Shown: positions 1 through 64,000 of the stretch, one piece after another
Numbering within the stretch: position 1 is the stretch's first letter
Layout of the letters: every line of letters starts with the position of its first letter
From: Limimaricola pyoseonensis
GTDB taxonomy: Bacteria; Pseudomonadota; Alphaproteobacteria; Rhodobacterales; Rhodobacteraceae
Direction of reading: 5' to 3'
Assembly: GCF_900102015.1 (NCBI RefSeq)
Contig: NZ_FNAT01000001.1
Location: 372,001-436,000 of the forward strand
Length of the DNA stretch: 64,000 bases
The notes under the pieces: generated by a model
What the model was told of the DNA's origin: nothing
Database searches by the model: none
Seen by the model: only the letters and a program-made list of their open reading frames with translations
Program-made: the position numbers and the translations under genes

Positions 1-635
1 ACCTCGGTCACGCCCTGATGCGCGTCGTCCACCACCACGGCGAGGTGGTAGGAGGTGCCCATGTCGCGCCGCGCCAGCACCGGGTCGCCGACCGTCTCGA
101 TCAGCTCGGCGGCTGCGATGCGCCGCTCGCCTGCGTCTTCGCCGGTCTCGCGCCAGATCAGCGGCCCCTCGATCCGGCGCGCGGCCAGCCCGAGGTCGAG
201 CCTGAGCGGCGTATCTTCGGGCAACGGGCCGTGGCGGGCGGCGTCGCGACAGGTGCCGGGATAGATCATCCCGTCCGGCCCGAAGCGTGGCCCGCCTTCC
301 TGCGGCGCGGAGGCCGCCTCGAGGATGTCGCGCCGGTTGCAGCCGCAGGGATAGAGCAGCCCCTCGGCCCAGAGATGCTCCAGCACCTCGCGATAGGCGG
401 GCAGGCGGTCCGATTGGCGCAGAACCGGCTCGGGCCAGTCGAGCCCGAGCCAGCGCAGGTCGTCGTAGATCTGCCGTTCCCATTCGGGCTTCGAGCGCTG
501 CCGGTCGATGTCCTCGATCCGCAGCAGGAATGTCCCGTTCGCGGCCGCCGCGCGTGCCGCCGCCGTCAGCGCCGAGAAGGCATGGCCGAGATGCAGCGGC
601 CCGGTGGGCGAGGGCGCGAAGCGGGTGACGCTCAT
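1..635 (-). CDS. gluQRS: Glutamyl-Q tRNA(Asp) synthetase, 3' end cut by window edge
   Basis: This is a truncated class I glutamyl-tRNA synthetase paralogue that attaches glutamate to the queuosine base of tRNA(Asp) rather than to a 3' end. The reading frame opens with an ATG at 635 and stays open to base 1. It shows the N-terminal PSPTGPLHLGH signature (the HIGH-type ATP site) within the first 20 residues. A Cys-rich zinc segment follows (YPCGC, then YPGTC about 40 residues later), and then a DPVLARRD stretch. The anticodon-binding half of GluRS is expected to be absent, but the C-terminus lies outside the window. It sits 7 bases after the small membrane-protein gene at 643-825 on the same strand, so the two are probably co-transcribed. 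GltX is the alternative, but the zinc pattern and compact layout favour GluQRS. Confidence 0.9.
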   Translation of the reverse strand, partial: MSVTRFAPSPTGPLHLGHAFSALTAAARAAAANGTFLLRIEDIDRQRSKPEWERQIYDDLRWLGLDWPEPVLRQSDRLPAYREVLEHLWAEGLLYPCGCNRRDILEAASAPQEGGPRFGPDGMIYPGTCRDAARHGPLPEDTPLRLDLGLAARRIEGPLIWRETGEDAGERRIAAAELIETVGDPVLARRDMGTSYHLAVVVDDAHQGVTE

Positions 636-642
636 GCCTCGG

Positions 643-825
643 TCAGCGCGTGACCGCGCGCTGATGGATCAGGAACCAGGCCAGCAGGATGAAGATCGGG
701 TGACCGAGACCGCCCGAGATCAGGATCGCGGGCAGCCAGATCACCAGCACGATCAGTCCGACGATCACGCGGCCCGTCAGCATGATCGCGACGGGCGGCA
801 GAAGCAGGGCAAGGACGTAGAGCAT
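643..825 (-). CDS. Small two-helix membrane protein, Pmp3/YqaE-like
   Basis: The product is a 60-residue, almost entirely hydrophobic protein. It has two predicted membrane helices (about residues 3-24 and 26-54), an internal LLPPVAIML segment and a short basic tail. This matches the size and the LPP-then-helix pattern of the Pmp3/YqaE (UPF0057) proteolipid family, whose members influence membrane potential and stress tolerance. Assignment rests on the LPP motif and length only. The gene lies between trmFO and gluQRS on the same strand and probably belongs to the same transcript as gluQRS. Confidence 0.6.
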   Translation of the reverse strand: MLYVLALLLPPVAIMLTGRVIVGLIVLVIWLPAILISGGLGHPIFILLAWFLIHQRAVTR

Positions 826-887
826 GTCGGGTCCGTGTAAGAGGCGTTTCGCTACATCTGTGGTTGCGATGCGGCCCGGGCAAGGGG

Positions 888-2243
888 TCAGGCGGTTTCG
901 GCCGCCTGTCCCTCGAGCCAGCCGGTCCAGTCTTCCTTGGCCCGGTCGGTGTAGCCCTTGTAGCGATCCTTGCGGCCGCGCCGTCCGCCGCGCACGCCCT
1001 CGAGCGGCGGGAACAGCCCGAAATTGACGTTCATAGGCTGGAAGGTCTTGGCCTCGGCCCCGCCGCTAATGTGGGTGACGAGCGCCCCCATCGCCGTGGT
1101 CTGCGGCACCGGCGGCAGCTCCCGGCCCAGTATCTCGGCGGCGGCCATGCGGCCCGCCAGCAGCCCCATCGCGGCGCTCTCGACATAACCCTCGACGCCG
1201 GTGACCTGTCCGGCGAAGCGGATGTTCGGCCGCGCCTTCAGCCGCATCTGCCCGTCGAGCAGCGTCGGCGAGTTCAGGAAGGTGTTGCGGTGGATACCGC
1301 CGAGCCGGGCGAAGCGCGCCTCCTGCAGGCCGGGGATCATCCGGAACACCTCGGTCTGCGCGCCGTATTTCATCTTCGTCTGGAAGCCGACGATGTTGTA
1401 GAGCGTGCCTAGCTTGTTGTCGCGCCGAAGCTGCACGACGGCGTAGGGCTTGTTCTCCGGGTCGTGCGGGTTGGTCAGGCCCACAGGCTTCATCGGCCCG
1501 TGGCGCAGCGTCTCGCGGCCGCGCTCGGTCATCACCTCGATCGGCAGGCAGCCGTCGAAATAACCCGCCGTCTCGCCCTCGTGGAACTCGGCCTTGTCGG
1601 CGGCGAGCATCGCGTCGATGAAGGCCTCGTACTGGGGCTTGGTCATCGGGCAGTTGATGTAGGCGGTGCGCTCTTCCTCCGTCTCGCCCTTGTCGTAGCG
1701 CGACTGCCGCCATGCCACCGACATGTCGATGCTCTCGGCATAGACGATCGGCGCGATGGCGTCGAAGAAGGCCAGCGCCCCGGTGCCGGTCACCGCCGAG
1801 ATCGCCTCGGCCAGCGCCGGCGAGGTGAGCGGGCCGGTGGCGAAGATCCAGCGGCCGGTTTCGGGCAGCTCGGTCACTTCCTCGTAGCTGACGCTGACCA
1901 GCGGATGCGCCTTGAGCTGCGCGGTCACGTCGGCGGCGAAGGGGTCGCGGTCGACCGCGAGCGCGCCGCCCGCGGGCAGGCGATGCCGGTCGGCGGTGGA
2001 CATGATCAGCCCGTTCGCGGCCCGCATCTCCCAATGCAGAAGGCCCACCGCGTTCTGCTCGTCGTCGTCCGAGCGGAACGAGTTCGAGCAGACCATCTCG
2101 GCCAGGTCGCCGGTACGATGCGCGAAGGTTTCGACCTTGGGCCGCATCTCGTGCAGCACCACGGGAATGCCGGCCTGCGCGGCCTGCCATGCGGCTTCGG
2201 AGCCGGCCATGCCGCCGCCGACGATATGAAGGGGTTCTGTCAT
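888..2243 (-). CDS. trmFO: Folate/FAD-dependent tRNA (uracil-54 C5) methyltransferase
   Basis: TrmFO makes the T-loop ribothymidine of tRNA, using methylenetetrahydrofolate and FAD. The 451-residue protein starts at the ATG at 2243, directly before the FAD-binding [15 protein letters not shown] motif. Longer in-frame readings upstream would add 68 residues of arginine- and proline-rich sequence absent from the family. Family hallmarks include VCSNSFRSD near residue 50 and [26 protein letters not shown] and HRNTFLNSP further on. C-terminal [17 protein letters not shown] is the second dinucleotide-fold signature. The length is normal for TrmFO. It stands alone, pointing leftward, 62 bases upstream of the small membrane-protein gene. 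Confidence 0.95.
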
Positions 2244-2522
2244 GACGCCCAGATAGGACGAAGCGGAAGGGAAGAAAAGACGGTCGGGGCGCGAGGGGCC
2301 GCCCGGTGAGTGAGCAGCCCCAGATCGCGGCGCGGAGAGTTTGGCCGTCTTGAGGGCGCGCCGTCCCGTCCAACCTCCCTTGCCGCTCTTGTCCGGTCGA
2401 TCGGCCGGGCCGGGGCTTGTGGGCGGGGCGTCCGGAACGACCACCACTGGATCGACATTTTCACGCGACGGGTGCGGCTGCCAAGCCTCACCCCGGCAAA
2501 CCCGTACTTGCGTTTGTGCAAT

Positions 2523-3356
2523 TCATTTCGCGTGATGCGGCGGCGCCAGCTGGGCGAAGGCGGCATCGATCCAGTCGAGCACGGCCTCGATCGCCGGGTC
2601 GCCCCGCCGGCTTTCATGGTAGATGACCCACAATTCGATCTGGAAGGGCGGCACCTCGGGCACCGGCTCCAGCATCGGATGATCCTGCGCCAGCAGGTCG
2701 GGCAGGGGGCCGGGCAGGCCGCTCTGGACCAGAAGGTCGGCCAGCGCGCGGAATGTCGGCACCCGCATCAGCGGCGGGCGGCCATAGCGGGTCAGCCCCA
2801 GCCCGTTGACCGAGGTTTCGTCGTAGCTGCGGTCGAGCCCCGCCCATTCCTCGCCTTCGCGCTCGTGCCGGTAGAGCCTGACCGCCATCTCGCCGACCCG
2901 CCGGGTCCTCAGCCGGCCGCCGGTCGGCGGCTTCGGCCGGATCACCACGTCGTTGTCGCCGAGACCCTCCTGAAACACCCGGTCGGTGAATTCGAGCTGC
3001 ACCGAGGCGAGGCGGTCGGCGCTGTGCGCGAGCGCCGGGAACAGCACGTGACTGCTGATGAAGGGCGGGCAGCCGATCCGGATCGGCCCGCGCGCGCCCT
3101 GCGCGCCGTTCTGGTTGATCTCGCGCGAGATCCGCCCCTCGAAGGCCGAGGCCACCTCGATCAGCCCCGCGGCCGCGGCCGAGGGCTTCCAGCCTTCCGC
3201 CGTCTTGACGAAGGGCGGCTGCCCGAGCTGCTGCGTCAGCCGCTCGACCCGGCGCGACACCGTCGCCACGTTGGTGCCCAGCAGGCGTGCGGCCCCGGTC
3301 ATCGTACCGGTCTTGGAGACTGCGACCAGAAAGCGCAGGTCGTCCCAGTTGTCCAT
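2523..3356 (-). CDS. LysR-family transcriptional regulator
   Basis: This is a 277-residue DNA-binding regulator. The N-terminal winged helix-turn-helix is plain at residues 1-60 (WDDLRFLVAVSKTGTMTGAA, then ATVSRRVERLTQQLG). The rest is a LysR-type effector domain (PIRIGCPPFISSHVLFP, EFTDRV). I chose the ATG at 3356 because the HTH begins at once; an upstream in-frame start would add 18 residues unlike the family. No divergently transcribed partner lies next to it, so its target cannot be guessed. The effector domain is slightly short for a full LTTR. The 279 bases between this gene's stop and the trmFO start show no gene. Confidence 0.85.
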   Translation of the reverse strand: MDNWDDLRFLVAVSKTGTMTGAARLLGTNVATVSRRVERLTQQLGQPPFVKTAEGWKPSAAAAGLIEVASAFEGRISREINQNGAQGARGPIRIGCPPFISSHVLFPALAHSADRLASVQLEFTDRVFQEGLGDNDVVIRPKPPTGGRLRTRRVGEMAVRLYRHEREGEEWAGLDRSYDETSVNGLGLTRYGRPPLMRVPTFRALADLLVQSGLPGPLPDLLAQDHPMLEPVPEVPPFQIELWVIYHESRRGDPAIEAVLDWIDAAFAQLAPPHHAK

Positions 3357-3438
3357 GAACGGGCCTCGGGGATCAGATCGCGTTTCGGACGAAAAGGGCG
3401 AATACCGCAAAACCGGACTTGCGAAGATGCGGGCACAT

Positions 3439-3474
3439 CACAAAGAAACGCGCCGCTTCACAAGCGGCGCGTTT
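3439..3474 (-). terminator. Intrinsic terminator after gyrA
   Basis: A perfect 13-base-pair stem (3446-3458 with 3462-3474) closes a 3-base loop. Read on the minus strand it is followed by CTTTG, a short T-rich stretch. It lies 34 bases after the gyrA stop, where a terminator for a leftward transcript is expected. Confidence 0.75.
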
Positions 3475-3507
3475 CCGGAAACGGCTATGCCGTGGCTTTC
3501 TGGCAAC

Positions 3508-6285
<2,778 letters not shown>

Positions 6286-6331
6286 GTGGGGGAACCTGCC
6301 GTCTGATGACTGCTATATATTGTTGGCGGAA

Positions 6332-6361
6332 CCTATAGCACCCGCGCGATATGGGGCGCAA
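6332..6361 (-). promoter_or_regulatory. Candidate sigma-70 promoter of gyrA
   Basis: On the minus strand TTGCGC (6361-6356) and TATAGG (6337-6332) are separated by 18 bases and lie upstream of the gyrA start at 6285. This is a pattern match only. The -35 hexamer keeps TTG but is otherwise weak. Confidence 0.4.
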
Positions 6362-6491
6362 CACGCGATCCCAGACACCGCTGGCAGCCAGCGAGCCTTG
6401 TGGCTAACAAACTGGGATAATTGACTTTTTACGGGGTCATGCTGGAATCGGTCGGCGGCGTCAAGAGCGCGCGCCAACAAGGAGCAGGACA

Positions 6492-6767
6492 ATGCCTCGC
6501 GACCCCTCCGAAACCGAGCTGATGCTGAAGGGCTACGGGCTGACCACGGCCGAGCTGTTCTACCGCATGCCCGACTACCGTCACGTGCTCAACAGCTTCG
6601 TCTGGCAGCACTACGATCTGGCGCCGGACCACCCGAAGCTCTTCGAGTTCATCGAGTACTGGCAGGCCGAGATCGAGGGGCCGCTGCACTCGGTGCGCTT
6701 CACCCACCGCAAGCTGATCGCGCCCGGCGAATGGCGCCACGTCACCGGCGAGTTCACCCTGCACTGA
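6492..6767 (+). CDS. usg: Usg family protein
   Basis: This is a 91-residue soluble protein of the alphaproteobacterial Usg family (Pfam Usg-like). The whole length fits the family: an N-terminal GYGLTTAELFYRMPDY segment, a central QHYDLAPDHPKLFEFIEYW and a C-terminal HRKLIAPGEWRHV. The historical suggestion that Usg is a subunit linked to tryptophan synthesis has little support, so its function should be treated as unknown. A good ribosome site (AAGGAG at 6479-6484) precedes the ATG. The gene diverges from gyrA and converges on the arginase gene. Confidence 0.85.
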   Translation: MPRDPSETELMLKGYGLTTAELFYRMPDYRHVLNSFVWQHYDLAPDHPKLFEFIEYWQAEIEGPLHSVRFTHRKLIAPGEWRHVTGEFTLH

Positions 6768-6770
6768 GGC

Positions 6771-6789
6771 CCGTGTCCGGGGGACACGG
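6771..6789. terminator. Hairpin between convergent usg and arginase genes
   Basis: An 8-base-pair stem (6771-6778 with 6782-6789) around a GGG loop lies just after the usg stop and before the arginase stop. There is no T-run on either side, so it may be only a weak or Rho-assisted terminator. Confidence 0.35.
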
Positions 6790-6813
6790 CCCCCGGACAT
6801 TGGCGGCGAACCG

Positions 6814-7737
6814 TCAGTGGCCGCGCGGTGTCGGCCGGTCGAAGACCCGCCGTCCCATCAGCGAGGCCGCCAGCTCGACCATCAGCGCCGCGGTGCGGCC
6901 GCGCTCGTCGAGCGAGGGGTTGAGCTCGACCAGGTCGAGCGAGGCGACGAGACCGCTGTCGGACAGCATCTCCATCGCCAGATGCGCCTCGCGCACCGTC
7001 GCGCCGCCCGGCACGGTGGTGCCCACGGCAGGGGCGACCATCGGGTCGAGGAAATCGACGTCGAGCGAGACGTGCAGGATGCCGTTCGCCGCCTGCACCT
7101 TGTCGAGGAACTCCGACAGCGGCCGCGCGATGCCGACCTCGTCGATCATCCGCATGTCCACCAGCGTCGCGTCGCCATCCTCGAGCGCGGCGCGCTCCTC
7201 GGGGTCGACGCTCCTGAGGCCGATCATGCCGACCCGCTCCACCGGCACGGTGGCGGGCAGGTCGGGGAAGGCCTCGAAGCCCTCGCGCCCCGTCACGTAG
7301 CCCAGCGGCGTGCCGTGCAGGTTGCCGCTGGTGGTGCTGTCGGGCGTGTGGAAGTCGCTATGCGCGTCGAGCCACAGCACGAAGAGCGGCCGGCCGATCT
7401 CTTCGGCATGGGCGGCCATGCCCGCCACGGTGCCGAGCGACAGCGCGTGGTCGCCGCCCATGAAGATCGGGAAGCCCTTCGGCGCCTGCTCGCGCGCGGC
7501 GCGCATCAACGCGGCGGTCCAGCCGACATTCAGCGCCAGCTCGTGGATCGCGGCGTTGCGCGGCGGGTCGACCTCGACGCTGTCGGGGGCGACGTTGCCG
7601 ATGTCGGTCACGCCGTGGCCAAGGGAAGACAGGGCCTCTGCGAGCCCGGCGGTGCGGTAGGCGTCGGGGCCCATGAGGCAGCCGCGGCGTCGTTTGCCGC
7701 TGTCCACCGGGGCGCCGATGAGAATGCAATCAGTCAT
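6814..7737 (-). CDS. rocF: Arginase (ureohydrolase family)
   Basis: This 307-residue Mn-dependent hydrolase converts arginine to ornithine and urea. The binuclear manganese ligand motifs are visible in order: GGDHALSLG near residue 99, DAHSDFHTP near residue 125, and SLDVDFLDP near residue 230. The N-terminal GAPVDSGKRRRGCLMGPDAYR is typical of RocF-type arginases rather than agmatinases. I placed the start at the ATG at 7737, next to CILIGAPV. It lies 43 bases downstream of dsbB on the same strand, so yqaA-like, dsbB and arginase may share a transcript. Formimidoylglutamase is a less likely alternative. Confidence 0.88.
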   Translation of the reverse strand: MTDCILIGAPVDSGKRRRGCLMGPDAYRTAGLAEALSSLGHGVTDIGNVAPDSVEVDPPRNAAIHELALNVGWTAALMRAAREQAPKGFPIFMGGDHALSLGTVAGMAAHAEEIGRPLFVLWLDAHSDFHTPDSTTSGNLHGTPLGYVTGREGFEAFPDLPATVPVERVGMIGLRSVDPEERAALEDGDATLVDMRMIDEVGIARPLSEFLDKVQAANGILHVSLDVDFLDPMVAPAVGTTVPGGATVREAHLAMEMLSDSGLVASLDLVELNPSLDERGRTAALMVELAASLMGRRVFDRPTPRGH

Positions 7738-7780
7738 GCCGCGCATCATGACCCGAGCCGCCGCCGGGCGAAAGGGGCTA

Positions 7781-8239
7781 TCAGCTGCGCCGCAGCGCCG
7801 AGAGCCAGAACAGAAGCAGCGCCAGCGACAGCACGGCGTTCCAGCTGGCCATCGACAGGCCCGCGAACTCCCAGCTGACCACGTCGCACATCACCAGAAG
7901 CGGCCCGTCGGTCGAGAGCAGGTCGCCACCCGACAGCGAGCCGAGGCTCTGGCCCGTGCCGGTGCAGCTGGCCGGGCCTTCCCACCAGTCGCGCTCGACC
8001 CCGGTGTGGAACACGCCGATCGCCGCCGTCGTCGCCATCGCCGCCGCGCCCAGCGCCGGCAGCACCCGCCCCGGCAGCAGCATCGCCACCACGCCGAGCG
8101 CGATGGCGATGCCGTGCGGCCAGCGCTGCCAGATGCACATTGCGCAGGGCGGATAGCCCAGCGCCTGGAAGATGAACGCGCCGCCCAGCAGCGCGATCGA
8201 GCCCAGCGTGGCGAAGATCAGGGAAATCTGGCGGCTCAT
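7781..8239 (-). CDS. dsbB: Disulfide bond formation protein B
   Basis: This is a 152-residue, four-helix inner-membrane quinone reductase that reoxidises the periplasmic thiol oxidase. The first periplasmic loop has the redox pair in YPPCAMCIWQR (Cys32/Cys35). The second loop contains SCTGTGQ and VMCDVVSWEF, whose cysteines form the second pair. The C-terminal GLSMASWN is another DsbB feature. It overlaps neither neighbour but follows the YqaA-like gene by only 9 bases. A DsbA-family enzyme is encoded at 24363-25013, though that one looks cytosolic, so the periplasmic partner is not in the window. Confidence 0.9.
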   Translation of the reverse strand: MSRQISLIFATLGSIALLGGAFIFQALGYPPCAMCIWQRWPHGIAIALGVVAMLLPGRVLPALGAAAMATTAAIGVFHTGVERDWWEGPASCTGTGQSLGSLSGGDLLSTDGPLLVMCDVVSWEFAGLSMASWNAVLSLALLLFWLSALRRS

Positions 8240-8248
8240 CCGGCCTCC

Positions 8249-8827
8249 TCAGACGTATTTGATGACGTAGAACCCGCCGATCAGCGCGACGCAGAACAGC
8301 GTGAACATCAGCCCCAGCCTGCGCTCGATGAAGTCGCGCGCGCTGTCGCCGAACACCCGCAGCACCGCCGCCACCAGGAAGAACCGCGCCGCGCGGGCGA
8401 GGATCGAGGAGACGATGAAGATCGGCAGCGACAGGCCGGTGACGCCCGAGGCGATGGTGATGACCTTGAACGGGAAAGGCGTGACCCCCGCGACCAGCAC
8501 CGCCCAGGCGCCCCATTCGTTGTAGCGCTCGGCGAAGGCGTCGAACTCGTCCGCCTTGCCGTAGAGGTCGAGCACCCATTGCCCGACGCTCTCGAACAGC
8601 GCCCAGCCGATGAAATAGCCCAGAAGCGCGCCGGCCACCGAGGCCAGCGTGCAGACCAGCGCGATGGCCCAGGCCCGGCGCGGCCGCGCGAGGATCATCG
8701 GGATCATCAGCGCGTCGGGCGGCACCGGGAAGACCGAGGATTCGGCGAAGCTGACCGTGGCGAGCGCCGGCATGGCATGGCGATGGCCGGCGAGAGACAG
8801 GGTGAGATCGTATAGGCGACGGAGCAT
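8249..8827 (-). CDS. YqaA/DedA-type membrane protein
   Basis: This is a 192-residue inner-membrane protein with about five hydrophobic segments. It contains the SNARE-associated/VTT-type core: FPVPPDALMIPMILA near residue 35, YFIGWALFE, and GVTPFPFKVITIASG near residue 115. The family is related to DedA flippases; YqaA proteins are short versions. The ATG at 8827 opens MLRRLYDL. It is the first gene of the leftward set with dsbB and arginase and diverges from the zinc peptidase gene. Confidence 0.82.
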   Translation of the reverse strand: MLRRLYDLTLSLAGHRHAMPALATVSFAESSVFPVPPDALMIPMILARPRRAWAIALVCTLASVAGALLGYFIGWALFESVGQWVLDLYGKADEFDAFAERYNEWGAWAVLVAGVTPFPFKVITIASGVTGLSLPIFIVSSILARAARFFLVAAVLRVFGDSARDFIERRLGLMFTLFCVALIGGFYVIKYV

Positions 8828-8908
8828 GGAACCGGTATCCCCCAGGGAGCGTCTGCTTTCAGGACCACGACCCCGCCCCGGGGTCAACCGGCATCGGAGG
8901 GCCGACCC

Positions 8909-9760
8909 TTGAAATGGCGCGGACGCCGCGGCAGCGGCAACATCATCGACCGGCGGCGCATGGGCGGCAGGCGCGGCGTCGCCGTGGGCGGGGCGGGCGG
9001 CCTCGGCGTGCTGGCGATCGTGGTCGTGGGCTACTTCCTCGGCGTCGATCTGACGCCCCTGCTGGACGACCGGCAGCTCGCGCCGCAGGGCGGCGGCGAG
9101 GTCACCGCCGCCGACGAGGAGCGCGCGCAGTTCGTCTCGGTGACGCTGGCCGACACAGAGGAGGTCTGGTCCGAGATCTTCGCCACCGAGCTGGGCGCGA
9201 CCTACGACCCGGCGGAGCTGGTGCTGTTCAAGGGCGCGACGCAGTCGGCCTGCGGTGGTGCCAGCGCCGCGAGCGGCCCGTTCTACTGCCCGCCCGAGGA
9301 GCGGATCTTCCTCGACACCGATTTCTTCGTGACGCTCGACCGCAGGCTCGGCGCGGGCGGCGACTTTGCCGCGGCCTATGTCGTGGCGCATGAGGTCGCG
9401 CATCACGTGCAGCAGGAGCTGGGCATCCTGTCCGAGGTCAACGCCGTGCGGCGGCAGAGCGACGAGGCCACGTCGAACGCCCTTTCGGTGCGGATCGAGC
9501 TGCAGGCCGACTGCTTTTCCGGCATCTGGGCCGCGCGGGCCGAGGCGCGCTTCGGCTCGCTCGAGCCCGGCGACATCGCCGAGGCGATGAACGCCGCCGC
9601 GCAGATCGGCGACGACACGCTGCAACGCGAGGCGGGGCGCACGGTGCGGCCCGAAAGCTTCACCCACGGCACGTCGGAGCAGCGCCAGAGCTGGTTCGCC
9701 CGCGGCTACGAGCAGGGCGAGATCGCCGCCTGCGACACCTTCTCGGTCGAGACGCTCTGA
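8909..9760 (+). CDS. Membrane-anchored neutral zinc metallopeptidase (YpfJ family)
   Basis: This is a 283-residue protein with a basic N-terminus, one membrane anchor (about residues 24-46) and an extracytoplasmic domain. The zinc motif is VAHEVAHHVQ, with His161, Glu162 and His165. ELQADCFSGIWA further on supplies the likely third ligand. This is the pattern of the YpfJ/KPN_00555 neutral zinc metallopeptidase family, whose substrates are unknown. Translation probably starts at TTG (8909): a GGAGG ribosome site at 8896-8900 is correctly placed for it, and the next in-frame ATG would remove part of the positively charged N-terminus. Confidence 0.88.
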   Translation: MKWRGRRGSGNIIDRRRMGGRRGVAVGGAGGLGVLAIVVVGYFLGVDLTPLLDDRQLAPQGGGEVTAADEERAQFVSVTLADTEEVWSEIFATELGATYDPAELVLFKGATQSACGGASAASGPFYCPPEERIFLDTDFFVTLDRRLGAGGDFAAAYVVAHEVAHHVQQELGILSEVNAVRRQSDEATSNALSVRIELQADCFSGIWAARAEARFGSLEPGDIAEAMNAAAQIGDDTLQREAGRTVRPESFTHGTSEQRQSWFARGYEQGEIAACDTFSVETL

Positions 9761-9766
9761 GCCGCG

Positions 9767-9795
9767 TTGACCGGGCCTGCGCGGCGGTCTAGGAC
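9767..9795 (+). promoter_or_regulatory. Candidate promoter of tRNA-Leu
   Basis: TTGACC at 9767-9772 and TAGGAC at 9790-9795 are 17 bases apart. The predicted transcription start falls a few bases before the mature tRNA 5' end at 9806, which is the usual arrangement for a single tRNA gene. Confidence 0.6.
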
Positions 9796-9805
9796 GGTCG
9801 CGCTG

Positions 9806-9890
9806 GCCGGTGTGGCGGAATGGTAGACGCAGCGGATTCAAAATCCGCCGCCCAAAAGGCGTATCGGTTCGAGTCCGATCACCGGCACCA
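9806..9890 (+). tRNA. tRNA-Leu (anticodon CAA)
   Basis: The 85-base sequence folds as a class II tRNA. The acceptor stem GCCGGTG pairs with CACCGGC. The D arm follows. The anticodon stem GCGGA/TCCGC encloses loop TTCAAAA with anticodon CAA at 9839-9841. A long variable arm (CGCC-CAAAA-GGCG) is present, and the T arm contains GGTTCGAGTCC. The CCA end is encoded (9888-9890). It reads UUG leucine codons. Confidence 0.97.
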
Positions 9891-9910
9891 GCGTAGACGA
9901 CGGGGGGCAC

Positions 9911-11086
9911 ATGCAGCGCATCGCCATCGGGGCCCGCCCCGATCTTGCCGCCAAGGCCGAAGAGGCCGGCTTCACATTCCACCACATGCATGGCGAGCCC
10001 TACTGGGACGAGGAGACGGTCTACGCCTTCGACCTCGCCGAGGTGGAGGAGATGATCGAGGATCCCGCCACCGAGCTGCACGCCATGTGCCGCGAGGCGG
10101 TCGACCACGTGATCCGCTCCGAAGAGTTGATGGAGCGCCTCGCCATTCCCGAGGCGTCCCGCGATTTCGTGGCGGAGTCGTGGCGCGCGGGCGAGCCGGA
10201 ACTCTATGGCCGCTTCGATCTCGCGCATGACGGGCAGGGGCCGGCGAAGCTCCTGGAATACAACGCCGACACGCCGACCGCGCTCTACGAGAGCGCCGCG
10301 TTCCAGTGGCAGTGGCTCGAGGACATGGCGGCGGCCGGAAGGCTGCCCGAGGGCGCGGACCAGTTCAACGGTCTCCACGAGGCGCTGGTGGCGCGGCTGC
10401 AGGAGATCTTCGCGCCCGACACCGACCTGCATTTCGCCTGCTTCGCCGACAACCCCGAGGATTACGCCACCACCGAATACATGGCCTGGGCCGCGCGCGA
10501 GGCCGGCTTGGGCGCGCATTTCGTGCCGATCCCCGAGATCGGCCTGACCACAGCCGGGCAGCTTTCGGACAACGAATCCCGGGTGATCGGCGCGCTGTTC
10601 AAGCTTTACCCGTGGGAGGACATGCTGCGCGACGACTTCGCCGAGGCGCTGCCCGGCGCGCGCTGCCGCTTCCTTGAGCCGCCCTGGAAGGCGGTGCTGT
10701 CGAACAAGGGTATCCTGCCGGTGCTCTGGCGGCTGTTCGAGGGGCATCCGAACCTGCTGCCCGCCTTCTTCGAGGACGAGGCCGACACGCCCGCGGCGCG
10801 TGCCGCGCTGGCGGACGGCCATGTCCGCAAGCCGCTGTTTTCGCGCGAAGGCGCGAGCGTCGACATCGTGGCGCCCGGGGTCGAGGACCGCGCCGCCGAC
10901 CGGACCTACGACGCGCATCCGAAGATCCTGCAGGCCTATCAGCCGCTGCCCGAATTCGACGGCATGCACCCCGTCATCGGCGCGTGGGTCGTGGGCCAAA
11001 GCTGCGTCGGCATGGGCCTGCGCGAGGACCGCGACCGCGTGACGCGCGACCTGAGCCGCTTCAAGCCGCATTTCATCAGGGACTGA
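9911..11086 (+). CDS. Glutathionylspermidine-synthase-like ATP-grasp protein (YgiC/YjfC type)
   Basis: This is a 391-residue member of the GspS-C family (the synthetase half only; the amidase domain is absent). Recognisable segments are the N-terminal WDEETVYAFDLAEVEEM, FDLAHDGQGPAKLLEYNADTPT near residue 115, LYPWEDMLRDDF near residue 240, the ATP-grasp core KAVLSNKGILPVLW near residue 260, and GAWVVGQSCVGMGLRED near the C-terminus. The fold forms amide bonds between a carboxylate and an amine, but E. coli YgiC and YjfC have no proven glutathionylspermidine activity, so the substrate is open. It is followed after 47 bases by a YgiB-like lipoprotein gene, a pairing also known in enterobacteria. 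Confidence 0.85.
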   Translation: MQRIAIGARPDLAAKAEEAGFTFHHMHGEPYWDEETVYAFDLAEVEEMIEDPATELHAMCREAVDHVIRSEELMERLAIPEASRDFVAESWRAGEPELYGRFDLAHDGQGPAKLLEYNADTPTALYESAAFQWQWLEDMAAAGRLPEGADQFNGLHEALVARLQEIFAPDTDLHFACFADNPEDYATTEYMAWAAREAGLGAHFVPIPEIGLTTAGQLSDNESRVIGALFKLYPWEDMLRDDFAEALPGARCRFLEPPWKAVLSNKGILPVLWRLFEGHPNLLPAFFEDEADTPAARAALADGHVRKPLFSREGASVDIVAPGVEDRAADRTYDAHPKILQAYQPLPEFDGMHPVIGAWVVGQSCVGMGLREDRDRVTRDLSRFKPHFIRD

Positions 11087-11133
11087 GCCGGCCGCGCCGC
11101 TACGTTCCGCTCCGCTCCGAAGGGAGAGACGCC

Positions 11134-11733
11134 ATGACCCGCACCACCGCCACCCCGCGCAAGCGTTCGCGCCACGTCCGCATCGCACTTTTGGGCGCCG
11201 CTGCCTTCAGCCTTGCCGCCTGCCGAGAGGAAGATGTGCCCTCCGCCGCCTTCCCGACGCTCGAGGCCTGCATGGAGGCCGCGGCCGGGCCCGGCACCTG
11301 GGTGACCGAGCAGTCCTGCGAGGAGGGCTTCGGCCAGGCGCTCGAGGCGCATGTCGAGACCGCGCCGCGCTACGACGACGAGGCGCTCTGCGAGGCCGAG
11401 CACGGCACCGAATGCGTAGTCGACGAGCGCGCGGGCGGCGGTGGCGGCTCGATCTTCCTGCCGCTGATGGCGGGCTATCTGATCGGCAACATGATGGGCG
11501 GGCGCGGCGTCGGCGCGCAGCCCTTCTACGGCCGCTCCTCGGGCGGCTTTGCCACCACGGGCGGCACGGTGCTGAACTCGAACCGCGGCGCGGCGGCGCT
11601 TTCGCCGCAGGCCTTCCGCTCTGGTCCCGTGACCCGCGGCGCCGCGCCGATGACGCGGGCCACCGTGGCCCGCAGCGGCGGCTTCGGCGCCGCGCGCACC
11701 GGCAGCGGCCTGCGCGGCGGCTTCGGCGGCTGA
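11134..11733 (+). CDS. YgiB-like (DUF1190) lipoprotein
   Basis: The 199-residue protein has a basic N-terminus and a lipoprotein signal ending in FSLAACREE, so it is probably anchored to a membrane by the cysteine near residue 30. The middle has CMEAA, SCEEGF and LCEAEHGTECVV, the cysteine pattern of the YgiB family. After this comes GSIFLPLMAGYLIGNMMGG and a long glycine/serine/arginine-rich tail (PFYGRSSGGFAT and further RSGGFG units). I used the ATG at 11134, which has an AAGGGAGAG ribosome site. It follows the YgiC-like gene and is probably in the same operon. Its role is unknown. Confidence 0.8.
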   Translation: MTRTTATPRKRSRHVRIALLGAAAFSLAACREEDVPSAAFPTLEACMEAAAGPGTWVTEQSCEEGFGQALEAHVETAPRYDDEALCEAEHGTECVVDERAGGGGGSIFLPLMAGYLIGNMMGGRGVGAQPFYGRSSGGFATTGGTVLNSNRGAAALSPQAFRSGPVTRGAAPMTRATVARSGGFGAARTGSGLRGGFGG

Positions 11734-12279
11734 ACCGGCCGGGCGGGCCAATTCGGCGCGCGGGCGCCGACTGATCGCAAAACGAAAACAATGAGTTGAC
11801 GGGATCGGTCCGGGCGCGGCCCCGGTCCGGCCCGTGCCGTCATGCTGCCGCGTTGTTTCCGAACATCGCCCTATCGGGGCCCAAGAGCCGTGCTAGACCG
11901 GCTGTCAGGGCCGGATCGGCCGCCGACTGTCCCGCCTGACGCGACAATGGCGCGGGGGCTTGCGGGCGTTTCGCCGTCATCTCGCCCCATTCGGGCGCAA
12001 GGAGGTCATCGCCGCACCATGATTTCGACAAGATTTCCTTTGTCCGCCGGCGGGCGGGGGATACCTTACGAACCATTCCCGGTTGCGGGGAGCCGGCCAG
12101 CTGGGGTGGCCGGTCCGGCCGAGGGTCGGACGAATTCAGTCTGCATGCGGGCCGCCCGGCCGGCATCGCGACAGCATAGCAAGACGCGCCCGGCGGCGCG
12201 GCGCCGGTGAGCCATCAGCCGCCCGGCGCACCAAGAGGTCATGCCGGGCCGCTGGGTCCGCGAGGAAGGAGAACGATTG
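11734..12279. other. 546-base non-coding gap before the RTX-Hint gene
   Basis: I see no convincing gene here. Possible frames are arginine-rich and lack family features. The last 20 bases hold the ribosome site GAGGAAGGAG for the next gene. Pieces such as TTGACG (about 11796) are present without a clear -10 partner. It may contain the promoter or a leader for the RTX gene, but I cannot place one. Confidence 0.4.
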
Positions 12280-14664
12280 ATGTCAGGCGGCAAGCGTATC
12301 GTGGGCACGGATGGTGACGACAAGCTGATCGGCACCGAGTGCAACGACGTCATCAAGGGGGGCGCGGGCAACGATCACATCGACGGTCGCGGCGGCGCCG
12401 ACCACGTCTATGGCGGTGACGGCGACGACCACATCATCGGCGATGCCCGCGAGACCATGCATGGCGGCGACGGCCGCGACACCTTCGATGTCGAGAAGGG
12501 CGGCAAGGTCTACGGCGGCGGCGATGGCGGCTCCGACGATGTCGACACGCTCGACCTGCGCGGCCTTGGCAATCTCTACGTCAAGGACGTCACGCCGGAT
12601 GACGACGGCAACGGCGTCAATGGCTGGATCCAGTTCCTCGACGAGAACATGCAGCCGATCGGCGAGCGGCTCGACTTCTACGACATCGAGAACTTCCTGA
12701 AGGACCCGCAGCCGGGCGACAACCGCGCCCCCGACGCGCAGGACGACAGCGCCCGCACCGGCGAGGAGATGGCCGTCACCATCGACGTGCTCGACAACGA
12801 CAGCGACCCCGACGGCGACCCGCTGACCGTGACCTCCGCCACCACGTCGAGCGGCTCGGTCCGGATCAACGACGACGGTTCGCTGACCTTCCAGCCCGAG
12901 CCCGGCTTCAACGGCAACGTGTTCATCGACTACGAGATCAGCGACGGCCAGGGCGGCACGGACACGGCCCGGGTCGCGGTCGAGGTGGGCTGCGGCAAGC
13001 CCGGCCTCGACGGGATCGTCGAGGGCACTGCGGCGGCCGACCTGATCGACCTCGACTACACCGGCGACCCCGAGGGCGACCGGATCGACGCGGGCGACGC
13101 GATCCTCGGCGACGACGCGCCGGATGACGACCGGGTCTACGGTTTCGAAGGCGACGACACGATCAAGGCCGGCCGCGGCGACGACCTCGTCTTCGGCGGC
13201 GAGGGCGACGACACCATCTTCGGCGAGGAGGGCGATGACCGCCTGCATGGCGGCGCTGGTGACGACACCATCACCGGCGGTCTCGGCAACGACAAGATCA
13301 GCGGCGGCGACGGCGATGACGTGATCGAGGCCGGCGACGGCGACCGCCACGCCGACACCGCGCGCTTCGACAATCCCTATCCCGGCCTCGACCGCGACCC
13401 CGACCCCTATGACGACCGCGACGTCGTCTATGGCGGCGCCGGCAACGACCGGATCAGCACCGGCGACGACCAGGACAGGATCTACGGCGGCAGCGGCAAC
13501 GACCGGATCGATGCCGGGATCGACGACGACTACGTGCATGGCGGCGATGGCGACGACTACATCGTCGGCGGCGAAGGCAACGACAGGATCGATGGCGGCG
13601 CCGGCAACGACACGATCTATGGCGGCCTCGACCCGCGCTTCCCCGACGCGCTCAACATCCGCGACGACCAGGGCGACAAGGTCACCGACAACGGCCGCGA
13701 CGTGATCCGCGGCGGTGACGGCGACGACGTCATCTTCGGCCAGGACGACGACGACCGGATCTGGGGCGACGCCGGAAACGACACCATTGATGGCGGCATC
13801 GACGACGACAAGATCTACGGCGGCACCGGCAACGACACCATCACAGGCGGGCAGGGCGCCGACAGGCTCTATGGCGGCGACGACCGCGACAGCTTCATCG
13901 GCGGCGATGCCGGCGACGAAGTCGATGGCGGCTCGGGCGGCGACGACTACGACGTGCTCGACCTGAGCGGCACCGACCAGGTTGACCGGATCGTCTACAC
14001 CTCGGACGACCGCGAGGACGGGATCGTCTACTTCAAGGACGGCTCGACCATGCGGTTCGAGGAGATCGAGAACGTCGTGCCCTGCTTCACCCCCGGCACG
14101 CTGATCGCCACCCCGCGCGGCGAACGGCTGGTCGAGGAGCTGCGCGAGGGCGACCGCATCATCACCCGTGACAACGGCATCCAGGAGATCCGCTGGCTCG
14201 GCCGCAAGGATCTGGGGCCGCGCCACATGCTCACCAGCCCGCATTTGCAGCCGGTGATGATCCGCGCCGGCGCGCTTGGCGGCGGCCTGCCCGAGCGCGA
14301 CATGATGGTGTCGCCCAACCACCGCCTGCTGCTGAGCGGAGCGCGGGCCGAGCTCTATTTCGGCGAGACCGAGGTGCTGGCCGCGGCCAAGCACCTGGTC
14401 GGCAGCCGTGGCATCCACCGGGTCGACGTCTCGCGCACCAGCTACATCCACATGCTGTTCGACCAGCACGAGGTGGTGCTGTCGAACGGCGCCTGGACCG
14501 AGAGCTTCCAGCCGGGCGACCACACGCTGAACGGCATCGGCGAAACCCAGCGCGGCGAGATCTGCGGGCTGTTTCCCGAACTGGCCACGCCCGAGGGCGT
14601 GCAGGCCTACCGCGCGGCGCGCAAGGCGCTCAAGCGCCACGAGGCGCAGCTGATGGTGGTCTGA
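12280..14664 (+). CDS. Large RTX calcium-binding protein with C-terminal Hint domain
   Basis: This is a 794-residue acidic protein without a Sec signal. RTX nonapeptides of the type GGxGxDxxx occupy about residues 10-75 and again about 250-560. Between them is a tandem-95/cadherin-like module (VTIDVLDNDSDPDGDPLTV through YEISDGQGG, about residues 165-240). The C-terminus is a Hint_2-type autoprocessing fold that starts at Cys602 (CFTPGTLIATPRGE) and includes VSPNHRLLLSG. Hint domains of this type can cleave the chain at the cysteine, which would release the RTX part. RTX proteins usually leave by type I secretion, with the C-terminal portion as signal, so a C-terminal Hint is a notable design. 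The ATG at 12280 has a strong SD 10 bases upstream. The T1SS genes at 61 kb are distant and not necessarily its exporter. Confidence 0.88.
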   Translation: MSGGKRIVGTDGDDKLIGTECNDVIKGGAGNDHIDGRGGADHVYGGDGDDHIIGDARETMHGGDGRDTFDVEKGGKVYGGGDGGSDDVDTLDLRGLGNLYVKDVTPDDDGNGVNGWIQFLDENMQPIGERLDFYDIENFLKDPQPGDNRAPDAQDDSARTGEEMAVTIDVLDNDSDPDGDPLTVTSATTSSGSVRINDDGSLTFQPEPGFNGNVFIDYEISDGQGGTDTARVAVEVGCGKPGLDGIVEGTAAADLIDLDYTGDPEGDRIDAGDAILGDDAPDDDRVYGFEGDDTIKAGRGDDLVFGGEGDDTIFGEEGDDRLHGGAGDDTITGGLGNDKISGGDGDDVIEAGDGDRHADTARFDNPYPGLDRDPDPYDDRDVVYGGAGNDRISTGDDQDRIYGGSGNDRIDAGIDDDYVHGGDGDDYIVGGEGNDRIDGGAGNDTIYGGLDPRFPDALNIRDDQGDKVTDNGRDVIRGGDGDDVIFGQDDDDRIWGDAGNDTIDGGIDDDKIYGGTGNDTITGGQGADRLYGGDDRDSFIGGDAGDEVDGGSGGDDYDVLDLSGTDQVDRIVYTSDDREDGIVYFKDGSTMRFEEIENVVPCFTPGTLIATPRGERLVEELREGDRIITRDNGIQEIRWLGRKDLGPRHMLTSPHLQPVMIRAGALGGGLPERDMMVSPNHRLLLSGARAELYFGETEVLAAAKHLVGSRGIHRVDVSRTSYIHMLFDQHEVVLSNGAWTESFQPGDHTLNGIGETQRGEICGLFPELATPEGVQAYRAARKALKRHEAQLMVV

Positions 14665-14828
14665 TCGGAAGATCCCGGCCGGGGTTGGGGCGGCGCGCAG
14701 CGGTGCCGCAACCATCCGCCGGGGGCGGCGTTGGATGACGGGGTCCGGGCCGGACCGCGTGGCGGACGGGGTCGGGCGCCCGCGGGCGGGTGCGCGTCCC
14801 GACCGGTCCAGCCAGCCCGCGAGGTCAG

Positions 14829-16094
14829 ATGTTCTCCACCATCCTGCGCAAGCTTCGCCGCCTGTCGCGCCGGCTCTGGGTTCGGGTGGCCCTGATCTCG
14901 GGGCTGCTCTTCGTCGCGCTCGGCGCCGCCAAGCTGTTCGGGCCGATGATCCCGGCAGGCTTCGCCGAGGCGATCGGCGCCGACGCGCTGAACCGGCTGC
15001 TCGACATCATCTCGACCTCGATGCTGGCCGTCACGACCTTCTCGCTGTCGGTGATGGTCAGCGTGCACCAGTCGGCCTCGTCGCGCTGGACGCCGCGGGC
15101 GCATCGCATGCTCTTGGCCGACACCACCACGCAGACGGTGCTCGCCACCTTCGTCGGCGCCTACATCTACGCGCTCGCGGCGATCATCCTGCTGTCCACG
15201 CCCTATTACGGCGAGAAGGAGATCGTCACGCTCTACATCGCGACGCTGGTGGTGCTGGTGCTGATCGTCTTCGTGATCCTGCGCTGGATCCTCCACCTGC
15301 AGGCGCTCGGCAGTCTCGTCGACACCACCGCCCGGATCGAGAGCGAGGCGCTCGGGGCGTTTCGCGAACGCGCCGAGAGGCCTTGTCTAGGCGGTCACGC
15401 GCTGAGCCCCGGCGACGTGCCGCGCGACGCCCGGCCGGTCCGGGCGCGGGGCACCGGATACATCCAGGCGATCTTCGAGGCGGCGCTGCAGGAGGCGGCC
15501 GAGGAGCATGACGCCCGGATCTATTTCGAGGCCCCGGTCGGCCGTTTCGTCCACGAGGGCGAGATCGTCGCCCGCGTCGCGGGCGGCGGCGATGAGATCG
15601 AGGGCGCCCTCCACGAGAACATCCGCATGGGCGCGCTGCGGACGGTCGAGCAGGATCCGCGCTTCGGGCTGATCATGCTGTCGGAGATCGGCTCCAAGGC
15701 GCTGTCGCCCGGCATCAACGATCCGGGCACCGCGATCGACGTGATCGGCCGGATCGGGCGGGTGCTCAACTCGGTCCGAGACGAGCTGGGCGGCGGGCGG
15801 GACACGGCGATCCACGACCGTCTCTGGGTGCCGCCGCTCGACCCGACCGACCTGATGCAGGACGGCTTCGGCGCGATCGCGCGGGACGGGCGGGAACTGG
15901 CCGAGGTGCAGATCGCGCTGCAGAAGACGCTGGCCGCGCTGCAGGACCACCCGGACCGCAAGATCGCCGAGGCCGCGCGCGACATGGCGCGGATCGCGCT
16001 GCTCAGGGCGCGCGCCGGTCTCGGCTTCGCGCCGGATCTCGAGCGGCTGGAACGTGCCGTGCCGCTCGAGATCGTCCGGTCGCTCAGGGAATGA
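14829..16094 (+). CDS. DUF2254 family membrane protein
   Basis: This is a 421-residue protein with four membrane helices in the first 170 residues (around RVALISGLLFVALGA, MLAVTTFSLSVMVSV, FVGAYIYALAAIILL, LVVLVLIVFVILRWI). A soluble C-terminal half contains HEGEIVARV, SEIGSKALSPGINDPGTA and RLWVPPLDP. SPGINDPGTA is the strongest signature of the family. The function is unknown. The last 11 bases overlap the end of the convergent SYLF gene. Codon use and GC content are like those of its neighbours. Confidence 0.85.
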   Translation: MFSTILRKLRRLSRRLWVRVALISGLLFVALGAAKLFGPMIPAGFAEAIGADALNRLLDIISTSMLAVTTFSLSVMVSVHQSASSRWTPRAHRMLLADTTTQTVLATFVGAYIYALAAIILLSTPYYGEKEIVTLYIATLVVLVLIVFVILRWILHLQALGSLVDTTARIESEALGAFRERAERPCLGGHALSPGDVPRDARPVRARGTGYIQAIFEAALQEAAEEHDARIYFEAPVGRFVHEGEIVARVAGGGDEIEGALHENIRMGALRTVEQDPRFGLIMLSEIGSKALSPGINDPGTAIDVIGRIGRVLNSVRDELGGGRDTAIHDRLWVPPLDPTDLMQDGFGAIARDGRELAEVQIALQKTLAALQDHPDRKIAEAARDMARIALLRARAGLGFAPDLERLERAVPLEIVRSLRE

Positions 16095-16641
16095 TGCGGC
16101 TGTATTTGGTGCCCTCGAGCGTCGCGCCGACCCGCAGGCCGGTCTGCGCGAAGACCACCGCGATCACCGGCGACAGCGAGGTGGTGGTCTCGGCGCGCAG
16201 CATCTCGCCGCGGTCGTTGACCGCGTATTCCACGTCGGCGCCGGCGGCCCAGCCCGGCGCGCGGCGGAAATCCGACAGCGCCTGCTCGGTCATGAAGAAT
16301 AGCACGTGGCTGAACTGCTGCGCGCCGATCTGCAGCCCGGCGCTGGCGGTGGCGGCGGAGTAGTAGTCGACCACGCTTTCGCCGACCAGCAGCGCGCCGC
16401 GCCCGTAGGAGCCGCCGAAGCCGAGGCCGACCTCCGTCACCAGCGGCATCACCAGCATGCCCTTGGCCTGCCGCGCGAGGTCGCGCGTGCCGGGATAGTT
16501 CTGGTACATGAAGTTCAGCGTGCTCTGCACCCGCGCGTCGATGCGCGAGGCGCCGTCGCTGCCCACACCGTTGCCGCAGGCCGCCAGAAGGCCCGTCGCG
16601 CCCAGGCCCGCCATCAGCCCGCGTCTCGTGGTCGTCGTCAT
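16084..16641 (-). CDS. SYLF-domain (Ysc84-type) lipoprotein
   Basis: This 185-residue protein has an RR-containing signal (TTTRRGLMAGLGATGLLAACGNG) that ends in a lipobox cysteine near residue 22, so it is probably exported, perhaps by Tat, and lipid-anchored. The remainder is the SYLF lipid-binding fold: GMLVMPLVTEVGLGFGGSYGRGALL, YYSAATASAGLQIGAQ, and LEGTKYSRIIP at the end. SYLF proteins bind phosphoinositides in eukaryotes; the bacterial role is not established. The ATG at 16641 is preferred; a longer frame upstream has no family features. Its 3' end overlaps the DUF2254 gene by 11 bases. Confidence 0.85.
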   Translation of the reverse strand: MTTTTRRGLMAGLGATGLLAACGNGVGSDGASRIDARVQSTLNFMYQNYPGTRDLARQAKGMLVMPLVTEVGLGFGGSYGRGALLVGESVVDYYSAATASAGLQIGAQQFSHVLFFMTEQALSDFRRAPGWAAGADVEYAVNDRGEMLRAETTTSLSPVIAVVFAQTGLRVGATLEGTKYSRIIP

Positions 16642-16760
16642 GTCTCTGCCCCTCAAGTGATGTGTCCGTCGCCCTTGTCGCCGGGCGATCGCCGGCACGA
16701 TAGGCGAGCCGCCGCCGGCTGTCATCCGCCGACGGCCGGCCATGTCCCGTTCGGCGGGTC

Positions 16761-17762
16761 TCAGCCCGCCATGGCCCGCGCCGCCCGCGGCGCGAAATAG
16801 GTGAGAACCCCGTCGCAGCCGGCGCGGCGGAAGGCCAGGAGGCTCTCCATCATCACCCGGTCGCCGTCGAGCCAGCCGTTCTGCGCCGCCGCCTCGATCA
16901 TCGCGTACTCGCCGGAGACCTGATAGGCGAAGAGCGGCACGCCGAACTCGTCCTTGGCGCGGCGGCACAGATCGAGATAGGACATGCCCGGCTTGACCAT
17001 CACCATGTCCGCCCCCTCGGCGATGTCGCGCGCCACCATGCGCAGCGCCTCGCGCGGGTTCGCCGGGTCGACCTGGTAGGTCTTCTTGTCGCCCTTGAGC
17101 GCGCCGCTCGCGCCCACCGCGTCGCGGAACGGGCCGTAGAAGGCCGAGGCGAACTTCGCGGCGTAGCTCAGGATCGAGACATGTCCGTGCCCCTCGGCCT
17201 CGAGCGCGGCGCGGATCGCGCCGATCCGGCCGTCCATCATGTCCGAGGGCCCGAGGATGTCGGCGCCGGCGCGCGCCTGCGCCAGCGCCATCTTCACCAG
17301 CGCCTCGACCGTGCGGTCGTTGACGATCTCGCCATCCTCGACGAAGCCGTCATGGCCGTTGATGTTGTAGGGGTCGAGCGCGATGTCGGTCATCAGCGCC
17401 ATCTCGGGCACCGCGTCCTTGATCGCCCGGATCGCGGTGTTGGTCAGGTTGTCGTCCGACCACGCCTCGGCGCAGTCCTCGGTGCGGCTCTCGATCCCGG
17501 TGTAGGGAAACAGGCACATCGCCGGGATGCCGAGATCGCGCGCCTCGCGCGCCGCCTTGACCGCGCGGTCGACGGTGCGGCGGGTGACGCCGGGCATCGA
17601 GGCGATGGCGCTTTCCTCGTCGCGGCCCGCCTGCAGGAAGATCGGCCAGATCAGGTTGTCGGGCGTCATCGCGGTCTCGCGCACCATGGCGCGCAGGGCA
17701 GGGGTGCGGCGCAGTCGGCGCGGCCGGGCGAGCGGGTAGCTGGCGGTGGGGAACTGCGGCAT
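16761..17762 (-). CDS. hemB: Delta-aminolevulinic acid dehydratase (porphobilinogen synthase)
   Basis: This 333-residue enzyme condenses two 5-aminolevulinate molecules to porphobilinogen in heme and chlorophyll synthesis. The active-site lysines are in SYAAKFASAFYG (about residue 203) and MVMVKPGMSYLD (about residue 255). The metal-binding region reads IALDPYNINGHDGFV, with aspartates where zinc enzymes have cysteines, so this is the Mg/K-dependent type common in Alphaproteobacteria. The N-terminus (RPRRLRRTPALRAMVRET) is also standard. The gene is transcribed leftward, alone, and diverges from the small membrane-protein gene at 17899. Confidence 0.97.
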   Translation of the reverse strand: MPQFPTASYPLARPRRLRRTPALRAMVRETAMTPDNLIWPIFLQAGRDEESAIASMPGVTRRTVDRAVKAAREARDLGIPAMCLFPYTGIESRTEDCAEAWSDDNLTNTAIRAIKDAVPEMALMTDIALDPYNINGHDGFVEDGEIVNDRTVEALVKMALAQARAGADILGPSDMMDGRIGAIRAALEAEGHGHVSILSYAAKFASAFYGPFRDAVGASGALKGDKKTYQVDPANPREALRMVARDIAEGADMVMVKPGMSYLDLCRRAKDEFGVPLFAYQVSGEYAMIEAAAQNGWLDGDRVMMESLLAFRRAGCDGVLTYFAPRAARAMAG

Positions 17763-17898
17763 CGGGCGACCTCCGGCGGCGGTGTATTCATATCACATGC
17801 GACGGGGTGGCACGGTTCAGGGCCGGTCACAAGTCTGGGCATCCCCGGGGCGGGGGGCTAGGCTCCGCCGGACGACCCATTCGCCGGACCGGACACGC

Positions 17899-18423
17899 GT
17901 GGACCTGACCAAGACCCTCTTCGAAGTGATCGACATGCGATCCTTCTCGAACCTGTGGTTCTGGATCATGCTGGCGGTGATCTGGTCGACGGCGAGCCAC
18001 TGGGTCCTGGGCGTGCCCTTCGACATGGTGGCCCGCGCCCGGCGGTTCGGCGGGCAGGCCGAGACCGACCTGCACGACATGGTCCGGATCAACGTCAACC
18101 GCATGCTGCACGTGGCGCATGTGGCCGGGACGGTCCTGCTGGCCGCGCTGACCTTCGTGCTGTCGTCCCTCGTGGTGCTGGGCTTCTGGTACTGGGTCGA
18201 GTTCGCCCAGGCAGTGGCGCTGATCGCGGTGCCGATGAGCCTCGTAGGCGCGCTGTCGCTGCGCCTCGCCCGGCGGATTGCCGCCGAGGCGCCGCAGGGC
18301 GACGCGCTGCGCCGCCGGCTGGCCCGGCATCGCTTCGCCACGCAGGCGATCGGCATGGTCTCGATCTTCGTGACCGCGATGTTCGGCATGTACCGGAACC
18401 TCACGGTGGTGCCGGGGTTCTGA
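17899..18423 (+). CDS. Small four-helix membrane protein conserved in Rhodobacteraceae
   Basis: This is a 174-residue protein with about four hydrophobic segments (WFWIMLAVIWSTASHWVLGV, HVAGTVLLAALTFVLSSLVVLGFWYWV, VALIAVPMSLVGALSL, and the C-terminal AIGMVSIFVTAMFGMY). The most distinctive stretch is FEVIDMRSFSNLWFW at the N-terminus. From memory, relatives in this family carry the label 'component of SufBCD complex'; nothing in the sequence or neighbourhood supports an Fe-S assembly role, so I leave the function open. I place the start at GTG 17899 because the conserved DLTKTLFEVIDMRS segment begins there; the ATG at 17935 is an alternative. It lies directly upstream of mfd. Confidence 0.65.
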   Translation: MDLTKTLFEVIDMRSFSNLWFWIMLAVIWSTASHWVLGVPFDMVARARRFGGQAETDLHDMVRINVNRMLHVAHVAGTVLLAALTFVLSSLVVLGFWYWVEFAQAVALIAVPMSLVGALSLRLARRIAAEAPQGDALRRRLARHRFATQAIGMVSIFVTAMFGMYRNLTVVPGF

Positions 18424-18434
18424 CCGCCCGGCGC

Positions 18435-18462
18435 TTGACAGTGCCACCCCTGAAGGTAGGTG
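18435..18462 (+). promoter_or_regulatory. Candidate promoter close to mfd start
   Basis: A perfect TTGACA (18435-18440) is followed after 16 bases by TAGGTG (18457-18462), a poor -10. If used, the leader before the mfd ATG at 18470 would be very short or absent. The AGGTAGG in the same stretch could instead serve as ribosome site for a longer transcript. Confidence 0.3.
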
Positions 18463-18469
18463 AGCGCAG

Positions 18470-21400
18470 ATGACCAGGAACACCGGCAGCAGGATCACCG
18501 TCTCGGGCGCGCCCGAAGGCTTCGACGCGCGACTCGTCCTTCAGGAGACGGAGCGGGCCAAGGGCCCCGTGATCCACGTCGCCCGCGACGACAAGCGCAT
18601 GGCGGCGATGCGCGCCGCGATCGAGTTCTACGCCCCCGACATGCCGGTGATCACCTTCCCGGCCTGGGACTGCCTGCCCTATGACCGAGTGTCGCCCGCG
18701 GCCGAGATCTCGGCCGCGCGCATGGCGGTGCTGGCGGGGCTTCTGCACGACATGCCCGAGCGCTTCGTGCTGCTCACCACCGTCAACGCCGCCACCCAGC
18801 GCGTGCCGGCGCGCGAGCTGCTGCGCGGCGCCGCCTTCAGCGCCAAGGTCGGCAATCGCATCGACGAGGCCGGGCTGCGCCACTTCCTCGTGCGGATGGG
18901 CTTCACCCAGAGCCCCACCGTGACCGAGCCCGGCGACTACGCGATCCGTGGCGGCATCATCGACATCTTCCCGCCCGGACAGGGCGGGCCGGTGCGGCTC
19001 GACATGTTCGGCGACGTGCTCGACGGCGCGCGCCGCTTCGACCCGGCGAGCCAGCGCACCACCGACAAGCTCGACAGCGTCGAGCTGGCGCCGGTTTCAG
19101 AGGTGATCCTCGACGACGACGCGATCACCCGCTTCCGGCAGAACTACCGCATCGAGTTCGGCGCGGCCGGCACCGACGACCCGCTCTACGAGGCGGTGAC
19201 GAACGGCCGCAAGCATGCCGGGATGGAGCACTGGCTGGGCTTCTTCCAGGACGGGCTTGAGACGCTGTTCGAATACCTGCCCGGCGCGCCGGTCACGCTC
19301 GACGATCAGGCCGGGCCGCAGCGCGAGGCGCGCTGGACGCTGGTCAGGGACGCCTACGAGACCCGCCGCCACGCGATGAGCCAGATGGGGCGGATCGACT
19401 CGATCTACAAGCCCGCGCCGCCCGAGTCCCTTTATCTCGACGAAGACGGCTGGCAGGCCGCTACCGCCGGCCGCCGAGTGCTGCGCTTCGCGCCGCTGCC
19501 GCAGGCGACCGGGCCGGGCGTGACCGATGCCGGCGGCCGGATCGGGCGCAACTTCTCGCCCGAGCGCCAGCAGGAGAGCATCAGCCTCTTCGCCGCGCTG
19601 GCCAAGCACGTGAAGGACCGGATGAAGACCGGGCCGGTGGTCATCGCCTCATATTCCGAAGGCGCGCGCGAGCGGCTTTCGGGGCTGATCGAGGACGAGG
19701 GGCTGGCCGAGACCATCCATGTCCGCGACTGGAAGGGCGTGGGCAAGCGCGGCCTGCACCTCGCGGTCTGGCCGCTCGAGCACGGTTTCGAGACCGACGA
19801 CCTGACCGTGATCTCCGAGCAGGACGTGCTGGGCGAAAGGCTGATCCGCCGCGCCCGCAAGAAGCGCCGCGCCGACAACTTCCTGACCGAGACGCAAAGC
19901 CTCTCGCCCGGCGATCTGGTGGTGCATGTCGACCATGGCGTCGGCCGCTATCACGGGCTCGAGGTCATCACGGCCGCCGGGGCCGCGCATGAATGCCTCG
20001 CGCTCGAATATGCCGAGAACGCGAAGCTCTACCTGCCGGTCGAGAATGTCGAGCTGCTCAGTCGCTACGGCCACGAAGAGGGCCTTCTCGACAAGCTCGG
20101 CGGCGGCGCGTGGCAGGCCAAGAAGGCCAAGCTCAAGGAACGCATCCGCCAGGCCGCCGACCGGCTCATCCGCATCGCCGCCGAGCGGGCGCTGCGCTCG
20201 GCGCCCAAGCTCGTGCCGCATGACAGCATCTGGGAGCAGTTCCTCGCCCGTTTCCCCTATGACGAGACCGAGGACCAGCTTCAGGCGATCGAGGACGTGC
20301 TGAACGACATCGAGTCGGGCCACCCGATGGACCGGCTGATTTGCGGCGACGTCGGTTTCGGCAAGACCGAAGTGGCGATCCGCGCCGCCTTCGTCGCCGC
20401 CATGTCCGGCGTGCAGGTCGCGGTGATCGCGCCGACCACGCTGCTCGCGCGCCAGCACTTCAAGAACTTCGAGGAACGCTTCCGCGGCTTCCCGATCAAC
20501 GTCAAGCCGCTGTCGCGCTTCGTCTCGGCGAAAGAGGCCTCGGCCACGCGCGAGGGGCTCGCCAAGGGCACGGTCGACATCGTGGTGGGCACCCATGCGC
20601 TGCTGTCGAAGTCGGTGAAGTTCAAGGAGCTGGGCCTGCTGATCGTCGACGAGGAGCAGCATTTCGGCGTGACCCACAAGGAGCGGCTGAAGGCGCTGCG
20701 CACCGACGTGCACGTGCTGACGCTGACCGCCACGCCGATCCCGCGGACGCTGCAGATGTCGCTCACCGGCGTGCGCGACCTGTCGATCATCGGCACCCCG
20801 CCGGTCGACCGTCTCGCGATCCGCACCTATGTGAGCGAATTCGACACCGTCACCGTGCGCGAGGCGCTGCTGCGCGAGCGCTATCGCGGCGGCCAGAGCT
20901 TCTTCGTGGTGCCGCGCGTCTCGGACCTGCCCGAGATCGAGGAATTCCTGAAGACCGAGGTGCCGGAGGTTTCCTACGTGGTGGCCCACGGCCAGATGGC
21001 GGCGGGCGAGCTCGACGACCGGATGAACGCCTTCTACGACGGGCGCTACGACGTGCTTTTGGCGACCACCATCGTGGAGAGCGGCCTCGACATCCCGACC
21101 GCCAACACGATGATCGTGCACCGCGCCGACATGTTCGGCCTCGCGCAGCTCTACCAGATCCGCGGCCGGGTCGGGCGCTCCAAGACCCGCGCCTATGCCT
21201 ATCTCACCACCAAGCCGCGCGCGCCGCTCACGGCAGGGGCCGAGAAGCGGCTGCGCGTGCTGGGCAGCCTCGACAGCCTCGGCGCCGGCTTCACGCTGGC
21301 GAGCCAGGACCTCGACATCCGCGGCGCCGGCAACCTGCTGGGCGAAGAGCAGTCGGGCCAGATGAACGAGGTGGGCTTCGAGCTTTACCAGCAGATGCTC

Positions 21401-21934
21401 GAGGAGCAGATCTCCAAGATCAAGTCGGGCGAAGTCGAGGGCATCCAGGACGAGGGCCAGTGGGCGCCGCAGATCAATCTCGGCGTGCCGGTGCTGATCC
21501 CCGAGGATTACGTGCCCGATCTCGACGTGCGGCTCGGCCTCTACCGCCGCCTCTCGGAGCTGACCACCAAGGTCGAGCTCGAGGGCTTCGCGGCCGAGCT
21601 GATCGACCGCTTCGGCCCGCTGCCCAAGGAAGTGAACACGCTGCTGCTCGTGGTGCGCATCAAGGCGATGTGCCTGCGCGCCGGGATCAGCCAGCTCGAC
21701 GGCGGACCGAAGGGCGCGACGATCCGCTTCCACAACGACAAGTTCGCCTCGCCCGAGGGGCTGGTCGAATTCATCCAGGACCAGAAGGGTCAGGCCAAGG
21801 TGAAGGACAACAAGATCGTGGTGATGCGCGACTGGGGCAAGGAGGCCGACAAGATCCGCGGCGCCTTTTCCATCGCCAAATCGCTGGCCGAGAAGGTGAA
21901 GGACGCCAAGAAGGCCAAGGCCGTCGCACAATGA
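18470..21934 (+). CDS. mfd: Transcription-repair coupling factor
   Basis: Mfd is a 1154-residue ATPase that removes RNA polymerase stalled at DNA damage and recruits UvrA. Its modules appear in order. The N-terminal UvrB-like module includes FPAWDCLPYDRVSP near residue 65 and GDYAIRGGIIDIFPPG near residue 155. The RNA polymerase-interacting domain has LSPGDLVVHVDHGVGRY near residue 480. The helicase motor has Walker A GDVGFGKTE near residue 625 and DEEQ near 725. Motif V-VI sequence (TTIVESGLDIP and QIRGRVGRS) follows. The TRCF C-terminal domain closes it. The length is normal. Its stop overlaps the start of a GT2 gene by ATGA, an unusual coupling of repair with envelope genes. Confidence 0.97.
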   Translation: MTRNTGSRITVSGAPEGFDARLVLQETERAKGPVIHVARDDKRMAAMRAAIEFYAPDMPVITFPAWDCLPYDRVSPAAEISAARMAVLAGLLHDMPERFVLLTTVNAATQRVPARELLRGAAFSAKVGNRIDEAGLRHFLVRMGFTQSPTVTEPGDYAIRGGIIDIFPPGQGGPVRLDMFGDVLDGARRFDPASQRTTDKLDSVELAPVSEVILDDDAITRFRQNYRIEFGAAGTDDPLYEAVTNGRKHAGMEHWLGFFQDGLETLFEYLPGAPVTLDDQAGPQREARWTLVRDAYETRRHAMSQMGRIDSIYKPAPPESLYLDEDGWQAATAGRRVLRFAPLPQATGPGVTDAGGRIGRNFSPERQQESISLFAALAKHVKDRMKTGPVVIASYSEGARERLSGLIEDEGLAETIHVRDWKGVGKRGLHLAVWPLEHGFETDDLTVISEQDVLGERLIRRARKKRRADNFLTETQSLSPGDLVVHVDHGVGRYHGLEVITAAGAAHECLALEYAENAKLYLPVENVELLSRYGHEEGLLDKLGGGAWQAKKAKLKERIRQAADRLIRIAAERALRSAPKLVPHDSIWEQFLARFPYDETEDQLQAIEDVLNDIESGHPMDRLICGDVGFGKTEVAIRAAFVAAMSGVQVAVIAPTTLLARQHFKNFEERFRGFPINVKPLSRFVSAKEASATREGLAKGTVDIVVGTHALLSKSVKFKELGLLIVDEEQHFGVTHKERLKALRTDVHVLTLTATPIPRTLQMSLTGVRDLSIIGTPPVDRLAIRTYVSEFDTVTVREALLRERYRGGQSFFVVPRVSDLPEIEEFLKTEVPEVSYVVAHGQMAAGELDDRMNAFYDGRYDVLLATTIVESGLDIPTANTMIVHRADMFGLAQLYQIRGRVGRSKTRAYAYLTTKPRAPLTAGAEKRLRVLGSLDSLGAGFTLASQDLDIRGAGNLLGEEQSGQMNEVGFELYQQMLEEQISKIKSGEVEGIQDEGQWAPQINLGVPVLIPEDYVPDLDVRLGLYRRLSELTTKVELEGFAAELIDRFGPLPKEVNTLLLVVRIKAMCLRAGISQLDGGPKGATIRFHNDKFASPEGLVEFIQDQKGQAKVKDNKIVVMRDWGKEADKIRGAFSIAKSLAEKVKDAKKAKAVAQ

Positions 21935-22671
21935 CACAAACATCAAGTTCAGATCGCAAGCGAATGATTTCGCTTGTCATTCCGGCCTACAACGAGGCCG
22001 GCAACATCGAGGCGCTGGTGCGCGAGGCGTTCGAGCTTCTGCCCGCGGACCTGCTTGGCGAGGTGATCGTGGTCGACGATTGCTCGACCGATGACGGCGT
22101 GGCGCGACTCGTCGCGCTGCGCGAGACCCATCCGCGCCTGCGGGTGCTGCGCCATGCCCGCAACGCCGGCCAGAGCGCGAGCGTGCGCACCGGGGTCGCC
22201 GCGGCGCGCTATCCGCTGGTCGCGACGCTCGATGGCGACGGGCAGAACCCGCCGGGCGACATCCCGGCGCTGGTGGCGGCCTACGACCCGGACGGGCCGC
22301 AGCTTGTCGGAGGCGTGCGCGAAAAACGCCGCGATACCCGCTCCAAGCGGATCGCCTCGCGTCTGGCCAACGGGCTGCGGCGGCGCGTGCTGAACGATGA
22401 TTGCCCCGACACCGGCTGCGGCCTGAAGGTGTTCGAGCGCGACCGGCATCTGGCGCTGCCGTTCTTCCACGGCCAGCACCGCTACCTGCCGGCGCTGTTT
22501 CGCGCCTACGGGGCGCGCACCGCCTATATCGCCGTGGGCGACCGCGCCCGTCAGCACGGCGCCTCGCACTACACCAACTGGAAGCGTGGCCTGCAGGGCG
22601 TGCCGGACCTGATCGGCGTGCGCTGGCTGGTGATGCGGGCCCGGCCAGCCCGGGCCGAGGAGGTCGCATGA
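21931..22671 (+). CDS. Family 2 glycosyltransferase (polyprenyl-phosphate sugar synthase type)
   Basis: This 246-residue cytosolic GT-A enzyme begins MISLVIPAYNEAGNIEALV a few residues after the start. It has VVDDCSTDDG near residue 50, the DxD-type LDGDGQNPPGD near residue 100, and DTGCGLKVFERD near residue 160, then RQHGASHYTNWKRG. This is the dolichol-phosphate-mannose-synthase-like subgroup that loads a sugar onto a polyprenyl phosphate. There are no C-terminal membrane helices. The ATG lies inside the mfd stop (ATGA), and its own stop overlaps the next gene by ATGA. With the LAB_N and GT39 genes it should make and use a lipid-linked sugar donor. The sugar is unknown. Confidence 0.85.
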   Translation: MTQTSSSDRKRMISLVIPAYNEAGNIEALVREAFELLPADLLGEVIVVDDCSTDDGVARLVALRETHPRLRVLRHARNAGQSASVRTGVAAARYPLVATLDGDGQNPPGDIPALVAAYDPDGPQLVGGVREKRRDTRSKRIASRLANGLRRRVLNDDCPDTGCGLKVFERDRHLALPFFHGQHRYLPALFRAYGARTAYIAVGDRARQHGASHYTNWKRGLQGVPDLIGVRWLVMRARPARAEEVA

Positions 22672-22988
22672 GCATCTTCGTCGAATGGTTCGCGGGAACC
22701 ACCTGGGTCGAGCTTCTGTGGCTCACCGTCGGCTTCATGGCGCAGGCGATGTTCTCGGCGCGCTTCCTCGTGCAGTGGATCGCCAGCGAGAAGGTCCGCC
22801 GCTCGATCGTGCCGGAGACGTTCTGGTACTTCTCCTTCGCGGGAGGGGCGATGCTGCTGGCCTACGCGATCTACCGGCGCGACCCGGTCTTCATCATGGG
22901 CCAGGCCTTCGGGCTGATGGTCTATGCGCGCAACATCTATTTCATCTGGATCGAGCGCCGGGCGGGCGAGCCGGGGCATGAGAACTGA
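22668..22988 (+). CDS. Lipid A biosynthesis N-terminal (LAB_N) domain membrane protein
   Basis: This is a 106-residue membrane protein with three hydrophobic segments. It matches the LAB_N domain: WVELLWLTVGFMAQAMFSARFLVQWIASEK, then SIVPETFWYFSFAGGAMLLAYAIYRRDPVFI and GLMVYARNIYFIW. In some bacteria this domain is fused to LpxB; here it stands alone. Small proteins of this type accompany polyprenyl-phosphate glycosyltransferases that modify lipid A or other glycolipids and may move the lipid-linked sugar across the membrane. It is coupled to both neighbours: ATGA overlap with the GT2 gene and an 11-base overlap with the GT39 gene. Confidence 0.85.
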   Translation: MSIFVEWFAGTTWVELLWLTVGFMAQAMFSARFLVQWIASEKVRRSIVPETFWYFSFAGGAMLLAYAIYRRDPVFIMGQAFGLMVYARNIYFIWIERRAGEPGHEN

Positions 22989-24360
22989 CCGCGCCTGGAT
23001 CGGCCTGATCCTCGGCTGGGCGGCGCTGCAGATCGCGTGGCGCTATGCCCAGGGGCCGGCGCTCGAACTGGACGAAGCCGAGGCTTTCTACCACGCGCGC
23101 GAGCTGGCGCTTGGCTACAACGCCCAGCCGCCGCTGTATTTCTGGCTGCAATGGGGCGTGTTCCAGCTTGTCGGCGGGAACGTCTTCGCGCTGGCCCTTC
23201 TGAAGAACGCGCTCTTGGCGGGCGGCGCGCTGTCGCTCTACGCGATGCTGCGCCGGCTGCGGCCGCCGCTCGAGGCGGGCCTCGCCGTCGCGGCGCTCGG
23301 CCTGCTGCCGCAGATCCTGTGGGAAGCACAGCGGGCGCTCACCCATTCGGTGCTCGCGACCGCGGTCGCGCTGATGCTGATGGCGCTCACCGACCGGATC
23401 CTGCGGGCGCCGGGCCGGGCCTCGGCGCCGGACTGGATCGCGCTCGGCCTGCTGGCCGGTCTTGGCACGATCTCGAAGTGGAACGTGGCGCTGCTGCCCG
23501 CGGCGCTGCTGGTGGCGGCGCTGTGGCGGCGGCCGCGCCGCGCCGCCCTTTCGACGGGCGGGCTGCTGCTGGCCGCGCTGGCGCTGGCCGCGGTCGTCAT
23601 CGGGCCGCTGCGCTGGGTGCTGGACAACCCGGCCCTGGCGTCAGGCTCGGTCCACAAGCTGGGCATCGAGACGGGCGGGGCGCTGGCGCGCGCGCTGGAG
23701 GCGCTGGCCAGCCTTGCTGCGGCATGGGCCGCGTTCTGCGGCCTGGTGATCCTCGTGGCCGTCGGCGTCCGGCTCGGCACTCGCGCCGCGCCGCGCTGGC
23801 GGCCGGATGGCCAGGCGCGGCTGATGATCGACACGATGGTCGCGGGCACGCTCCTGCTGGCGCTCGGCCTCGTCGCCACGGGGGCGACCGAGGTGAAGGA
23901 CCGCTGGCTCCTGCCCGTGGCGATCTTCGCCGCGCCGGTGGCGGCGCTGTGGATGCTCGACAGGCTCGGCCCCGTGGGCCGCAGGCGGTTCGCCCTCGGC
24001 CTCGCCGGGTTGTGGGGTGTGGCGATCCTGCTCCTGCCGGTCTCGGGCCGGGTCGAGCCGGGCTACCGCGACACGGGCTTCCCCGGCCTCGCGGCTTGGA
24101 TCGAGAGCCACGCGCCGGAGGCGACGATCGTCACAGACGCGACATGGGTGGCCGGAAACCTGCGGCTGGCGCTGCCGGGGCGCGAGGTCTGGACGCTCGC
24201 GGACATGCCGCGGGACGGCGGCCCCGTGCTGTGGGTTTCGCGCGACGGGCAGGGCGAGGACGTCGCCCGCAGCGCCGGGCGCACCGCCGAGCCGCTAGGC
24301 GCGTACCTCACCACGCGCGGCCGGCGCGACCAGGTCTTCGGGCTGGCGGTCAGCCGCTGA
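22978..24360 (+). CDS. GT39/PMT_2-type membrane glycosyltransferase (ArnT-like)
   Basis: This is a 460-residue polytopic protein with roughly ten membrane helices and a C-terminal periplasmic part. The first loop has the family signature ALELDEAEAFYHARELALGY, with the Asp-Glu pair of the catalytic site, followed by QPPLYFWLQWGVF. TEVKDRWLLPV appears later. Such enzymes take a sugar from polyprenyl phosphate and transfer it to lipid A, glycolipid or protein on the periplasmic side. It completes the three-gene module with the GT2 and LAB_N genes, a set that recalls the rhizobial galacturonic-acid transfer genes, though the sugar cannot be told here. Its stop is only 2 bases from the stop of the convergent DsbA-like gene. 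Confidence 0.85.
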   Translation: MRTDRAWIGLILGWAALQIAWRYAQGPALELDEAEAFYHARELALGYNAQPPLYFWLQWGVFQLVGGNVFALALLKNALLAGGALSLYAMLRRLRPPLEAGLAVAALGLLPQILWEAQRALTHSVLATAVALMLMALTDRILRAPGRASAPDWIALGLLAGLGTISKWNVALLPAALLVAALWRRPRRAALSTGGLLLAALALAAVVIGPLRWVLDNPALASGSVHKLGIETGGALARALEALASLAAAWAAFCGLVILVAVGVRLGTRAAPRWRPDGQARLMIDTMVAGTLLLALGLVATGATEVKDRWLLPVAIFAAPVAALWMLDRLGPVGRRRFALGLAGLWGVAILLLPVSGRVEPGYRDTGFPGLAAWIESHAPEATIVTDATWVAGNLRLALPGREVWTLADMPRDGGPVLWVSRDGQGEDVARSAGRTAEPLGAYLTTRGRRDQVFGLAVSR

Positions 24361-24362
24361 GC

Positions 24363-25013
24363 TCAGCCCTCGCCCTCCGCGGCGATCTGCGCGCGGATGT
24401 CGGAGATCACCTGGGCCCAGAGCTCGGGCGGCTGCGCGCCGGGCACGGCGTGGCGCTGGCCGACGATGAAGGTCGGCACCGCCTGCACGCCCATCTCGCG
24501 GCTGTGGGCGTCGCGGTTGCGGATGGTCTCGGCATCTGCGTCGCTTTCCAGCAGCCGGCGCACCACGGCGGCGTCCATCTCGAGGCTGTCAGCGATATCG
24601 GCCAGCACGTCGTGGTCGCCGATGTCGCGGCCTTCGGTGAAGTAGGCCTTGAACAGCGCGCTCACGGCGGCCGTCTGCCGCCCCTCGATGCCGGCCCAGT
24701 GGATCAGCCGGTGCGCGTCGAGCGTGTTGGGCGTCCTGGCGATCCGGTCGAGGTTCAGCTCGAGCCCGGCCTCGGCGGCCCGTTCGACGATCGGGGCATA
24801 GGCCTTGGTCGCGCCTTCGCGGCCGCCGAACTTGGCCTCCAGATAGGCGCGCCGGTCCATGCCGCCCGCCGGCATGTCGGGGTTGAGCTGGAACGGGTGC
24901 CACTCGATGGTGAAGGGGTGGTCGGGATGGTCGGCCAGCGCCCGGTCGAGATTGGCCTTGCCGATCCAGCACCAGGGGCAGATCGGGTCTGAGAGAATGT
25001 CCAGTTTGACCAT
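24363..25013 (-). CDS. DsbA-family oxidoreductase (FrnE type)
   Basis: This 216-residue thioredoxin-fold protein starts MVKLDILSDPICPWCWIGKA. CPWC is the redox motif, and there is no signal peptide, so it is cytosolic. QAVPTFIVGQRHAVPGAQ near the C-terminus is the cis-proline segment of the FrnE/2-hydroxychromene-2-carboxylate isomerase branch. FrnE proteins act in thiol redox balance and oxidative stress. I chose the ATG at 25013 next to the fold; upstream sequence in frame shows no homology. It diverges from the XRE-cupin regulator with 88 bases between starts, so that regulator may control it. Confidence 0.85.
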   Translation of the reverse strand: MVKLDILSDPICPWCWIGKANLDRALADHPDHPFTIEWHPFQLNPDMPAGGMDRRAYLEAKFGGREGATKAYAPIVERAAEAGLELNLDRIARTPNTLDAHRLIHWAGIEGRQTAAVSALFKAYFTEGRDIGDHDVLADIADSLEMDAAVVRRLLESDADAETIRNRDAHSREMGVQAVPTFIVGQRHAVPGAQPPELWAQVISDIRAQIAAEGEG

Positions 25014-25101
25014 GGCCGGGCCCTTCGGTGATGAGTGCTGGGACAGGGGCTGAGGGCTACGCGCTGCGCGGCGATGTTGCAAGTCGGATGGGCAACGTCG
25101 T

Positions 25102-25743
25102 ATGGCATGCGCCATGACCACCTCCGATCTTCGCCCCGGCTCCCTCGTGCGCATCGCCCGCGAGAACGGCACGCAGGAATCCGCGCCGCCGCTCGATCTG
25201 GGCGCGCGGGTGCGCGAACTCAGGAAGGCGCAGGGCTGGACGCTGGAACAGGCGGCAGGCCAGGCGGGCCTGGCGCGCTCGACGCTCTCGAAGATCGAGA
25301 ACGGCCAGATGTCGCCCACCTATGACGCGCTGAAGAAGCTGGCGACGGGCCTCGGCATCTCGGTGCCGCAGCTCTTCACGCCGCCGCGCGACGGGCGCAT
25401 CACCGGCCGGATGGTGCATGTCCGGGCCGGCGAGGGGCGCGCGCAGATCACCGCGACCTACGAACACGAGCTTTTGGCCGAGGGGCTGCGGGCCAAGAAG
25501 ATGCTGCCCTACCGGGCGCGCGTGCGCGCCCGTTCCTTCGCGGAGTTCGACGGCTGGGTCCGGCATGACGGCGAGGAGTTCCTCTACGTGCTGACCGGCA
25601 CGATCCGCCTGCTGACCGAGTTCTACGAGCCGGTCGACATGAAGCGTGGCGACAGTGCCTATTACGACGCCGCGATGGGCCATAACGTGATCTCGACCAG
25701 CCCCGAGGATGCGACCATCCTCTGGGTCACCTCGCTGGACTGA
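25102..25743 (+). CDS. XRE-family regulator with C-terminal cupin domain
   Basis: This is a 213-residue repressor-type protein. Residues about 35-90 form an HTH_3 domain (RVRELRKAQGWTLEQAAGQAGLARSTLSKIENGQMSPTYDA by positions). Residues about 140-210 form a cupin (FDGWVRHDGEEFLYVLTG, KRGDSAYYDAAMGHN). Such two-domain regulators sense small metabolites such as amino acids or polyamines. Two in-frame ATGs (25102 and 25114) compete; the second gives MTTSDLRPG. It diverges from the FrnE-like gene and ends 4 bases from the CsbD-like gene stop. Confidence 0.87.
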   Translation: MACAMTTSDLRPGSLVRIARENGTQESAPPLDLGARVRELRKAQGWTLEQAAGQAGLARSTLSKIENGQMSPTYDALKKLATGLGISVPQLFTPPRDGRITGRMVHVRAGEGRAQITATYEHELLAEGLRAKKMLPYRARVRARSFAEFDGWVRHDGEEFLYVLTGTIRLLTEFYEPVDMKRGDSAYYDAAMGHNVISTSPEDATILWVTSLD

Positions 25744-25747
25744 CCGA

Positions 25748-26089
25748 CTAGCTGTCGTCGCGGCCGTCCTTGCTGTCGTCGTCGCCATAGGCGGCGTCGT
25801 CGCTGTAGACGTCCTCCGAGGGGTGCATCGAGCGGGCCGAGGCGATGATCCGCTCGTTGTCGCGGCTCTCGTCCATCATCGCGTCGGCCGGGTCGGTGCC
25901 CTCGAGCCATTCCGATACCTCGTCCCTCGCATCCTCGCGGGTCATGCCGGTCGCCTCGCAGAGATGATCGAGGAAGGGGCCGAGTTCGCCTTCGGTCGCC
26001 TCGACCTCGTCGGGATCGAGATCCGGCCATTCCGTCAGGATGTTGGGTACGAATGCGTGCCAGTGATTGGCGACGTGGCTCCATTTCAT
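25748..26089 (-). CDS. CsbD-like small acidic protein
   Basis: This is a 113-residue acidic protein. The first 60 residues follow the spacing of CsbD stress proteins: MKWSHVANHWHAFVPNI, then a W-x-x-L/D turn, GELGPFLDHLCEATG, and EDARDEVSEWLEG. The acidic tail (DDAAYGDDDSKDGRDDS by positions) extends beyond the usual CsbD length. CsbD proteins accumulate in general stress but have no known activity. Start is the ATG at 26089; an upstream ATG in frame adds only MRRPA. The next gene upstream on the same strand is the 46-residue lipoprotein 89 bases away. Confidence 0.6.
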   Translation of the reverse strand: MKWSHVANHWHAFVPNILTEWPDLDPDEVEATEGELGPFLDHLCEATGMTREDARDEVSEWLEGTDPADAMMDESRDNERIIASARSMHPSEDVYSDDAAYGDDDSKDGRDDS

Positions 26090-26178
26090 CGCGGGTCTCC
26101 TCATGCTGCCCGATCACTTGATCCGGCAACGGCAAGCGGGGGGACCGGGTTCCGGCCCGCCCGCTCCCGAGACCGCGA

Positions 26179-26319
26179 TCAGATCACGACATCGACCACG
26201 GCGAGCCCGACCTGCGCGGTGCCGACGGCGGCGTCGCCGACCACCCGCACCGGCGTGCAGCCCGCGGCCACCGCCCCCAGAAGGGCAAGTGCCGCGAGGC
26301 GGCGCAGGGGGCGGCTCAC
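26179..26319 (-). CDS. 46-residue lipoprotein coupled to the binding-protein gene
   Basis: This short gene starts at GTG 26319, and its start overlaps the stop of the preceding gene as GTGA, a sign of translational coupling. The product begins with a basic end (MSRPLRRLA), a hydrophobic run and the lipobox VAAGC, so the mature lipoprotein would have only 26 residues (CTPVRVVGDAAVG and onward), ending DVVI before TGA at 26179-26181. I do not recognise the family. The lipobox, overlap and lack of a better frame make it likely to be real. It may be an entericidin-like small lipoprotein or an accessory of the binding protein. Confidence 0.6.
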   Translation of the reverse strand: MSRPLRRLAALALLGAVAAGCTPVRVVGDAAVGTAQVGLAVVDVVI

Positions 26320-28187
26320 TCCGCCGCCTCCGTGGCCTTGTCCTCAGCACCTGCCTCGGCCTGCGGGTCGGCGCCGCCCGCCTCGTGCCACCAGACATCG
26401 GGCTGCCAGCCCGGCCAGTCGCCGAAGATCGGGATCACCTCGGGATGCTTCAGATCCGCGTCGTAGGCGATGCGGCTGATGTTCCACTGGTAGATCGGGA
26501 TCACGTGACGCCCGGCCGTCAGGACCCGGTCGAGCCCCTTGGCCGCGGCGAGGAAATCCTCTTGCGACTCGGAGGTGAGCAGAAGGTCGATCAGCCCGTC
26601 CACGGCCGGGTTCTTGACCCCCATCAGGTTGCGCCCGCCGGGGGTGTCGGCGGCCTCGGCGCCCCAGTAGAGATACTGCTCGTTGCCGGGCGACAGCGAC
26701 AGGCCGCGGCGGAAATAGGTCATGTCGAAATCGTAGGCGTCGGTGCGCTCCTTGTACTGCGCGCTGTCGACGGTCGAGATCTCCGGCGTGATGCCGATCC
26801 GCTCGAGCGACTGCACGTACATGTCGATGATCGCCGCGTTCTCGGAACTGCCCTGCTCGAGCAGGATCTCGAAGCGGAAGGGCTCGCCGGTCTCCTCGTT
26901 GGTGAGCACGCCGTCCTGCACCACCCAGCCCGCGCTCGACAGCAGCGTCAGCGCCGAGGCGATGTTCTTGCGGTTGCGCTCGGTGCCGTCGGAGACGGGC
27001 AGGGCGTAGCCCTCCAGCGCGCCCGGCGGCAGGTCGCCCTCCCAGCGCTCGAGGAACTCCTTCACCCGGCCCTCGGCCGGCCCCTCGTCCATGCCGAGCG
27101 GCGAGTTCGAGAAATAGGAGGTGATGCGCGGCTGCGCGCTGCCGGTCATCGCCTCGTTGATGAACTCGAAGTTGAACGCCTCGATCAGCGCCTGGCGCAC
27201 GCGCCAGTCCTCGAAGAGCGGGTTGCGCGAGTTCATCACGAAGCCGGTCATGCCCGAGGGCCGGGCATGCGGCAGCTCCTCGAGCACCACCTCGCCCGAG
27301 CGCACGCGCGGGAAGTCGTACTGGCTGTCCCAGCGCGCGACGTTGAATTCACGGGTAAAGTTGGTCTCGCCGGTCTTGAACGCCTCGAAGGCGGCCGTCT
27401 CGTCGCCGAAGAACTCGAGCCGGATCTCGTCAAGATTGGCGGTGCCGCGGCGGAACGGGATGTCCTCGCCCCAGTAGTCCTCGTTGCGCTTCAGCGACAC
27501 GAAGCGCCCGGCCTCGTAGTCGTCGATGACATAGGGCGCGGAGGTGATCGGGATGGTGTCGAGGCCGCTTTCGCCGAACTCCTGTCCCTCCCACTGCGCC
27601 TTCTTGAGGATCGGCCGCATCCCGGCCAGCAGCGCCAGCTCGCGGTCGGCGGTGTTGAAGGTCAGGCGCACCTTGCGCTCGCCGGTCTCCTCGATCTTCT
27701 CCACCTTCGACCAGAAGCCCTGGTAGCGCGGATGGCCCTCGGTCCCGAGCGTCTCGAAGGACCAGATCACGTCCTCGACGGTGACCGGGCTGCCGTCCGA
27801 GAACGCCGCCTCGGGGTGCAGGGTGAACTCGACCCAGCTGCGGTCGGGCGCCGTCTCGACGCTCTCGGCCAGCAGGCCGTACAGCGTGAAGGGCTCGTCG
27901 AGCGAGCGGCCCATCAGGCTCTCGCCGATCAGGAAGCTCAGCTGCCAGGGCACCGAGCCCTTGAGGATGTAGGGGTTGAGGCTGTCGAAGCCGCCGACCT
28001 CGGCGGTGGCCATGCGGCCGCCCTCGGGCGCGTCGGGGTTGGCATAGGGCAGCGCCTCGAACCCCTCCGGCAGGGCGGGCTCGCCATACATGGCGATCCC
28101 GTGCTGCGGTTCGGCCATCGCGGCCCCGGCGCCGAGCGCGGCGAGAAAACTCGCTGTTCCCAACAGCTTGACGTAAGGTGAATTCAT
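26316..28187 (-). CDS. YejA-like extracellular solute-binding protein, family 5 (orphan)
   Basis: This is a 623-residue periplasmic binding protein of the peptide/opine/nickel type (SBP_bac_5). It has a signal peptide (KLLGTASFLAALGAGAAMAEPQ), then HGIAMYGEPALPEGFEALPY, DGSPVTVEDVIWSFE near residue 120, FNVARWDS, GLSLSPGNEQYLYWG and a C-terminal acidic tail (EAGAEDKATEAAE). These features fit the YejA/microcin C-type oligopeptide binding proteins. Permease and ATPase genes (yejBEF) are normally adjacent, but here the next gene is a 46-residue lipoprotein, so this copy is an orphan. The ATG at 28187 opens MNSPYVK. An AT-rich region with a possible promoter lies upstream. Confidence 0.87.
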   Translation of the reverse strand: MNSPYVKLLGTASFLAALGAGAAMAEPQHGIAMYGEPALPEGFEALPYANPDAPEGGRMATAEVGGFDSLNPYILKGSVPWQLSFLIGESLMGRSLDEPFTLYGLLAESVETAPDRSWVEFTLHPEAAFSDGSPVTVEDVIWSFETLGTEGHPRYQGFWSKVEKIEETGERKVRLTFNTADRELALLAGMRPILKKAQWEGQEFGESGLDTIPITSAPYVIDDYEAGRFVSLKRNEDYWGEDIPFRRGTANLDEIRLEFFGDETAAFEAFKTGETNFTREFNVARWDSQYDFPRVRSGEVVLEELPHARPSGMTGFVMNSRNPLFEDWRVRQALIEAFNFEFINEAMTGSAQPRITSYFSNSPLGMDEGPAEGRVKEFLERWEGDLPPGALEGYALPVSDGTERNRKNIASALTLLSSAGWVVQDGVLTNEETGEPFRFEILLEQGSSENAAIIDMYVQSLERIGITPEISTVDSAQYKERTDAYDFDMTYFRRGLSLSPGNEQYLYWGAEAADTPGGRNLMGVKNPAVDGLIDLLLTSESQEDFLAAAKGLDRVLTAGRHVIPIYQWNISRIAYDADLKHPEVIPIFGDWPGWQPDVWWHEAGGADPQAEAGAEDKATEAAE

Positions 28188-28244
28188 TCTGCTCGAAGCC
28201 CCCTGAGTGGTTCGGTTCTTTGACCGGTTACGGTTGAAGAAAAT

Positions 28245-28272
28245 CGTATAGTCCCCCCCGATCATTATCAAA
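28245..28272 (-). promoter_or_regulatory. Candidate promoter of the binding-protein gene
   Basis: On the minus strand TTGATA (28271-28266) and TATACG (28250-28245) are 15 bases apart; shifting the -35 one base gives TTTGAT at 16. Spacing is short. It lies about 60 bases upstream of the ATG at 28187 and back-to-back with the candidate sRNA promoter. Confidence 0.35.
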
Positions 28273-28280
28273 CTTTATGC

Positions 28281-28309
28281 TTGGACGACGGCGGGGAAAG
28301 GCTTATAAG
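28281..28309 (+). promoter_or_regulatory. Candidate promoter of the small RNA
   Basis: TTGGAC (28281-28286) and TATAAG (28304-28309) are separated by 17 bases, close to the sigma-70 consensus. The predicted start (about 28316) lies just before a two-hairpin sequence ending in an intrinsic terminator, with no gene between. Confidence 0.6.
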
Positions 28310-28315
28310 GGACTC

Positions 28316-28389
28316 ACTGCTCGATAGGTTTCTTGCCTGTATGAAACCTGCCTCATAACTCAACGCCCGCTTCGGCGGGCGTTTTTTTT
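28316..28389 (+). ncRNA. Candidate small RNA of about 74 bases
   Basis: The stretch has the layout of a free-standing small RNA: a good promoter just upstream, a perfect 7-base-pair hairpin (28326-28332 with 28343-28349) with a 10-base loop, a short single-stranded linker (about 28350-28361), and a canonical terminator. It contains no open frame with a ribosome site. The 5' end is estimated, not observed. I cannot match it to a named family. It lies in the gap between divergently placed genes, with an SDR gene starting 163 bases after its end. The sharp terminator makes it unlikely to be merely the leader of that gene. Confidence 0.6.
28362..28389 (+). terminator. Intrinsic terminator of the candidate small RNA
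   Basis: A perfect 9-base-pair stem (28362-28370 with 28375-28383) caps a TTCG tetraloop and runs into eight Ts (28382-28389) on the plus strand. No protein gene precedes it on that strand for more than 2 kb, so it must end a non-coding transcript. Confidence 0.9.
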
Positions 28390-28551
28390 GGGCTTGAGGC
28401 TGTGCGGAGCGGCGTCCTGGCCGAGGCCTGCGAGCTCGATTCCGATACGCAGTGAAACCGCGTTTTTCAAGCGTTTAGGCGCGAAAGGGACTCGTCAGCT
28501 TCGGGTGTCGCGGCCATTGTGTCGCACAAACAGGCAGTATCGGAGAGTGCC

Positions 28552-29325
28552 ATGCATCTACGAGGCAAGACCGCGATCGTCACCGGTTCGAACTCCGGCA
28601 TCGGGTTGGGAATCGCCCGCGAACTCGCCCGTGCCGGCGCCGACGTGGTTCTCAACTCCTTCACGGACCGCGAGGAAGACCATGCGCTTGCGCAGGAAAT
28701 TGCCGATGCGCATGGGGTGAGCGCGCGCTACATCGCGGCCGACCTGTCAGACGCGGCGGCCGCGCGCGGGCTGGTCGAACGGGCCGGCCGCTGCGACATC
28801 CTCGTCAACAACGCCGGCATCCAGCACGTCGCGCCGATCGACGACTTCCCGGCCGAGAAGTGGGATGCGATCATCGCCATCAACCTCTCATCGGCCTTCC
28901 ACACCACCGCCGCGGCGCTGCCGATGATGCGCGCGGCCGGCTGGGGCCGGGTGATCAACATCGCCAGCGCCCACGGCCTCACCGCCTCGCCCTACAAGTC
29001 GGCCTATGTCGCGGCCAAGCACGGCATCGTCGGCTTCAGCAAGGTCACGGCGCTCGAGACCGCGCGCGAGCCGATCACCTGCAACGCCGTCTGCCCGGGC
29101 TACGTGCTGACCCCGCTGGTCGAGGCGCAGATCCCCGACCAGATGAAGGCGCATGGCATGGACCGCGAGACGGTGATCCGCGAGGTGATGCTGGAGCGCC
29201 AGCCCTCCAAGGAGTTCGCCACCACCGAGCAGCTCGGCGGCACCTGCGTGTTCCTGTGCTCGGACGCGGCGGCGCAGATCACCGGCACCACGATCAGCGT
29301 AGACGGCGGCTGGACGGCGCTGTGA
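28552..29325 (+). CDS. bdhA: 3-hydroxybutyrate dehydrogenase
   Basis: This is a 257-residue short-chain dehydrogenase that oxidises D-3-hydroxybutyrate to acetoacetate with NAD, a step of polyhydroxybutyrate turnover. Visible features are the cofactor motif TGSNSGIGLGIA near residue 12, NNAGIQHVAPID near residue 88, the catalytic Ser (INIASAHGL) near 141, and YVAAKHGIVGF with Tyr and Lys near 154-158. The closing GTTISVDGGWTAL is characteristic of the 3-hydroxybutyrate dehydrogenase subgroup. A CGGAGAG ribosome site lies 5 bases before the ATG. The stop overlaps the GTG of the patatin gene. Confidence 0.92.
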   Translation: MHLRGKTAIVTGSNSGIGLGIARELARAGADVVLNSFTDREEDHALAQEIADAHGVSARYIAADLSDAAAARGLVERAGRCDILVNNAGIQHVAPIDDFPAEKWDAIIAINLSSAFHTTAAALPMMRAAGWGRVINIASAHGLTASPYKSAYVAAKHGIVGFSKVTALETAREPITCNAVCPGYVLTPLVEAQIPDQMKAHGMDRETVIREVMLERQPSKEFATTEQLGGTCVFLCSDAAAQITGTTISVDGGWTAL

Positions 29326-30353
29326 TCAGGATCAACCTCGCGCTTCAGGGCGGGGGCGCGCATGGCGCCTTCACTTGGGGCGCGCTGGATCGGCTGCTGG
29401 CTGAACGGGACATCGAGATCGCGGCGATCTCGGGCACATCGGCCGGCGCGATGAACGCCGCCGTGCTGAAGGCCGGGCTGGTGCGCGGCGGCCGCGACGC
29501 CGCGCGCGCCAATCTCGAATGGTTCTGGGGCCGGATCGGCGCGGTGACCGATGCGCGCTGGTCGGACTGGATCTCGGCACTGGCGCCTACCGCGCCGGCG
29601 ATGGCCCGCGCGATCGAATGGTCGCCGGCCTTCCGGGCGCTGGAGGCCGCGACACGGATGATGTCGCCCTATGCCTACGGACCGATGCTGCGCAACCCGC
29701 TGGCGCGCGTCCTGGGCGAGATCCGCTTCGAGGACGTGCGCGACCCTGCAGGGCCGCGGCTCTTCGTCGGGGCGACCAATGTCCGCTCGGGCAAGATCCG
29801 CGTGTTCACCGGAGACGAGCTGACGGCCGAGGCCGTGCTCGCCTCGGCCTGCCTGCCGACGCTCTTTCGCGCCGTCGAGATCGACGACCCGGCGACAGGG
29901 CGGCGCGAGGCCTACTGGGACGGCGGATATACAGGTAATCCGGCGCTGTTTCCATTGTACGACAAGGACTTGCCGGATGATGTTGTGATCGTGAACATCA
30001 ATCCGTTGCACCGCGACGAGGTGCCGGGCGACAGCCTCGCCATCCAGAACCGGATCAACGAGATCAGCTTCAACTCGTCGCTGCTGCGCGAGCTAAGGGC
30101 GGTGGACTTCGTGCGCCGCCTGCTCGCCGATCACCGCCTGCCCGAGGGCGCGATGAAGCGGGTGCTGGTGCACATGGTGGGCGACGACGCGCTGATGAAC
30201 GACCTCAACGTCGCCACCAAGACGATCCCCGCGCCGGTGATCCTGGCCCGGCTGCGCGCAGCCGGAGAGATGGCGATGGACCGCTTCCTGCGCGACCACA
30301 AGGCCGATCTGGGCCGCCGCGACACGGTCGATCTGCGAAAGATGTTCTCCTAG
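29322..30353 (+). CDS. Patatin-like phospholipase
   Basis: This 343-residue lipid acyl hydrolase starts at GTG, sharing GTGA with the end of bdhA. The oxyanion glycines are in ALQGGGAHGAFTWG at residues 7-20, the nucleophile is Ser40 in GTSAG, and the catalytic Asp200 is in the DGGYTGNP motif. There is no signal peptide. Translational coupling with bdhA suggests a role in storage-polymer or lipid turnover, perhaps release of hydroxyacids. Its last 4 bases overlap the convergent DUF502 gene. Confidence 0.9.
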   Translation: MIRINLALQGGGAHGAFTWGALDRLLAERDIEIAAISGTSAGAMNAAVLKAGLVRGGRDAARANLEWFWGRIGAVTDARWSDWISALAPTAPAMARAIEWSPAFRALEAATRMMSPYAYGPMLRNPLARVLGEIRFEDVRDPAGPRLFVGATNVRSGKIRVFTGDELTAEAVLASACLPTLFRAVEIDDPATGRREAYWDGGYTGNPALFPLYDKDLPDDVVIVNINPLHRDEVPGDSLAIQNRINEISFNSSLLRELRAVDFVRRLLADHRLPEGAMKRVLVHMVGDDALMNDLNVATKTIPAPVILARLRAAGEMAMDRFLRDHKADLGRRDTVDLRKMFS

Positions 30354-31069
30354 CGGCCCGAGGTCCCGGTACGCAACGGCTCGGCCTCGACCGGGCGTTC
30401 GCGGTCGGGCGGCGTGACGAGGCCGGCCGAGATCACCAGTTTCGCGGCCTCCTCGACGCTCATGTCGAGCAGGATCACGTCGGCGCGCGGCAGGAACAGC
30501 AGGAAGCCCGAGGTCGGGTTCGGCGTGGTCGGCAGGAACACCGTCACGATGTCGCCTTCGGGCGGCAGCTTGCGTGCCACCTCGCCCTTGGCCCGGGTCG
30601 AGATGAAGGCCAGCGCCCAGAGCCCCTTGCGCGGATACTCGATCAGGCAGGCCTGATCGAAGCTCGACTCGGACTGCGCGAAGACCGTCTCGGCGATCTG
30701 CTTTAGCCCCGAATAGATCGAGCGCACCACCGGCATGCGGCCGACGATGCCCTCGCCGAAGCGCAGCAGGCTGCGCCCGACGAAGCCCTTGGCCAGCGCG
30801 CCGACGAGGAAGGTGAACAGGATGAAGAAGATCACGCCCACGCCGCGCAGGTTGATCCCGATATACTGCTCGGGATTGAACCGGTCGGGCACGAAGGGCA
30901 GCACCCAGCTGTCGATCCAGCCGACCATCGTCCAGATCAGCCAGACGGTCAGGCCGATCGGCGCGATCACCACCACGCCGGCGATGAAGTTGTTGCGCAG
31001 CACGCCGATCAGGCTGCGTCGCTTGGGCGGCTCCGGCGGGTTGGGGGGCAGGATCGGCTGGCGGCTCAC
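30350..31069 (-). CDS. DUF502 family membrane protein
   Basis: This is a 239-residue protein with two N-terminal membrane helices (residues about 25-48 and 73-97) and a soluble remainder. Family landmarks include FIAGVVVIAPIGLTVWL, GRMPVVRSIYSGLKQIAETV near residue 115, VFLPTTPNPTSGFLLFLP near residue 180 and MSVEEAAKLVISAGL. The N-terminus is proline-rich. The family is widespread and uncharacterised. It points leftward and overlaps the patatin gene by 4 bases at the stops. Confidence 0.9.
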   Translation of the reverse strand: MSRQPILPPNPPEPPKRRSLIGVLRNNFIAGVVVIAPIGLTVWLIWTMVGWIDSWVLPFVPDRFNPEQYIGINLRGVGVIFFILFTFLVGALAKGFVGRSLLRFGEGIVGRMPVVRSIYSGLKQIAETVFAQSESSFDQACLIEYPRKGLWALAFISTRAKGEVARKLPPEGDIVTVFLPTTPNPTSGFLLFLPRADVILLDMSVEEAAKLVISAGLVTPPDRERPVEAEPLRTGTSGR

Positions 31070-31156
31070 TTGGAACGGTCCTCGAAGGGGTCTACCGCCA
31101 ATCTAGGCAGGGGCGGCGGGTGCGACAATGGCGCAGCCCGGCCGCCCGCGCCAGCC

Positions 31157-32065
31157 TCAAAGCTTGCCCAGTTCGACGGCGATCGCCGCGCCGAGGCGCG
31201 CATTGTTGAGCACCAGTTCGATGTTCGCCTCGAGCGAACGGCCCTCGGTCAGCTCGAAGATGCGGCCCAGCAGGAAGGGCGTGACGGCCTTGGCGGCGAT
31301 GCCCTGCGCTTCGGCCTCCGCGAGCGCCTGATCGATCACCGGGCGCAGCTCCTCGGCCGGGATCTGCGAGGCCGCCGGGATCGGGTTGGCGACGAGCTGG
31401 CCGCCCTCGAGCCCCATCGCGCCGCGCATCCGCTGCGCGCGCGCGATCTCGGCGGCGCTGTCCATGCGCAGCGGCGCCGGCATGTCGGAGGTCGCCGACC
31501 AGAAGGCCGGCAGGACGTCCTGACCGTAGGCGATCACCGGCACGCCCAGCGTCTCCAGCACCTCGAAGGTCTTGGGCAGGTCGAGGATCGCCTTGGCGCC
31601 CGCCGCCACCACCGTGACCGGCGTCTTGGCCAGCTCTTGCAGGTCGGCCGAGATGTCGAAGCTCTGCTCCGCGCCGCGATGCACGCCGCCGATGCCGCCG
31701 GTGGCGAAGACCTCGATGCCGGCGAGGCGCGCGGCGATCATCGTCGCGGCCACGGTGGTCGCGCCGTCGCCGCCGCGCGCGAGGCAGGCCGCGAAGTCGG
31801 CGCGCGACAGCTTGGCCACGTCCTGCGCCTGTCCGAGCCGGTCGAGCTGCGCGTCGGTCAGGCCCACATGCAGCCGGCCGCCCAGCACCGCGATGGTCGC
31901 GGGCACCGCGCCATGGGCGCGGATCTCGGCCTCGACCCGGCGCGCGGTCTCGACGTTCTGCGGGAAGGGCATTCCGTGGGTGATGATCGTGCTTTCGAGC
32001 GCGACAAGCGGGCGGCCTTCGGCGCGGGCCTCGGCGACTTCGGGCGAATAGGCGATGTCGATCAC
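31157..32065 (-). CDS. psuG: Pseudouridine-5'-phosphate glycosidase
   Basis: This 302-residue enzyme splits pseudouridine 5'-phosphate reversibly into uracil and ribose 5-phosphate. The family is clear from LVALESTIITHGMPFPQN near residue 20, IAVLGGRLHVGL near residue 58, FATGGIGGVHRGAE near 122, and LVANPIPAASQIP near 230. The start is GTG at 32065, which overlaps the psuK stop as GTGA, so the kinase and glycosidase are translationally coupled. A longer frame upstream is out of register with psuK and lacks homology. The pair salvages pseudouridine released by RNA breakdown. Confidence 0.95.
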   Translation of the reverse strand: MIDIAYSPEVAEARAEGRPLVALESTIITHGMPFPQNVETARRVEAEIRAHGAVPATIAVLGGRLHVGLTDAQLDRLGQAQDVAKLSRADFAACLARGGDGATTVAATMIAARLAGIEVFATGGIGGVHRGAEQSFDISADLQELAKTPVTVVAAGAKAILDLPKTFEVLETLGVPVIAYGQDVLPAFWSATSDMPAPLRMDSAAEIARAQRMRGAMGLEGGQLVANPIPAASQIPAEELRPVIDQALAEAEAQGIAAKAVTPFLLGRIFELTEGRSLEANIELVLNNARLGAAIAVELGKL

Positions 32066-32958
32066 AGCGGGGTGTCTCCGGATACGTAGGTGGCGGCGGC
32101 GTGCAGGGCGCGTTCCAGCGCGGCGTCGGGCGCCATGCCCTCGGCCTCGGACGCGATATGCGCCGCCATGAAGGTGTCGCCCGCGCCGGTCACGCGGGTG
32201 ACCAGAACCTCGGGCGGGGTGCGGGTGATGCAGTCCTGCGCCGTCGCCAGCGCCGCGGCGCGGCCGCCATCGGTGACCAGCGCCCGGTGCGCGCCGCGCG
32301 CAACCAGCGCGCGGGCGGCAGTCTCGGAGCTGTCGAAGGGCTGGTGGCACAGAAGCCCCGCCTCCTCGAGATTGACGTAGAGCGTCGCGGTCGGGTGCCC
32401 CATCAGCGCCAGCAACCGCTCGGCCTTGCCGGGCGAGGCGGGCGCCACGCGCAGATCGGCCCGCGCGAAGAGCGGCGAGCGCGCGATCTCGGTCAAAAGA
32501 TCCGTCGTCAGGTTGCCGTCGAGGGCGACGAGGCCCGACCACGGGCTGTCGGGCGTGCCGAGCCGCCCGTCCTCGAGCGCGCGCAGTATCTTGGCGCCGG
32601 CCTGCTCCAGCGAATGCGCGTCGGCGATCGCCGCGATCAGCCCGTTCGCGCCCTCGATCGCCATGTAGATGTCGGTGGGCAGGTCGTCTGAGCGGTAGAG
32701 ATGCGCCGTCTCCATGCCCATCTTCGCGGCCTCGGCGGCCAGCTCCTCGCCCTCGGCGTCGCGGCCGACGGCGCTGAGCAGCGCGGGCCGCAGCCCGAAA
32801 CGCACCAGCGTCATGGCGATGTTCATCGCGACGCCGCCGGGCAGGCGATGAATGCGGCCGGGCACGTCGGAGCCCACCCGCATGTGGCTGGCGGTGCGGC
32901 CGATCACGTCCCACAGGACCGATCCGATGCAGAGGATGTCGGGCTGTCTGTCTGTCAT
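32062..32958 (-). CDS. psuK: Pseudouridine kinase (PfkB family)
   Basis: This 298-residue ribokinase-fold protein has the N-terminal substrate motif LPGGVAMNIAMTLVRFG near residue 40 and the ATP/catalytic signature VTRVTGAGDTFMAAH near residue 255, with the catalytic Asp in GAGD. The substrate is inferred from the tightly coupled psuG gene, which accepts the kinase's product pseudouridine 5'-phosphate. Without that neighbour, only 'PfkB sugar kinase' could be said. No pseudouridine transporter is adjacent. Confidence 0.9.
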   Translation of the reverse strand: MTDRQPDILCIGSVLWDVIGRTASHMRVGSDVPGRIHRLPGGVAMNIAMTLVRFGLRPALLSAVGRDAEGEELAAEAAKMGMETAHLYRSDDLPTDIYMAIEGANGLIAAIADAHSLEQAGAKILRALEDGRLGTPDSPWSGLVALDGNLTTDLLTEIARSPLFARADLRVAPASPGKAERLLALMGHPTATLYVNLEEAGLLCHQPFDSSETAARALVARGAHRALVTDGGRAAALATAQDCITRTPPEVLVTRVTGAGDTFMAAHIASEAEGMAPDAALERALHAAATYVSGDTPL

Positions 32959-32989
32959 GCGGGCGGTTTGCCCCGCGCCCGCGCCCCGG

Positions 32990-33790
32990 TCAATCCGGCA
33001 CGGCGAATGTCAGCGCGGCCCAGAGGCTTTCCCACACGGCACCGGTCTCGGCCGCGACCCCGGCCGCGGGTTCGCGCAGCACCACCGCGTTGGCGAGGTA
33101 GTCGTGTCCCGGCGCGACAGGCAGCACCGCCACGCCCTCTGCGTCGGTGCGATGCAGCGTCAGTTCGACATGGCCGTCCGCGTCGCGCGCGAACAGCTCG
33201 ACCTGCGCGTCGGCGCGGGCCGCGTCGCCGTAGTAGAGCTGCACGCGGATGCCATTCGTGAGGTCGCCCGCATAGGGGTTGTCGAGCGCCACCAGCTCGG
33301 TCTCGAGCCCCAGCCGCTCGTCCTTTCCCTCTGCGTCACCTACGCCGATCAACGCCTTGGAATAACGTGTGAATACTTCCTTGAACCCGGCCTCCGGCAG
33401 CCCACGCGCGTCATGCGCCCCGGCCACGGCGGAAAGATCCTTGTGCGCGACGAAGCTGTCGAAGGTCTCGCGCTCATCGTAGGTCACGACGCTCGGCACC
33501 GAGACATAGGCCGCGACCAGCAGCCCCTCGGCGGGGGCCGCCATGTCCAGCGCCGGGCGGGATCCGAGCCGGCTCTCGACGGCGAAGGCCTCGCCGCCCG
33601 CGTGCAGGGTGAAGCGTTCGAAGCGCTGCGGCAGGAAGGCGAAGCGCGGACCCTCGAAGTCCGATCCGTTGACAAGGTCGGCCCGGACCATATCGTTCGC
33701 CTCGATCTGCCATTCGAGCGGTTCGATCCAGAATTCATGCGCCGCCGCGGGCGGGGCGAACAGAGCGAGGCAGAGGGCTATGGCGCGCAT
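32990..33790 (-). CDS. DUF4198-type periplasmic protein
   Basis: This is a 266-residue exported protein with a clear signal peptide (IALCLALFAPPAAAHEFWIEP). The HEFWIEP start of the mature form, a central VAAYVSVPSVVTYDERETFD and a C-terminal Ig-like or transthyretin-like strand pattern (VQLYYGDAARADAQVELFA) fit the DUF4198/NikM-like family. Members are often found near metal transporters. The histidine directly after signal cleavage could bind a metal. The start codon overlaps the 5' end of the divergent HupE-like gene by 11 bases if both annotated starts are used, so the two genes must share control sequence. Confidence 0.75.
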   Translation of the reverse strand: MRAIALCLALFAPPAAAHEFWIEPLEWQIEANDMVRADLVNGSDFEGPRFAFLPQRFERFTLHAGGEAFAVESRLGSRPALDMAAPAEGLLVAAYVSVPSVVTYDERETFDSFVAHKDLSAVAGAHDARGLPEAGFKEVFTRYSKALIGVGDAEGKDERLGLETELVALDNPYAGDLTNGIRVQLYYGDAARADAQVELFARDADGHVELTLHRTDAEGVAVLPVAPGHDYLANAVVLREPAAGVAAETGAVWESLWAALTFAVPD

Positions 33791-34928
33791 TCACGAACTC
33801 CTGGGGCTGGGCGCGAGGGTGATCCTCGCAGCCCTGCTGTCAAGTATGGCCGCGCTCTGGGCCGCCTCGGCCGCCGCGCACGAGGTGCTGCCGGCCATCG
33901 CCGACATGGAGCGGCAGGGCAACGAGCTGGTCTTCACCGTCGAGGCGCCGCTGGAAGGCTTCGTCGCGGGCATCGATCTCGGCGCGGTGGACGACACCAA
34001 TGCCGCGCCGGAGGCCGAAACCTACGACGCGCTGCGGGCGCTGCCGCCGGCCGAGATGGACGCGCGTTTCCGCGACTTCTGGCCCGACATGGCCGAGCGC
34101 ATCGAGATCCGCGTCGACGGCGCGCCGGCCGCGCCGGAACTGCGCGCCGTCGCGGTGCCCGAGGTGACGGACACCGAGCTGCCGCGCCCCGCGACCTTCA
34201 CCTTCGCCGCGCCGCTGCCCGAAGGGGCCGAGACCGTGCAGGTCGGCTGGGACGAGGCCTTCGGCACGCTGGTGCTGCGCCAGCAGGGGGTCGAGGCGCC
34301 CTATGACGGCTATCTCGAAGCCGGGGCGACCTCGGACCCGATCCGGCTGGCGGGCGGCGACCAGGCCGGGCCGTGGCAGGTCTTCGTCGACTACATCCCC
34401 GTGGGCTTCGAGCACATCCTGCCGCTGGGGCTCGACCACATCCTCTTCGTGCTCGGCCTGTTCTTCCTGAGCGACCGGCTCAGGCCGCTCTTGTGGCAGG
34501 TCTCGGCCTTCACGCTGGCGCACACGGTGACGCTGGCGCTGGCCGCGCTCGGCTACGTCTCGGTGCCCGCTTCCATCGTCGAGCCGCTGATCGCCGCCTC
34601 GATTGCCTTCGTCGCGCTGGAGAACATCTTCTTCCCGCGCCTCGGCGTCTGGCGTCCGGCCATCGTCTTCGGCTTCGGCCTGCTGCACGGCCTCGGCTTC
34701 GCCAGCGTTCTGGGCGAGTTCGGCCTGCCGGCGGGCGCTTTCGTCCCGGCGCTGATCGGCTTCAACATCGGCGTCGAGCTGGGCCAGCTCGCGGTGATCG
34801 CCATGGCCTTCATCGTGGTCGGGCTGGCGTGGAAGCGCGACTGGTACCGCCAGGTCATCGCGATCCCGGCCTCGGCGGCGATCGCGCTGATCGGGGCCTA
34901 CTGGGTGGTCGAGCGGACGATGCTCTGA
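33780..34928 (+). CDS. HupE/UreJ_2-family membrane protein, candidate metal transporter
   Basis: This 382-residue protein has a signal-like segment (LAALLSSMAALWAASAAAHEV), an extracytoplasmic domain of about 160 residues and then six or seven membrane helices. The helices include GFEHILPLGLDHILFVLGLFF near residue 205, VSAFTLAHTVTLALAALG and GFGLLHGLGFASVLGEFG near 300, with histidines typical of HupE/UreJ nickel or cobalt permeases. The metal is not known; DUF4198 next door supports metal handling. The ATG at 33780 overlaps the divergent gene. A GTG at 33819 with GCGAGG before it would give a cleaner signal peptide and leave 28 bases between starts. Confidence 0.82.
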   Translation: MARIHELLGLGARVILAALLSSMAALWAASAAAHEVLPAIADMERQGNELVFTVEAPLEGFVAGIDLGAVDDTNAAPEAETYDALRALPPAEMDARFRDFWPDMAERIEIRVDGAPAAPELRAVAVPEVTDTELPRPATFTFAAPLPEGAETVQVGWDEAFGTLVLRQQGVEAPYDGYLEAGATSDPIRLAGGDQAGPWQVFVDYIPVGFEHILPLGLDHILFVLGLFFLSDRLRPLLWQVSAFTLAHTVTLALAALGYVSVPASIVEPLIAASIAFVALENIFFPRLGVWRPAIVFGFGLLHGLGFASVLGEFGLPAGAFVPALIGFNIGVELGQLAVIAMAFIVVGLAWKRDWYRQVIAIPASAAIALIGAYWVVERTML

Positions 34929-34951
34929 CTCGAACGCCCGTACTGAACGAG

Positions 34952-34981
34952 AAACGGCGCCCCGAGGGGCGCCGTTTTCGT
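34952..34981. terminator. Bidirectional intrinsic terminator
   Basis: A perfect 12-base-pair stem (34952-34963 with 34966-34977) with a minimal GA loop is followed by TTTTCG on the plus strand; the A-run on the left would act as T-run for the minus strand. It separates the ends of the HupE-like and livM genes. Confidence 0.85.
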
Positions 34982-35004
34982 TTGTTGCGACGGTGTGTTC
35001 CGCC

Positions 35005-36303
35005 TCAGCGTTCGGGCACCAGCCCCCGCGGGCTGAAGCGCAGCACCAGCAGCAGGATGATCCCCATGGTCATCAGCCGCATATGCGCCGCCGCGTCGGT
35101 CAGGTGGCCGCGCAGCCAGTTGTCGGCCGCCATGCCCGAGGTGATCAGCTCCATCGCCCAGAGCCCGAGCGGTTCGACCATCACCCAGAGCCACCAGATC
35201 AGGAAGCCGCCCAGCACCGCGCCGTAGTTGTTGCCCGAGCCGCCGACGATCACCATCACCCAGACGAGAAAGGTGAAGCGCAGCGGCTGGTAGGAGCCCG
35301 GCGTCAGCTGGCCGTCCAGCGTGGTCATCATCGCCCCGGCGATGCCGCAAACGGCCGAGCCGAGGATGAAGACCTGCAGGTGGCGCGCGGTGACGTTCTT
35401 GCCCATCGCCGAGGCCGCGACCTCGTTGTCGCGGATCGCGCGCATCATCCGGCCCCAGGGCGAGGCCAGCGCCAGCTGCGCCAGCACTAGGATCACCGCA
35501 AGCACGGCCGCGAAGAGGCCGGCATAGAGCACCTTGACCCAGAGCGTCGAGGCGGTGACCGGGTCGAGCCCCCAGCCCGCCGCCTGAGCCGCGAAGCCCT
35601 CGGAGCGCTGCAGGTCGATCTCGTAGGGCACGGGGCGCGGGATGCCGATCACGTTCTTGACGCCGCGCGACAGCCAGTCCTCGTTCTTCAGGACCGCGAT
35701 CACGATCTCGGCGATGCCGAGCGTGGCGATGGCGAGGTAGTCCGAGCGCAGGCCCAGCGCCGCCTTGCCGATGATCCAGGCCGCGCCGGCGGCCAGCAGG
35801 CCGCCGACCGGCCAGGACACTAGAACCGGCAGTCCGAGGCCGCCGAGATAGCCGGTGAGCGAGGGGTTCACCGCCTCGATCGCCTGCACCGCCGGGTCGA
35901 GCGCGGCGCGGAACAGGAAGAAGCCGCCGATCAGCAGCGCCAGCAGCACCAGCGCGCGGGCCCGGCCGCCGACCTTGCGCTTCCAGGCCATGACCGCGGC
36001 CACGAGAACCGCCGCGCCGAGCGCCAGCGCGCCCAGAAGCCGCAGCCCGCCTGCGTTCCAGGCGTCGGGCACCGGGGGCAGGGCCACGAGCACCGCGGCC
36101 AGGCCGCCCAGCGCCACGAAGCCCATGACGCCGACGTTGAACAGGCCGGCGAAGCCCCATTGCAGGTTCACGCCCAGCGACATGATCGCCGAGATCAGGC
36201 CCATGTTGAGGATGGTCAGGGCGAGGTTCCAGCCCTGCACGAGGCCGGTGGCCACGATCAGCAGCGCCATCGCCACGAAGAGAAGAGGGGCGCGCAGGCT
36301 CAT
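35005..36303 (-). CDS. livM: Branched-chain amino acid ABC transporter permease LivM
   Basis: This is a 432-residue inner-membrane permease with about ten helices. The BPD_transp_2 signature is visible: SLGVNLQWGFAGLFNVGVMGF near residue 45, LRSDYLAIATLGIAEIVI near residue 185, SPWGRMMRAIRDNEVAASAMGKN (the loop that meets the ATPase) near 285, and GGSGNNYGAVLGGF near 355. It is longer than E. coli LivM, with an extra hydrophobic region about residues 85-140. It is the last gene of the liv operon, and its start overlaps the livH stop by ATGA. Confidence 0.92.
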   Translation of the reverse strand: MSLRAPLLFVAMALLIVATGLVQGWNLALTILNMGLISAIMSLGVNLQWGFAGLFNVGVMGFVALGGLAAVLVALPPVPDAWNAGGLRLLGALALGAAVLVAAVMAWKRKVGGRARALVLLALLIGGFFLFRAALDPAVQAIEAVNPSLTGYLGGLGLPVLVSWPVGGLLAAGAAWIIGKAALGLRSDYLAIATLGIAEIVIAVLKNEDWLSRGVKNVIGIPRPVPYEIDLQRSEGFAAQAAGWGLDPVTASTLWVKVLYAGLFAAVLAVILVLAQLALASPWGRMMRAIRDNEVAASAMGKNVTARHLQVFILGSAVCGIAGAMMTTLDGQLTPGSYQPLRFTFLVWVMVIVGGSGNNYGAVLGGFLIWWLWVMVEPLGLWAMELITSGMAADNWLRGHLTDAAAHMRLMTMGIILLLVLRFSPRGLVPER

Positions 36304-37313
36304 ACCGATTGTCCCTTGAAGAGGCCGGTGGGCTTGAACAGCAGCACGATGATCAGGATCGCGAAGCTCACGGCGAATTTGTAGTCGGTGGAGAGCAGCT
36401 GCACGAGGCTCGACGGCTCGAGGCTTTCGGGCAGCGCGTATTCCAGCACCTTCTTCCAGGCATAGGTGATCAGCACCTCCGAGAAGGCGATCACGAAGCC
36501 GCCGGCGATCGCGCCGAGCGGGTTGCCCAAGCCGCCGACGATGGCGGCGGCGAAGATCGGCAGCAGCAGCTGGAAGTAGGTGAAGGCCTTGAACGACTTG
36601 TCGAGACCGTAGAGCACGCCCGCCGTGGTCGCGAGCGCGGCCACGATCAGCCAGGTCACGGCGACCACCTTCTCGGGGTTGATGCCCGACAGCAATGCGA
36701 GGTCCTCGTTGTCGGAGAAGGCGCGCATCGACTTGCCGGTGCGGGTCCGGTTCAGGAACCAGAACAGCAGCGCCACCGCGATCGCGGCGGTGACCAGCGT
36801 AATCAGCGTGGTCGAGCGGATCGCCAGGCCCTCGTCGAGCCCGGTCATCTCCTTGAACTCGCGGGCGGTGATGACGAAACGCGCGCCGTCGGCGAAGTTG
36901 ACGTCACCGACGCCGATGATGAAGCGCACGATGCCGTTGTAGACGAACATCACGCCCATCGAGACGATGACCAGCACCACCGGCGCGGCCTTCTGCTTGC
37001 GGTAGAAGCGGTAGATCGTCCGGTCCGTGCCCATCAGCAGCAGGCCGGTGATGGCGATGCCGACGGGCAGGGCGATCAGCGCGGTCGGCAGGAAGCCGAA
37101 GCTGATGCCCACGGATTGCAGCCCCCATGTGACGAGGATCGTCGCCATGGTGCCGAAGGCCATGGTGTCGCCATGGGCGAAGTTCGAGAAGCGCAGGATG
37201 CCGTAGATCAGCGTCACGCCGAGCGCGCCGAGCGCCAGCTGCGCGCCGTAGGCGGCGCCGGGGATCAGCACGAAGTTCGACAGCGCCACCAGCGCGTTGA
37301 GGATATCGGTCAT
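36300..37313 (-). CDS. livH: Branched-chain amino acid ABC transporter permease LivH
   Basis: This 337-residue membrane permease is the partner of LivM. It contains GVTLIYGILRFSNFAHGDTMAFG near residue 32, VLVIVSMGVMFVYNGIVRF near residue 115, MRAFSDNEDLALLSGINPEKV (the coupling loop) near residue 195, and FAAAIVGGLGNPLGAIAGG near residue 255. Compared with LivM it has the usual short form. It lies 3 bases after livF and overlaps livM by 4 bases. Confidence 0.93.
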   Translation of the reverse strand: MTDILNALVALSNFVLIPGAAYGAQLALGALGVTLIYGILRFSNFAHGDTMAFGTMATILVTWGLQSVGISFGFLPTALIALPVGIAITGLLLMGTDRTIYRFYRKQKAAPVVLVIVSMGVMFVYNGIVRFIIGVGDVNFADGARFVITAREFKEMTGLDEGLAIRSTTLITLVTAAIAVALLFWFLNRTRTGKSMRAFSDNEDLALLSGINPEKVVAVTWLIVAALATTAGVLYGLDKSFKAFTYFQLLLPIFAAAIVGGLGNPLGAIAGGFVIAFSEVLITYAWKKVLEYALPESLEPSSLVQLLSTDYKFAVSFAILIIVLLFKPTGLFKGQSV

Positions 37314-37316
37314 GGC

Positions 37317-38030
37317 TCAGCCCCCCAGGAAGGTGCGGCGCACCTCGGGGTCGGCCAGAAGCTCTTCCCCGGTGCCGGTATAGGCGTTGGCGCCCTGCAC
37401 CAGCACGTAGCCGGTGTCGGCGATCTCGAGCGCCTGGCGCGCGTTCTGCTCGACCATTAGGATGGTGATGCCGGCGCGCGCGACCTCGATGATGCGGTCG
37501 AACAGCTCGTCCATCACGATCGGCGAGACGCCGGCCGTGGGCTCGTCGAGCATCAGCACCGAGGGCTGTGTCATCAGCGCCCGGCCGACCGCAACCTGCT
37601 GGCGCTGGCCGCCCGAGAGCTCGCCCGCCGCCTGCCGGCGCTTGTCGCGCAGGATCGGGAACAGGTCGTAGACCTGCTCCATGGTCGGGCGGATGTCGTC
37701 GCGGCGCAGGAAGGCGCCCATCTCGAGATTCTCCTCGACGGTCATCGAGGGGAAGATGTTCGAGGTCTGCGGCACGAAGGCCATGCCCTTGGCGACGCGA
37801 TCCTGCGGGGAGAGATGCGTGATGTCCTCGCCGCCGATGCGCACCGCGCCCTGGCGCAGGTTCAGCATGCCGAACACCGCCTTCATCGCGGTGGACTTGC
37901 CGGCGCCGTTCGGGCCGACGATCACCGCGATCTTGCCCTTCTCGACCGAAAGCGTGCAGCCATGCAGGATGTCCGCGCCGCGGCCGTAACCGCCGGTCAT
38001 CCCTTCGCCGATCAGATGCGGCTCAGCCAT
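37317..38030 (-). CDS. livF: Branched-chain amino acid ABC transporter ATPase LivF
   Basis: This is a 237-residue ABC ATPase. Walker A is GPNGAGKST near residue 40, the Q-loop is FVPQTSNIF, the signature is LSGGQRQQVAVGRAL near residue 140, and Walker B is VLMLDEPTAGVSP near 160. The length and C-terminus (GTGEELLADPEVRRTFLGG) are typical of LivF rather than LivG. It follows livG after 36 bases and precedes livH by 3. Confidence 0.93.
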   Translation of the reverse strand: MAEPHLIGEGMTGGYGRGADILHGCTLSVEKGKIAVIVGPNGAGKSTAMKAVFGMLNLRQGAVRIGGEDITHLSPQDRVAKGMAFVPQTSNIFPSMTVEENLEMGAFLRRDDIRPTMEQVYDLFPILRDKRRQAAGELSGGQRQQVAVGRALMTQPSVLMLDEPTAGVSPIVMDELFDRIIEVARAGITILMVEQNARQALEIADTGYVLVQGANAYTGTGEELLADPEVRRTFLGG

Positions 38031-38066
38031 GCGCCGCTCCCCGTGTCTTGTTCAACAGTTGTCCCC

Positions 38067-38852
38067 TCATGCCGTCTCCGCGGCCTGCTTGTTCTTGAGA
38101 CCCGTGCCGAGATAGGCCTCGATCACCTGCTCGTTCTTCATGATGTCGGCGGCAGATCCCTCGGCCAGCACCTTGCCCTCGGCCATGACGATGACCGGGT
38201 CGCAGAGGCGGCCGATGAAATCCATGTCGTGCTCGATCACGCAGAAGGTGTAGCCACGCTCCTTGTTGAGCCGCACGATCGCGTCGCCGATGGTGTTGAG
38301 CAGCGTCCGATTCACGCCGGCGCCGACCTCGTCGAGGAAGACCACCTTGGCGTCGACCATCATGGTGCGGCCCAGCTCCAGAAGCTTCTTCTGCCCGCCC
38401 GACAGGTTGCCCGCGCGCTCGTCGGCAAGATGCGAGATGGTCAGGAAGTCGAGCACCTCGTCGGCCTTCTCGGCCAGCGCGCGTTCCTGCGCGCGGATCT
38501 TGCCGCGCCCGAACCAGGCGTTCCACAGCGTCTCGCCGGTCTGGCTCGCGGGGACCATCATCAGGTTCTCGCGCACCGTCATCGAGGAAAACTCGTGCGC
38601 GATCTGGAAGGTGCGCAGCAGGCCCTTGTGGAACAGCTCGTGCGGCGGCAGGCCGGTGATGTCCTCGCCATCCATGGTGACGCGGCCAGAGGTCGGTGGA
38701 AGTCTGCCGGCTATGACGTTGAAGAGCGTGGTTTTTCCCGCACCGTTCGGGCCGATCAGCCCGGTGATCGAGCCGGTCTCGATCTTCAGTGAGGCGCCGT
38801 CCACGGCGTGAAAACCGCCGAAATGGCGGTGGAGGTTCTCGACGGTGATCAT
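38067..38852 (-). CDS. livG: Branched-chain amino acid ABC transporter ATPase LivG
   Basis: This is a 261-residue ABC ATPase. Walker A is GPNGAGKTT near residue 36, followed by FNVIAGRLPPTSG. LLRTFQIAHEFSSMTVRENL is the LivG Q-loop region. The signature is LSGGQKKLLELGR near 150, and Walker B is VVFLDEVGAGV, with Val-Gly-Ala where many LivG have Pro-Ala-Ala. The closing VIEAYLGTG is the LivG C-terminus. It is separated from the upstream binding-protein gene by about 100 bases containing a strong hairpin. Confidence 0.93.
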   Translation of the reverse strand: MITVENLHRHFGGFHAVDGASLKIETGSITGLIGPNGAGKTTLFNVIAGRLPPTSGRVTMDGEDITGLPPHELFHKGLLRTFQIAHEFSSMTVRENLMMVPASQTGETLWNAWFGRGKIRAQERALAEKADEVLDFLTISHLADERAGNLSGGQKKLLELGRTMMVDAKVVFLDEVGAGVNRTLLNTIGDAIVRLNKERGYTFCVIEHDMDFIGRLCDPVIVMAEGKVLAEGSAADIMKNEQVIEAYLGTGLKNKQAAETA

Positions 38853-38918
38853 GTGGTCCCCGTGCGGTCCAGTTTCCCTGTCATCTCAGGGGTCTGGCCC
38901 GTGTTCTTGTTGCGGGAT

Positions 38919-38944
38919 GCGCCGCGCCCCGAAGGGCGCGGCGC
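38919..38944 (-). terminator. Hairpin between the binding-protein gene and livG
   Basis: A perfect 11-base-pair G+C stem (38919-38929 with 38934-38944) lies 7 bases after the binding-protein stop. There is no T-run, so it is more likely an mRNA-stabilising or partial-termination element. Such elements keep the binding protein in excess over the membrane components. Confidence 0.55.
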
Positions 38945-38951
38945 GGCGGTA

Positions 38952-40148
38952 TCAGCGGTAGCCGACGGTCTCGATGGCGCCGTCGCGGATCTCGATCTCG
39001 CGGAAGGAGCCCGCGCTCTCGCCCGGCTCGATGAACTCGACCGCAGTGGCGCCGACATAGTCGATGTCCTCGCCCGCGGCGATCAGCTCGAGCGCCTTGC
39101 CCAGCTCGCCCGGCAGGATCGGCTCGCCCGGGGCGTTGGCGATCTCCATGATCGCGCCGGCATAGTCGGAGGCCGAGGTCGAGCCGGCCTTCTGCATCGC
39201 GAGCAGCATCAGCGCGGCGGCGTCGTAGCTCTCGCCGGTGTAGATGCCGGTCGGGTTGATGCCGGCCTCGGTCGCCATCTCCTGGAACATGGTCGCGCCT
39301 TCGCTGTCCGAGCCGGGCAGCTGGCCGAAGGAGCCCTCGAGGCCCGCGCCGAGATCGTCGACGATCTGCTGGCCGATCATGCCGTCGGGCAGCACGAAGG
39401 TGTCGAAGGCGCCACTGTCGAGCGAGGACTGGATGATGCCCTTGCCGCCCTGGTCGGTGTAGCCGGCCACGACCAGCACTTCACCGCCGGCGGAGGCCAG
39501 CGAGGCGACTTCGGCCGAGTAGTCGGCCTTGCCGTCCTCATGCGCCGCCGAGATGGTGACGCTGCCGCCGGCGGCCTCGAAGGCGCTCTGGAAGCTGTCG
39601 GCAAGGCCCTTGCCGTAGTCGTTGTTGGTGTAGGTCAGCGCGACCTCGCTGATGCCGCGATCCATCAGCACGTTCGACATGATCTCGCCCTGGCGCGCGT
39701 CCGACGGCGCGGTGCGGAAGAACATGCCGTCATCCTCGGCCTCGCTCAGGGCGGGCGAGGTGGCGGAGGGCGAGATCATCACCACGCCGTTCGGGCGGGC
39801 GACGTTCTGCAGGATCGCGCCGGTCACGCCCGAGCAGTCGGCACCCATGATGCCGGCCACGCCGTCGGTGGTCACAAGGCGCTCGGCCGCGGCGGTCGCG
39901 GCGGCGGCGTCGATGCAGGTGGAGTCGGCGCGCACCGCCTCGACCATGGCGCCGTCCATGAACTGGCCGGTCTCGTTGATCTCGTTGATCGCGACCTCGG
40001 CACCGCCCGCCATGTCGGGCGTGATCGACTCGAGCGGGCCGGTGAAGCCCAGGATGATGCCGATCTTGACGGTTTCGCCGTGGCTTTCGGCCGTGGCGGC
40101 CCCGGCCACGAGCGCGGTGGCCGCGCTGGCCAGCAGCAGTTTCTTCAT
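38952..40148 (-). CDS. Branched-chain amino acid ABC transporter substrate-binding protein
   Basis: This is a 398-residue periplasmic binding protein of the Leu/Ile/Val type (Peripla_BP_6). A signal peptide (KKLLLASAATALVAGAATAES) is followed by VKIGIILGFTGPLESITPDM near residue 28, GADCSGVTGAI near residue 110, MISPSATSPALSE and VALTYTNNDYGKGLAD. The ligand cannot be read from sequence; many members of this family bind amides, urea or aromatic compounds. Being first in the operon and separated from livG by a hairpin is the usual arrangement. A GGGAG ribosome site precedes the ATG. Confidence 0.9.
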   Translation of the reverse strand: MKKLLLASAATALVAGAATAESHGETVKIGIILGFTGPLESITPDMAGGAEVAINEINETGQFMDGAMVEAVRADSTCIDAAAATAAAERLVTTDGVAGIMGADCSGVTGAILQNVARPNGVVMISPSATSPALSEAEDDGMFFRTAPSDARQGEIMSNVLMDRGISEVALTYTNNDYGKGLADSFQSAFEAAGGSVTISAAHEDGKADYSAEVASLASAGGEVLVVAGYTDQGGKGIIQSSLDSGAFDTFVLPDGMIGQQIVDDLGAGLEGSFGQLPGSDSEGATMFQEMATEAGINPTGIYTGESYDAAALMLLAMQKAGSTSASDYAGAIMEIANAPGEPILPGELGKALELIAAGEDIDYVGATAVEFIEPGESAGSFREIEIRDGAIETVGYR

Positions 40149-40403
40149 CTTCGTCTCCCTGACGCGTGATTATTATGGGGCCACGCTAGACGCGGCCCGT
40201 GTGAAAGAAAAGACAAAGCTGAATGGCGTTGCGGCGTTACGTGGCTGCGCCATCGGGCGCATCATAGGATTGCGCGGCCTCGATTCCGCGCCATGAAATT
40301 GCGCGCCGAGCCTTTCGCGCGGCCAGCCCGGCGGCGCACGGCGAAGACCCGCGCGCTCAGGCTGCGCGAGAGGCGTCCGGGGCGACAGGAAGTTGCGCGG
40401 CGG

Positions 40404-41408
40404 TCACTCGGCGCGGCGCAACCCGCGGCTGCCGCGCTCGCGATAGGGGGTGGTGTGGTAGTGCGCGCGGTAGCATTTCGAGAAATGCGACGGGCTGGTG
40501 AAGCCGCAGGCCAGCGCCACGTTGATCACGCTCATGTCGGTCTGCATCAGCAGGTTGCGGGCGCGGCTGAGCCGCAGCTCCATGTAGTAGCGCTTGGGGC
40601 TGCGGGTCAGGTAGCGGCGGAACAGCCGCTCGAGCTGGCGGGTCGACATGCCCACGCGCTCGGCCAGAATCGCCGGGCTCACCGGGTCCTCGATCGCCTT
40701 CTCCATCGCCTGGATCACCTGCGCCAGCTTGGGGTGACGGACGCCGATCCGGGTCGGCGTCGAGAGCCGCTGCGTGTCCTGGTCGGTGCGGATGGTCGAG
40801 TAGATCAGCTGGTCGGCGACCGCGTTGGCGAGATCCTCGCCGTGATCGTCGGCGATCAGCTTGAGCATCAGGTCGATCGAGGCGGTGCCGCCCGCGGTGG
40901 TGATGCGGTTGCCGTCGATCACGAAGACCGACTTGGTCAGCGTGACCTCCTCGAACTCCTCGGCGAAGCTGTCCTGGTTCTCCCAGTGGATCGTGGCGCG
41001 CTTGCCGTCGAGCAGGCCGGCCCGGGCCAGCGTGTAGCCGGCGGTGCAGAGCCCGCCCATCACCGCGCCGCGCCGCGCCTCGCGCCGGAGCCAGTTCAGG
41101 AGCTTGCGGGTGCTGGCCGCCTGCACGTCGAGGCCGCCGCACAGGAGCACCGTGTCCTCGCGCGCAAGCTCGCCGAGATCCATGTCGAGATTGAACACCG
41201 CCCCGTTCGAGCAGGCGGCGGTCTCGCCGCCTTCGCCGGCCAGCACCCAGCTGTAAAGTTCGCGTCCGGCCATGCGGTTGGCGATCCTGAGCGCCTCGAC
41301 CGCGCAGGAAAAGCACAGCATGGTGAAGCGCGGCAGAAGCACGAAGACGAAGCGCCGGGTCCGGATGTCGCCGCCGGGCAGGGGAACGGGCTGGAAGTCG
41401 TCTGTCAT
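40404..41408 (-). CDS. GlxA-family AraC-type transcriptional regulator
   Basis: This 334-residue protein has an N-terminal DJ-1/PfpI domain ([28 protein letters not shown] by positions near 20-50, and [25 protein letters not shown] near 140). It ends in an AraC-type pair of helix-turn-helices ([20 protein letters not shown] near residue 255, and [22 protein letters not shown] near 300). Relatives regulate use of quaternary amines such as carnitine, choline and glycine betaine. No such genes are adjacent, but the liv importer gene ends 255 bases away and could be a target. I start at the ATG at 41408. Confidence 0.88.
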
Positions 41409-41541
41409 GGCGTAACCATCGTCGCACACGGCGCCGCTGGCCGCGATGTTTTCGACCGAAACAGGTTTGCGCGCGGGCCGCAATAGCGTCTCTTCGCGAC
41501 GCGGGCCGGGTCGTTTTCGAAACAGCTCCGGCCATTTGCCG

Positions 41542-41570
41542 TTGGCCCTCCGGCGATTGCGCGTTATACA
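41542..41570 (+). promoter_or_regulatory. Candidate promoter of the DAHP synthase gene
   Basis: TTGGCC (41542-41547) and TATACA (41565-41570) are 17 bases apart, and the predicted start is about 30 bases before the ATG at 41609. The spacing and -10 are good. Confidence 0.55.
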
Positions 41571-41608
41571 CCCGCCGATATTTCCGAAGCCTCCATTGGA
41601 GCGAGACC

Positions 41609-42979
41609 ATGACCGAGTGGAAGAAGGCCGACTGGCGTGCCAAGCCCCGGGTGCAGATGCCCGATTATACCGACGCGGAGCGCCTCTCCGCCGTCGAGGC
41701 GCGCCTGGCCTCCTATCCGCCCTTGGTCTTTGCCGGCGAGGCGCGCAAGCTGCAGGCCAAGCTCGCCGCGGCCGGCCGCGGCGAGGCCTTCCTGCTGCAG
41801 GGCGGCGACTGCGCCGAGAGCTTCGCGGCCTTCAACGCCGACCATATCCGCGACACCTTCAAGGTGATGCTGCAGATGGCGGTGGTGCTGACCTACGGCG
41901 CCAAGGTTCCGGTCGTGAAGGTCGGCCGCATGGCCGGGCAGTTCGCCAAGCCGCGCTCGGCCCCGACCGAGACGGTGGGCGGCCAGGAGCTGCCGAGCTA
42001 CCGCGGCGACATCATCAACGGCTTCGACTTCACCGCTGAAGCGCGCATCCCCGAGCCCGAGCGCATGCTGCAGGCCTACACCCAGGCGGCGGCAACGCTG
42101 AACCTGCTGCGCGCCTTCTCGACCGGCGGCTATGCCGACGTCCACAAGGTGCATGCCTGGACGCTCGGCTTCACCGGCGCGCCCGAGGCCGAGAAGTATC
42201 GCGACATGGCGAACCGGATCACCGACACGCTCGACTTCATGGAGGCCGCCGGCATCCGTGACGAGGCGGCGCACGCGCTGCAGACGGTGGAGTTCTACAC
42301 CAGCCATGAGGCGCTGCTGCTGGAATACGAAGAGGCGCTGACCCGCGTCGACTCGACGTCGGGCAAGTGGCTGGCGGGCTCGGGCCACATGATCTGGATC
42401 GGCGACCGCACCCGTCAGCCCGACGGCGCGCATGTCGAGTTCGCGCGCGGCGTGCAGAACCCGATCGGCCTGAAATGCGGCCCCTCGATGACCTCGGGCC
42501 ATCTCAAGGCGCTGATGGCCAAGCTCAACCCGAACAACGAGGAAGGTCGCCTGACCCTGATCGCCCGCTTCGGCGCCGGTTCGGTCGGCGAGCACCTGCC
42601 GCGGCTGATCCGCGCCGTGCAGGAAGAGGGCGCCAAGGTCACCTGGTCCTGCGACCCGATGCATGGCAACACCATCAAGTCCTCCTCGGGCTACAAGACC
42701 CGCCCCTTCGACAGCGTGCTGCGCGAGGTGCGCGAGTTCTTCGCGGTGCACAACGCCGAAGGCACCGTGCCGGGCGGCGTGCATTTCGAGATGACCGGGG
42801 CCGACGTGACCGAGTGCACCGGCGGCGTGCGCGCCGTCACCGACGAGGATCTCTCGGACCGCTACCACACCGCCTGCGACCCGCGTCTCAACGCCTCGCA
42901 GTCGCTGGAACTGGCCTTCCTCGTGGCCGAGGAGCTTTCGGCCCGCCGCGCCGGGCTGGAGACGGCCGAAGCCGTCTGA
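41609..42979 (+). CDS. 3-deoxy-7-phosphoheptulonate synthase, class II
   Basis: This 456-residue enzyme catalyses the first step of the shikimate pathway, joining phosphoenolpyruvate and erythrose 4-phosphate. It is the plant/actinobacterial class II type, shown by [17 protein letters not shown] at the start, [11 protein letters not shown] near residue 70, [16 protein letters not shown] near residue 105, [19 protein letters not shown] near 265 and [10 protein letters not shown] near 350. The length is standard for the class. A promoter-like element precedes it, and a strong terminator follows. No attenuator peptide is visible before it. Confidence 0.95.
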
Positions 42980-43001
42980 CGGCGATCGGATATCACGCAT
43001 C

Positions 43002-43028
43002 AAGGGCGGCCCGTGGGCCGCCCTTTTT
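43002..43028 (+). terminator. Intrinsic terminator after the DAHP synthase gene
   Basis: A perfect 11-base-pair stem (43002-43012 with 43015-43025) with a GT loop leads into TTTTT (43024-43028). It lies 22 bases after the stop and also separates the convergent PAS gene. Confidence 0.9.
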
Positions 43029-43064
43029 GCATGTCGGCCAAGGGCCGGGCAGCGGAGAAGCGGA

Positions 43065-43649
43065 TCAGGCGTTGTCGACCACGAGCCGCAGCTCGGGGCG
43101 CCCGCTCCGGGCGCGCGCCGGGCGCAGGGGCTCGATCCGTTCGGCCGGGCCGAGGTGGATGCCCCCGGGAATGGCCTGCGCCGGCCCGTCGATGGCGAGC
43201 GCGCCGAGCAGCTGCGTGCCCCCGGCGTCGCGCAGCGGCAGCAGCAGCAGCCGTCCTTCGCGCGGCGCGTGGCCGGGCGACCGGCCGATCGCGACCGGGC
43301 AGGCGACAAGCGCCGGGGCCCCGAAGGCCGTCGCGACGCAACCCGCCAGCCGGTGCCGGGACGCGGGGGCGAAGAGGTCACCAAAATCGGCGCCCCGGGC
43401 CTCAGCGCCCAGCCAGCCCGACAGCGCCCGGCCCGCCACGCGCATCCGCAGCGCGCCGGGCTGCTTCTCGATCAGGAAGGCCCAAGGCAGCACGGCCTCG
43501 ATCCGCGCCGGGTCGATGTCGTGGCGCGCCGGCCGGCGGCCTGCGCCTGCGAGGCTGCGCCAGTAGCGCTCGAGCTGGACGAGAGCCGGGACATCGCGGG
43601 CGGCCGATCCAACCGGACCGCCGAGGATCGATATGCCGCTTCCGTTCAT
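43065..43649 (-). CDS. PAS_5-domain protein
   Basis: This is a 194-residue soluble protein of the alphaproteobacterial PAS_5 family (Pfam 07310). The recognisable core is LVQLERYWRSLAG, RHDIDPARIEAVLPWAFLIEK near residue 50 and MRVAGRALSGWLGAEARG near residue 70, followed by a weaker PAS second half. There is no output domain, so it probably signals through a partner. The ATG at 43649 gives MNGSGISILG. The upstream 20 bases contain a direct repeat GTCAC with an 11-base period (on the minus strand), which might be a regulator site. Confidence 0.75.
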   Translation of the reverse strand: MNGSGISILGGPVGSAARDVPALVQLERYWRSLAGAGRRPARHDIDPARIEAVLPWAFLIEKQPGALRMRVAGRALSGWLGAEARGADFGDLFAPASRHRLAGCVATAFGAPALVACPVAIGRSPGHAPREGRLLLLPLRDAGGTQLLGALAIDGPAQAIPGGIHLGPAERIEPLRPARARSGRPELRLVVDNA

Positions 43650-43816
43650 GTCCCGCCTCCGATCTTGTCCGCAATGTGACCATAACGTGACGCGGCGGGC
43701 GAATAGGTTTATTCCGGGTAAACTCGTTAATCGCGGCAAGGCCGCTTGCCCCGACGCCGCTATTTTCCTAACCCCTTCGAACCCCGTCCGCCGGGGGCGC
43801 CAGACGGGAGAGCCTG

Positions 43817-44707
43817 ATGATCCGCTCCATGACTGCCTTCGCCAGCCGCAGCGGCCGGCGCGGTGCGCAGCACTGGGCCCTTGAGATGCGCGGCGTGAAC
43901 GCGCGCGGCCTCGACCTGCGGCTCAGGCTGCCCGACGGCCTGCACGGGCTGGAGCAGCCGCTGCGACGGCTGCTCTCCGCCCGGCTGACCCGCGGGGCGG
44001 TGACGATGTCGCTGAAGGTCTCCCGCGATCCCGCCCTGGGCGGTTGGGAGATCGACGAGGCCGAGCTCGACCGGGTCCTGTCCGCGATCGGCCGGGTGAC
44101 CGCCCGGGCGCAGCAGCGGGGGCTGCCGCTGGCCCCGTCCAGCGCGTCCGACATCCTCGCCGCGCGCGGCGTGATGCGCGGTGCCGAGTCAGATACCGAC
44201 GAGGCCGGCCTGACCGAGGCGATGATGCCCGAGGCCGAGGCGCTGCTTTCGGATTTCCTGTCGATGCGCGAGGCCGAGGGCGCGGCGCTGGCGCGCATCC
44301 TGTCGGGCCATCTCGACGAGGTGGCGGCGCTTCTGGCCGAGGCGCGCGCCGCCGCGGCCGAGCGCGGCGCGGGCGCGGCCGAACGGCTGGAGGCGGCGAT
44401 CGCCCGCGTGGCCGGTGCCGGCGCCCGGGTCGAGCCCGACCGTCTCGCACAGGAGTTGGCGCTCTTGGCCACGCGCAGCGACGTCACCGAGGAGCTGGAC
44501 CGGATCGAGGCGCATCTCGATGCGGCGCGCGCGCTTCTCGCCGACGATGCGCCGAGCGGCCGGCGGCTCGACTTCCTCGTGCAGGAATTCCAGCGCGAGG
44601 CCGGCACGCTGTGCGCGAAATCGGGGTCCGAGCGGCTGACCCGGGCCGGGCTCGAACTCAAGGCGGTGATCGAACGGGTCAGGGAACAGGTTCAGAACGT
44701 GGAATGA
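43817..44707 (+). CDS. yicC: YicC/YloC family endoribonuclease
   Basis: This is a 296-residue YicC-family protein. The N-terminal domain has [32 protein letters not shown] and [10 protein letters not shown]. The C-terminal DUF1732-type part has [20 protein letters not shown] and [23 protein letters not shown]. coli YicC helps degrade the RyhB small RNA, and a related protein is an endoribonuclease. The protein has several long alpha-helical, alanine-rich stretches near residues 150-210. Its stop overlaps the gmk start by ATGA, the common yicC-gmk pairing. Confidence 0.9.
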
Positions 44708-45347
44708 CGGACATGCATCGGCGCGGCCTTCTCATCATCCTTTCCTCGCCCTCGGGCGCGGGCAAATCGACATTGGCCCGGCGCCTGCGCGCCTGGGATC
44801 CGAGCCTGAGCTTCTCGATCTCGGCCACGACCCGCGCGCCGCGCCCGGGCGAGCAGGACGGGGTCGACTACCATTTCGTCGGCGAGGACCGGTTCAAGCG
44901 GATGGTGGCGGAGGGCGACATGCTCGAGCATGCCCGCGTCTTCGAGAACTATTACGGCTCGCCCGCCGGTCCGGTGGCCGAGGCGACCGAGGCCGGCCAC
45001 GACGTGCTGTTCGACGTCGACTGGCAGGGCGCGCAGCAGATCTCGAACTCGCGCATGGCCGAGCAGGTGCTGTCGATCTTCATCCTGCCGCCCTCGATCG
45101 CCGAGCTGCGCCGCCGCCTGGTCGGACGCGGCCAAGACGCGGCCGAGGTGATCGAGCGGCGGATGCAGAAAAGCTGGGACGAGATCAGCCATTGGGACGG
45201 CTACGACTACGTGCTGGTGAACGACGACCTTGACGAGACGGAGGCCCGTCTGAAAACCATCGTGCAGGCGGAGCGGCTGCGCCGCAGCCAGCAGCCGGGC
45301 CTGGTCGATCACGTCCGGGCGCTGCAATCGGAGTTCGAGGAGACCGC

Positions 45348-45351
<4 letters not shown>
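44704..45351 (+). CDS. gmk: Guanylate kinase
   Basis: This 215-residue enzyme phosphorylates GMP to GDP using ATP. The P-loop is [10 protein letters not shown] near residue 15. GMP-binding motifs are [13 protein letters not shown] near residue 38 and YHFV, with [14 protein letters not shown] near residue 75 and the lid [14 protein letters not shown] near residue 100. The length and order are standard. It is coupled by 4-base overlaps to yicC before it and the gamma carbonic anhydrase gene after it. Confidence 0.96.
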
Positions 45352-45865
<514 letters not shown>

Positions 45866-45869
<4 letters not shown>

Positions 45870-46234
45870 CCGTCCCAGGGCATCTGCAGGATCTCGAAGT
45901 CGATGCCGGGCGCGGCGGTGCGCACTTCACGCTCGATCATCGCGGCGTGGGGATGCCGGGGGCTCAAGGCCCGGTAACGGCCGCCATAGCGCATCTCGGC
46001 CAGGCGGCAGGCCAGCTCCAGCGCGTCGAAATCCGACGCCACCAGCGGCGAGATCACCAGTTGCGGCCCCGCTTGCAACGCCTCGCCGAAATCGGCGTAG
46101 GTGCAGCACCGGATCTGAAGATCCGGTTCCGGCAGGGGCAGAGCCTTGTGTTGGATATATGTCGGAAAACGCCCGACCATGAGGGTAAGCGAAGCGGTGG
46201 CGCCGATGATGGGCGCCATCTCCAGCAAGGGCAT
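45866..46234 (-). CDS. Unrecognised 122-residue protein with receiver-like pattern
   Basis: I do not recognise this gene. The protein starts [19 protein letters not shown] and has alternating strand-helix stretches: [66 protein letters not shown], ending [11 protein letters not shown]. The order suggests a flavodoxin-like or receiver-like alpha/beta fold without a clear phosphoacceptor aspartate. It is encoded convergently to the carbonic anhydrase gene (4-base overlap) and diverges from phoR with a 170-base AT-richer gap, so it could be a signalling accessory. Codon use looks native. Confidence 0.55.
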
Positions 46235-46267
46235 GCCGGACCTCCAGAACAACAATACTAGCTAAAC

Positions 46268-46296
46268 TTGAGAACGATACTGCCAGAATTGATACA
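46268..46296 (+). promoter_or_regulatory. Possible phoR promoter region
   Basis: The gap before phoR is unusually AT-rich for this window. TTGAGA (46268-46273) and GATACA (46291-46296) are 17 bases apart. Other combinations such as TTGATA with TATAGC have 19-base spacing. Low certainty. Confidence 0.3.
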
Positions 46297-46407
46297 ACCT
46301 CGGACTGAAATTGTATAGCCCTTTCATTTAGCCCGAAAGTACAGGTCGGGCGGGTTGCAGGCATCCTAGCATTGGGGCTGGGCAGGGCGGCCGACGCGCG
46401 CTACGCC

Positions 46408-47454
46408 ATGCACATGACCAGCTCGCCGCTCGACAGCCTCGTCTCCGCCCTGCCGATCCCCGTCCTGCTGGTCGGGCCCGCCGAACGGATCGAGGCGGCC
46501 AACGAACCCGCGCGGCGGCTGCTCGGAGCCGCGCAGCTCGGCCGGCATTACATCACCGCGCTGCGCCAGCCCGGTGTCCTCGATGCGGTCGAGGCGACCC
46601 TGCGAGACGGCCGGTCTCGCCAGTCGCGCTATCTGGGCCGCGAGGGCGGGCGCGACACCACCTGGACGGTCAGCGTCGGCGCCGTCGATCTCGAGCGCGG
46701 CCGCGGCGTTCTGCTGAGCTTCGAGGACGTGACCGCGGTGGAGGAGGCCGGTGCCATGCGCCGCGACTTCGTCGCCAATGTCAGCCACGAGCTGCGCACC
46801 CCGATCACCGCGCTGCAGGGCTTCATCGAGACGCTGCGCGGCGCGGCGCGGGACGACGCGAAGGCGCGCGAGCGGTTCCTGTCGATCATGGATCGCGAGG
46901 TCGTCCGCATGGCGCAGCTGGTCTCCGACCTGCTGTCGCTGAGCCGGGTCGAGCAGAACGAGCGGCGGCGACCGACCGACCCGGTCGAGCTGTGCGGACT
47001 GGTCGAGCAGGTCGTCGCGCTGCTTCAGCCAACGGCCGAACGCGACGGCGTCGCGCTGCGGGTTTCGCGGCCCGAGGGGCCCATCGTGGTGCCGGGCGAC
47101 GAGGAGCAGATCCGGCAGGTTCTGAGCAACCTGATCGGCAACGCCATCAAGTATGGCGGCGCGCAGCGGCCGGTGGACATCACGCTGGCCGCGCCGGCGC
47201 AGGAGGCGATGCTGCGGGCCGAAGGCGTCCGGCTCTGCGTCGCGGATCATGGCGACGGCATCGAGCTGCATCACATCCCGCGGCTGACCGAGCGCTTCTA
47301 CCGGATCGACAGCCATCGCTCCCGTGCGGTCGGCGGCACCGGGCTCGGGCTGGCGATCGTCAAGCATATCGTCAACCGCCATCGCGGCCGGCTGCGGATC
47401 GAGAGCGCGCCGGGGCAGGGCAGCCGCTTCACCGTGATCCTGCCGACCCGCTAG
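46408..47454 (+). CDS. phoR: Phosphate regulon sensor histidine kinase (soluble form)
   Basis: This is a 348-residue histidine kinase. The N-terminus is a PAS domain (SALPIPVLLVGPAERIEAANEPARRLLG), with no membrane helices. HisKA contains the phospho-accepting His127 in NVSHELRTPITAL. HATPase_c has LIGNAIKYG, DHGDGIELHHIPRLTERFYR and GTGLGLAIVKHIVNRH. The PhoR-like ERFYRIDSHRSR box and position immediately before pstS identify the partner as PhoB, encoded at 53182. I prefer ATG 46408 or 46414 to an upstream TTG. Without its own membrane segment it must be held at the membrane through PhoU/Pst or be cytosolic. Confidence 0.9.
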   Translation: MHMTSSPLDSLVSALPIPVLLVGPAERIEAANEPARRLLGAAQLGRHYITALRQPGVLDAVEATLRDGRSRQSRYLGREGGRDTTWTVSVGAVDLERGRGVLLSFEDVTAVEEAGAMRRDFVANVSHELRTPITALQGFIETLRGAARDDAKARERFLSIMDREVVRMAQLVSDLLSLSRVEQNERRRPTDPVELCGLVEQVVALLQPTAERDGVALRVSRPEGPIVVPGDEEQIRQVLSNLIGNAIKYGGAQRPVDITLAAPAQEAMLRAEGVRLCVADHGDGIELHHIPRLTERFYRIDSHRSRAVGGTGLGLAIVKHIVNRHRGRLRIESAPGQGSRFTVILPTR

Positions 47455-47505
47455 GCCGATGCCCCGCCGGGGCTTGCCCTGTGGTCATCCGCCCTAGATC
47501 GCGGC

Positions 47506-47538
47506 TTGTCATGAAACTTTTACATGACTGTCACAAAA
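47506..47538 (+). promoter_or_regulatory. Pho box upstream of pstS
   Basis: Three consecutive 11-base repeats can be read: TTGTCATGAAA (47506-47516), CTTTTACATGA (47517-47527) and CTGTCACAAAA (47528-47538). The first and third match the PhoB consensus CTGTCAT/C closely. The box sits 82 bases before the pstS ATG. A CTAGAC at 47555-47560 could act as -10. This indicates induction of pstSCAB-phoU-phoB by PhoB on phosphate starvation. Confidence 0.85.
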
Positions 47539-47619
47539 CCGAGTCCCGAGACGCCTAGACGGGCGGCAACGGGGGCCCGGACGGAGGGCCTTCGGGGGAA
47601 TGAACAACAGGAGCGATCC

Positions 47620-48660
47620 ATGTCCTTCGTCAAGATGACCGCCTCGACCGCGGCGATCCTCGCCGCCACCGCCGGCGCCGCCGCCGCCCAGGGCCGCGAC
47701 AACGTGCAGGTCGCGGGGTCCTCGACCGTGCTGCCCTACGCCTCGATCGTCGCCGAGGCCTTCGGCGAGAACTTCGACTTCCCGACCCCGGTGGTCGAGT
47801 CGGGCGGCTCCTCGGCCGGTCTGGCGCGCTTCTGCGAGGGCGTCGGCGAGAACACCATCGACATCGCCAATGCCAGCCGCGCGATCCGCGAGGGCGAGAT
47901 CGAGGCCTGCGCCGCCAACGGCGTCAACGAGATCATCGAGGTCCGGATCGGCTATGACGGCATCGTCTTCGCCTCCGACATCGACGGCGAGACCTTCGCC
48001 TTCACGCCCGCCGACTGGTACCAGGCGCTGGCCGCCGAGCTGCCGGTCGACGGCGAGATGGTCGCCAACCCGAACACCAGCTGGGCCGAAGTGAACGCCG
48101 ACCTGCCCGACCAGGAGATCCTGGCCTTCATCCCGGGCACCAAGCACGGCACCCGCGAAGTGTTCGAGGAGAAGGTACTGCTCGCGGGTTGCGAGGAGAC
48201 CGGCGCGATGCAGGCGATGATGGATGCCGGCATGGACGAGGATGCCGCCGAGGAGGCCTGCATCGACACCCGCACCGACGGCGTGTCGGTCGACATCGAC
48301 GGCGACTACACCGAGACGCTGGCCCGCATCGAGGCCAACCCGAACGGCATCGGCGTGTTCGGCCTGTCCTTCTACGAGAACAACACCGACAGCCTGCAGG
48401 TCGCGACCATGTCGGGCGTCGAGCCCTCGACCGAGACCATCGCCTCGGGCGACTACCCGGTCTCGCGCCCGCTCTACTTCTACATCAAGAAGGCGCATCT
48501 GGGCGTGATCCCGGGCCTGCAGGAGTTCGCCGAGTTCTTCGTCGCCGACGAGATCGCCGGCCCCGACGGCCCGCTTTCGGCCTACGGCCTCGTCGCCGAC
48601 CCGGAACTGGCCGCGACCCAGGAAGCCGTCGCCAACGGCACGACCATGGACGCCATGTGA
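47620..48660 (+). CDS. pstS: Phosphate ABC transporter substrate-binding protein
   Basis: This is a 346-residue periplasmic phosphate-binding protein. After a signal peptide (AILAATAGAAAAQG), the mature part begins with VAGSSTVLPYASIVAEAF, a PstS phosphate-site motif (GSST). It continues with ESGGSSAGLARFCEGVGE and DIANASRAIREGE. FIPGTKHGTREVFEE supplies further ligand residues. The protein is of the shorter PstS class found in Alphaproteobacteria. A CAGGAGCG ribosome site precedes the ATG, and a Pho box lies upstream. A GC-rich hairpin follows the stop. Confidence 0.95.
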   Translation: MSFVKMTASTAAILAATAGAAAAQGRDNVQVAGSSTVLPYASIVAEAFGENFDFPTPVVESGGSSAGLARFCEGVGENTIDIANASRAIREGEIEACAANGVNEIIEVRIGYDGIVFASDIDGETFAFTPADWYQALAAELPVDGEMVANPNTSWAEVNADLPDQEILAFIPGTKHGTREVFEEKVLLAGCEETGAMQAMMDAGMDEDAAEEACIDTRTDGVSVDIDGDYTETLARIEANPNGIGVFGLSFYENNTDSLQVATMSGVEPSTETIASGDYPVSRPLYFYIKKAHLGVIPGLQEFAEFFVADEIAGPDGPLSAYGLVADPELAATQEAVANGTTMDAM

Positions 48661-48672
48661 TCGACACGCTAT

Positions 48673-48698
48673 CGGGGGGCGGCCCGTGCCGCCTCCCG
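48673..48698 (+). terminator. Hairpin after pstS
   Basis: An 11-base-pair stem with one G-U pair (48673-48683 with 48688-48698) and a CCGT loop lies 12 bases after the pstS stop. No T-run follows. As in other pst operons it probably limits read-through or protects the pstS message, giving more binding protein than permease. Confidence 0.55.
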
Positions 48699-48819
48699 AA
48701 CCTGCCTCGGAGCGCACCGGCCATGACACCGACGCGAACCCGACGCGACACAGACGCAATACCGATCCGGCCCGATGCGCACCTCGCCGCCTCGGGCTTC
48801 GACAATTGAAGGCACTGCC

Positions 48820-50283
48820 ATGCCCACGCTCCCGATCGTCCTGATCGTCCTGGCCATCGCCGTCGCCGCCTATCTGCTTGCCCGGAGTCGCGCCCAGCGC
48901 GCCGCCGCGCGAGAGGGGCGCAGGCTGCATTCCCTCCCGAACTATTACGGCTGGACCGGCGCGCTCTACGCCGCGGGCCCGGCACTGCTGCTGCTGGCCG
49001 TGTGGCTGGTCGCCCAGCCCGTCGCCACCCGCATGGCGGTCTGGCCGGTGCTCGAGGCCGAGGCCGCGCCGAACGCGCAGCCGGCTCTGCTGATGGCCGA
49101 CGTGCAGCGGCTCGCCGCGGGGATCGACGCCGCGGTCGCGTCCGGGCGCGTTCCGGCCGCCGAGGCCGGCGACATCCCGGCCGAAGAGCTTCGCGAGCTG
49201 ATGGCCGGGCAGGGCGTGGCCCTGGGCAGCGACGTCACCCCCGCGACCCGGCAGGCGGCGCTGCGCTGGCGCGGGCTGAGCGCGGGTGGCGATCTGGCCC
49301 GCACCCTCGCCGTGATCGGCCTCGCGCTCGTGGGGGCGGCCTTCGGCGTCAGCCGCGCCAAGCCTGATTTCCGCGCCCGCAACGCGGTCGAGACGGCGAT
49401 GCGCGGCACGCTGATCGGCGCGGCGCTGCTGGCGATCCTGACCACCGTGGGCATCGTGCTGGCGCTGATCTTCAACACCATCGAGTTCTTCCGCCTCTAC
49501 CCGGCGGCCGAGTTCTTCTTCGGCTCCACATGGAGCCCGAGCTTCGGCGGCGGCTCCGAGCTGGGTATCCTGCCGCTTCTGTGGGGCACGCTCTACATCT
49601 CGATCATCGCGCTCTTGGTGGCGGTGCCGATCGGCCTCTTCGCGGCGATCTACCTCGCCGAATACGCCCACAAGAACGTCCGCAGCTGGGCCAAGCCGAT
49701 GCTCGAGATGCTCGCCGGCATCCCGACCATCGTCTACGGCCTCTTCGCGCTCCTGACCGTCGGCCCGCTGCTGGTCGACCTGTTCGGCCGCAATGGCGCG
49801 CTCGGGGTGAACTGGATGCAGGGCGGCACCGCGGTGATGACCGCCGGTCTCGTCATGGGCATCATGCTGATCCCCTTCGTCAGCTCGCTGTCGGACGACA
49901 TCATCAATGCCGTGCCGCAGAGCTTGCGTGACGGCAGCCTCGGCCTCGGCGCGACGCGTTCGGAAACGGTGCGCCAGGTGGTGCTGCCCGCGGCGCTGCC
50001 CGGCATCGTCGGCGCGGTGCTGCTGGCCGCCTCGCGCGCCATCGGCGAGACCATGATCGTGGTGCTGGGCGCAGGCGCCGCGGCGCGTCTGTCGATGAAC
50101 CCGTTCGACGCGATGACCACGGTGACCGCCAAGATCGTGAGCCAGCTCACCGGCGACGCCGATTTCTCCTCGCCCGAGGCGCTGGTCGCCTTCGCCCTCG
50201 GCATGACCCTCTTCGTGATCACCCTGGCGCTGAACGTCGTCGCGCTGTGGATCGTGCGCCGCTACAGGGAGCAGTACGAATGA
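48820..50283 (+). CDS. pstC: Phosphate ABC transporter permease PstC
   Basis: This 487-residue membrane protein is longer than E. coli PstC (319) because of an N-terminal extension of two membrane helices and a soluble segment (about residues 85-165) containing AEAAPNAQPALLMADVQRLAAG by position. The permease core has six helices and the coupling loop SLRDGSLGLGATRSETVRQVVLPAALPG near residue 370. AIGETMIVVLGAG follows. Extended PstC proteins of this kind are usual in Rhodobacteraceae. The ATG at 48820 is preferred over one at 48775. The stop overlaps pstA by ATGA. Confidence 0.93.
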   Translation: MPTLPIVLIVLAIAVAAYLLARSRAQRAAAREGRRLHSLPNYYGWTGALYAAGPALLLLAVWLVAQPVATRMAVWPVLEAEAAPNAQPALLMADVQRLAAGIDAAVASGRVPAAEAGDIPAEELRELMAGQGVALGSDVTPATRQAALRWRGLSAGGDLARTLAVIGLALVGAAFGVSRAKPDFRARNAVETAMRGTLIGAALLAILTTVGIVLALIFNTIEFFRLYPAAEFFFGSTWSPSFGGGSELGILPLLWGTLYISIIALLVAVPIGLFAAIYLAEYAHKNVRSWAKPMLEMLAGIPTIVYGLFALLTVGPLLVDLFGRNGALGVNWMQGGTAVMTAGLVMGIMLIPFVSSLSDDIINAVPQSLRDGSLGLGATRSETVRQVVLPAALPGIVGAVLLAASRAIGETMIVVLGAGAAARLSMNPFDAMTTVTAKIVSQLTGDADFSSPEALVAFALGMTLFVITLALNVVALWIVRRYREQYE

Positions 50284-51638
50284 CCGACATCACCGACAGC
50301 GCGGCGCAGCCCGAGCGCCGCGAAACCGGCCGCTCCATCCTCGAGGCCGACGCCCGCACCAAGAAACGCAACCGCGCCGAGACCCGGTTCAAGGCCTACG
50401 GCATCGCCGCGCTCGGCGTGGGCGGGCTGTTCCTGATCGCGCTGCTCTGGGCGATCCTGTCGAACGGCCTCACCGCCTTCACACAGACCTACGTTCAGCT
50501 CGACGTGCCGCTGATCGAGGAGAAGCTCGACAAGGACGGCGACCGCGACCCGGCGAAGATCGCCAAGGTCTCGACCTTCGGCTACAACCCGCTGATCGAG
50601 CAGGCGCTGGTCGAACTGGTCGAACGCGAGGGGCTGGAGACCGAGCTGGAGCCGAAGGCGCTGACCAAGATGCTCTCGGGCGCCGCCGCCGCCGACATCC
50701 GCGATCGCGTGCTCGCCAATCCCGAGCTGATCGGCCAGACCGTGAGCTTCGAGGTGCTCGCCTCCTCGCGGGTCGACGGCTACCTCAAGGGCCGCGTCAG
50801 CCGCGAGAGCCTGGCGCGCGACAAGAACCTCGACGCCGAGCATCTCGACCTGATCGACGCGCTGCAGCAGACCGGCGCGGTGGAAAAGCGCTTCAACTGG
50901 GCCTTCATCACCGGCGCCGACGCCTCCGATTCCCGTCCCGAGCAGGCCGGGATCGGCGTCGCCATGCTGGGCTCGCTCTTCATGATGCTGGTGGTGCTGG
51001 TGCTGTCGCTGCCGATCGGCGTCGCCGCCTCGATCTATCTCGAGGAGTTCGCGCCGCAGAACCGGCTGACCGACCTGATCGAGGTGAACATCTCCAACCT
51101 CGCGGCCGTGCCCTCGATCGTCTTCGGCATCCTCGGCCTCGCGGTGTTCATCCAGTTCATGCACCTGCCGCAATCGGCGCCGCTGGTCGGTGGCCTCGTG
51201 CTGACGCTGATGACGCTGCCCACCATCATCATCTCGACCCGCGCCGCGCTGAAGGCGGTGCCGCCCTCGATCCGCGACGCGGCGCTCGGCGTGGGCGCCT
51301 CGAAGATGCAGTCGGTGATGCACCACGTGCTGCCGCTGGCGATGCCCGGCATCCTCACCGGCACCATCCTCGGCCTCGCGCAGGCGCTTGGCGAGACCGC
51401 GCCGCTGCTCCTGATCGGCATGGTGGGCTATATTGCCACCAACTACCCCGACGGCGTGGCCGAGGGCTTCCTCGCGCCGAACTCGGCGATGCCCGCGCAG
51501 ATCTACGAATGGGCCAAGCGGGCCGACCCGGCCTTCTACGAGCGCGCCTGGGGCGGGATCATCGTGCTGCTGGTGTTCCTGCTGGCGATGAACCTGCTGG
51601 CGATCCTGCTGCGCCGCCGCTTCGAGCGCCGCTGGTAA
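50280..51638 (+). CDS. pstA: Phosphate ABC transporter permease PstA
   Basis: This 452-residue permease partner of PstC is also extended relative to E. coli. It has a membrane helix near residue 45 and then an extracytoplasmic region of about 180 residues ([21 protein letters not shown] onward by position). The C-terminal core includes [18 protein letters not shown] near residue 245, [40 protein letters not shown] near residue 335 (coupling loop) and [12 protein letters not shown]. It begins inside the pstC stop, and pstB starts 19 bases after it. Confidence 0.93.
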
Positions 51639-51657
51639 GCGGAAAGGACAGACCGAC

Positions 51658-52452
51658 ATGAACGACATGCGAACCATGGACAACGCCGTGAACCACGACA
51701 CCAAGATCACCGCGCGCGACGTGCACGTGCATTACGGCACCACCCACGCCATCAAGGGCGTGGACGTCGACATCGCCGACCGCACCGTCACCGCCTTCAT
51801 CGGCCCGTCGGGCTGCGGCAAGTCGACCTTCCTGCGCTGCCTGAACCGGATGAACGACACCATCCCCGGCGCGCTGGTCACCGGCGAGATCAAGATCGAC
51901 GAGGCCGACATCTACGACCCGCGGGTCGACCCGGTGCAGCTGCGCGCCAAGGTCGGCATGGTGTTCCAGAAGCCGAACCCCTTCCCGAAGTCGATCTACG
52001 ACAACGTCGCCTACGGCCCGAAGATTCACGGCATGGCCAGGAACAAGGCCGATCTCGACGAGATCGTCGAGAAGGCGTTGCGCCGCGGCGCGATCTGGGA
52101 CGAGGTGAAGGACCGCCTGCACGCGCCCGGCACCGGCCTCTCGGGCGGCCAGCAGCAGCGGCTCTGCATCGCCCGCGCGGTGGCGACCGAGCCCGAGATC
52201 CTCTTGATGGACGAGCCCTGCTCGGCGCTCGACCCGATCGCCACGGCGCAGGTCGAGGAGCTGATCGACGAGCTGAAGCAGAACTTCTCGGTGGTGATCG
52301 TGACCCACTCGATGCAGCAGGCCGCGCGCGTCAGCCAGCGCACCGCCTTCTTCCATCTCGGCCATCTCGTCGAGTTCGGCGAGACCGGCAAGATTTTCAC
52401 CAACCCCGAGGACAGCCGCACCGAAAGCTACATTTCGGGCCGCATCGGGTAA
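51658..52452 (+). CDS. pstB: Phosphate ABC transporter ATPase PstB
   Basis: This 264-residue ATPase energises phosphate uptake. Walker A is GPSGCGKST near residue 47. [14 protein letters not shown] and [20 protein letters not shown] are PstB-specific. The signature is [14 protein letters not shown] near residue 162 and Walker B is [12 protein letters not shown] near residue 182. [10 protein letters not shown] also fits. AAAGGA precedes the ATG. It completes PstSCAB and lies 11 bases before phoU. Confidence 0.97.
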
Positions 52453-52463
52453 GGAGCAGGGAC

Positions 52464-53177
52464 ATGCAGGAAAAGCAGCACATCGCCTCGGCCTTCGACC
52501 GCGACCTCGAATCGATCCAGGCGCTGATCCTGAAGATGGGCGGCATGGTCGAGGCCGCGATCCTCGACGGCGCGCAGAGCCTCGCCGACCGCGACGTCGA
52601 GGCGGCCGAGAAGGTCCGCCGCGGCGACAAGGCGATCGACGCGCTCGAGGAGCAGCTCAACGAGGAGGCCGCCCGTGTCATCGCGATCCGCGCGCCCGTC
52701 AGCCGCGACCTCAGGGTGATCCTGTCGGTGCTGCGGCTCGCCGCCAGCCTCGAGCGGATCGGCGACTACGCCAAGAACATGGCCAAGCGCACCAGCGTGC
52801 TGGCCGAGCTGCACCCGATCGAGGGCTCGGACGCGGCGCTCAAGCGGATGGCGCGCGAGGTGCAGAACATGCTGCGCGACACGCTCGACGCCTTCGTCAA
52901 CCGCGACCCCGGGCTCGCGCACGAGGTGCTGCTGCGCGACCAGGAGGTCGACCAGATGTACAACGCGCTGTTCCGCGAGTTCCTGACCCACATGATGGAG
53001 GACCCGCGCGCCATCACCGCCTGCATGCACCTGCACTTCATCGCCAAGAACATCGAGCGGATGGGTGATCTGGTGACCAACATGGCCGAGCAGGTGATCT
53101 ACCTCGCCACCGGCAAGATGCCCGACGAGGACCGTCCGAAGGGCGACACCACCGCCTACGTCGCCCAGCCGGAGTGA
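52464..53177 (+). CDS. phoU: Phosphate-specific transport accessory protein PhoU
   Basis: This 237-residue all-helical protein has two PhoU repeats, each with the metal-binding ExxxD pattern (VRRGDKAIDALEEQLNEEAARV near residue 52, and VLLRDQEVDQMYNALFREFLTHM near residue 155). ERIGDYAKNMAKR (about residue 95) and ERMGDLVTNMAEQVIYLATG (about residue 196) are classic signatures. PhoU links the Pst transporter to PhoR to silence the regulon when phosphate is plentiful. It lies between pstB and phoB with gaps of 11 and 4 bases. Confidence 0.97.
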   Translation: MQEKQHIASAFDRDLESIQALILKMGGMVEAAILDGAQSLADRDVEAAEKVRRGDKAIDALEEQLNEEAARVIAIRAPVSRDLRVILSVLRLAASLERIGDYAKNMAKRTSVLAELHPIEGSDAALKRMAREVQNMLRDTLDAFVNRDPGLAHEVLLRDQEVDQMYNALFREFLTHMMEDPRAITACMHLHFIAKNIERMGDLVTNMAEQVIYLATGKMPDEDRPKGDTTAYVAQPE

Positions 53178-53181
53178 GACC

Positions 53182-53871
53182 ATGGCCGAGCTGCAGCCGC
53201 ATGTGCTGATCGTCGAGGACGAGGCCGCGCAGCGCGCGGTGCTGGCCTACAACCTCGAATCCGAGGGCTTCCGGATCTCCGAGGCCGAGGACGGCGACAC
53301 GGCGCTGTTGCTGGTGGCCGAGGAGGCGCCCGATCTCGTGGTGCTCGACTGGATGCTGCCGGGCGTGTCGGGGATCGAGATCTGCCGGCGGCTGAAGACC
53401 CGGCCCGAGACCCGGGACGTGCCGGTGATCATGCTCTCGGCCCGCTCCGAGGAGGTCGACCGGGTGCGCGGGCTCGAGACCGGGGCGGACGACTACGTGG
53501 TCAAGCCCTACTCGGTGACCGAGCTGATGGCGCGGGTGAAGGGGCAGCTGCGCCGCACCCGCCCGGCCAGCGTCGGCCAGACGCTGCGCTTCGAGGGTAT
53601 CGAGCTCGACGCCGAGACCCACCGGGTGCGGCGCGACGGCCATGACGTGAAGCTCGGGCCCACCGAGTTCCGGCTGCTCGCCACCTTCCTCGAGAAGCCC
53701 GGCCGGGTCTGGAGCCGCGAGCAGCTGCTCGACCGGGTCTGGGGCCGCGAGGTCTATGTCGACACCCGCACCGTCGATGTCCATATCGGCCGGCTCCGCA
53801 AGGCGCTGCGCGCCCATGGCGGCGCCGATCCGCTGCGCACCGTGCGCGGCGCCGGCTACGCGCTGGGATAG
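53182..53871 (+). CDS. phoB: Phosphate regulon response regulator PhoB
   Basis: This is a 229-residue OmpR/PhoB-type response regulator. The receiver has the acid pair Glu12/Asp13, the phospho-accepting Asp56 in LVVLDWMLPG and the conserved Lys in VVKPYSVTEL. The C-terminal winged helix has LGPTEFRLLATFLEKPGRVWSREQLLDRVWG and TVDVHIGRLRKAL. It binds Pho boxes such as the one at 47506-47538, so it should activate its own operon. It ends 3 bases from the stop of the convergent 174-residue gene. Confidence 0.96.
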   Translation: MAELQPHVLIVEDEAAQRAVLAYNLESEGFRISEAEDGDTALLLVAEEAPDLVVLDWMLPGVSGIEICRRLKTRPETRDVPVIMLSARSEEVDRVRGLETGADDYVVKPYSVTELMARVKGQLRRTRPASVGQTLRFEGIELDAETHRVRRDGHDVKLGPTEFRLLATFLEKPGRVWSREQLLDRVWGREVYVDTRTVDVHIGRLRKALRAHGGADPLRTVRGAGYALG

Positions 53872-53874
53872 GGG

Positions 53875-54399
53875 TCAGACCGGGTAGCCCTCGTCGCCGA
53901 TCAGGGACCAGATGTCGCGGTTGAGCAGTTGCAACGCCGCGATCGTCCCATTGATCTCGGCCAGCGCCGCGTCGTCGATCGCGGCGCTCTGGCCCATCTT
54001 CACCTTGGTCTTGCGATCCGCGATCCGCATGGTGATCGTGCGCGCCGCGCCGCCTTCTGCGTCGAATGCGTAGAGCGCGTGGTTGTAGCGGTTGCGCAGC
54101 GCCTGATGCCGCCGGATGCGACCGGTGATGTCGAGCAACCGGCTCAGCGTCTCCGGCGCGATCTCCTGCGACTTGGCCAGCCGCTCCACGAGATCGAGCC
54201 GCGCCCGGGCGGTGTTCAGCGTGAGGAAGATGATCGTCGCGTTCTGCGTGCCGGTGCCGGCGAGTCCCGCGATGAGATGGATCAGCAGGCTCTCGGTGTT
54301 GGTCCAGCAATAGTTCATCCGTCCGACCAGCAGCAGCAGCCGGTCGAACTCGCCCAGCTCCTGCACCGGGTCGGCCGGATGCGGCTGCGGCCCGGTCAT
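53875..54399 (-). CDS. Unrecognised 174-residue protein with HEPN-like motif
   Basis: I do not recognise the family by name. The protein is mostly helical. It contains FDRLLLLVGRMNYCWTNTESLLIHLIAG, LTLNTARARLDLVERLAKS, and then RIRRHQALRNRYNHALYAFD near residue 110-125. RNRYNH fits the R-x4-6-H signature of HEPN domains, many of which are ribonucleases or nucleotide-binding helpers, and the polar residue after Arg is the preferred Asn. The C-terminal half (INGTIAALQLLNRDIWSLI) is another helix pair. The start is the ATG at 54399, which overlaps the stop of the LuxR-type gene (ATGA), so the two proteins are made together. Confidence 0.55.
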   Translation of the reverse strand: MTGPQPHPADPVQELGEFDRLLLLVGRMNYCWTNTESLLIHLIAGLAGTGTQNATIIFLTLNTARARLDLVERLAKSQEIAPETLSRLLDITGRIRRHQALRNRYNHALYAFDAEGGAARTITMRIADRKTKVKMGQSAAIDDAALAEINGTIAALQLLNRDIWSLIGDEGYPV

Positions 54400-55160
54400 G
54401 GTGGATCCGCCTGGCCCGCCTCGACCTGCGCCAGATACCAGATCGCGGCCCCGGTGCGGTTCGAGACGCCGAGCTTGCCGATCAGGTGATGGATATGCAG
54501 CTTGACGGTGTGCTCGGACAGGCCGAGCTCGGCCGCGACGATCTTGTTCTGCTTGCCCTCGGCCAGCAGGGTCAGCACCTGCCATTCCCGCGGGGTCAGG
54601 CTGCGACCGAGTTGCTGGGACTCCTCGTCCACCGGCGGGGCGGGGCCGCCGGCCGCGGTGGTGTCCGGGGCCGCCCCCTGCGACGCCAGGAACTCGCGCA
54701 TCAGCCTTTCGGGATAGAACACCTCGCCGCAGAGCAGCAGGCGCATGACCGATGTCAGGACCTCGATCTGCACGTTGAGGGGAAACAGGCCGATCCGCGG
54801 CAGCGTCGCGCTGCCGGTCAGCCCCGCCAGCAGGTCGCGCGCGGGCGGCGCCGAGCTGTAGGCGAGCGCCAGCATGTCGGCCCGGCTCTGGGCGGCCAGC
54901 TCCTTGAGCCCGGACATGCCCTTGAGCTGCCGCTCGTCGATCACGGCGAGCTTGCAGCTGCCCTGACCCGGCCCGGTCATCCGCAAAGCGGCGAGATCGG
55001 GCAGGCGCAGGAATGTCAGACTTCGGAATTCCGCCGAGAAGACATCCAGCATTCCACCGGGAAAGCAGAACTCGTCGCCAATGAAATAAACCGAGGCATC
55101 TTGGCAGATCGGCAGATTTTCGATTTGCCCATTTGCGGGGGGGCGGGCGCTTAGAGTCAC
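54396..55160 (-). CDS. LuxR-type regulator with receiver-like N-terminal domain
   Basis: This regulator is 254 residues if the GTG at 55160 is used; an ATG at 55280 would add 40 residues, including a hydrophobic run that looks like translated leader. The C-terminal GerE helix-turn-helix is clear: LTPREWQVLTLLAEGKQN, then AAELGLSEHTVKLHIHHLIGKLGV. The N-terminal part (ASVYFIGDEFCFPGGMLDVF, KLAVIDERQL) reads like a degenerate receiver domain of the CsgD/VpsT kind, which control biofilm matrix genes. It is transcribed away from the large secreted repeat protein and is the most likely regulator of that locus. It is translationally coupled to the HEPN-like gene. Confidence 0.8.
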   Translation of the reverse strand: MTLSARPPANGQIENLPICQDASVYFIGDEFCFPGGMLDVFSAEFRSLTFLRLPDLAALRMTGPGQGSCKLAVIDERQLKGMSGLKELAAQSRADMLALAYSSAPPARDLLAGLTGSATLPRIGLFPLNVQIEVLTSVMRLLLCGEVFYPERLMREFLASQGAAPDTTAAGGPAPPVDEESQQLGRSLTPREWQVLTLLAEGKQNKIVAAELGLSEHTVKLHIHHLIGKLGVSNRTGAAIWYLAQVEAGQADPP

Positions 55161-55280
55161 GATAACACCTGAAACACAAAAACAAAGGAGCGCGAAAAGA
55201 ACCTGTACGAGTCGATAGTACGGTCTCGACCCGATGGGTGACATAGACCGAAAGGTGAGAGCCGTGAAGCGGGTCGGCAA

Positions 55281-55800
55281 GGGTGTGTACGGTCCTTGAA
55301 GGCAATGACACTGCGTTGCCCGCCAGGAAACAAAGGATGAATAATAGGTTAATGTCGCTTCATTGCGCTCAATTCGCCGATCAGGCGTCCCCCCGGCCTG
55401 ATTTCATGTTTCAGCGGGTCACAGAGTGTTGAAGAGAAGCGGCGCGAAGAGGTTCTACCCAAGCGTGACGGGCGCTCCGGCGCGGGCCCCGGTTGGGTGT
55501 AATCCGATTTTCCGGGCTGAATCCTCCGGCCAAGCGCGCAGACTTGGCTGACCCCGAAGTCCGAGCCACTCGCCACCTTTCGGACCACGCGTTTATCCGA
55601 CGATCCGGAATGCGAATTGGCTCTCTCGGGCAGTTGTTTGCAGGTGGAGGAGAGGTCGTAATCCATGGATGATCCCCGGGCTTTCCGTCCGGGGAGGTGC
55701 CGTTCGGCACCGAATTTTTCCCAAATCGATGCAATCGCATGATCACCGCGTTTGAGATGAATGGCGGTGCGGCGATGGCGCTCGTTCAGGAGATCGAGAC
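55281..55800. other. Long leader region before the repeat-protein gene
   Basis: No convincing gene lies in these 520 bases; the frames that stay open have no family features. The first 100 bases are comparatively AT-rich (TAATAGGTTAAT near 55345) and could hold divergent promoters. Two hairpins stand close together at 55674-55694 and 55696-55711, and the second is followed by a T-run. The ribosome site AGGAG (55789-55793) precedes the ATG at 55801. This is a candidate structured 5' leader. Confidence 0.45.
55696..55719 (+). terminator. Terminator-like hairpin upstream of the repeat-protein gene
   Basis: A 7-base-pair perfect stem (55696-55702 with 55705-55711) around TT is followed by GAATTTTT. 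It lies 82 bases before the ATG at 55801, directly after another stem (CCCCGG 55674-55679 with CCGGGG 55689-55694). It may act as an attenuator. Confidence 0.45.
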
Positions 55801-58761
55801 ATGGCAACGCGCAACAACAACATCATTGGCTGGGGAGACGGCGAAAGCGGCCCCGTCAACGAGATCAACGGCAACCAGGAACAGACCATCATCAACGGCG
55901 AAGCCGTCGAGAACGGTGAGGTCGAGGTGGCCGAGGAGCTGGTCGCGAACGGCGATGCCGACGGCTACGCGGACCAGAACCAGAACCAGAACCAAAATCA
56001 GAACCAAAACCAGAACCAAAATCAGAACCAGAGCCAGAGCCAGGCGCAAAGCGACAGCGGCGCGGGCAGCGACAGCGCGAGCGCGGCCGAAGCCGCGGCG
56101 CTGGCCGACAGCATCAGCACAAGCGACAGCGCCAGCTCGAGTGACAGCTCGAGCGCCAGCGATGTCGATGTGGATGTCGCGGTGCAGGTCGATGTCGGCG
56201 TGGCGCTCGAAGGCGCGAATGACGACGACGTCGCCGATTTCGACCTCGACAATTCGACCACCGGCGACATCGCCGTGGCCGGCGGCGATCTGCATTACGA
56301 TCCCGGCGACGACTTCACCATGAGCGACATCATCACCGAGTCGCTCAACGGCGAGGGCAATGACGCCGGCTTCGTGAACGTGCTCAAGAACGTGCTCGAT
56401 GACAATGACACGCTCGACAGCGCCGAGGTCACCAACGAGTCGAGCTTCAACCAGAACGGCACCGCGACGGGCGGCACCGCCACGGCCGATGACGGCATTT
56501 CGGTCGACACCAATGGCGGCACCGGCGGCAGCAATGCCGAAAGCCTGGGCGGCAACGCCGATGGCGGCACGGCCAATGGCGGCACGGCCAACGCGACGGC
56601 CAACAGCGCCAATGGCGGCAACGCCGACGCGCAGGGCGGCAACAGCGGCGAGTCCGGCACGGCGAACGCCACGGGCCATCAGGTCGATGCCGGCGACGTC
56701 GACTCGAACGCCAACAGCACCGGCGGCAACAGCGGCGAGAACACCGCCAACAACAACGCCGACAGCAACGCCAACAACACGACCGACGCCAATGGCAACG
56801 GCGGCAACGGCGGCAATTCGAACTCGACCAACAACAGCAACGCCAACAGCGACTCCGACGTCAACGACAACACGACCGCCGGGAACTCCGGCAATGCCGA
56901 CGCGGCCGCGACGCTGAACAGCGACAACGACGCGACCAGCGACAACCAGTCCGATGGCGGCGACAGCGGCAACGCGAACTCCGATGCCGACGCCAATGCC
57001 GATGCCGACTCGAACTCGGATGCAGATGCCACAGGCGGCAATTCCGGCATGGTGGACGGCGATACCGCGGTCGATACGGCGGCCGCCAATGACAGCAACG
57101 TCGAAGCCGCCGGCGACAGGGGCGGTGACATCGCGGCCAGCAACGACATCGACGGCAATGCCACCTCCGATGGCGACGGCAACGGCAATGGCGGCGAGAG
57201 CGGCGATGCCAATGGCGCTGGCGACGCGGCGGCCGAAGGCGCGGCCGAGGCGGCCGTCACCAACGAGGCCGGCTATGGCGGCGAGAACACCTCGACCGCG
57301 ACCGGCGATGGCGACGGCACCGGCGATGGCGACGGCACCGGCGATGGCGACGGCACCGGCGATGGCGACGGCACCGGCGATGGCGACGGCACCGGCGATG
57401 GTGACGGCACCGGCGATGGTGACGGCACTGGCGATGGTGACGGTACCGCCGACGCGGACGCCACGGCCGATGGCGATGGCGGCGATGCCAATGCCGACTC
57501 GCAATCGACCGTGACCGCCACTGCCAGCCCGGGCGCCGTGACCGGCACCTCGACCGCGACCGGCGGCACGGGCGGCATGGGCGGCAACAATCCCGCCACC
57601 GCCGACTCTGACGGCACGGGCACCGGCACCGGAACCGGAACCGGCGAAGGCACCGGAACGGGTGAAGGCACCGGAACCGGGACCGGCACCGGCACGGGTG
57701 AAGGCACCGGTGAAGGCACGGGTGAAGGCACCGGCACCGGCACCGGCACGGGCACCGGCATGGCCGAAGGCATGGCCGGCGACGGCGGTGCGGCCAACGC
57801 GACCGGCGGGCCGAACAGCAACAGCTCGGCCGCCACGGGCACCGGCACCGGCACCTCCGGCATGACCGGCGCCGGAACCGGCATGACCGACAACGAGGCC
57901 GATAACAGCGGCACCGGTTCCAACGAGGCCACCACCGGCGAAGGCGGTGACGGCGACGCGGCGAACGACACCGACGCGATGGCGACCGGAACGGGCAGCA
58001 CGGACGGCGCCTCCGGGGCCGGCGGCGCGGCCGATGCCGCCAACGACGCCGACGCCACCACGACGAACGCCTCCGACTCGGCGGCGACCTCGGGTGACGG
58101 CGGGGCCGGCAACGGGACGTCGGGTGCCGACGCGTCGAGCGCCGACGCCAATGCCGCCGACGCGGCCAGCGGCTACGGCGGCGCGGCGAGCTCCGACACC
58201 GACACCACCACCGACAGCATGGCCGACGGCTATGCCGACGGCGACGGTGGTTACGGCGGCATGTCGGATATCGCGATCGAGGCCCTGGCCGAGTCGATGG
58301 CCGAGGCGGAGAGCGCGCAGACCAGCGGTGACGGTGGTGCCTCCACGGCCACGGCCGATGCCACGAGCAACGGCGCGGCCATGGGCGACGTCATGGCGAC
58401 CAGTGGCGAGACCGGCGACACGATGACCACGGCCACCGGCGGCATGGGTGGCGCGGCCAGTGTCGACAACACCACCGGCGGCGCAGGCACCAATGGCGAC
58501 GTCATGGGAGGCGCCGGCGGCGCTGCCATGAACGGCGACGGCGGGGCCGGCGGCAATGCCGGGACCTGGGGCTCCTCGAACGGTGACGACTCCTACATCA
58601 CCGGCGAGAGCTACGCCTCCGCGGCCGCGGCCGTGAACCAGGAGGCCTTCACGCAGGAGATCGTGATGGGGGCCAACGTGCTGGGCAACACCGTCGACAT
58701 GAACGTCGTCGGCGGCTCGTTCAGCTCGAACTACGTGGGTGAGGACGGCGACGGTATGTGA
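55801..58761 (+). CDS. Giant acidic Q/N/G/D/T-rich low-complexity protein, probably type I-secreted
   Basis: This 986-residue protein has no Sec signal, no cysteine, and only one Lys (196) and two Arg (4 and 440). Asp, Gly, Ala, Asn, Ser and Thr dominate. Residues 59-76 are nine Gln-Asn pairs, followed by SQSQAQ. A Ser/Asp-rich part and a more ordered part (about 125-210, with [20 protein letters not shown]) come next. Then come long N/G/T/A repeats, eight exact GDGDGT units (502-549), a (GT)n/GEGT array (about 606-660), and a folded-looking C-terminus ([20 protein letters not shown]). The bulk acidity and T1SS genes downstream suggest export by a C-terminal signal and calcium-dependent assembly outside. 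The Q/N tract recalls amyloid or matrix proteins. Function is not proven, and I know no named family. Confidence 0.8.
55975..56028 (+). repeat. Nine tandem Gln-Asn codon pairs
   Basis: Nine CAR-AAY dipeptide units (QN)9 run without interruption, then QS-QS-QA-QS to 56052. CAG/CAA and AAC/AAT alternate between copies, so selection seems to keep the peptide rather than the DNA. Confidence 0.95.
57304..57447 (+). repeat. Eight 18-base tandem repeats (GDGDGT units)
   Basis: Eight consecutive copies of an 18-base unit reading GGCGATGGCGACGGCACC encode GDGDGT. The first five copies are identical; the last three have one to three GGT/GTA-type changes. In-frame unit gain or loss would alter protein length. 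Confidence 0.95.
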
Positions 58762-58775
58762 TCGCCGGACAGGAG

Positions 58776-58805
58776 GGGCGGGGGCCGCACGGCCCCCGCC
58801 CATTT
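58776..58805 (+). terminator. Strong hairpin after the repeat-protein gene
   Basis: A 12-base-pair G+C stem (58776-58787 with 58790-58801) with a CA loop lies 14 bases after the stop and is followed by ATTTC. It probably ends or attenuates most transcripts of the abundant secreted protein, leaving less for the secretion genes. Confidence 0.65.
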
Positions 58806-58892
58806 CGGGTCCGCCTGCCCTGAGCAGGCATCGGCCCGCCGGCATGGTCCGGGCGACCGTGCCGCGCGCATTTCGGGAGCGGCGTTTCGATC

Positions 58893-61205
58893 ATGTCCAT
58901 GGACCGTACGACCGATACCATCGCTCACTTCATCGGCCTCTTCGGACAACTCGAGGAGGCCGCGCGTCTGAGGGAAGGGTTCGAAGGCTTCGAGCCGTAC
59001 CCGGACGCCGACGCATCGCCCGATGCGCTGCGTTTCACGCCGCTTCAGGTATCGCAGAGCTATCGGCTCGAGGATCTCTCGCCGGTGGTCGACTACCACC
59101 CCCTGCCACCGAACAATTACGACATCGTTGCGATCCCGTCGCAGCCGCGGCTGCCGGAGGCGCTGGCAAAGCCCTGGCCGGGCATCTCGGAAGAGCCGCC
59201 GCTGGTGAAGGAGATCCTGCTCGCGGCATCCCTCAGAACCGAGCTTCTGCCGCTCGAGATGCCGCCGCCCTCGGCGATGCACGGGCTGCACGTGCTGACC
59301 AACAGGCTCGAGGATGCCGATGCCTTCGGGATCGGGGCGGCGGGGGTCGCGGCGCTGCACGCGGCCGCCGAGGCGCAGGGCGAGCTTCTGGTGCAGCTGG
59401 CCGGGCAGGCGCAGATGCTTGCGGCCATCCCGCCATTGGGCCTGCCGGGCGATCTGCCGACCGACTGGGCCGGACTAGCGGAGGAATTGCAGGCCCGCGC
59501 CGAGGCGGTGGCCGCCGCCATCCCCGGCGCGGCGCTGCATCTGGGTGCCGCGGCCGGCGGCGTGCATGTCGACGGCGCGCCCGCCGACGAGATGCCGGAC
59601 TGGCTGACGCTGTGGCCGGCGATGCTGCGCGACGGCAAGGATGATGCCGATACCGACCCGGAGGACCCGCCCGGCCACGATCAAGACGCCGACATGGCGC
59701 GCGCGCTCGATGCCGTGGCCGAGGCCGCGGGCGACGCGGCGCCGGCCGGGGCAGGGCCCGAGGGGCAGGGCTTCGTGACGGGCGGAAACAGGCTGGTCAA
59801 CGAAGTGGTGGTCACCAGCGACTGGCTCGACGCGTCCTACTTCGTGGTCGGCGGCGCGGCGCGGCATCTCGACGCCGTCTCGCAGCTCAACATGATGTCT
59901 GACCGCGATGTCGGGCTGGGCGAGGGCGGAGAGGCCTCCCGCGCCGTCAACGCCGCTCGCATCGTCACCGAATCCCGGCCCGCCACGCCGCCGCCCGACG
60001 CCGATGACGCGCCGGCGCATAGCGGCGGGCCGTCGCATTGGGCGCTGGCGCGGCTCAGCGGGGATCTCGTCCAGATCAACGACGTGCGCCAGGTGAACCT
60101 CGTCAACGACACCGACCACGCGGCGCTGCGCTTCACCGCCGGCGACAGCCGGATCGTGCTGGGCGAGAACAGCGCCAGCAACCTCGCGCTCATGGACGCG
60201 TTCGGCTGGCGCTTCGACCTCGTCTTCGTCGGCGGCGACATGGTGGACATGACCATGCTGCGGCAGATCAACCTGCTGCTCGACGACGACGAGGCGGTGC
60301 CGTCGCTTGCCGAGGCGGAAGGCCCGGTGCAGCCGGTCGATCTCGCCTCGCAGCAGGCCGCCACCACCGCCGAAGGGGTCGCCGTCTCCGACGCGCCGCT
60401 CTCCGGCCTCGACCCGGTGCTGCCAAACGACGAGCGGAGCGAGCCCCTTGCGGAAGAGGTGGAGCCAGCGGGCGGGCAGGAGATCGAACCGACGCAAGCC
60501 AAGGTCACGCAGGCCAAGGTCACGCAGGCCCCGGCCGATGACATCGCTGCACCTGCCGCAGCGCCGGCGCCAGCGCCGCAGTCGCCGCCGGCGGCCGTGC
60601 AGGGCGGCGACAACCTTCTCTACAACGGCGCGACGCTCAAGACGGTCGGACGGGATGTCGAGGCCGAGCTGCCGGAGATGCTGCGGGACGTGCACGACAC
60701 GCTCGCCGAGAGGGCGGAGGCCTTGCCCGAGGCCTTGCTCGGTCTCGACATCTTCGACGGGATCGAGCTTCTCAAGGTGCTGCTGATCGAGGGCGACTTC
60801 ATCACCCTGAACCGGTTCGACCAGTTCAACATGCTGGCCGATTCCGACCGGATCACGGGGCTGGCCGAGGCGCTGGAGGCCGTCGCCGAGGCCGAGGTCG
60901 TGACCGGCTCGAACCTTCTGGCCAACCACGCCACGCTGACCGATCTCGGCGTCGACAGCCAGATCGCGGCCGGGCAGGGCGTCTATGACGACCTCCTGCT
61001 CTACCAGGCCGAGCTGCTCGACACCGATGCCGCCCCGACCGGGGTCGGCCTGACCGATCTGGCCGGCGAGGCGGTGGCCTTCCTGGCCGACGGCATGATC
61101 GACCCGGCCGCCGAACCCCTCGCCGAGGCCCAGGCCGAGATCGCGGCGGGGATCGCCGCCGCCTCCGCCAGCCCGACTGACCTGTTGCAGACCATGCTGA
61201 GCTGA
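58893..61205 (+). CDS. Type I secretion-associated protein with four Q-x-N-x3-D-x-D repeats
   Basis: This 770-residue acidic protein has no signal peptide or membrane helix. An N-terminal part (about 1-250) is rich in Leu, Pro and Glu. Then four copies of a motif Q-x-N-[ML]-x2-D-x-D appear at Gln331, Gln400, Gln458 and Gln644, three of them following a G-x-V or G-D-[FLM] hydrophobic strand. N-x-L-x-N motifs (N299, N574, N674) stand before or between them. A proline/alanine linker (about 545-570) divides the repeats. I recall similar proteins being labelled 'type I secretion protein' next to T1SS genes. It could be a secreted partner of the 986-residue protein, a nucleator, or an intracellular chaperone. 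The ATG 58893 and the nearby 58899 are both possible. The next gene starts 11 bases after its stop. Confidence 0.7.
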   Translation: MSMDRTTDTIAHFIGLFGQLEEAARLREGFEGFEPYPDADASPDALRFTPLQVSQSYRLEDLSPVVDYHPLPPNNYDIVAIPSQPRLPEALAKPWPGISEEPPLVKEILLAASLRTELLPLEMPPPSAMHGLHVLTNRLEDADAFGIGAAGVAALHAAAEAQGELLVQLAGQAQMLAAIPPLGLPGDLPTDWAGLAEELQARAEAVAAAIPGAALHLGAAAGGVHVDGAPADEMPDWLTLWPAMLRDGKDDADTDPEDPPGHDQDADMARALDAVAEAAGDAAPAGAGPEGQGFVTGGNRLVNEVVVTSDWLDASYFVVGGAARHLDAVSQLNMMSDRDVGLGEGGEASRAVNAARIVTESRPATPPPDADDAPAHSGGPSHWALARLSGDLVQINDVRQVNLVNDTDHAALRFTAGDSRIVLGENSASNLALMDAFGWRFDLVFVGGDMVDMTMLRQINLLLDDDEAVPSLAEAEGPVQPVDLASQQAATTAEGVAVSDAPLSGLDPVLPNDERSEPLAEEVEPAGGQEIEPTQAKVTQAKVTQAPADDIAAPAAAPAPAPQSPPAAVQGGDNLLYNGATLKTVGRDVEAELPEMLRDVHDTLAERAEALPEALLGLDIFDGIELLKVLLIEGDFITLNRFDQFNMLADSDRITGLAEALEAVAEAEVVTGSNLLANHATLTDLGVDSQIAAGQGVYDDLLLYQAELLDTDAAPTGVGLTDLAGEAVAFLADGMIDPAAEPLAEAQAEIAAGIAAASASPTDLLQTMLS

Positions 61206-61216
61206 GAAAGGCCGAC

Positions 61217-63358
61217 ATGTCGCCGCATAACTCCGCCGCCACATTGCGTCTCGTTCCCGCGCACAGGGTCGTGCCGCCCCGATTGGTGCGCCTGCCGCGC
61301 TTCCTGACCGGCCCGTCGCCGATGGCGCGATGGCTGGCCCGTCACCGCATCGCGGCCGAGCGGCCCCGGCCGCCCGAGCCGCCGGGCGAGGCGCCGGCGG
61401 GCACCGCGCCGCAGGGGCGCATCACGCCCGCCAGCCCCTTGCCGGGCCCGGTGATCGAGGCCGATCGCGGCCCGATCCGCCGGCCGCCGACGCCGCCCGA
61501 GGAGCGGCGCCGCGAACCCGGCGGCGGCGGTGGCGGGGCAGGCGGCGCGGCGCCGCCACGCTTCCACAAGCCGGTCGGGCCGGAGGATTTCGGCCGGGCG
61601 CTGCGGCTCGGGGTGCAGGCGGTGCGGCGCAATCTCGGGCTGGTGATGGTGCTGACCTGCGCCACAAACCTGCTGATCCTCGCCATCCCGATCTACCTGT
61701 TCCAGATCTCGGACCGGGTGCTGACCAGCCGATCGGTCGACACGCTGGTGATGCTGACCATCGTGATCGCGGCGGCGGTGGTGCTGCAGGCGGTGTTCGA
61801 CGCGGTCCGGCGCTTCGTGCTGATGCGCACCGCCGTCGAGGTCGCCGCCCGGCTCGGCGCCCCGATCCTGAGCGCGGCCTCGGCCGCCGCGCTGCACGGC
61901 ACGGGGCGCGAATACCAGACGCTGGGCGATCTGCAGCAGCTGCGCGGCTTCATCGTCTCGGGCACGCTCCTGTCCTTCCTCGACGTGCCCTTCGCGCCGC
62001 TGTTCATCCTCGCGATCTACTTCGTGCACCCGCATCTGGGGACCATCGTGGTCGGCACCTCGCTGGCGCTTCTGGTCATCACGCTGATCAACCAGAAGCT
62101 CACCGCGCGGCCCTTCGCCGAGGCCAATGCCGCGCAGAGCCGGGCCAACCTGCACCTCGATTCCATGTCGCGCAACAGCCAGATCATCAACGCGCTCGCG
62201 ATGATCCCCGAGGCAGTGCGGATCTGGGGCCGCGACACCGCCACCTCGCTCACCGCCCAGGTCCACGCGCAGGACCGCAACATCGCGGCCTCGGCCGCCT
62301 CGCGCGCGGTGCGGCTGCTCACCCAGGTCGCGATGCTGGGCTGGGGCGCCTATCTGGCGATCTTGGGCGAGATCACCGGCGGCATGGTGATCGCCGCCTC
62401 GATCATCGCGGGCCGGGCACTGGCGCCGATCGAGGGCGCGATCGAGGGCTGGAGCGGTTACGCGCAGGCCCGCGCCGCCTATGGCCGTATCGCCGGACTG
62501 CTGACCGGCTCGAAGCTGCAGTTCGAGCGGCTGAACCTGCCCAACCCCGAGGGCCGGCTCGATGTCGAGCGGCTGCTCTACGTGCCGGGCGGCACCAAGC
62601 AGGTGGTGCTGAACGGCGTCAGCTTCGCGCTCACGCCCGGCGAAAGCCTCGCGATCATCGGCAATTCGGGGGCCGGCAAGACCACGCTCGGCAAGATGCT
62701 GGTGGGATCGATCCTGCCGACCTCGGGCAATGTCCGGCTCGACCTGATGGACCTGCGCAACTGGGATCCGCGGCAGCTGGGCGAGAATATCGGCTACCTG
62801 CCGCAGGACGTGCAGCTCTTTCCCGGCAGCATCAAGGACAACATCGGCCGGATGCGGCTGGACGCGACGGATGCGCAGATCTACGCGGCCGCGCGGCTCG
62901 CCGATGTGCACGAGATGATCGCCAACCTGCCGCAGGGCTACGAGACGGTGGTGGCCGCCGACGGCGCGCCGCTCTCGGGCGGGCAGAAGCAGCGCATCGC
63001 CCTGGCGCGGGCCTTCTTCGGAGAGCCGCGCTTCGTGGTGCTCGACGAGCCGAACTCCAACCTCGACAGCGCCGGTGACAAGGCGCTGGCGCAGGCGCTC
63101 AGGCACGCCAAGGAAAACCGGATCACCGTGGTCGTGGTGACCCAGAAACCGACGCTGCTCACCGTGGTCGACAAGATCATGCTGCTTGCCGATGGCAGCA
63201 TCCAGATGTTCGGCGAACGCATGCAGGTGCTGCAGCGGCTGGCGGGTGACAAGGCGCCGCGACCGGCGCCGCGCGCACCGGGACCGAGCCAGGTGCCGGG
63301 GCAGGGACCGGGTCAGGATCCGGGCAAGAATCCGGGGCAGGGAGGGCCGAAATCATGA
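61217..63358 (+). CDS. Type I secretion ABC transporter (permease/ATPase, PrtD-like)
   Basis: This 713-residue fused transporter powers type I export. A 115-residue Pro/Arg/Gly-rich N-terminal extension precedes the membrane domain (about 130-400; LVMVLTCATNLLILAIPIYLFQISDRVLTS by position), which resembles PrtD rather than HlyB since no C39-like domain is present. The ATPase has Walker A GNSGAGKTT near residue 490, signature LSGGQKQRIALARA near 590, Walker B FVVLDEPNSNLD near 612, and an H-loop position occupied by VVTQKPTLL, with Gln in place of the usual His. A Pro/Gly/Gln-rich tail follows. An ATGA overlap links it to the HlyD gene. The substrate is probably encoded in the two genes upstream. 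Confidence 0.92.
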   Translation: MSPHNSAATLRLVPAHRVVPPRLVRLPRFLTGPSPMARWLARHRIAAERPRPPEPPGEAPAGTAPQGRITPASPLPGPVIEADRGPIRRPPTPPEERRREPGGGGGGAGGAAPPRFHKPVGPEDFGRALRLGVQAVRRNLGLVMVLTCATNLLILAIPIYLFQISDRVLTSRSVDTLVMLTIVIAAAVVLQAVFDAVRRFVLMRTAVEVAARLGAPILSAASAAALHGTGREYQTLGDLQQLRGFIVSGTLLSFLDVPFAPLFILAIYFVHPHLGTIVVGTSLALLVITLINQKLTARPFAEANAAQSRANLHLDSMSRNSQIINALAMIPEAVRIWGRDTATSLTAQVHAQDRNIAASAASRAVRLLTQVAMLGWGAYLAILGEITGGMVIAASIIAGRALAPIEGAIEGWSGYAQARAAYGRIAGLLTGSKLQFERLNLPNPEGRLDVERLLYVPGGTKQVVLNGVSFALTPGESLAIIGNSGAGKTTLGKMLVGSILPTSGNVRLDLMDLRNWDPRQLGENIGYLPQDVQLFPGSIKDNIGRMRLDATDAQIYAAARLADVHEMIANLPQGYETVVAADGAPLSGGQKQRIALARAFFGEPRFVVLDEPNSNLDSAGDKALAQALRHAKENRITVVVVTQKPTLLTVVDKIMLLADGSIQMFGERMQVLQRLAGDKAPRPAPRAPGPSQVPGQGPGQDPGKNPGQGGPKS

Positions 63359-64000
63359 GCCTGCAGCAGGTCGAAAGCGGTGAATGGTTCGCCGAGGTGC
63401 CGCGCTCGGTGCGCGGCCACGCGATCTTCGGGATCGTGCTGCTGATCCTCACCTTCGGCGGCTTCGGGCTCTGGGCGTTCCAGGCACCGCTGGCCGCCGC
63501 CGTGATCGCGCCGGGCAGCTTCGTCGCCACCGGCCAGAACAAGATCGTCCAGCATCTCGAGGGCGGGATCATCGAGGAGATCCTCGTCGACGAGGGCGAC
63601 CGGGTCGAGGCCGGGCAGCTTCTGCTGCGGCTCGACGGCACGCAGGCGGCGGCGGCCGAGCGCGAGCTGCAGCTGCGCCAATGGCGGCTCGAGGCGACCG
63701 AGGCGCGTCTGCTGGCCGAGGAACAGGGGCTGGAGGCGATCCGCTTCCCGGCGCATCTGGAGGCCGCGCGCGGCGATTTCGCCGTGGCGGGCATCCTCGA
63801 CGGGCAGGAGCTGTCCTTCCGGGTGTCGCGCGGCGCGCATGAGAACGATCTCGCGCTGCTCGAACGCAACATCGAGGCGCTGCGCATCCGCGCCGGCGGC
63901 TACGACACCCAGCTCGAGACGCATCGCCGTCAGCACGCGCTGCTGGTCGAGGAACATGCCGACAAGGAAGCGCTGTTCTCGCGCGGTCTGCTGCGCCGGC
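63355..64000 (+). CDS. HlyD-family type I secretion adaptor, cut by window edge
   Basis: This is the membrane fusion protein that joins the ABC transporter to an outer-membrane channel. The visible 215 residues show one inner-membrane helix (about 24-46), then the biotinyl-lipoyl half domain GQNKIVQHLEGGIIEEILVDEGDRVEAGQLLLRLD and the start of the coiled-coil hairpin rich in Glu, Arg and Leu. It begins with an ATGA overlap in the ABC gene. The stop lies beyond 64000. A TolC-type partner is not in the window. Confidence 0.93.
   Translation, partial: MSLQQVESGEWFAEVPRSVRGHAIFGIVLLILTFGGFGLWAFQAPLAAAVIAPGSFVATGQNKIVQHLEGGIIEEILVDEGDRVEAGQLLLRLDGTQAAAAERELQLRQWRLEATEARLLAEEQGLEAIRFPAHLEAARGDFAVAGILDGQELSFRVSRGAHENDLALLERNIEALRIRAGGYDTQLETHRRQHALLVEEHADKEALFSRGLLRR

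Follow-up and report, generated by a model that had tools for sequence, protein, structure and literature searches.

The curli regulator CsgD is laid out as a receiver-like N-terminus followed by a LuxR-type helix-turn-helix (HTH). Curli and Fap subunits are described as carrying imperfect repeats with conserved Asn and Gln (PMC12392863; PMC12822426), and the Fap repeats are further characterized as long, with conserved Asn, Gln and Gly and linkers of very variable length (PMC12392863). In Caulobacter, the Cdz system comprises, as its description has it, the substrates CdzC and CdzD together with the exporter CdzAB and CdzI; CdzC and CdzD are hydrophobic glycine-zipper proteins of 86 and 84 aa, while three transmembrane segments are predicted for CdzI (PMC5380434). 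Matrix proteins of other families are also exported by type I secretion systems (T1SSs) in alphaproteobacteria, at least as reported for RapD (PMC9298526) and for Paracoccus BapA.

We rate the locus analysed here as one that would work like a two-subunit matrix system with a known exporter, and that by the features tested would lie outside curli, Fap, RTX and Cdz. It is found at the end of the window, by which we mean the whole 64,000-nucleotide stretch of DNA analysed (contig NZ_FNAT01000001.1:372001-436000 of the Limimaricola pyoseonensis genome). In the list of open reading frames of the window the unit consists of six genes, two of which (HEPN-like and LuxR) run on the minus strand, divergent from the other four (FIB, P2, ABC and HlyD) on the plus strand:

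53875..54399, minus strand: HEPN-like protein (P0005, 174 aa), from the ORF, the RNxxxH motif and the family alignment
54396..55280, minus strand: LuxR-type regulator (P0004), from Pfam GerE and the family alignment; start codon uncertain
55281..55800, no strand: divergent intergenic region of 520 bp between LuxR and FIB
55801..58761, plus strand: FIB (P0001, 986 aa), a putative secreted subunit that is acidic and of low complexity, from the ORF, composition and profile
58893..61205, plus strand: P2 (P0002, 770 aa), beta protein with imperfect repeats that may act as nucleator or partner subunit, from the ORF, repeats and model
61217..63358, plus strand: PrtD-type type I secretion ABC permease/ATPase (P0003, 713 aa), from TIGR01842
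63355..64000, plus strand: HlyD-type adaptor, 5' part, from TIGR01843 on the complete protein

The reading frames claimed by the initial annotation are all present where it had placed them. Nearly all of the HEPN-like frame lies outside its interval for the locus, 54396-64000. The HlyD gene is cut by the end of the window and is found whole (444 aa) at L004:355-1689. The LuxR-FIB gap is of comparable length in most of the 44 related loci measured. These are not chance ORFs: their conservation extends across genera, and dN/dS lies at 0.02-0.49 (six species pairs; HEPN and LuxR absent from one pair). On the upstream side of the locus lie genes that we take, from their sequence, to be for phosphate transport, together with one for a response regulator; on the downstream side there is presumably a second LuxR-type protein, followed by tsf and rpsB, again named from sequence.

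The gene set itself is firmly established, and its members stay together in alphaproteobacteria from both sea and soil. A P2-family scan of the named genome collection yielded 44 named loci. With profiles built from eight starting loci, the complete six-gene set was found in 40 of them, in canonical order and orientation in 37. In the incomplete loci (L076, L082, L092 and L100) the missing genes are all on the side of a contig end; in L082 the contig ends after P2, and its 8-bit ABC match is spurious. Gene content is kept and order differs in L110, L113 and L114: the HEPN-like gene of Rhizobium terricola (L110) lies downstream of HlyD, those of the other two upstream of FIB. A FIB profile match stands upstream of P2 in 43 of the 44 loci. 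Limimaricola, Roseobacter, Roseovarius, Ruegeria and Tritonibacter are among the genera represented, as are Epibacterium, Sulfitobacter, Albidovulum, Rhodosalinus and Rhizobium.

Because these 44 loci had been selected via P2, co-occurrence was tested a second time in 394 genomes of the family. P2 is found in 34 of these genomes. The HEPN-like family is present in every one of these 34 and in two more (36 in total), and in the shared genomes the two are on the same contigs (compared by eye). In the additional genome G307 the HEPN-like gene is 284 bp from a contig end, and in G108 the match is weak (6.6e-5). Such loci supplied the sequences for the HEPN-like profile, so it is biased towards finding them; the telling point is that it matches almost nowhere outside P2 genomes. 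Co-occurrence, the absence of which the initial annotation had named as a refutation, proved strict: all six genes are present in 40 of 44 P2 loci, and the HEPN-like gene in 34 of 34 P2 genomes.

At the level of the class, P2 occurs in 2 of 385 genomes, the window's own genome and G583, and on 32 plasmid records (Ensifer 8, Sinorhizobium 5, Sulfitobacter 5, Paracoccus 5, and others). Six further loci include full sets in Cereibacter, Qingshengfaniella, Paracoccus denitrificans and Sulfitobacter faviae; in two of the six, those of Sinorhizobium chiapasense (L115) and G583 (L122), no LuxR match was found nearby. The distribution is patchy, since G003, a genome of the same genus as the window, has no P2 match.

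The ABC protein scores 696.7 bits against TIGR01842, the PrtD subfamily (cut-off 510), and the complete HlyD protein 392.8 bits against TIGR01843 (cut-off 208.65), so that the PrtD-type transporter and HlyD adaptor had been named correctly. The window's ABC protein is 56-84% identical to those of other loci and 39% identical to the best-scoring other transporter in its own genome. A TolC-type gene elsewhere in the genome (one, 283.8 bits, above cut-off) is a candidate partner. The proposal that this is a dedicated T1SS locus and that it comes with a regulator of its own is supported.

FIB is rich in G (21%), A (16%), D (13%), T (12%) and N (10%), has 3 K+R against 168 D+E and no Cys, and is more acidic than known amyloid subunits. 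The following features were found in it:

55973..56043, plus strand: QN tract, from the repeat/tract scan and protein positions
56218..56499, plus strand: head module (DDDxxDxDL ... VNVxxNxLxDND ... QNG.A.GG.A....GI), conserved, aligns with P2 motif
57301..57480, plus strand: 18-bp tandem repeat in 10 copies, encoding TGDGDG units
58561..58758, plus strand: C-terminal tail, conserved, GANxxxN, aligns with P2 around R4

To call FIB a Q/N repeat protein, as was done initially, is an overstatement, because the protein is G/A/D/T/N-rich with a single short QN tract. Its head module of about 100 residues is conserved among relatives, and the GANxxxN motif of the tail is found in all 42 named FIB ORFs examined, a set that is without L078 (FIB split over two ORFs) and the second copy of L114 and in which the L092 ORF is possibly cut by the contig start. 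Measured from stop to stop, these ORFs are 324-1633 residues long, and acidic residues outnumber basic ones in every one of them (K+R 0-53, D+E 42-374). Two FIB-type genes stand in tandem in L114 and L122. Cationic regions have been argued to block ABC export (PMC9223453), and the few basic residues fit a T1SS substrate.

Neither the window's FIB nor any of 22 FIBs reached a Pfam or NCBIfam model, and comparison of FIB with PDB sequences gave nothing or chance matches only. An NCBIfam clumping-factor adhesin match to the window's FIB (5e-5) was rejected, its 21.4 bits falling far short of the cut-off of 999; it recurs in one of 22 FIB relatives (0.019) and is a low-complexity effect. A beta-solenoid was likewise rejected as a fold for FIB, since AlphaFold models a short ortholog (L096) as disordered over its whole length, even in the conserved tail (mean pLDDT 46.1).

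P2 contains about five whole or half copies of a repeat of about 48 residues patterned with Asn, Gln and Asp, roughly GxNxLxNxAxI ... DxIxVxGDxIxxxxIxQxNxLxDxD:

59262..59330, plus strand: repeat R1, second half only, from profile comparison
59769..59918, plus strand: repeat R2 (R2-R4 hhalign E 1e-14)
60036..60128, plus strand: repeat R3, second half (R3-R5b E 4.2e-12)
60150..60305, plus strand: repeat R4, from profile comparison
60606..60671, plus strand: repeat R5, first half, R5a (R6-R5a E 3.4e-8)
60762..60866, plus strand: repeat R5, second half, R5b (R4-R5b E 1.5e-10)
60897..61034, plus strand: repeat R6 (R2-R6 E 2.1e-8)

In hhalign comparisons of the 21 pairs with 20 column shuffles each (top shuffle score 18.2), R1-R6, R1-R5a, R3-R6, R3-R5a, R5b-R6 and R5b-R5a stay within their own shuffles; these six pairs are mostly comparisons of opposite halves. 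The mean column identity of P2 is 23% (39 sequences), and its invariant columns (n=27) include 9 Asn or Gln and 9 Asp, with three D-x-D pairs. The predicted model has 251 of 770 residues at a pLDDT of at least 90 (mean 69.5, pTM 0.66), with long beta strands of about 20 residues each across the repeats; the first 290 residues or so are partly helical or of low confidence. P2 ORFs exceed 600 residues wherever they are uncut.

The initial annotation had proposed a profile search of the 986- and 770-residue proteins, and P2 gave the same outcome as FIB: no Pfam or NCBIfam model was reached by the window's P2 or by 39 P2s. Foldseek found nothing significant among viral models or in the PDB, where the top row is FapC (9u4u; E 0.33, probability 0.01, TM 0.03), and VIA-align found nothing in the PDB at Z of at least 2. 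Against PDB sequences P2 has no match at E 1, FapC included, and at E 10 the repeat unit matches only amine oxidases and photosystem chains. The best amine oxidase match (E 0.014) was dismissed as chance, lying over a stretch with VVGG.

One could also argue that P2 stays inside the cell as a chaperone or export accessory for FIB. Its N-terminus is a conserved helix with IAHFIG, the gene order is FIB-P2-ABC, and motifs like those of FIB would be possible in a dedicated partner too. We nevertheless hold this role to be improbable. A Cys-free, acidic protein with a conserved C-terminal end has the traits expected of a T1SS substrate, and P2 has no Cys, has 36 K+R against 127 D+E, and in most loci keeps its C-terminal end (DVMQSVLA-like, with variants and one invariant Asp). 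It is not established that a signal peptide is missing, because the N-terminus of P2 is moderately hydrophobic (Kyte-Doolittle 1.3 in the window; median 1.39 and maximum 1.97, n=37) and FIB was checked only in the window, where its N-terminal hydrophobic stretch scores 0.11 (Kyte-Doolittle, 12 residues).

The head and tail of FIB appear to have half-motifs in common with P2, although this is weakly shown. With hhalign, the FIB head scores 31.7 against P2 and the FIB tail 30.7; the highest scores among 100 column shuffles are 21.4 for the head and 26.9 for the tail, and the reversed controls give 19.0 and 13.2. The hhalign probabilities are 25% for the head and 36% for the tail, over short aligned stretches, and comparison of the uncut alignments gives a probability of 6.6% (P 0.0056).

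We give even chances to the reading that the locus is a dedicated T1SS building a two-protein extracellular coat or fibre from FIB and P2. The LuxR protein, whose receiver-like domain is without the acidic pair of a phosphorylatable receiver, would switch on the divergent operon, with the HEPN-like protein as an obligate companion that is, at a guess, a cytoplasmic accessory of regulation. FIB and P2 would be exported unfolded through ABC-HlyD-TolC, as gene order and the depletion of basic residues in FIB suggest. Outside the cell, the Asn/Gln repeats of P2 may fold into a beta scaffold, perhaps with Ca2+ at D-x-D, and FIB could dock or polymerize on P2 through its head and tail half-motifs, its long acidic centre serving as a hydrated spacer. 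In outline, such a division of labour would be that of CsgB/CsgA or FapB/FapC, with a T1SS as the exporter. Points against this reading are that P2 has no significant structural match, that FIB is modelled as disordered and that FIB exceeds known amyloid subunits in acidity.

A more specific version, which we put forward only tentatively, is that the locus makes a functional amyloid or fibre of a new class, with P2 as nucleator, FIB as acidic subunit of variable length, T1SS export, and expression gated by the HEPN-like protein, perhaps by RNA cutting. The Fap-like Asn/Gln repeats of P2 would then end in a Ca2+-binding D-x-D, and FIB would join via the same half-repeats.

The two proteins might instead form an acidic metal-binding coat without ordered fibres, in which FIB is a soluble or loose brush for Ca2+ or other metal and P2 a separate adhesin or anchor, with a role comparable to that of Rap or BapA-type proteins. 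The predicted disorder and strong acidity of FIB and the invariant D-x-D pairs of P2 would suit such a coat, and T1SS matrix proteins of other families are, according to the accounts cited above, present in alphaproteobacteria (RapD, PMC9298526; Paracoccus BapA). The weak signal of common motifs in FIB and P2, together with the Asn/Gln repeats, suggests assembly over separate roles, and we consider the brush less likely than not, though far from remote. The resemblance to RTX, BapA and Rap proteins lies in the type I exporter and in acidic, possibly Ca2+-related surface proteins. It does not extend to domains: no RTX or other known domain was found in 22 FIBs and 39 P2s (Pfam, E 0.1). Membership in RTX was rejected: the glycine/aspartate nonapeptide repeats of Pfam HemolysinCabind were found in none of the 22 FIBs or 39 P2s at E 0.1, nor in the window's FIB at E 1.

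The regulator carries a GerE HTH at residues 227-281 (Pfam GerE, 2.5e-19) behind a degenerate receiver-like domain. A working receiver has an acidic pair and a lysine as its signature, and the LuxR consensus of 42 sequences is without them. The start of the HEPN-like gene overlaps the LuxR stop by 4 nt (ATGA), and with the GerE match this agrees with the original description of a LuxR-type regulator with a receiver-like N-terminus coupled to a HEPN-like gene. A regulator-binding site between LuxR and FIB was sought in the palindrome CGGCTNAGCCG, which was rejected as it is absent from the window; it is present only in L091, L098, L101, L103, L107, L108 and L112, all of them Ruegeria.

The label "HEPN-like" stands as far as the motif is concerned. 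HEPN motifs are defined as Rx4-6H, to which RNxxxH conforms, and R102, N103 and H107 are invariant in 27 of 27 sequences. The label fails as a statement about a recognized domain: no library finds a HEPN domain in the protein, no Pfam or NCBIfam model was reached, and against PDB sequences nothing is below E 0.069, a flagellin. The mean column identity of the family is 57% (27 sequences).

An obligate small partner gene beside two substrates and a T1SS recalls CdzC, CdzD, CdzAB and CdzI as described for Caulobacter (PMC5380434), and FIB and P2 could on that analogy be surface-held toxins of contact-dependent killing, with the HEPN-like protein as immunity factor. The two systems are also alike in being alphaproteobacterial and in having divergent operons. 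We think this very improbable. In that description the substrates are small hydrophobic glycine-zipper proteins and CdzI a predicted three-segment membrane protein, whereas both FIB and P2 are big acidic proteins. The HEPN-like protein, moreover, is better conserved than P2, unlike a fast-changing immunity partner. Membership in Cdz was rejected on size: FIB ORFs have 324-1633 residues and uncut P2 ORFs more than 600, and there are no small glycine-zipper substrates.

Curli and Fap serve as the working analogy for the proposed coat or fibre of FIB and P2. Curli-like logic had been suggested for the locus, and it is now supported also by the imperfect repeats of P2 and the motifs common to FIB and P2. 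As in curli, there are two co-encoded proteins with common motifs, the imperfect repeats are patterned with Asn and Gln, and a regulator of CsgD-like layout is divergent from the subunit operon. Unlike curli, which has CsgG/E/F, the locus has a T1SS (ABC, HlyD), a much longer and acidic subunit, and a HEPN-like partner. CsgG/E/F would, on indirect grounds, be absent from the locus: in a home-made gene call of 50 loci, no family other than the six recurs in more than 7. Membership in curli was rejected because neither FIB nor P2 has a Curlin repeat and the regulator scores 42.9 bits against the CsgD model NF007505 (cut-off 250), with a match over the HTH only. No curli, cellulose or RTX component was found in the window's proteins, in 39 P2s or in 22 FIBs, as had been noted from the start.

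With Fap, to judge from the repeats described there (PMC12392863), the locus has in common long imperfect Asn/Gln/Gly repeats and variable linkers. It differs in its exporter, in the D-x-D end of the P2 repeat and in having no sequence match, and Fap membership was rejected on the sequence comparisons given above. The FapC row that tops the Foldseek list for P2 is not significant and by itself no evidence.

FIB, P2 and the HEPN-like protein reach no Pfam or NCBIfam model, and a literature search, judged by titles and abstract openings, found no published description of the locus. The plasmid records viewed label all three proteins hypothetical, apart from the P2 of Sulfitobacter, which appears as "type I secretion protein ATPase". 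The locus would thus be a conserved and apparently undescribed surface system in the ecologically important Ruegeria, Sulfitobacter, Roseovarius, Paracoccus and Ensifer, with three protein families (FIB, P2, HEPN-like) that annotation libraries do not recognize. If fibres form, a pair of nucleator and subunit would leave the cell through a T1SS, which is not the route of curli or Fap, and matrix production would be tied to an RNase-type motif through the invariant HEPN-like gene.

Besides the six genes, no gene family was seen in more than 7 of 50 loci, a count that is low because the home-made gene call missed some genes, FIB among them in several loci. A polysaccharide cassette of UXS (named after the annotation in L119), galE and a family-2 glycosyltransferase adjoins 3 of the 50 loci examined, L083, L090 and L119, which belong to three genera. 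The proposed coat is probably tied to exopolysaccharide in some species. The cassette genes are homologous, with 56-60% identity to the L083 versions, and adjoin the HlyD end of two of these loci and the HEPN end of the other. That the same cassette flanks either side suggests selection for linkage.

In some loci, the divergent gap between the LuxR gene and the gene of FIB, the acidic low-complexity putative secreted subunit, carries one of two recurrent motifs or both. The palindrome CGGCTNAGCCG lies at a fixed place in this region in seven loci (L091, L098, L101, L103, L107, L108 and L112), is limited to them, and all seven are from Ruegeria. The second motif, TTGAAATGA or its complement, is present in the LuxR-FIB intergenic regions of 13 loci, close to the start of the FIB ORF in 12 of these; it was not found in the window.

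A second LuxR-type gene accompanies the locus in two stretches (positions count within each stretch; L004 continues the window's locus past its end):

L004:1872-2576, second LuxR-type protein of 234 aa, after HlyD
L035:16232-16906, similar gene, flanking the locus

Models of autoinducer-binding regulators match the L004 protein over the HTH only.

Phosphate-transport genes that resemble pstC/pstA/pstB, phoU and phoB by sequence directly adjoin the locus in the window (48775-53871). Paracoccus denitrificans, too, has a phosphate ABC permease (L118:18129-19076; Pfam), downstream of the locus, though different neighbours are seen at other loci viewed. A common polysaccharide cassette of UXS, galE and a family-2 glycosyltransferase adjoins three loci (L083:15433-20222, L090:16114-20927 and L119:222-4190), with a GH26-like gene also inside it in L083 and L090.

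In Limimaricola cinnabarinus LL-001, FIB and LuxR each consist of two ORFs (L078:6209-9842 and 5021-5928), splits that may stem from draft-assembly error or from decay. The divergent subtype carries a tandem pair of FIB-type genes, one pair in L114 (6089-8959) and one in L122 (6996-9002), and its FIB tail is LGANIQxN.

Follow-up and report, generated by a model that had tools for sequence, protein, structure and literature searches.

A long acidic protein with three basic residues, encoded with a type I exporter in Limimaricola pyoseonensis

The stretch of DNA analysed here (the window; 64,000 nucleotides of Limimaricola pyoseonensis, contig NZ_FNAT01000001.1, positions 372,001 to 436,000) carries a six-gene module encoding a long acidic protein, A, that is almost free of Lys and Arg, a second acidic protein, B, and a PrtD/HlyD exporter. 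A is probably an exported, largely unfolded matrix or surface protein that leaves the cell together with B through PrtD/HlyD, under VpsT/CsgD-like and RNA control. The property conserved in A and B is the lack of locally cationic stretches, rather than the absence of Lys and Arg. The features, with positions in the window, are:

53875-54399, minus strand: conserved protein of 174 aa (the small protein); its start overlaps the end of the regulator gene, and aligned relatives are 41-57% identical
54396-55244, minus strand: LuxR-type regulator, divergent from A, with a GerE domain and an N-terminal part similar to the receiver-like domain of VpsT
55725-55788, plus strand: conserved RNA leader element of 64 nt (covariance model, covariation)
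55801-58761, plus strand: gene A, acidic, Lys/Arg-depleted, Cys-free low-complexity protein of 986 aa (ORF, composition, about 80 homologous loci)
55966-56031, plus strand: Q/N-rich N-terminal tract of A, (QN)n, residues 56-77; Q/N- or Q/G-rich tracts lie at the same position in most homologues
56206-56520, plus strand: conserved core of A, residues 136-240 (alignment, AlphaFold2), with DDD..DxDL, LNGxGND and LDDND, the [Q]-x5-D-x-D motif
57301-57480, plus strand: species-specific 18-bp tandem array in A, 10 copies, encoding (TGDGDG)n
58543-58758, plus strand: C-terminus of A (residues 915-986), conserved in the family and carrying G-A-N-x3-N; putative signal region for type I secretion
58893-61205, plus strand: gene B, Cys-free acidic protein of 770 aa with imperfect beta repeats; four strict copies each of Q-x5-D-x-D and G-x-N-x3-N
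61217-63358, plus strand: PrtD-type type I secretion ABC permease/ATPase (TIGR01842, 697 bits, cut-off 510)
63355-64000, plus strand, running past the window to 64689 (G000:C11:435355-436689): HlyD-family periplasmic adaptor of 444 aa, with homologues in about 80 loci

Gene A and its module

Gene A runs from ATG to TGA on the forward strand, and the initial annotation, which gave its position, its 986 residues, three Lys/Arg and no Cys, was exact on each count. The basic residues are K196, R4 and R440, and the acidic ones number 168 (126 Asp and 42 Glu), which gives a net charge of -165; there are 210 Gly and 103 Asn. The probability of three or fewer Lys/Arg in 986 residues is about 6e-17 at a rate of 4.7%, that of the acidic neighbour B, and about 7e-36 at a rate of 9%. 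The gene is genuine, as shown by its codon-position GC (0.63, 0.59 and 0.87 at positions 1, 2 and 3), an AGGAG resembling a Shine-Dalgarno site just upstream of the start codon and the homologues in about 80 loci. A frameshift or assembly artefact was rejected because the reading frame is kept end to end across these homologues. An antisense ORF of 1019 aa (55786-58845) has a GC3 of 0.63, the mirror codon-position GC pattern and no family match, and was regarded as mechanical.

The family set of A comprises 88 sequences of about 280-1491 aa, with a composition of 0.85% K, 0.43% R, 0.008% C, 24.5% G, 12.7% D and 9.1% N. The median for Lys/Arg is 1.0%, and Arg is rarer than Lys. The depletion had been called extreme, and by the chance probabilities it is; it is not unique, however, but a family tendency, and two of the 88 sequences have even less Lys/Arg than the protein of the window. 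Homologues that depart from this composition do occur in part: the Aminobacter homologue L047 has 35 K and 5 R in 622 aa, and that of a congener (L114) 47 K and 2 R in 1108 aa. The near-absence of Lys and Arg is therefore not in itself a conserved property. Cys is absent in nearly all A members and most B members, and no recognisable N-terminal signal was found in either protein.

On sequence grounds the exporter is of a known kind, and no convincing known family was found for A, B or the small protein. A resembles RTX proteins and adhesins in being acidic, rich in Asp and Gly and encoded beside a type I exporter, but a motif scan gave no match to GGxGxD or to the nonapeptide GGxGxDxUx, as had been noted initially for the former, and the Pfam family HemolysinCabind was not matched in any of 65 members. 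A true RTX protein is encoded elsewhere in the window (12241-14664, plus strand, 807 aa); it has 11 HemolysinCabind stretches, a Hint_2 domain, a cadherin-like/Big_9 domain and an ordinary Lys/Arg content of 8.8%. The long acidic low-complexity stretch without basic residues recalls the serine-aspartate repeat stalks of the staphylococcal Sdr/Clf proteins, which use another exporter; the weak NCBIfam hits to these (21 bits against a cut-off of 999) are driven by composition and were rejected as an identity for A. A Pfam TrAA12 match was isolated, weak and confined to one member.

The module consists of the small protein and the LuxR regulator, divergently oriented, followed by A, B, the ABC protein and HlyD; the gap between B and the ABC gene is 11 bp and the ABC and HlyD genes overlap by 4. 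Relatives were found by searching plasmids for B with tblastn and by scanning the genomes of 84,980 species; about 70-80 homologous loci resulted, from marine and soil Alphaproteobacteria in the Rhodobacterales (Ruegeria, Sulfitobacter, Litoreibacter, Tritonibacter and others) and the Hyphomicrobiales (Sinorhizobium/Ensifer, Mesorhizobium, Devosia, Phyllobacterium and Aminobacter). The gene order is identical in nearly all loci with sufficient flanking DNA, in both orders and also in the congeners. No regulator was recognised at the usual place in L001, L033, L035, L042, L067, L077, L084 and L094 (some Sinorhizobium, Mesorhizobium and Aquamicrobium-type loci), and in L037 and L048 the LuxR match lies farther out. 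In whole-genome searches 20 of 199 genomes sampled from the family of the window had B, as did 7 of 8 from its genus and 2 of 385 sampled across the class. The module is thus widespread but patchy, and the genome of the window has a single copy.

The association of a PrtD-subfamily ABC protein and an HlyD adaptor, in one operon with candidate substrates that are Cys-poor, acidic and without an N-terminal signal, is that of the known PrtD/HlyD systems (TIGR01842). The module differs from these in that A and B fall outside the RTX, protease, lipase and heme-binding families, and in having two conserved substrates, a divergent regulator pair and an RNA leader. A TolC-type channel is not encoded inside the operon, and a NodT/TolC-like ORF lies near 9 of the about 80 loci. 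TolC is often encoded away from its type I secretion operon.

In a minority of loci, some of them in roseobacters and others in the separate Devosia group, the module is flanked by genes for UDP-glucuronate decarboxylase, GalE or glycosyltransferases; in most loci the flanking genes are not polysaccharide genes. In the window a pstC-pstA-pstB-phoU-phoB-like phosphate operon, read from the letters alone (48775-53871, plus strand), ends just before the convergent small-protein and LuxR genes. In Sinorhizobium glycinis (L042, 1-4716) a repetitive ORF of 1571 aa adjoins the module, with ALSTDQVAALKTTQ repeats, 0 Arg, 33 Lys and 0 Cys.

Gene B and the motifs it shares with A

The repeats of B are built on Q-x5-D-x-D and G-x-N-x3-N, in which Gln, Asn and Asp are invariant. 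By hhalign B is clearly homologous within itself (98.6%, 1e-15, against 0.8% for the reversed control), and its model contains strands some 20 residues long with pLDDT above 90. No Pfam match was found in 65 members and no sequence match in the PDB, and NCBIfam gave one weak match in one member. Foldseek comparison of the model with the PDB and BFVD gave nothing significant; the top two PDB neighbours, FapC amyloids with E 0.29 and 2.3 and a probability of 0.01, are non-significant and serve as a lead only.

Both motifs are also found in A, in one copy each. The C-terminus of A aligns in register with a half-unit of B (hhalign 62% against 0.8% reversed), and the core of A aligns with the first Q-strand of B (88% against 28% reversed). 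As judged by these profile alignments, the likeness of the ends of A to the B repeats is moderate.

In another reading B is a functional amyloid-type fibre subunit of the Fap kind, A is its nucleator, cap or solubility partner, and the operon makes a fibre exported by type I secretion. Imperfect repeats with conserved Asn, Gln and Gly and variable linkers are common to B and FapC/FapB, and the Fap repeats likewise rest on conserved Asn/Gln (PMC12392863); the FapC structural neighbours, the internal homology and strands of B and the single motif copies in A would suit the same reading. Against it, the FapC matches are of the low significance given above and have no counterpart by sequence profile, Asp residues inside the repeats would hinder cross-beta stacking if no cation were paired with them, and the module has another exporter, no FapF-type channel and none of the other Fap operon genes. 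A FapA match in one B member was isolated and weak. On balance an amyloid of this kind appears unlikely.

Disorder, drift and local charge

With 65 homologues in the alignment, AlphaFold2 gave A a mean pLDDT of 42.5, with 824 of the 986 residues below 50; residues at about 141-226 are the sole part near 70-77. Nearly every 50-aa block lies on the disordered side of the charge-hydropathy plot. These profiles, together with the net charge and the adjoining type I exporter, bear out the earlier description of A as a highly negative, largely disordered polymer of the secreted type. Polyglycine-II packing was rejected, as Gly shows no consistent i+3 periodicity.

The constant parts of A in the alignment are the Q/N- or Q/G-rich N-terminus, the core and the last 75 residues, of which the C-terminus is the best conserved. 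G-[AG]-N-x3-N occurs within the last 60 residues of all 88 proteins, and Q-x5-D-x-D is strict in 72 of them, its Gln being replaced in the window protein. The middle varies freely, and the Devosia homologues and L120 are without most of the Gly-rich part. In L120, a divergent homologue, Asp/Glu is down to 10% and there is still almost no Lys/Arg. Two loci, L028 and L119, carry two copies of A each.

Any 20-residue stretch with a net charge above +2 is reported to block export by the ABC exporter TliDEF of P. fluorescens, with Arg blocking more than Lys and adjacent Asp neutralising the effect (PMC9223453). This criterion was applied unchanged, as the largest net charge over any 20-aa stretch, and the first 40 residues of A were excluded because start codons were called mechanically. 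The maximum was +2 or lower in 84 of 88 A proteins (78 of 88 with the first 40 residues included) and in 90 of 98 B hits. All 318 other proteins of the module (94 ABC, 82 HlyD, 67 LuxR and 75 small-protein hits) reached +3 or more. The value for A of the window is 0, and in L047, the most Lys-rich A with its 35 K, it is only +1, because every Lys is surrounded by Glu/Asp. Free as they mostly are of locally cationic stretches, both A and B fit as cargo of the exporter. The RTX protein of the window reaches +4, so not every presumed type I substrate follows the rule. The fit is correlative, and the composition of A is best read as an export constraint and not as a basis for calcium folding. If true, this would be evidence from naturally occurring proteins for the proposal that ABC exporters of proteins do not accept cationic stretches.

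The initial annotation had expected A to be disordered without calcium and able to bind cations or shield the cell, with any calcium binding resting on Asp arrays other than the RTX repeats. That calcium-dependent folding is the purpose of A is not supported. In its fuller form the idea is that A is a calcium- or cation-binding polymer whose Asp arrays fold or gel on external calcium, as an S-layer-like or shielding coat. The charge, the Asp-Gly arrays and the exporter alongside would agree with this, and S-layer proteins exported by type I systems and bearing RTX regions depend on calcium (PMC13274458). However, A has neither an RTX signature nor an Asp array that is conserved: D-x-[DN]-x-[DNS]-G gives isolated matches only, the TGDGDG x10 arrays are confined to the species of the window and absent from its congeners, and L120 keeps its low Lys/Arg at 10% Asp/Glu. 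The calcium polymer is thus improbable. Equally improbable is a composition without a function of its own, in which slippage has expanded GC-rich low-complexity repeats and the conserved ends alone are of consequence. The 10-copy 18-bp array, the range in length and the loss of the middle in Devosia and L120 would agree with it, but Lys/Arg is low despite quite different low-complexity sequences among the homologues, and drift in a genome of 69% GC would be expected to add Arg codons.

Leader RNA, regulators and a proposed scheme

The leader element of A has an inner helix (55744-55749/55764-55769, CACCGC/GCGGTG) that encloses a 14-nt loop, GTTTGAGATGAATG, and an outer helix of variable register. 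Across the family both arms change together and the loop is conserved, roughly as TTTGnAGATGAnTG. The covariance model R1 gave 71 hits and located the element in about 69-70 of the 87 loci to which it was applied, every hit lying in a leader of A. In the inner helix 89% of cells are paired and all six pairs have two-sided changes. Covariation of the whole structure was 0.528 in the alignment fitted to the model, compared with 0.246 +/- 0.017 when shuffled and at most 0.204 with slid partners; for the inner helix on the unfitted alignment A11 it was 0.617 compared with 0.270 +/- 0.028. The outer helix scored 13.2 compared with 9.4 +/- 0.4 when the 3' flanks were swapped between loci.

In the genome of the window the leader of A is the only significant hit of the model, and in the 199 family genomes 14 had a hit, 13 of which also have B. 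The hit in G696 and a second one in G702 were judged to be chance, one being distant from the module genes and the other within an RTX coding region. No Rfam match was found in the leader. The covarying stems and the conserved loop point to an RNA and make a DNA site that binds a protein the less likely reading; if this is right, an uncharacterised, strongly covarying RNA regulator is attached to a surface-protein gene. A terminator-like hairpin at 55696 occurs in only 4 of 73 leaders and was rejected as a family feature. The A genes of L028 form a tandem pair (4510-6397), and a separate copy of the leader element precedes each of them.

A GerE domain was found in 22 of 22 LuxR regulators. The regulator profile spans residues 51-214 of VpsT, which reaches furthest N-terminally among the PDB matches, and Pfam Response_reg gave no match. 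The regulator shares with VpsT/CsgD the LuxR/GerE domain and may share the receiver-like N-terminal part; it differs in having no canonical Response_reg match and in being paired with a protein of 163-174 aa. This small protein has invariant WTNTESL and LNTxRAR motifs, is nearly always coupled to LuxR and has no convincing Pfam match. It is possibly a new partner of the regulator, perhaps of the leader RNA.

In the proposed scheme the VpsT/CsgD-like LuxR protein and its small partner would control transcription of the operon, and the structured leader would adjust the synthesis of A post-transcriptionally. The PrtD/HlyD exporter would then carry out both A and B. The near-absence of Lys and Arg is best read as an extreme answer to the intolerance of the exporter for locally cationic stretches, in a low-complexity chain for which basic residues may serve no further purpose. 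Once exported, A may attach to B, the probable scaffold, through its conserved C-terminus and core, which are like single half-units of the B repeats. The long acidic part rich in Gly and Asx would then form a hydrated brush. A role in a matrix is suggested by the sugar-nucleotide and glycosyltransferase neighbours in a minority of loci and by the VpsT-like regulator.

More tentatively, the module may represent an undescribed alphaproteobacterial system of secreted matrix, with B as fibre or scaffold and A as a disordered brush docking by its C-terminal half-unit, both built on a shared beta-repeat outside the RTX type and exported by a dedicated type I system. Its regulation would rest on a VpsT-like protein, a small partner not described before and an equally new leader RNA gating the synthesis of A. 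If right, this would add a class of surface proteins that leave the cell by type I secretion without belonging to the RTX type. No published description of the module was found in the literature covered, which left out most subscription journals. The locus occurs widely among marine roseobacters and rhizobia, where the substrate genes carry the public annotation 'hypothetical protein' or, wrongly, 'type I secretion protein ATPase'. The latter label is found on the B homologue of L002 (8089-10197), in which the real ATPase is the next gene.
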